Positions 1 to 21,090 of a stretch of DNA of 21,090 nucleotides are shown one piece after another. Below the pieces are notes generated by a model. It was given only the letters and a program-made list of their open reading frames with translations, ran no database searches and was not told the origin of the DNA. The stretch comes from a virus, in IMG/VR virus record IMGVR_UViG_3300030419_004803, positions 5,028-26,117 of that record; one strand, given 5' to 3'. The position numbers and the translations under genes are program-made. Every line of letters begins with the position of its first letter. The first letter of the stretch is position 1.

Positions 1-597
1 AGAAGTAATAGTAGGATAAACAGAGGCAAAAAACGAATCAGCAATATGATTTGGAACGAATGCAAACTCGTCCAAAAACAAGATGTTGAAAGACATTCCT
101 CGAACAGCTGAGGCAGAAGTTGACGCAGCCAAGATTCTGGAACCATTTTCTAACTCCAAACTACCTTTATTCCAGGATATAATCCCCTGTTGCATCCATT
201 TAGGCAAATTCTCATATGCAGTCTGTAATCTACCTAACAAATCCCTAGCAGTTGCTGCTTTGTTTGCTAGAATACCAATATTCACATTATCATTAAATAC
301 CGCATAATGCAACAAATATGATACAGACGTGGTAGACTTACCAGTCTGTCTAGGCATTTTACAGATATTAAATCTATTTTTATGGAAATTGTGAATTAAT
401 TTCTCTTGGAAATCATAAGGTTGAAAAGGAACCAGACCTTCATCCAAACTAACAATCTTGACATGCTGTTTAGCAAAATAAACAGGATCATTCTTACATG
501 CAACAAATTCTAAAATCTGTTCCTTGGTAAATTCTTGTTTGACATTCGCTTTCTTTAAAAGCGGATTACCGAGATAAACTTCATCTTGTACTGGCAT
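1..597 (-). CDS. 17: Terminase large subunit gp17, N-terminal part (partial)
   Basis: ATPase and nuclease motor that pumps DNA into the prohead; only the first 199 codons are present and the frame is still open at the window's left edge. I translated it by hand from the ATG at 597-595. Visible in the ATPase domain: an adenine-binding Q motif 'PYDFQEKLI' (residues 60-68), Walker A 'PRQTGKST' (82-89), and Walker B 'LFLDEFAF' (173-180) with its Asp-Glu pair, the usual terminase layout. The C-terminal nuclease domain would lie outside the window. The start is supported by AGGAG about 8 nt upstream; an in-frame GTG immediately precedes the ATG but is less likely. The gene follows the DUF192 gene by 15 bp and is two genes downstream of gp16, matching the T4 order apart from the two inserted genes. 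Identity is very likely from the motifs, the context and the T4-type N-terminus. Confidence 0.95.
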   Translation of the reverse strand, partial: MPVQDEVYLGNPLLKKANVKQEFTKEQILEFVACKNDPVYFAKQHVKIVSLDEGLVPFQPYDFQEKLIHNFHKNRFNICKMPRQTGKSTTSVSYLLHYAVFNDNVNIGILANKAATARDLLGRLQTAYENLPKWMQQGIISWNKGSLELENGSRILAASTSASAVRGMSFNILFLDEFAFVPNHIADSFFASVYPTITS

Positions 598-612
598 CAC
601 AAAATCTCCTAC

Positions 613-1551
613 TTATTCTGCCTTCTGAAAAAGAGGTGTTTCAGGATCATAATCTGCAATACGATAACTCCACAATTTAGATCCCGGATATACCTTTTGT
701 AGTTGATCTACTACTTCTTTACGAGAAGGTTTCTTTACCTGTGGGAAAAACATCTGAATACTCATTGTTCTTCCTCTCCAGGCCAAATATACTTCTATTA
801 TATTTCCAGGTTTATTATACTTTGGAAGTCTTCTTACTTCTGCCAAATCTAAAGGATCTTCCCATTGCGCTGCAGGTTGGGGAACTTTCATTGGTTCTGG
901 TTTAATAATATCGATCACGGTTGCATAAAGATTTCCATTTGCATCATGTATTTCAACTTCTTCAGTTAAAGGTGCAAAAATATTATCTCCAACCTTGACA
1001 TTATTCAAAAGGAACCATCCCTTATTAACTTCCAATGCATAACGGACATCTCCTTCAGAAACAACTGGAAGAAGAGTGAAAGGTTTGAGTTCTTTAATAC
1101 TTTCAATAACTCCATCTTCACGAATAAAAGCGATGTCCAAAGGAATACGAGTATCTTTCATATGGAAAGATTTTTGACCAGTTTCTTCAAACTGGAAAAA
1201 CATTCCTGTATTCTCATCCAGACTTTCTCTGAACATTAAACCTAATTTAAACTCGGTAGAGGTTTTAGGAATTTCTAAATTAAGAGGAAGTTTTATTACT
1301 CTTTCTTCACTAACACCACCTCCGTTTCCACCCCCGTTACCATTTCCACCGTTGCCCGAACTACCATTACCGTTCCCATTACCACCATTACCGTTCCCAT
1401 TGCCATTAGAGCCATTCTTTCCATTACCATTTTTTCCATTCTTATGATCATGAACTAACCATCCACCGCGTCCTATATGATAACCATTAGGAATAGGCAT
1501 ACACTTCTTTCTTCTAGTGCAATAATAATACCCTTTTTTACACTCCTTCAT
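613..1551 (-). CDS. DUF192-domain protein with Cys-containing N-terminus and Asn/Gly linker
   Basis: 312 residues in three parts. The N-terminus (about 1-36) is basic with three cysteines, C4, C11 and C17, in 'CKKGYYYCTRRKKCMPIP', followed by a 'GYHIGRGGWL' stretch. A low-complexity Asn/Gly/Ser linker spans about residues 37-80. A DUF192-like domain covers about 100-192: 'GLMFRESL', 'GMFFQF', 'FHMKDTRIPLDIAFI', then 'ALEVNKGWFLLNNVKVGD'. A C-terminal region (about 245-312), 'YLAWRGRTMSIQMFFP' to 'YPGSKLWSYRI', resembles a short domain I associate with marine T4-like phages. DUF192 is a small beta-rich family of unknown biochemical role. The gene lies between the fibre-like gene and gp17 with short gaps, so late expression and a virion or assembly role are inferred. 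No signal peptide is evident. The ATG start lacks a strong Shine-Dalgarno. Domain call fairly secure; function unknown. Confidence 0.8.
   Translation of the reverse strand: MKECKKGYYYCTRRKKCMPIPNGYHIGRGGWLVHDHKNGKNGNGKNGSNGNGNGNGGNGNGNGSSGNGGNGNGGGNGGGVSEERVIKLPLNLEIPKTSTEFKLGLMFRESLDENTGMFFQFEETGQKSFHMKDTRIPLDIAFIREDGVIESIKELKPFTLLPVVSEGDVRYALEVNKGWFLLNNVKVGDNIFAPLTEEVEIHDANGNLYATVIDIIKPEPMKVPQPAAQWEDPLDLAEVRRLPKYNKPGNIIEVYLAWRGRTMSIQMFFPQVKKPSRKEVVDQLQKVYPGSKLWSYRIADYDPETPLFQKAE
1319..1437 (-). repeat. Asn/Gly low-complexity linker tract
   Basis: Within the DUF192 gene, codons for Asn, Gly and some Ser/Lys alternate in short runs such as 'NGNGNGGNGNG', giving a near-periodic DNA tract. It should be a flexible, soluble tether between the Cys-rich N-terminus and the DUF192 domain. 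Such tracts vary in length by slippage; this is inference. Confidence 0.8.
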
Positions 1552-1575
1552 GGAATTTAGCAGTCTGGTTTTTAG

Positions 1576-1583
1576 TATTTAGA
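1576..1583 (-). promoter_or_regulatory. Possible weak late promoter (TCTAAATA)
   Basis: On the minus strand TCTAAATA lies 25 nt upstream of the DUF192 start, in the 33-bp gap after the fibre-like gene, and differs from the T4 late core TATAAATA at one base. The same CTAAATA core occurs before gp15. In an AT-rich genome one such match can be chance. Confidence 0.35.
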
Positions 1584-1584
1584 C

Positions 1585-3912
1585 TTACAAGTTAGTAATA
1601 GTGAGGTTATTAAGACCACCAACCCCAACCCAAGCAGTTCCGTTATAAATTTCTAATTGTGCAGTAGTAGTATTAAATATAAGAGCACCTACTGTAACAC
1701 TAGCAGCATCTCTTACTGTAGAAGTCATTACTGGAGGATAGAACATTGTAGAAGCAGTGACTACACCAGCAAATACCGCATTACCTCCTGATGATACTGT
1801 TAAACCAGCACCAGATACTTCGAGATCAGTGGTCGTTAAAGTGGAAGAAGTAACTACACCAGCAAATACACCACCACCATCAACATTTAAAGTAACCCCA
1901 ACACCGGGACCTCCATCATAATCATAACCAACATTAACTCCACTTCGAGCAGTAACAATACCAAGGGAGTCTAGATTTACTACATTCTCCTTGAAGATAG
2001 TTCCTGCAACCGAAATGTCTCCATCAAAATAAGCAACAACACTAGTGGTTACTCCACTTTCTTGAGATTCTCCAACATATAAGGAATACTGTGCTCGTGC
2101 AGTTGTAGCAATACCAACATTCTTTGTAGTACTAACACCAGCAGTTGATGATGCCCATGTTCCACCAGCACCAGATGAGCCACCCGCTGCAGGAGCCCAC
2201 ATATTAATCGCACTATCCCATGCTAGAACCCATCCATCGGTAGAAATTCCTGTGCCAGCATAATCCACATCCTCCAAGTCGGACATGATTCTAGCACCAC
2301 CTCCACCAAAGGTTGCTAACTGTTGCTGAACTCTATTAATAAAGAGGCGATAATGTTCTGCTAATTTCTCATGTGTTACATAAGTTTGATCTAATGGAGT
2401 AAGAGGGTCAGAATTATCTACATTAGGTGGAATATTTAAAAGACCTTCTGTTAATTGTTGTTTCTCATCATTAAACTTTTCTAGAACTTCTTCTAACTTA
2501 TTAATCTTGTTAGAAAGATCTTCACTCTTTTGTTCTAAATCTTCCGTTACTCTTATTTGCTTTAAAAGATCTTCAAATTCTCCTTTTAGACTTTGTACAT
2601 GTTTTTCATTTACAGCAAAGTCTATTTTCATCTCTTTGAGTTGACCAGAGAGATTCTTCTCAAAATTAACAACAGCAGGAACCACTGCATTTTTCATCTC
2701 ATCATAATATTTGGAAGTACTAGTATCTAAATTCTCTTGCAACTCACAAATATTATCTGAAAGAGATGTCTCCATCTCATTCATCCTATTAGAGAAACCT
2801 GTCAGAGTTTCTTCATAACCTTCTAACTTCTTATTCTCTGCAATCTCTCTTTCCTTAAAATCTTTATAGAGATTATCATAGGTCAATCCTAACCTCTTGG
2901 AATCTTCAATTAGACTCTCAATATCAGAAGTTTTTTCTAATAGATGCTTATCTAATTCTATTTCCTTATTAGTAATCCTTTCTTCTATATCGTGAATAGA
3001 ATTCTTAATAAAAGAGACTTGCTCATCAACATGAGAAGAAATAACTTTTACTTCCTCTTCAGTTTTCAATTTAGATTCTATTAAACTCTTTTTATAATTT
3101 TCTGCAACTCTCTCAAATTCCTTTTCGATTTGGTCAAGATTCTCCTTATAATCATCTTCTAAATTTTTAACCCTCTCATCGACAAATTCTTTATTTTGAG
3201 CAAGTCGCTGTTCTGTTTTTAATTCAGTATCTGCAAAAAACTTTTTATACTTGGGTAATACCTTTTCTAATAAAGATTCAACTTTACCCCTAATACCCTT
3301 TACTTCTTCTTTTACTGAAGAAATCTGTTCTTCATTAAGAGACTCAATTTGGGAAGTAACAGAATTAAGATTGGCATAGATATCCTCATGAACCTCCTCA
3401 ACTTGAGAAGTTAACTTATCTTTAAAACTGCCAAATCTATTATCAACTCTGGTTTCGGAATCAACAATTAATTTCTTATATGCAGGTACTTCTTCTCCTA
3501 TAAAATCATTTACCGTTTCGGTTAATGAAGCAAATTCTTCTTTTATATTATAGACACTTTTAGAATTTAAAGTCTTAACTTTATCCTGCACATTTTTTAT
3601 TGACTCCTCTACAAAAAGAAGTTGTGCGGTCATTGCATCGTTAAGATCTTCCTTACTAATCAGATCTTGAATTCCTTTTTTTATACCATCTACACTTTCG
3701 GTAAGAGTATTTACTTTCTCTACATTATTTTTAAAATTATCAAAATTACTAGTAAATTCTGTGAGTGCTTGAATATGGTCAAAATTTGTCCTAAAAGAAT
3801 TAAAGGCTTCGGAAATTGTCTCTACCTTTTCAGGTGTAGCTTGATCCCTAACCTCATCCAAAGAAGTATTAGGATTCTTAACGTAAAATTCTGACGGTTT
3901 CTTAAGTGGCAC
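1585..3912 (-). CDS. Long coiled-coil, fibre-like virion protein between gp16 and gp17
   Basis: 775 residues with a GTG start at 3912-3910; GGAG lies about 10 nt upstream and no in-frame ATG is nearby. Residues about 30-505 are Glu/Lys/Leu-rich heptad-like sequence, predicted as a long parallel coiled coil. Three spaced copies of a 'YKK' element with following acidic and Thr/Arg residues occur near residues 140, 218 and 274 ('VPAYKKLIVDSE', 'LPKYKKFFADTE', 'AENYKKSLIESK'). After a Pro-rich break comes 'HYRLFINRVQQQLATFGGGG' (about 518-537), a motif I associate with marine T4-like virion proteins, then a Gly/Ser/Thr/Val beta-rich C-terminus with 'GVVTSST' and 'GVVTAST' repeats and a 'FNTTTAQLEIYNGTAWVGV' ending like phage fibre tips. 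It is probably a trimeric fibre or whisker, not an enzyme. T4 has no gene between 16 and 17. Virion role likely; attachment site unknown. Confidence 0.75.
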   Translation of the reverse strand: MPLKKPSEFYVKNPNTSLDEVRDQATPEKVETISEAFNSFRTNFDHIQALTEFTSNFDNFKNNVEKVNTLTESVDGIKKGIQDLISKEDLNDAMTAQLLFVEESIKNVQDKVKTLNSKSVYNIKEEFASLTETVNDFIGEEVPAYKKLIVDSETRVDNRFGSFKDKLTSQVEEVHEDIYANLNSVTSQIESLNEEQISSVKEEVKGIRGKVESLLEKVLPKYKKFFADTELKTEQRLAQNKEFVDERVKNLEDDYKENLDQIEKEFERVAENYKKSLIESKLKTEEEVKVISSHVDEQVSFIKNSIHDIEERITNKEIELDKHLLEKTSDIESLIEDSKRLGLTYDNLYKDFKEREIAENKKLEGYEETLTGFSNRMNEMETSLSDNICELQENLDTSTSKYYDEMKNAVVPAVVNFEKNLSGQLKEMKIDFAVNEKHVQSLKGEFEDLLKQIRVTEDLEQKSEDLSNKINKLEEVLEKFNDEKQQLTEGLLNIPPNVDNSDPLTPLDQTYVTHEKLAEHYRLFINRVQQQLATFGGGGARIMSDLEDVDYAGTGISTDGWVLAWDSAINMWAPAAGGSSGAGGTWASSTAGVSTTKNVGIATTARAQYSLYVGESQESGVTTSVVAYFDGDISVAGTIFKENVVNLDSLGIVTARSGVNVGYDYDGGPGVGVTLNVDGGGVFAGVVTSSTLTTTDLEVSGAGLTVSSGGNAVFAGVVTASTMFYPPVMTSTVRDAASVTVGALIFNTTTAQLEIYNGTAWVGVGGLNNLTITNL

Positions 3913-3937
3913 CCTATTGATACTCCATCTACAAATA

Positions 3938-3945
3938 TATTTATT
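3938..3945 (-). promoter_or_regulatory. Probable T4-type late promoter upstream of the fibre-like gene
   Basis: The minus strand reads AATAAATA in the 41-bp gap between gp16 and the fibre-like gene, 25 nt upstream of its GTG start. It matches the NATAAATA form of the late promoter core known in T4-like cyanophages, recognised in T4 by the gp55 sigma factor with the gp45 clamp. This is the longest gap between complete genes here, which supports a regulatory role. Confidence 0.55.
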
Positions 3946-3953
3946 TCACAAAA

Positions 3954-4382
3954 TCAGTCAGGTTTTGAATTCTGCTGTTTAATTAATTTTGCCAGGTCTG
4001 CAGTAGAACCAACAAATAACGCATTAGTTACATTATTAGGACCTTTTGCTTTCTCTTCTTCATTAACTTCCTTCACCTTTTTCTGCAAATCTAATAATTT
4101 ATCAGTAGCATCTGAAACACTTTTAATAAGTTGTCCCGCTACTTCATATGCTCTAGGCATTTCACTTTCTTGAGCAATCTCAAGAATACCATTAATTGCT
4201 TCTTGTCCCTTTTCTATTATACTATAAAGATTACCTCGTGTATACTCATAATCCTTTTCAATATCATCTTTAGTAAGTCTATCAGGTTTTTCTCTCTCCA
4301 CCATGGGAGTCACCTCCTCTTCCACTACTTCTGGAGTAATGTTAAAGGTTTTGTCTAATTTATTAAATTCTTTAGTCATCAT
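3954..4382 (-). CDS. 16: Terminase small subunit gp16
   Basis: 142 residues, slightly shorter than T4 gp16 (164). T4-type small terminases form rings that recognise or regulate DNA entry for the gp17 motor. The sequence is highly charged and mainly helical: an acidic N-terminus ('EVVEEEVTP'), a central helical pair around 'YEYTRGNLYSIIEKGQEAI' and 'AYEVAGQLIKSVSDATDKLL', then a Lys/Glu-rich helix and a 'NNVTNALFVGSTADLAKLIK' C-terminus characteristic of marine T4-like gp16. The start ATG at 4382 overlaps the gp15 stop as ATGA, suggesting translational coupling; a second ATG follows directly. Identification rests on sequence resemblance and position after gp15. Unlike T4, two genes separate it from gp17. 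Confidence 0.88.
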   Translation of the reverse strand: MMTKEFNKLDKTFNITPEVVEEEVTPMVEREKPDRLTKDDIEKDYEYTRGNLYSIIEKGQEAINGILEIAQESEMPRAYEVAGQLIKSVSDATDKLLDLQKKVKEVNEEEKAKGPNNVTNALFVGSTADLAKLIKQQNSKPD

Positions 4383-5413
4383 GAAATTGTTCCATCAAAT
4401 CCGAAGTCATCTCCTTCAGGGATATAGGTTCTTTCTACTGCCTGATCGATAATCTTGACCGGTGATCCCTTAACATGAATAGCAGCAGTGGTATTATCTT
4501 TACCTCTCTCAATCACCATAGTATTACCTTCAATTGATACCACTAGTACTTCTTCCCCTTCAAGATCTAGATACGCTTGTCTACCTGCATCATTCTGACT
4601 ATTCCAGTAAGTAACAATAGCAGACCCATCATCAACAGTCATTGTATCATCAGTAGCAGTTATGTTTTCTGCCATGAGAGTTGTGATATCCCCTTCATAT
4701 GCCTTAATAGCACGAGGAACAACAGAGTAAGTAAGGTCTCTTCTTGTATTAGCAGTATCCTTACCAGTGAGGTAGTTAACCTTAACAGACCTAATGATAT
4801 CGTCGGTAGCAGCAGAAACAGGACCGAATAGATATGTCTTTGCACTGAATCTTAAAGTATAAAGAAGAACTCTTCTTGTCTCAAAGTCTCCTTCATAATC
4901 ATCTTGCATTGTTACATTTTCAAGTACAATGGGAATATCTCTTTTCTCATTAATACTTCCCACCAGATTAACGGTTACGTTATATGAGGGTTGAAAATAG
5001 GGTAAAATCTGTTCTACAATCTGTAAAGCATCATCATTCAATTTCGCCATAATAGCAAGTTCAAATTGCATATTATAAGGAACAGGCATATATGCTTTAC
5101 TAGAATTTTTTTCAGTAACAGGATCCTTTACAACAAACTTTTGAGTCGTTGTTAATTTTCTACTAGGATCATATGTCAACCCAGTAAACTCAAAAGACAT
5201 TCTGGGTAGAGTTATAGAAGTTGCCTTATTAAGGTCTGGTAACTGATTTAAACGTGCTAAAAACTTTTGAGTAGGACCATATGCCAAAGGAACCTTAATA
5301 GCATCCTCAACTGCTCCAGCAGAACTAGTTTGCTTTACAGTTATTCCATTAAAAAGCGTACCAAAAGAAATAATGGTCTTTCTCAATATTTCGTTATAAA
5401 AATACTCAAACAT
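4379..5413 (-). CDS. 15: Tail completion / sheath stabiliser gp15
   Basis: 344 residues, longer than T4 gp15 (272). gp15 caps the tail tube and sheath and joins the tail to the neck. The core (about 1-245) is of the expected type: 'MFEYFYNEILRKTIISFGTLF' opening, then 'MPVPYNMQFELAIMAK', 'ILPYFQPSYNVTVNL', 'ENVTMQDDYEGDFETRRV' and 'LYTLRFSAKTYLFGPV', all conserved-looking in marine T4-like phages. An extra module occupies about 245-325, with 'TDDTMTVDD', 'GEEVLVVSIEGNTMVIERG' and 'HVKGSPVKIID', before a short C-terminal tail 'YIPEGDDFGFDG'. A similar module appears in the DUF4815 protein. The start ATG is preceded by AGGTG about 7 nt upstream. The gene overlaps gp16 by four bases and lies 24 bp downstream of gp14. 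Confidence 0.92.
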   Translation of the reverse strand: MFEYFYNEILRKTIISFGTLFNGITVKQTSSAGAVEDAIKVPLAYGPTQKFLARLNQLPDLNKATSITLPRMSFEFTGLTYDPSRKLTTTQKFVVKDPVTEKNSSKAYMPVPYNMQFELAIMAKLNDDALQIVEQILPYFQPSYNVTVNLVGSINEKRDIPIVLENVTMQDDYEGDFETRRVLLYTLRFSAKTYLFGPVSAATDDIIRSVKVNYLTGKDTANTRRDLTYSVVPRAIKAYEGDITTLMAENITATDDTMTVDDGSAIVTYWNSQNDAGRQAYLDLEGEEVLVVSIEGNTMVIERGKDNTTAAIHVKGSPVKIIDQAVERTYIPEGDDFGFDGTIS

Positions 5414-5434
5414 TTTTAGACACCTGTTATCTTA

Positions 5435-5442
5435 TATTTAGG
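5435..5442 (-). promoter_or_regulatory. Possible weak late promoter (CCTAAATA) before gp15
   Basis: The minus strand reads CCTAAATA across the gp14 stop codon, 22 nt upstream of the gp15 start. It shares CTAAATA with the site before the DUF192 gene but has two mismatches to TATAAATA. Evidence is position plus partial match only. Confidence 0.25.
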
Positions 5443-6901
5443 GAACACCAAAGGGGTTCTGTTCTGTAAAGTCTAAAATTTCATCCGCTGCTTCTTCAAT
5501 ATTGAAGTTATCTGCATACTCTTCATCATCACCAATTTGTGTATCAACCACTCTAATGACTTGAGTAGCACCGGACTTACTTCCTGTTAATGTCTCTCCT
5601 ATCTTAAATCCTTCACCGCCAACCGTAGCAACTTCAAGAACATTAGTAACAGAATTCCATGTTCTGACTCTTGCGGTAGTAGTTGTAGCAGATCCAGTTA
5701 CAATCTCATTAAAGACAAAGTTACCACTCGATCCGAAGGAAGGATCAGCAACTGTTATAGTAGGTGCAACACTATATCCAGCACCAGCGTTAGTTATTCT
5801 AATAGCAGTTATAGTGCCTGCAGTACTTACAACAGCCGTAGCAGCAGCACCAGCAGTAGTAACACCCGCCTCAAATATTTCATTAGTAAATGTAATTTGA
5901 GGAGAAGTAGTAAATCCACCACCACCAATTAATCCACCATAAGTGGTCATCGTTATAATACCAATACCACCATCAGAGATAGAGGAAATACCAGTAGCAC
6001 CGGCACCCGTATTGCTGACAAATCTAATTATAGGTGCTTCAGTATATCCAGCACCAGCATTATTCAGATCAGCATTCTGAACAGATTTAGCACCTGAATT
6101 GACATTCAAATTACAAACTTGAAGTCCACCGATCATTCGTACACTAGCAATACCTGTTATGCCGGTTGAAGGTGCAGAAGAGATGGCAACTCTAGGAACA
6201 TCAGTATATCCACCACCCCTATCACCAATAGTAATATATTGAATACCACCGTCTACAAGACCCGTTACAGCAGTTACACTGACTCCTGTACCAACCATAG
6301 TAAGGGTTTGCGTTGGTCCCGCAATAGTTGAAATTCCATCTTCTGTTTGACCATCACTTTCATCTCCCACCAGAAGATCATCAATATCCTCAACACCTGT
6401 ATCAATAACTTCGTCTTCGTAACGGAAGAGTTCACATCTCAACTCATAGATATAAGTCTTTCTTAATTGATAAAATGGTTTTTCATGTTCTACATATTTA
6501 ATTTCAAATAGACGATCACCTAATGGAAAATAAATTAAATCTCCTGCTTTAGGACGAGTAATTAATTTTACATTGGGTTCATTCTCCATTAAAGGTTCAA
6601 TATAAGTCTCCCATCTATCTTTAGAAATTGTTAGAGTTATTTCATTCTTCTGTTCAATACCAAATTTGGATAAAATAACTGGATTATCTCCATATCCATC
6701 ATAAGTATCCAAATATGCCTCTAATGGATATGCATCATCAAATTTTGATTGAACAACTTCTCTTATAATACTTTTTTCAGTGAGATATTTACGAGGTAAA
6801 TAATGCACCTCAACCCCGTACATCCTCAACTGTTCGTTGATAAGACTTTGAACTAAACTCTGTTCTTGTCTATTACCATTTTGAAAAAACGGGTTAAGCA
6901 T
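5438..6901 (-). CDS. 14: Neck protein gp14 with inserted repeat region
   Basis: 487 residues against 256 in T4. gp14 forms the neck with gp13, sealing the packaged head for tail joining. The N-terminal core (about 1-165) looks like marine T4-like gp14: 'MLNPFFQNGNRQEQSLVQSL', 'YGVEVHYLPRKYLTE', 'KLITRPKAGDLIYFPL', 'YVEHEKPFYQLRKTYIYEL'. From about 187 to 455 is a Gly/Thr/Ala/Ile-rich region with four degenerate repeats ending in an aromatic-Pro motif: 'GGGYTDVP', 'GAGYTEAP', 'GGGFTTSP', 'GAGYSVAP'. A separate 'IGETLTGSKSGATQVIRV' module follows, then an acidic tail ending 'TEQNPFGVP', which seems to be the original C-terminus. The repeats are therefore inserted within the protein and probably decorate the neck surface (inference). 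gp13 begins upstream with only 4 bp between them. Confidence 0.9.
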   Translation of the reverse strand: MLNPFFQNGNRQEQSLVQSLINEQLRMYGVEVHYLPRKYLTEKSIIREVVQSKFDDAYPLEAYLDTYDGYGDNPVILSKFGIEQKNEITLTISKDRWETYIEPLMENEPNVKLITRPKAGDLIYFPLGDRLFEIKYVEHEKPFYQLRKTYIYELRCELFRYEDEVIDTGVEDIDDLLVGDESDGQTEDGISTIAGPTQTLTMVGTGVSVTAVTGLVDGGIQYITIGDRGGGYTDVPRVAISSAPSTGITGIASVRMIGGLQVCNLNVNSGAKSVQNADLNNAGAGYTEAPIIRFVSNTGAGATGISSISDGGIGIITMTTYGGLIGGGGFTTSPQITFTNEIFEAGVTTAGAAATAVVSTAGTITAIRITNAGAGYSVAPTITVADPSFGSSGNFVFNEIVTGSATTTTARVRTWNSVTNVLEVATVGGEGFKIGETLTGSKSGATQVIRVVDTQIGDDEEYADNFNIEEAADEILDFTEQNPFGVP

Positions 6902-6905
6902 AATA

Positions 6906-7751
6906 TTAACCTATCATATCTAATGGAGGCAATTCATAAGTATTGGACATCCTTTCCCGGATTCTATCCAAGTCCTTTTCAGCATCATCATACAATTGCC
7001 TTCCGTTTAACTCCACTCCTCCCGGTAATTTGACTCCTTGGAATTTCATCAAATTTTGTCCCCATTGCCGTTTCATTAACGCAACAGTATATGGTTTTAA
7101 GAATGAATCATTCCAAACTCTGGCATAATCTGTAGGATTTAATGCCCTCCAACAATCAATAATCAACCAATCTCCCACATTGGTTTCTGCCCAATCAATA
7201 TCAATATATAACCTATCTTGCCTCTGATTAAATCTTATCTGCTTTTCTGTATTAAGTAAGAAATCAATATCCGACAAATAAGTTCTTGTCATTGCATAAG
7301 ATAGTAATTCCGTTGTACCCCAATTAAAAGCAATATCATTCAGGAATAACTGATACTTAAGACTAAACATATTGTTAGTCGCCGTATTGCTTCCGTCAAA
7401 ACGGAAGAGTTTAGTGACTCCAATAACTTCTGGAGGAATTTCTAGATAATTACTATTTTCTTCAAAATCAAATTGTATTTCTGAACCATTAATAGTGGTT
7501 GATGCACTGGTAGTCGTTATACCTGCATATGTTCCTTTTGGTGCTCTACCTCTATCTTTATCACCTTGAGTAATTTTATATTTTAAGTATACTTGAGCAA
7601 CACCATCAAAATGTCTTTCATGAAAAAACTGTAAAGCATCATCTATAATATCTTCACATTGTTCCGTGGCAAGATTGATTTCCAGCACGGGAGCACCCAA
7701 TTGCCGTAAGCAATATTCTTTAAATTCTGCTCTGGTTGCTGGTTTAGACAT
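6906..7751 (-). CDS. 13: Neck / head completion protein gp13
   Basis: 281 residues, close to T4 gp13 (309). In T4, gp13 binds the filled head's portal vertex with gp14 to form the neck. The N-terminus 'TRAEFKEYCLRQLGAPVLEI' followed by 'CEDIIDDALQFFHERHFDG' is characteristic of gp13 in marine T4-like phages. Further support: 'FRFDGSNTATNNMFSLKYQL', 'LDRIRERMSNTYELPPLDMI' and 'DYARVWNDSFLKPYTVALMK'. No repeat insertion is obvious, unlike its neighbours; a short Ser/Thr stretch near residue 80 ('GITTTSASTTING') may be a small loop insertion. The start ATG at 7751 has no strong Shine-Dalgarno but lies 22 nt after a good late-promoter match. It is followed 4 bp later by gp14. Confidence 0.92.
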   Translation of the reverse strand: MSKPATRAEFKEYCLRQLGAPVLEINLATEQCEDIIDDALQFFHERHFDGVAQVYLKYKITQGDKDRGRAPKGTYAGITTTSASTTINGSEIQFDFEENSNYLEIPPEVIGVTKLFRFDGSNTATNNMFSLKYQLFLNDIAFNWGTTELLSYAMTRTYLSDIDFLLNTEKQIRFNQRQDRLYIDIDWAETNVGDWLIIDCWRALNPTDYARVWNDSFLKPYTVALMKRQWGQNLMKFQGVKLPGGVELNGRQLYDDAEKDLDRIRERMSNTYELPPLDMIG

Positions 7752-7772
7752 TTACACAACTACTCTTTTAGA

Positions 7773-7780
7773 TATTTATG
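7773..7780 (-). promoter_or_regulatory. Probable T4-type late promoter for gp13
   Basis: The minus strand reads CATAAATA, a full match to the cyanophage late core NATAAATA, 22 nt upstream of the gp13 ATG. It contains the TAA stop of the preceding gene, so stop and promoter share bases. Position and match make this one of the best promoters in the window, probably driving gp13-gp14 and onward. Confidence 0.6.
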
Positions 7781-8435
7781 GTGCCGAAGATATACCAGCA
7801 ATTACCAAAATATTACCATTAACCATACTGTAAATGGTTGTTGCAGATCCGGTTCTAGTAAAGGTAACTCCTGTTCCAGGTTCTATTTGTAAAGGAGATG
7901 TATGAGCAGTTCCTATGGTAATCTCATTAACAGTAGTGCCTACACCAACAATAGCAACATCGGTTAAAGCAGCCCCTACAGTAAAGGAATCGCCAATTGC
8001 AACCGTATATCCACTTGCACTATCTGTTCTCTTATTTACGGTAAATACAGTGGTTCCAATACCTGCTGTAGAACCTGCGGAAATAGCAGTATCAAAAAGT
8101 GTTATAGTTTCAGAACTACCGGTCATTAAAATATTATATTCATATCTTCCTTCTGATAAATTTCTTGTGGAAGATGCATCCATTTCAAGATAAAACTTTC
8201 CATCATAAGCACTAGTAAATCCTACGGTAAATGTACCAGCAGGAACTGTGGTTGCACCAATCCCTACTCCCTTCTGCATTTGAGAAGAACCACTCCAATC
8301 AGTTAAATCGTAAGTACTACTATTAACATCTTGAACATTAAAGTTAGCTTTAAATGTCGAACCAGTATGGATAGTTAAATCCGCACCAACTGGTACTCCA
8401 GCATCTGGATCAAATGTGAAGGTTCTAGTTGACAT
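7776..8435 (-). CDS. Small structural protein, BppU-like N-terminal fold with inserted module
   Basis: 219 residues. The first part, 'DLTIHTGSTFKANFNVQDVN' through 'YDLTDWSGSSQMQKG' and 'GKFYLEMDASSTRNLSEGRY', resembles the immunoglobulin-like beta domain of phage baseplate upper proteins (BppU N-terminal type). The expected final strands, 'YSMVNGNILVIAGIS', appear only at the very end. Between 'ITLFDTAIS' (about 111-119) and that end lies an extra stretch (about 120-195) with 'GIGTTVFTV', 'VAIVGVGTTVNEITIG' and 'GTGVTFTR', looking like a second beta module spliced in. It is probably a tail, baseplate or neck decoration protein (inference from position between the DUF4815 protein and gp13). 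The start at 8435 overlaps the upstream 75-residue gene by 11 bp. No enzymatic motif seen. Confidence 0.7.
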   Translation of the reverse strand: MSTRTFTFDPDAGVPVGADLTIHTGSTFKANFNVQDVNSSTYDLTDWSGSSQMQKGVGIGATTVPAGTFTVGFTSAYDGKFYLEMDASSTRNLSEGRYEYNILMTGSSETITLFDTAISAGSTAGIGTTVFTVNKRTDSASGYTVAIGDSFTVGAALTDVAIVGVGTTVNEITIGTAHTSPLQIEPGTGVTFTRTGSATTIYSMVNGNILVIAGISSAP

Positions 8436-8652
8436 TGGTTACTAACTCCTTGAGTAAAGATTTGATTTCATTCATTTCACTTTTCAAATTAGCAAGATCT
8501 TGTTCAATATTTTCAGTCTTTTGGGACTCCACCATTTTTGCCTTACGTCTTGCAACATATTTCTCATGATCACCTTTATTTGAATTAACGATTGAATTGT
8601 TCCGAGGATCTCTTAACAAATCCGCATGTCCAGTAACACCATGATATTCCAT
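8425..8652 (-). CDS. Small 75-residue protein with C-terminal coiled coil
   Basis: Starts at the ATG at 8652-8650, one base after the stop of the DUF4815 gene; the 15-codon upstream extension to 8697 would overlap that gene and reads as a hydrophobic shadow, so it is not used. The N-terminus 'MEYHGVTGHADLLRDPRNNS' looks conserved in marine T4-like phages, followed by a basic segment 'KYVARRKAK' and a short amphipathic coiled-coil helix 'IEQDLANLKSEMNEIKSLLK'. This suggests an oligomerising adaptor or assembly factor. It is tightly sandwiched between two structural genes (1-bp gap upstream, 11-bp overlap downstream), implying co-translation. T4 has no clear counterpart at this spot; function unknown. 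Confidence 0.75.
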   Translation of the reverse strand: MEYHGVTGHADLLRDPRNNSIVNSNKGDHEKYVARRKAKMVESQKTENIEQDLANLKSEMNEIKSLLKELVTNVN

Positions 8653-8653
8653 A

Positions 8654-11600
8654 TTAAGCAAGAGCAATAACTCGAAGATCCTTGATACGAGGAACATAAA
8701 CCTGACTTGTAGAAGTTAGGATTAATTTAATCCTATATGTTCTAAAGGAAGGTAAATTATCGACGGTAAAGACATAATCCTTAAATTCAACATCATCTCC
8801 AAATCCATAACTATTGGTTTGTGGAACAAATGTATCAGATAATCCATCACTATCCTCATCAAGGATAATCTGACCCCTAGTATTGAGATTATTATAACCA
8901 GGGAATGCAGTAAAGATAGGATCCACTCCTTCCCTATTATTGATACAGTAGAATGCTCTAATATTAGAATCGAGATTAATATGAGCACCAGCTAATATCT
9001 TAATAGATGTAGCGGAATTCTCTAGAATCATCTCTTTGGTAATATATTGACATGCTGTAGGATCCGATTCAATAGTATTAACTCTACTATCGGTAGCATA
9101 ATTGGTAATAACACTATTAACTCTGTTAGAAGTTAATATAATATTAGATGCTTCACCATCCACAATAGGACTTACTCTAGTATCATTACTACTTAAGAAT
9201 AATCTCATGTTAAGAGATTTATGTCCTTCAACATTAGTCAAGTACTGATCTTCATTAACCTTTGATCCAATCACTCTAGGTGAATCTAGATAATTAGATT
9301 CATTTAGAGCAACGTTTTCAAAATCATGCTCAATCCAAGGAATTTCGGTAGAAGGTCCGCTTAAACCTTGAGAAGTAGTAGTTTGTACTTCAGCAGTTAA
9401 TCCAGTTCTAGGAACAGTTACATTCCTAACCATTGGAGTAATAATTTCAAATGGTATATTTTGAGTTGCATTAACATTATATCCACCGGTAGATTTATTA
9501 CCATTAATGAATAATTGAGGATATCCATCAGAAGCAGTGCTTCGTGCAGTACCAGTAGCACCAGAAGTATCTACCTTAATGTTATAAGAATCAAAAGTAA
9601 TAGGATCGGAAAGACTAACATCAGTTAGACTATGAGTTCCATTAATTCTTCTCAAACTAATTCCCCCTGTTTCATACTTATAAACAGGAGTTCCAACTGG
9701 ATAAGATCTAGAAAGAGTATTATCAATACCTCTGGTACTAATGCCAATGGTATTTCCACTTACATTATCATAAGAAAGAATTTCATCCCCAATTAAAACA
9801 TATCCATAATTAGTCGAACCAACAGCAACATTTTCAAACTCTGTAAAGGTGCTAGCAACAGCAACTGTTATTCCACCAGCATCTCCAACATTATACGCAA
9901 CACTTAATTGAGTTGGTCTAATGTCTGATTCTACACCAGAAATTTTAACTTTATTCTTACTGAAATACATTCCATGATTTCTATGATTTACCTTGATATG
10001 TAAACCATCACGTCCTGTATCAGTATTAACAGAAGCAACTTGAATATCTCCACCAGTACCTGCTGGTAATCCTGAATTTAAAGTAGTAGAAACACCTAAA
10101 CTATTATAATACATCATAGTCTTGGCACTTCCTACAGTAAACTCACCTTGGACATTCTCCAGAATGAGTTCATTTGTATTACCAATTCCAGTAACAGATA
10201 ATCTCATATTACGTCCCAAAGAATTGAGACCCACGGTAGTGACACCTAAAACATCACCAACTTGATAACCTGTACCTAGACCACTGATAGTTGCACCAAC
10301 TGCCACACCATCGGTAACGGTAATATTAGCAGTTGCACCTCTACCATTTCCTGTAATAGTCTCAAGAGTAACTCCATCAAATGTAAGTCCGCCCGCTAAA
10401 GGAGTATATCCAATACCTGCATTAATAATATTCAAATCACCAAGTGCAGTTCCAGCAACTCCAGTAAGAGTACCAGATGCATTAGTAGTTGCTTGATAGA
10501 AAGTATTTCCTATTTCATAACCAGAATCTGCTACTGTTGATCCTAATCCAACTCTTACTTTTTTAGAAGCAAGTACGAGAGGGTTAGGTTGTAATCGAGG
10601 AATCTGACCATTTCCTACAGTTAATTCTGGATTATAGAATTCTACTGTACCCTCACTAATAAAGTCTGCTCTATAAAGAGTGAATTTCAAATCATCCCAT
10701 TGACTAGGTTCCCATGTAGAAGCATTTTGAGACTTAAAGAGAGATCCTAAAAGTGGTTGGTTAGCAACATAGGTATTATTAATTAAATCAGTTTCACCTA
10801 CTCTTGAAATATAAACACTGTATTTCGCAGAGTTTGATAATAGAACCATTGCATATTCTATATTTGGTTCTAGATAAACAGGTGCTCTAAATTGGAATGT
10901 AGTAGCAACTGAACCATCGGTAGATATGGATACGTCATTAGGATCCAAAATCACTTCTGTCATCGGAACAATTACTTGAGTAGGAACTCCATTTTGCATT
11001 GTTCTAATGGAGAAGTTGACAGGAATATCCATGTCATCTTTGGTCCTAAAGAAGATATCACATTTAGTTAAGAAAACACCGGCAGGATTCTCGTCCTGAT
11101 TAACTCTAAATGATTGTGCAAGTGGATCTCCTACATCTCTTCTCTGAATTATTTCTGCCCATCGAGTAGCCCACTGACTAGACAAATTACGTGCAACCGT
11201 ATCCTCTTGTGCAACTTGGGTTATATTAACAGTTGCATTACGAGTAGAAACAATAGTCTCTTCAATATTTTCCCAAGTTCCTGATGCAACATAACTATTA
11301 CTTGCTGAAGTAGTAGCACCTAACTCATTATCTACATCACTGGTAAGTTTAAGAACCTTCGTTCCTGTTTCAAAACGAGGGAAATTAACATTATTTGGAT
11401 TAGGCACATAGTAACTTCCTAATAAAGTACCATGGACATCAGTAAGCAGTCTTACGTTCGTAATAGTTGCTTGGGCACCACTCGATTCTCCCGTTAGAAC
11501 CATATTGGTTGCAACCCATCCATGGAAACTTCCTTGGGGTTGAGAAGCAAGAGAGAAGGTATCTATATTCAGAAGTGTAGATGTTGAAGAATAAGTTGCG

Positions 11601-14600
11601 GGAATAGGTTGTCCAGCACCATAAGGGTTCTCTGAATAAGTTTGAGTAGGAGCATCATAAGGACCACGCTTATGGTTTGCTGTAGCAACCCTAAAGATAA
11701 TATTTGCGTTGGTAGTATTATTAACCGGTCCCAAACCAGTACCTTGAATTACACCTGTTACAGTTTCACCTACTTCAAAGGTTCCTGTAGTCATATTAAT
11801 TTCTAATAATTTAGGAACACAATAAGAGGTAACATCTATCCCATCAAAGAAACCATATACACGAGTATTGGGTTTCATTGATTGAGCATCAAATTCAATA
11901 TTTCGGGATCTAACGAATGGAATCAGACCTCTATCAATTACTCTAGAATCAATTACTTCATTATCAAAGGTTTCGCTAACAAGTATTTGAGTACCAGTTC
12001 TCCTTCTTCTACTTCTCTCAACAGTAGTCTCCAGCTGCTCTTCAGCTCGCCAGTCTGTCCTCCACCTACCCTGTCTATCAGCCCATTCTCTTCGACGAGT
12101 ATCACCTCTGACTACCTCTCTACCAGTCCACAAAGTCTGCCAAGAATTCCAGATATTTTGTGCAAATCCGGCTTGAGGATTAAATCCAGTAGTAGCTGCT
12201 AAATTAGCAACTGTTTCATTAAAATTACCTTCTCTATTAATAATACGTGGTTCTAAACGAACAGTATCTACCCAGGTATCAGTTGCTGGAGTTAGTTCTA
12301 ATGTTCCATCCCAATATGCAACAATAAAGGGAGTAACTGCTTCCCATCTAGTTCCAAATTGTTGTACAAACCATTCAACTTCCGCATAATCCAGAGTTAT
12401 AATATCATTTTGTCGTCTTATATTAATACCTTCTACAGCAGTAAAGTCTAAATCCGCCGTAGCATCAGTATTAACTACAGGACCGAACATTAAATCAACA
12501 GAATTGGTATAATGACTTGGCCTGACTTGCTTATTTCTAGGATCAATACTATTTTTAACTTCAAAACTAGTATCCTGTGGTTGGAAAGTTGTAAAGTTAT
12601 CAACAAAGAATCCAGACTTAAATCTGTTTAATCCATCTGCATCAGACACAAAGAATGAAGAAGTATTAGATTCTAACAGTGAAAGTGAAGTATAATATTC
12701 AAGATTTTGAATTCTATCTTCAAGTCTTGAAATATCACTCATTTGATATCTCTTATACTCCAGAAACTCAATCGAAGCATGACTTACATCATAAAGATAA
12801 GGTGGAAGATTAACTGTTGCTATTTCAAGAGCATCCTCAACTTTAACAGGTTTTTGAGGATTTTCGGAAGGAGTTCCATATACTACTTGTAATGTACCAT
12901 CTTTAGTAATATAAACTCTATCAATTCTTCCCAGATAGTTGGAGAAATCAACCGTAATGGATTCATCAGATGCAAGCATATTTAATGCTGAATTACCGCT
13001 TCCATTAAAAGTTCTGCCATAGAATTCTAAAGGAGATCTAGAATTTTCAGAGAGAGAATAATCAGTAACCCTAGGACGAATATCAATTATGTCACTATTA
13101 GATAATCCATCAACACTTGGAATATCTTGATAATTAAAGGTACTATATGAATTTACAGTAGTAATATCTCCTTCATCCGTAGATTCATAATAAGCATTTT
13201 CAAAATATATTTTTAATGCTTTATCAGGAGCATCAGCATCCGCTTTTCTAACAAGTCTTCCAAAATCATAGAATGTATTCTCTTGACCATTATTCCATTT
13301 GTAACTTGCGGTTATATCAAAACTAGGAGATTCTAAAGTTGATACTACCGCTTGAGCATTAGACTCTCCAAAAATAATAGTTTCACCTTCGACCAAATTA
13401 TGTTCATTTTCGTAGATAAACGATATTTTAGAAGAGTTTAATCTTTCTGCACAAATACCAATTGCACCACTAGTTTGACCTGTGAATTTCTCTCCAATAA
13501 TCAATTCCGTTGTAGTACTAGAAGAAGTAGTGATTGATGCTAGATCCGCTGTAGGAGCAGATGCACCATCCAATCCTGCTGATTCAAATACACCATGTAC
13601 TTTAACAATGTCAGGTGTATTAAGAGAAAGTTGTTCGTCTTGAACTCTGGTTCCATATGGATATCCACCCGTACCATAATCCAATCCATCATTCAGAGTA
13701 GTAGATCCAATTCCAGATGCACTTAATTTGGACTTGGTAATAGTTAAAGTATTAACTCTATTTCTTATTTTCTTCTTCTCTACTACTTTTGACTTCTTAA
13801 GTGTAGCTATTAAAGTAGTCTGATTAATAGAATCATCAGATCCTAAATTAATTATTGATAAAGTGGTCATTGTAGCATTAAAGACCAATCTATCAGAAGT
13901 TAAAGTTTCTGTGCTTCCATCAGATCTAATAACCGCATATCTTTCCTCATCAAAGGGAAGGAATGTTTCATTCCTTCCTGCTTCATAAGATCCAGTCAAA
14001 TCTCCACCAGAAATATTAAGTCCACTAAAAGTCTTTCTGATTGAAATAGATGCATCCGTTAAATCAACATCAGAAATATGAGATTTAGGTAATTCTGTAT
14101 AAAGACTATTATCTGAAGAAGATTGTAAATCTGTAGTGATGATCTTAAGATCACTTACATTAATTTGACTTGTTGGTAAAAGTCCACTTACAACCTGGGA
14201 TACTGTTGTAACTCCAGTAACTGTAACTTGAGTAGAAGAAGTACCAACTACCTTTCCGTAAATTGGATCAGGACTTACCAAAGATCCGTCAGTAAAGGAA
14301 ACCAAATCATCTAACCGAAGAGTTCCTGGGAATACATCTAGATTGGGACTTGTAATTGTACTAATATAATTTGTCCCTGATCCTGCCGTGATGGTAGCAA
14401 CTCCAACAGTAATTAAATCTGATTGAATTACGTCTGCACTAAAAGTATTAATTCCAGTAACACCGTCATTAGTACCATAAACAGATTTTACATCTGAAAT
14501 ATCATGAGAAGTAATAGCGATTGCTACTCTTGGATTTTGAACTCCATTAATGATAAGAGATTCATTCTTAAGGAAATTACCTTCAACTTCATAGCAAGTT

Positions 14601-16135
14601 AAAGCAGTTCCAGCAGACACAGAGTGCATAAGGAATGCGGTTGCACCACTATTAGCACCTTTAATGAAAGTAGGATGTGCAAGTGTTATTGCTTGATTAA
14701 GAGTAAGATCAGTAGTTGTCTGAACATCATACAGGGATATGTCCCACTGATTAAGTTGAGGATAAGTCGCATCATATGATCCCGACTCTAATTCCATATC
14801 ATAAACTCTGGCAACCCCAATTTCTTTTGCAGGTACGCCAGTCTGATCAGAACCGACTCTTTCACTTCTTAAAGTTAAAATATATGTGTTACCAATACCT
14901 ATAGTGGGTGTTCCATATACATTATTTAATTTTAAGGATGGACCAGTATTATAAATTATAGATTGATTTTCATTCAATAAAGTAGTTCTGGGTTTATCGG
15001 CATCTAAAAAAGTAGAAGCAACAGTTTCTATTTCATATCCTTTGACAAATGCTTTTCCAGGTCCCACTCTATACAAAGATAGATCATCGGAAGGAGTTGC
15101 ACCTGCTTGAGTAGTCTGACCTTCTTGATAAACTCCTCCGTTACCAACATTATTATTTAAAGAGTTGACAACAGCAACATCAAATGCTTTTACATAATAA
15201 TCTCCAGATTCTTCATAAGTTCTACGTGCTAACTCATCTGCTATGATACTATAATCTGTGGTTTCCTTTTTACTTTTTAAGATACCCTCTTCAACAGTAG
15301 CAAGCTCAACAAAACTATCATCTTCAAAATCACTTATATTCTTTTTAAATAGACTTAAAGTAATTTTTAGTCTATCTGCTCCTGGCGCAGAATAGTTATT
15401 ATATCCTTGAGAATTATCTGCTAATGACTCATCTAAATCAGAATTGATTATTTCTTCTAATATATTAAATCCAACCCTATAAGAAGGAGTGTTGGTATAT
15501 TGATCAAGAATTAAAGTCTCTGAACTTACGTTGGCAAATTCCCCTCTTATAAAATATACACCTTCTTCAATATGAAAAGCAGATCCTGTAGCAGTTGCTC
15601 CAGAAGCAATCGTAGAAGCAAAAGGACTACCTATAGCAATTGTAGTATTTCCAAGTAATCCAGAGGTGATATCAACATTACAAGTTAAATTTTCTGCATC
15701 AGAAAATGTTGGAGTAGAATTATTTGCAGTACTCGACGACAAATATTGAATATAAAGAGTAAGATTCCCATTTTCAGAATCTTCCGCTTCAAGAATCTTA
15801 TTAACTACTGCTGTTACTCCAGAAGTTTGTCCGGTAATCTTATTCCCAATTAACTGGTCCGCATATGCAGTAACTGGTACTCCTTGAAAAGTATTAGATA
15901 ACTGAACACAAGTATAATCCTTACTATAACTAGTATTACCAGGAATTACTTTCGTTCCATCCTTAAAAAAATGTTGACCAAACTTTTCAATTTGGTTTTG
16001 TAATATTGACTGCAGATTACTTAGTTCTCTTGCTTGGACAGGATATCCAGGTTTAAACAGCACTCTATAATAATCCTTCGCAGGATCAAAGTCATCAAAA
16101 TAAGGAGAGACGTTTAGATTCGTTTGCTGCGGCAT
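8654..16135 (-). CDS. Giant DUF4815-type baseplate/tail structural protein
   Basis: 2493 residues. The N-terminus, 'NVSPYFDDFDPAKDYYRVLF' and 'PVQARELSNLQSILQNQIEK', is the signature of DUF4815 phage proteins, found in marine T4-like baseplates. Repeated modules of the type 'TGQTSG' occur near residues 95 and 880, with 'TGESSG' near 1548. A conserved-looking middle includes 'RIQNLEYYTSLSLLE', then 'WFVQQFGTRWEAVTPFIVAY' and 'TWVDTVRLEPR'. Residues about 1325-1382 form an Arg/Trp-rich patch ('RREWADRQGRWRTDW', 'RSRRRRTG'). 'DPLAQSFRV' near 1668 starts a conserved domain with 'VFLTKCDIFFRTKDD'. Further on come two GxGY repeats and a 'GDEILSYDNVSGNTIGISTR' module. The gene occupies the position of T4 genes 9-12 and wac, so it may supply baseplate-periphery or fibre-anchoring functions (inference). 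The start lies 5 bp after gp8 with a weak Shine-Dalgarno. Confidence 0.88.
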   Translation of the reverse strand: MPQQTNLNVSPYFDDFDPAKDYYRVLFKPGYPVQARELSNLQSILQNQIEKFGQHFFKDGTKVIPGNTSYSKDYTCVQLSNTFQGVPVTAYADQLIGNKITGQTSGVTAVVNKILEAEDSENGNLTLYIQYLSSSTANNSTPTFSDAENLTCNVDITSGLLGNTTIAIGSPFASTIASGATATGSAFHIEEGVYFIRGEFANVSSETLILDQYTNTPSYRVGFNILEEIINSDLDESLADNSQGYNNYSAPGADRLKITLSLFKKNISDFEDDSFVELATVEEGILKSKKETTDYSIIADELARRTYEESGDYYVKAFDVAVVNSLNNNVGNGGVYQEGQTTQAGATPSDDLSLYRVGPGKAFVKGYEIETVASTFLDADKPRTTLLNENQSIIYNTGPSLKLNNVYGTPTIGIGNTYILTLRSERVGSDQTGVPAKEIGVARVYDMELESGSYDATYPQLNQWDISLYDVQTTTDLTLNQAITLAHPTFIKGANSGATAFLMHSVSAGTALTCYEVEGNFLKNESLIINGVQNPRVAIAITSHDISDVKSVYGTNDGVTGINTFSADVIQSDLITVGVATITAGSGTNYISTITSPNLDVFPGTLRLDDLVSFTDGSLVSPDPIYGKVVGTSSTQVTVTGVTTVSQVVSGLLPTSQINVSDLKIITTDLQSSSDNSLYTELPKSHISDVDLTDASISIRKTFSGLNISGGDLTGSYEAGRNETFLPFDEERYAVIRSDGSTETLTSDRLVFNATMTTLSIINLGSDDSINQTTLIATLKKSKVVEKKKIRNRVNTLTITKSKLSASGIGSTTLNDGLDYGTGGYPYGTRVQDEQLSLNTPDIVKVHGVFESAGLDGASAPTADLASITTSSSTTTELIIGEKFTGQTSGAIGICAERLNSSKISFIYENEHNLVEGETIIFGESNAQAVVSTLESPSFDITASYKWNNGQENTFYDFGRLVRKADADAPDKALKIYFENAYYESTDEGDITTVNSYSTFNYQDIPSVDGLSNSDIIDIRPRVTDYSLSENSRSPLEFYGRTFNGSGNSALNMLASDESITVDFSNYLGRIDRVYITKDGTLQVVYGTPSENPQKPVKVEDALEIATVNLPPYLYDVSHASIEFLEYKRYQMSDISRLEDRIQNLEYYTSLSLLESNTSSFFVSDADGLNRFKSGFFVDNFTTFQPQDTSFEVKNSIDPRNKQVRPSHYTNSVDLMFGPVVNTDATADLDFTAVEGINIRRQNDIITLDYAEVEWFVQQFGTRWEAVTPFIVAYWDGTLELTPATDTWVDTVRLEPRIINREGNFNETVANLAATTGFNPQAGFAQNIWNSWQTLWTGREVVRGDTRRREWADRQGRWRTDWRAEEQLETTVERSRRRRTGTQILVSETFDNEVIDSRVIDRGLIPFVRSRNIEFDAQSMKPNTRVYGFFDGIDVTSYCVPKLLEINMTTGTFEVGETVTGVIQGTGLGPVNNTTNANIIFRVATANHKRGPYDAPTQTYSENPYGAGQPIPATYSSTSTLLNIDTFSLASQPQGSFHGWVATNMVLTGESSGAQATITNVRLLTDVHGTLLGSYYVPNPNNVNFPRFETGTKVLKLTSDVDNELGATTSASNSYVASGTWENIEETIVSTRNATVNITQVAQEDTVARNLSSQWATRWAEIIQRRDVGDPLAQSFRVNQDENPAGVFLTKCDIFFRTKDDMDIPVNFSIRTMQNGVPTQVIVPMTEVILDPNDVSISTDGSVATTFQFRAPVYLEPNIEYAMVLLSNSAKYSVYISRVGETDLINNTYVANQPLLGSLFKSQNASTWEPSQWDDLKFTLYRADFISEGTVEFYNPELTVGNGQIPRLQPNPLVLASKKVRVGLGSTVADSGYEIGNTFYQATTNASGTLTGVAGTALGDLNIINAGIGYTPLAGGLTFDGVTLETITGNGRGATANITVTDGVAVGATISGLGTGYQVGDVLGVTTVGLNSLGRNMRLSVTGIGNTNELILENVQGEFTVGSAKTMMYYNSLGVSTTLNSGLPAGTGGDIQVASVNTDTGRDGLHIKVNHRNHGMYFSKNKVKISGVESDIRPTQLSVAYNVGDAGGITVAVASTFTEFENVAVGSTNYGYVLIGDEILSYDNVSGNTIGISTRGIDNTLSRSYPVGTPVYKYETGGISLRRINGTHSLTDVSLSDPITFDSYNIKVDTSGATGTARSTASDGYPQLFINGNKSTGGYNVNATQNIPFEIITPMVRNVTVPRTGLTAEVQTTTSQGLSGPSTEIPWIEHDFENVALNESNYLDSPRVIGSKVNEDQYLTNVEGHKSLNMRLFLSSNDTRVSPIVDGEASNIILTSNRVNSVITNYATDSRVNTIESDPTACQYITKEMILENSATSIKILAGAHINLDSNIRAFYCINNREGVDPIFTAFPGYNNLNTRGQIILDEDSDGLSDTFVPQTNSYGFGDDVEFKDYVFTVDNLPSFRTYRIKLILTSTSQVYVPRIKDLRVIALA

Positions 16136-16140
16136 GATTT

Positions 16141-17709
16141 TTAGAATTGCAAGATAACTTTAATATCTTCTTTTTGGTTAGAGGACCTAGTAATGGATGG
16201 TCTATTGTCCACATAAATCACTTTACCCGAATATTTTTTAACTTCAGGATTCGCAATTCCACTATTAAATTCTTGACCAAGATAGTAGGTTCTATTATTT
16301 ATTACGGTACTTATAGCTACCGCACCAGAACCAAAACTGGTATCAATTGCTAAATTAGAACCGGATGATGGAACAATTGTTAAACTTCCACCCGATGAAG
16401 GAGTTGCAGTAAATGCTTGTAAACTAAATCCATAAGTAGGTTCAGTAACACCAACACCAGCAGTGTTAAATCCAGCAAGAGATTTATCCTGCCAGTATTT
16501 TAAAACTCCCGTAGTTTGATCATACTTCACCACTCTTCCTACTGCAGTAGATCCAGTAGCAATGGTTTGGGTAACATAAGAATCAGCAGTAAAAGTAGCA
16601 CTGCTATATCCTGTTCCAGTCAATCTCAATGCATAAGTGGCAGCAGCTTTATCAGCACCTAAAAGAGAAGTACTATCAAAAGCTTGAGGATTACATACAA
16701 CCCCTACTCTTGCAATTTGATTATCGGTTACAAAATCAGGATTTTCATTATCGTTCTCAATTCTAGAATATAGAAGAACATTATATGCACCCAATTCTGT
16801 ATAAATGTTAGATCCATGTCCTCCTGGAGGAGAAATAATGACATCAAACAACGGACGAGTGGTTCCGGTAGGTACATTACCTCCATCTAAATCCACACTA
16901 CCATAGGTGTACCCAGAACCTTGATTAGTAACAGTTACAGATTCTACTTCATTAGAAGCATTTACAACTATTGTGCATAGTGCTCCACTACCGTTCCCTT
17001 GAATAGGAACATTAGTATAAGACTTACCACCTGTAGGTCCAATAGCAACACCACGATTAGTAATGGTTACAATTTTAATAGAACCATCTACAGCATTATC
17101 TCTAACAGGAGCATTATCTGTACTAGTTTCCCAATCAGCAGGGACTGGAATATAATCAGTAGATTCAAATTTTACAATATCACTAGGTTTAATAGTATAA
17201 AGATATTTCCAAATATAACCATCACCACTACTACCAGCACTGCGTGGTTCTAAATCTGTAAAAGTTGGCTCATCTAATGAAGGTCTACCATTGGGGTTAT
17301 CAGGATCTGTACCGTTCTGCAAACATTCATATACTCTATAGTCACTATTCAGAACATAATATGTGGCAGAATATAAATTGGTAGCACCAGAAACTTTGGC
17401 CGTATTAGTACGACTATAATCACTACGATACATATCATAGGTTGTACCAGAAGACCAAGATCTTTTAGCAACAACTTGGCGTACATCAGAAGAATTAATC
17501 TTCTTCATCGCAACCATAGTATCCCAATAGTCATCTTCCTGATCAAAATTATCCTTCGGAGAAGGGGGATCAGAATCCCAATCAGATTGATAATCAGTAG
17601 GGTTGCACAGACCAATAAAAGAATAATATGCATTTGCTGTGGAGGTGACTCCAGCAACAAAGTTTTTAGCATTTAATATTCTGAGTTGGTCAGTTATAAT
17701 TGCGGCCAT
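16141..17709 (-). CDS. 8: Baseplate wedge subunit gp8
   Basis: 522 residues; T4 gp8 has 334. gp8 is a dimeric part of each baseplate wedge, contacting gp6, gp7 and gp10 in T4. Diagnostic N-terminal motifs: 'MAAIITDQLRILNAKNFVAG', 'YYSFIGLCNPTDYQSDWD', 'DDYWDTMVAMKKI' and 'DVRQVVAKRSWSSGTTYDMY'. A conserved 'GDGYIWKYLYTIKPSDIVKF' follows near residue 170. Two repeat elements are added: a GxGY-type segment about 206-275 ('TNRGVAIGPTGGKSYTNVP', 'TNQGSGYTYGSVDL') and a 'TGSTAVGRVVKYDQTTG' module near 385-405, accounting for much of the extra length. The C-terminus 'KVIYVDNRPSITRSSNQKED' followed by 'IKVILQF' closes the core. The ATG at 17709 has no clear Shine-Dalgarno but lies downstream of two overlapping late-promoter matches. 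Confidence 0.9.
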   Translation of the reverse strand: MAAIITDQLRILNAKNFVAGVTSTANAYYSFIGLCNPTDYQSDWDSDPPSPKDNFDQEDDYWDTMVAMKKINSSDVRQVVAKRSWSSGTTYDMYRSDYSRTNTAKVSGATNLYSATYYVLNSDYRVYECLQNGTDPDNPNGRPSLDEPTFTDLEPRSAGSSGDGYIWKYLYTIKPSDIVKFESTDYIPVPADWETSTDNAPVRDNAVDGSIKIVTITNRGVAIGPTGGKSYTNVPIQGNGSGALCTIVVNASNEVESVTVTNQGSGYTYGSVDLDGGNVPTGTTRPLFDVIISPPGGHGSNIYTELGAYNVLLYSRIENDNENPDFVTDNQIARVGVVCNPQAFDSTSLLGADKAAATYALRLTGTGYSSATFTADSYVTQTIATGSTAVGRVVKYDQTTGVLKYWQDKSLAGFNTAGVGVTEPTYGFSLQAFTATPSSGGSLTIVPSSGSNLAIDTSFGSGAVAISTVINNRTYYLGQEFNSGIANPEVKKYSGKVIYVDNRPSITRSSNQKEDIKVILQF

Positions 17710-17724
17710 TAGTACAGAAGTTTT

Positions 17725-17736
17725 TATTTATTTATT
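17725..17736 (-). promoter_or_regulatory. Probable T4-type late promoter upstream of gp8 (two overlapping cores)
   Basis: The minus strand reads AATAAATAAATA, giving two NATAAATA matches offset by 4 bp, 16-20 nt upstream of the gp8 ATG and inside the 32-bp gap after the preceding gene. Placement in the only spacer here supports promoter function, though the double register makes the exact start uncertain. Confidence 0.6.
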
Positions 17737-17741
17737 AACAA

Positions 17742-20700
17742 TTAAGTGGCATAATTTGCCGATTTCAGTTTATTGGTCCGTTGAACTATCATAGAAGTCG
17801 AAATACCAGTTCCATTAGTTCCTATTCCTGATTGTGTATAGGCAGTATAAGAATTTACTCCGCTTCTTGATGTAAGATCAATTCGTCCCCAACTGAAGGA
17901 TCCGAAGAAATTAGAAGTATCAATACCAACAGTGCTGTAAGTGAAACTACCATCAATTTTAACAAATACTCTATTAATGTAAGTAGTTCCTATACCAACA
18001 CCGCTATTATCTAGACCAGTAGCAGTAGAGACTATTTCAGAAGTTTGAACTTCATAAACATTATCTATAAAGTTCGTTCCTACCCCTATATTATTATCTC
18101 CAGAATCTAAAGAAGTAATAGATGTAGTCGCTATTCCTACGTTAGAGAATTCAACAACAAAATAATCATTTGTGCTTATTCCACTGATAGTAACAGCAGT
18201 TCCTGTAAGAGAAGCATTCCTCAAGAAAGAATCATCAGGAATATGAAGATCCATAATCAACTGGGTTCCACCACTAATAGTAGTTGTTCCGAAACCAGTA
18301 ATATTTCCTTGATCCCCAGAGTAAATATTTACATTATTTGCTTCTTCTGTATAAACAGGAGGAGAAATAAGAACATTTGGTGGAGCATCAGTTGTATATC
18401 CCGCACCAGGATTAGTAATTGCTGCACCAGTTATTACACCATTAGCAATAGTTAAAGATCCAAACGCAGTAGTGGTTGTACCGATTCCCGTACCTCCTTG
18501 GTTAGTGCTTCCAATACTCATAGTTGCAGTAGAGTAACCCGAACCACCGGATGTAATATCGATAGAAGAAATAGTACCCAAACCAGAAACTATAGCGGTA
18601 GCAGCAGCACCAGTCATAGTTGCCTGATCCACGAAAATAACTTTATTCTGGAAACTTAAGGCATCAGGATCTTCGTTTTCATTATAAGAATCAAATATAG
18701 GTCTTAAAGTATCAACATAGATTGTAGTAGACCCAATACCAACTGACTTAATAATATAAGCAAATGGGTTAATACGTGGTTCATAAAGATCCCTAGACTT
18801 ACCTACTGGTAGATCATTAACAAACATGTCTTCAGTCTGTCTGCACCAATCAACAGGTCTTACTAGACTTTCATCCCCACTATTACCAGGACCATAATAA
18901 GGATTGGTTGTAACTAAATCAGTAGAATTAACTTGCTGAACTCCACGAGAATCTTCTTGAAGATTCTTTCCTTGACCAATAGAAGGACTGTGACCAATAG
19001 TTAAATCATCACCAATCTTAACAGTTTCAATGATATCCTTAAACACAACATCTTGATCACCACTTCCCTTATAGAAGATTAATTTAGAAGTATCATCTTT
19101 TTTAGGTGCTTCAGTAAATTCTATAACACTACCACCTTCAAACTTATATCCTTCACCAGGAACTTGGAGGATATCATTGATAAAGATAATAATAATATCT
19201 TGAACATTGATATTAGATCCTTTAGCAGATCTAATAGAAACTACGTCTCCACCATTTTCAGTAAGAGTAAAGGATTTAGTTTCTCCATCAAACTTATCAT
19301 CCAAATTATCAAGCATATGAAGGAATCCAAGAGACCATCCAGTAAATTCATCACTGAAGGTCTTATCAATATTAATCAGGAATTCCGTATAGTCCGAAGT
19401 AGTTGGAATACCAACTGTTCCACCAATTCCAACTGTTAGGGATTCTCCAACACCATATCCATATCCAGTTTCCCCGATACGGAAATCAATAACACTGGAT
19501 CCTTGTCCAACAACAATATCAATGGTAGCTTGAGTTCCAACACCAGCAGAACCAGAAGCATAGACTAAAGGAATATTAGAGTAAGAAAGTGGATCATCAA
19601 TTACAACTTCTAGATGAGGTATTACATTACCACCTCTGGCATAATGATGAGCACATGTAGAAGTTCCTGTATTAACTATGAACTTCTTATCATCCAGTAC
19701 TTCAAGAACTGTAACTTCCTTCGCTGCAGGATCTTGCTTACTTGCAGAATTATTACTTGTACGTGGAGCAACAATAGATCCCTGAACTGTTCCACCAGCA
19801 ACGAAGTAAGAATCAACAGTGGAAACTCCCACATTAACTTCAAATTCTGTAGTGCTGTTAACAGCAGTAACTTGTGTTCCTGCATAAGTTGGATCAGGTC
19901 TTCTAGGATACCTATGATAAGTAGAATTAGAATCCTTACTGCAAGAGAATGTTAATCCCTCTTCCTTCAATTTAATGTTTTCACCAGTAGTTAAAGTATG
20001 TGCGCCAATAGTCATGGTCAAAATACCAGTATTAGCACTATAATCTGCAGCAGTGACAGTATGATTAACAAGAGGTGATGCACCAACATCAAGAGTAATA
20101 GTAGTAGCAGTAGTATCACTAATATTAACTGCTGTACTAAATCCTGGATCCGTAGATCTTGGATAGTTATGCAAGGAAGAATAATTATCCATTGCACATC
20201 TAAAGGTTAAAGAATCATTTGCTAACCTAACACTGGTTGATGTAGTAAGGGAGTGAGATCCAATAGTAAGAGTAGAAACACCGGCATTTGCATCATAAGT
20301 TGCATCAGAAACATCAAAGTAAACTAGAGGTGAAGCACCGACATTAACCGTAATAGTAGTATCTGTCGTTGCTGTAATAGCAGTGTTTACTCCTATAACC
20401 GGATCTGTAGAACGCGGATAATTCTTCTCGGTAGCATCATTATCCATTGAACAAGTAAAGATTAATGCACTTGTTCCAATGCCTACAGTATTACTTGTAG
20501 TGTAAGTATGACCTGATCCTACTGTTAAGGTTAAATCACCTGTAGAAGCGGTGTAAGAGGCATCTGTAACAACCGTAGATCCTATTCCGGTAATAGTAAT
20601 AGTACCAACCCCTACACTAACAAATGTATGAGTATAATCACCACCCGAAATAACTGCACTTGATGCTGCACTTACAAACTGATGTGCATAATCTCCACCA

Positions 20701-21090
20701 CTAATTACCGCATCTGTTCCAGTACCAACAAAGGTATGAGTAAATTGATTATTAGGAGAAGCATATCCAACATCAACAGTGATAGTTGTAGCAGTAGTAC
20801 CCGCAATTGCAACCGAAGTATCGTAGGCAGGATCACCACCTCTTGGGTAGTAATGAGTACTAATTCCAGCATCTATAGAACAAGTAAATCCAAGTCCAGT
20901 AAAGATAACATCTCTTCCAACAGAGAATCCATTAGCAGCAGAAGTAGTAACGGTCATGATACCACTTGCTGTATTATATCCAACAGAACTAATATCTAAT
21001 GGTCCAGCATATGAACAAGTAAAGGCAATACCTGATAATTCTACTTCATCACCTTGAGAATAACCGTGTGCCTTATGAGTAGTAATAGTC
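17742..21090 (-). CDS. Large repeat-rich virion protein upstream of gp8 (5' end outside window)
   Basis: At least 1115 codons; the frame is open to the right edge, so the ATG at 20957 is internal and the true start lies outside. The N-terminal half is made of beta-rich repeats with the signature F-x-C-x-x-D ... YPR-x-x-DP (YPR near 20842, 20413, 20158, 19903) and a degenerate last copy 'HHYARGG' near 19640. The C-terminal half carries motifs I associate with marine T4-like baseplate proteins: 'LHMLDNLDDKFDGETKSFTL', 'IIIIFINDILQVPGEGY', 'IKIGDDL'-like 'VKIGDDLTIGHSP', 'RPVDWCRQTEDMFVNDLPVG' and 'YEPRINPFAYIIKSVGIGS', then GxGY elements ('GGSGYSTA', 'GAGYTTDAP'). Position directly upstream of gp8 matches T4 gene 7, so a baseplate wedge role is plausible, but I saw no direct gp7 similarity. 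Ends 32 bp before gp8. Confidence 0.82.
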   Translation of the reverse strand, partial: TITTHKAHGYSQGDEVELSGIAFTCSYAGPLDISSVGYNTASGIMTVTTSAANGFSVGRDVIFTGLGFTCSIDAGISTHYYPRGGDPAYDTSVAIAGTTATTITVDVGYASPNNQFTHTFVGTGTDAVISGGDYAHQFVSAASSAVISGGDYTHTFVSVGVGTITITGIGSTVVTDASYTASTGDLTLTVGSGHTYTTSNTVGIGTSALIFTCSMDNDATEKNYPRSTDPVIGVNTAITATTDTTITVNVGASPLVYFDVSDATYDANAGVSTLTIGSHSLTTSTSVRLANDSLTFRCAMDNYSSLHNYPRSTDPGFSTAVNISDTTATTITLDVGASPLVNHTVTAADYSANTGILTMTIGAHTLTTGENIKLKEEGLTFSCSKDSNSTYHRYPRRPDPTYAGTQVTAVNSTTEFEVNVGVSTVDSYFVAGGTVQGSIVAPRTSNNSASKQDPAAKEVTVLEVLDDKKFIVNTGTSTCAHHYARGGNVIPHLEVVIDDPLSYSNIPLVYASGSAGVGTQATIDIVVGQGSSVIDFRIGETGYGYGVGESLTVGIGGTVGIPTTSDYTEFLINIDKTFSDEFTGWSLGFLHMLDNLDDKFDGETKSFTLTENGGDVVSIRSAKGSNINVQDIIIIFINDILQVPGEGYKFEGGSVIEFTEAPKKDDTSKLIFYKGSGDQDVVFKDIIETVKIGDDLTIGHSPSIGQGKNLQEDSRGVQQVNSTDLVTTNPYYGPGNSGDESLVRPVDWCRQTEDMFVNDLPVGKSRDLYEPRINPFAYIIKSVGIGSTTIYVDTLRPIFDSYNENEDPDALSFQNKVIFVDQATMTGAAATAIVSGLGTISSIDITSGGSGYSTATMSIGSTNQGGTGIGTTTTAFGSLTIANGVITGAAITNPGAGYTTDAPPNVLISPPVYTEEANNVNIYSGDQGNITGFGTTTISGGTQLIMDLHIPDDSFLRNASLTGTAVTISGISTNDYFVVEFSNVGIATTSITSLDSGDNNIGVGTNFIDNVYEVQTSEIVSTATGLDNSGVGIGTTYINRVFVKIDGSFTYSTVGIDTSNFFGSFSWGRIDLTSRSGVNSYTAYTQSGIGTNGTGISTSMIVQRTNKLKSANYAT
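19620..20900 (-). repeat. Tandem YPR/DP protein repeats, 85-residue period
   Basis: Four good copies and one degenerate copy. Aligning on the Asp codon of 'DP', copies 2, 3 and 4 sit at 20403, 20148 and 19893, an exact 255-bp (85-residue) spacing; copy 1 (20832) is 429 bp away because 58 residues are inserted. Each unit has 'L(T/I)F.C', Asp, variable residues, then H/N-x-YPR-x-x-DP, followed by 'TTIT(V/L)(D/N)VGASP'-like strands. DNA copies have diverged, so it is an old protein repeat and not a recent duplication. Confidence 0.85.
20620..20745 (-). repeat. Nested 18-residue tandem repeat
   Basis: Between YPR copies 1 and 2 the protein reads 'THTFVGTGTDAVISGGDY', 'AHQFVSAASSAVISGGDY', 'THTFVS', about 2.3 copies of an 18-residue unit. 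The GGD Asp codons at 20691 and 20637 are 54 bp apart. High protein identity with differing synonymous bases. Confidence 0.85.

Follow-up and report, generated by a model that had tools for sequence, protein, structure and literature searches.

What are the repeated segments at the right-hand end of this stretch of viral DNA, what kind of protein carries them, and what does their conserved signature do? The window analyzed here (21,090 nucleotides, bases 5028-26117 of a 26,117-base virus record) encodes on its minus strand the signature F-x-C-x-x-D…H/K-x-Y-P-R-x-x-D-P in four full copies of about 85 residues and in one half copy. The first-pass annotation regarded the copies as an array whose period and key residues are held by selection, and suggested that the invariant polar residues might form a functional or structural site, possibly for a metal or another ligand. 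To our knowledge, the contact between the giant baseplate proteins of marine cyanophages and their hosts Prochlorococcus and Synechococcus is poorly understood. In the open literature, the signature strings were found in no paper, and titles and abstract openings contained no description of the repeat.

The copies are marked by occurrences of F-x-C followed 13 residues later by YPR, located at window positions 20888, 20459, 20204 and 19949, that is, at spacings of 429, 255 and 255 bp (143, 85 and 85 residues). Copy 1 (20766-20981, residues 37-108) has its signature, F68 to P87, at 20829-20888. A linker (20577-20738) with three occurrences of an 18-residue HTFV...GGDY element lies between copy 1 and copy 2 (20310-20564, residues 176-260, signature 20400-20459), followed by copy 3 (20055-20309, residues 261-345, signature 20145-20204) and copy 4 (19800-20054, residues 346-430, signature 19890-19949). 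The half copy (21015-21089), found by motif scan, has an FTC at 21023 and no YPR, and is incomplete in the window. All these elements are on the minus strand. Copies 1 and 4 are supported by motif and HMM, copies 2 and 3 also by AlphaFold2 (copy 3 in two models). The string GGxYxHTFV was found in 186 ORFs, all with the FTC signature, for which that set had been selected.

The repeat HMM was built from copies in other phages, with the window's own copies left out. It scores copies 1-4 at iE 7e-20, 6.6e-26, 1.5e-30 and 4.5e-28, compared with 1.9 for the best among 200 shuffled proteins, and the repeats noted in the first-pass annotation are real; the half copy in the window reaches only 0.76. 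Pairwise, copies 2-4 are identical at 27-40% of residues (residue-shuffle mean 8-10%, maximum 21%) and at 46-55% of bases, which agrees with the earlier observation that these copies are exactly 255 bp apart while their DNA has diverged. The stretch CAHHYARGG (19629-19655, minus strand), near the start of the interval originally assigned to the repeats, resembles HYYPRGG of copy 1 (DNA repeat D5), yet at iE 7.3 it is not a repeat copy. Elsewhere in the window, short DNA tandem repeats at 1315-1440 encode an Asn/Gly-rich stretch in the ORF at 613-1551 (minus strand).

The ORF that contains the copies (17742-21089, minus strand) is open at its 5' end. The right end of the window is also the end of the contig, so the 5' end of the gene is cut off, and the ATG at 20957 is, given this truncation, probably internal to the gene. 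Over residues 239-1110 its product matches phrog_2885, 'baseplate wedge subunit' (E 1.3e-169). The gp7 proteins of the Synechococcus phages Bellamy and S-SM2, named 'baseplate wedge initiator', share 54% identity with residues ~495-1113. The C-terminal region after the repeats (17742-19799, minus strand) is common to cyanophage gp7 proteins without repeats. Downstream are the gp8 baseplate wedge gene (16141-17709, minus strand; PF09215, E 1.4e-17; phrog_438) and a structural gene identified by family matches to DUF4815 and phrog_358 (8654-16135, minus strand). The same order follows gp7 in P-SSM2, S-SM2 and P-HM2, where its third gene is annotated as hypothetical or as VrlC. Judged by these matches and by gene order, the repeat gene belongs to a T4-like marine cyanophage and encodes a gp7-like protein of the baseplate wedge. 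PDB sequence searches gave no match for the repeat gene, its C-terminal profile or the N-terminus of its nearest relative. Among the neighbors, a G-x-GYT...P-x-V motif is common to a neck-like protein (5438-6901), gp8 and the gp7-like protein, all encoded on the minus strand, and phrog_460 (head closure) touches both gp7 and gp8.

The nearest relative, an 18,548-base contig (loci L014 and L108) with 87.8% identity over 862 residues, contains gp25 and gp6, together with no fewer than 4,329 codons of the repeat gene. Its copies occupy residues 3456-3887 in the same layout of a half copy plus four, and the half copy is whole there (residues 3456-3490, iE 2.1e-10). More copies had been expected beyond the window, an expectation not borne out in this relative: its 3,455 residues upstream of the copies are free of F-x-C...YPR, and the HMM gives there at best a stub with iE 0.1. 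That upstream part does contain a YHYH domain (E 1.3e-23), a domain described in a section of PMC7824862 as a predicted metal-dependent hydrolase. The N-terminus is more widespread than the repeats and matches 496 records, including phages of Stenotrophomonas, Sinorhizobium and Pelagibacter.

With gp25-gp6 before the gp7-like gene in the relative and gp8 after it in the window, the gene order is gp25-gp6-gp7-gp8, as for cyanophage gp7. There is a weak reciprocal PHROG match between a short N-terminal segment of the relative and residues 730-758 of T4 gp7, each hitting the family of the other (E 3e-4 and 1.3e-4). The two proteins differ in size (at least 4,329 residues in the relative versus 1,032 in T4), T4 gp7 is without such repeats, and its domains PF21428, PF21427 and PF21456 are absent from the parts scanned, namely window residues 490-1115 and residues ~1-1636 of the relative. 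PF23786, which touches the N-terminus of the relative below the cut-off and does not match T4 gp7, was dropped as support for kinship with T4 gp7. According to PMC7029224, these phages lack T4 Gp7 and have VrlC in its place, and we therefore use the wording 'gp7-like'.

The module is widespread in marine cyanophages and optional in their gp7. A tblastn search with a two-copy segment matched 327 of 50,697 phage records, which by name comprise 246 Synechococcus, 50 'Cyanophage', 22 Prochlorococcus and 9 'Marine' entries. The same segment had no match among plasmids, and in a collection of one genome per species it matched 14 loci, all on contigs of marine MAGs or single cells. Six of these (L099, L101, L102, L103, L105 and L107) have other clear cyanophage genes nearby; at the remaining eight, where the repeat-bearing ORF was seen alone or with weak matches, a phage origin is likely. 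A plasmid or bacterial module was rejected on these grounds. As a side observation, several marine bacterial and archaeal MAGs (L095-L107) hold cyanophage-like contigs that are probably misbinned. When whole records were searched with the repeat profile, 8 of 11 matched, and those of Bellamy, S-SM2 and T4 were without repeats. The copy count among relatives that had been proposed as a check gave 0 to 12 motif copies per protein across nine phages. In S-SZBM1, no copies were found in the seven CDSs examined, including a gp7 of 6,619 residues. This giant gp7 was detected by mass spectrometry, according to a section of PMC9146016; it is repeat-free and does not place the repeats in the virion.

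Purifying selection holds the copies. Measured against the nearest relative, copy 1 has a dN/dS of ~0.07, copies 2-4 have ~0.11, and the 436 alignable codons that follow them have ~0.15. A tree built from seven loci groups most equivalent copies together, which places the origin of the copies before the split of these phages; the last copies of L017 and L018 group apart from those of the other loci, and some supports are low. Tandem Repeats Finder reported no array at the repeat region, which together with this clustering led us to reject a DNA tandem array or recent expansion. Across 80 related loci, 85 residues is the modal spacing (109 pairs), followed by 86 (26 pairs), but the period is not fixed, and spacings from 59 to 233 residues are among the 25 commonest values.

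The claim that key residues are under selection is supported by dN/dS, and by their conservation in homologous repeats, counted over 1,649 unique repeats using a model in which the key columns had been masked. The Cys is conserved in 1640 of 1645 repeats (99.7%), D+5 in 1535 of 1646, D+18 in 1479 of 1649, and the Y, P and R of YPR in 1595 of 1648, 1607 of 1648 and 1539 of 1649, figures that lean upward because the loci were fetched by similarity to the repeats, partly via YPR/FTC patterns, and some overlap. At the 'His' position (+11), 1085 of 1648 repeats have His, 439 (27%) Lys and 41 Gln. F0, the core neighbor of the Cys, is conserved in 87%. A plain packing role explains poorly why the Cys should be stricter than this neighboring core residue.

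Proposed as a further check, structure prediction of a two-repeat construct was carried out with AlphaFold2. It yielded seven strands per copy for two copies (pLDDT 90.1, pTM 0.68) and likewise seven for one copy (pLDDT 80.4, pTM 0.67), and on this predicted fold each copy is probably a seven-strand barrel. Coevolution was analyzed on 1,616 repeats (Neff 743), with couplings of the Cys column set aside because the Cys hardly varies. The strand from -2 to +2 pairs with that from +10 to +13, matching the AlphaFold2 strands. The variable positions -1, +1, +10 and +12 couple with one another and make up one face of the hairpin, which leaves L-2, F0, C+2, T+9, H/K+11 and Y+13 to the opposite face, with D+5 at the hairpin turn. 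The model and the couplings agree in placing the conserved set on one local element, a single beta-hairpin. Its conserved side apparently points into the barrel. D+5 and H+11 each couple to T+9; His at +11 accompanies Thr or Ser at +9 in 95% of cases, and Lys occurs with Ala, Ser or Thr.

Known barrel families offer the closest comparison. In E1_FCCH (PF16190), a domain found in phage-like bacterial proteins, the HGxxxGDxV and TTxTFxV halves align with the repeat. Profile-profile comparison with E1_FCCH domains of bacterial genomes aligned 54 columns at Prob 89.6 and 50 columns at Prob 94.1; most of FTC...YPR-x-x-DP falls in a gap, on an inserted hairpin that has no counterpart in E1_FCCH. A third run, with a single repeat represented by a 300-repeat sample, gave Prob 68 over only 18 columns; the highest Prob among 40 column-shuffles was 0.63, and the reversed profile gave 1.07. 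The top structural rows are phage proteins, endosialidase beta-barrels (PF12195) among them. Among the chains ranked by Foldseek, VIA-align placed the single-copy model on endosialidase NF (3gvj 431-492, Z 5.3, rmsd 2.3 over 61 residues), phi92 (4hiz 263-324, Z 5.2, rmsd 2.1 over 60 residues) and phage FCWL1 (9jlf, Z 4.8; next row 3.6), and the two-copy model on 9jlf (Z 6.1) and 4hiz (5.8), then 4.2, all values below 8, where Z may reflect a common arrangement. Unlike in the endosialidases, no catalytic propeller was found beside the repeat, which forms a tandem array and has a signature of its own.

None of 12 records passes the curated cut-off of E1_FCCH (29.5 bits) or of PF12195 (35 bits). 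With E values up to 1 allowed, 8 of 103 two-copy segments match Pfam E1_FCCH and 6 match End_beta_barrel (PF12195), the latter with a best E of 2e-4. Foldseek gave no PDB match at E < 0.001 for the one- or two-copy model, a result that is no proof of a new fold. In BFVD it found 28 models within E 0.001, of which those with names are all Synechococcus phage proteins. The repeat thus leans toward the E1_FCCH and phage-endosialidase barrels, below firm thresholds; the models suggest a module that looks like such a barrel in the way it works, and we do not file it as a family member. PDB matches of two repeat profiles (adhesin, LptA, carbonic anhydrase, antibody, CTP synthase) were judged spurious, and Pfam matches such as DUF5522 and Cthe_2159 were judged noise. 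PHROGs 701, 5342, 1276 and 18802 (virion structural, tail fibre or unknown) are each matched by all 103 segments and so already contain the module. These clusters cover whole proteins, over 325 to 6,136 positions, and none describes the module itself.

The interpretation that we favor, with moderate confidence, is that, in a T4-like marine cyanophage, the repeats are tandem beta-barrel modules of about 85 residues encoded by the 3' part of the gene for a giant gp7-like baseplate-wedge protein. Each module would consist of a barrel of E1_FCCH/endosialidase type, with the HGxxxGDxV and TTxTFxV core, and an inserted beta-hairpin. The signature would correspond to the inner face of the hairpin (F, C, H/K, Y), its turn (D) and the following PRxxDP, and would chiefly build and cap the hairpin. 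The modules may then be exchangeable beads on the virion surface that lengthen or space the baseplate arm, and they may touch host glycans.

By analogy, each barrel could instead bind a cyanobacterial surface glycan, with tandem copies of such a polyvalent receptor-binding module raising avidity. The closest structural rows are endosialidase barrels, and parts of PMC12632334 report that the K1F endosialidase barrel binds glycan (sialic acid) and place S460 and S468, which lie within the aligned endoNF range, in the beta-barrel binding site. The optional presence of the module, its restriction to marine cyanophages and its occurrence in tail-fibre PHROGs are also in accord with receptor binding. 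A receptor site, however, would be expected to vary between hosts, and the strictly conserved residues lie on one side of the hairpin, apparently inward. A ligand role of the conserved set, with a glycan as the ligand, is possible; as a full account of the modules we consider polyvalent glycan binding rather unlikely.

The feature least well covered by a plain structural role is the strict Cys. One could regard the hairpin as a cyanophage invention in which the near-invariant Cys, together with the adjacent H/K, D and Y, has a genuine chemical function or a specific recognition role, a view that we consider unlikely. The suggestion that the polar set is a site is right in that its residues share one hairpin. 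A metal-binding or catalytic site in every repeat could account for near-invariant C, D, Y and R and a mostly conserved His clustered there, but is very unlikely: there is a single Cys per repeat, the replacement of His, by Lys in 27% of repeats, argues against a metal site, and the choice of His or Lys tracks whether +9 is Thr/Ser or Ala, a pattern more suggestive of a network of hydrogen bonds or salt bridges. Slimmer still is the chance that the Cys is a covalent latch, an inter-array disulfide or Cys-Lys bridge that hardens the arm. Of the 4980 Cys in 257 repeat-bearing ORFs, 2579 are at the signature position, which together with the strictness of this Cys speaks for a latch, but it is the only one in its repeat and apparently on the inner face, and the Lys is present in a minority of repeats. 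Although some related gp7 proteins lack the modules and spacing varies, neutral filler or a chance repeat, which the first-pass annotation had already doubted, has next to no probability and is refuted by the shuffle control and by dN/dS of about 0.1, with the positional orthology of copies also against it.

On the favored interpretation of tandem barrel modules, the repeat probably forms, or equips, the part of the viral surface that contacts the host. It is present in at least 327 phage records, and our searches revealed no Pfam family dedicated to it. The module is a compact, expressible target with clear predictions, namely a barrel, an inserted hairpin and an essential Cys. If the Cys does prove to act in chemistry or recognition, for example as a Cys-centred glycan site or a covalent latch along the baseplate arms, the giant gp7-like proteins of marine cyanophages would include a polyvalent adhesin or a lockable fibre.
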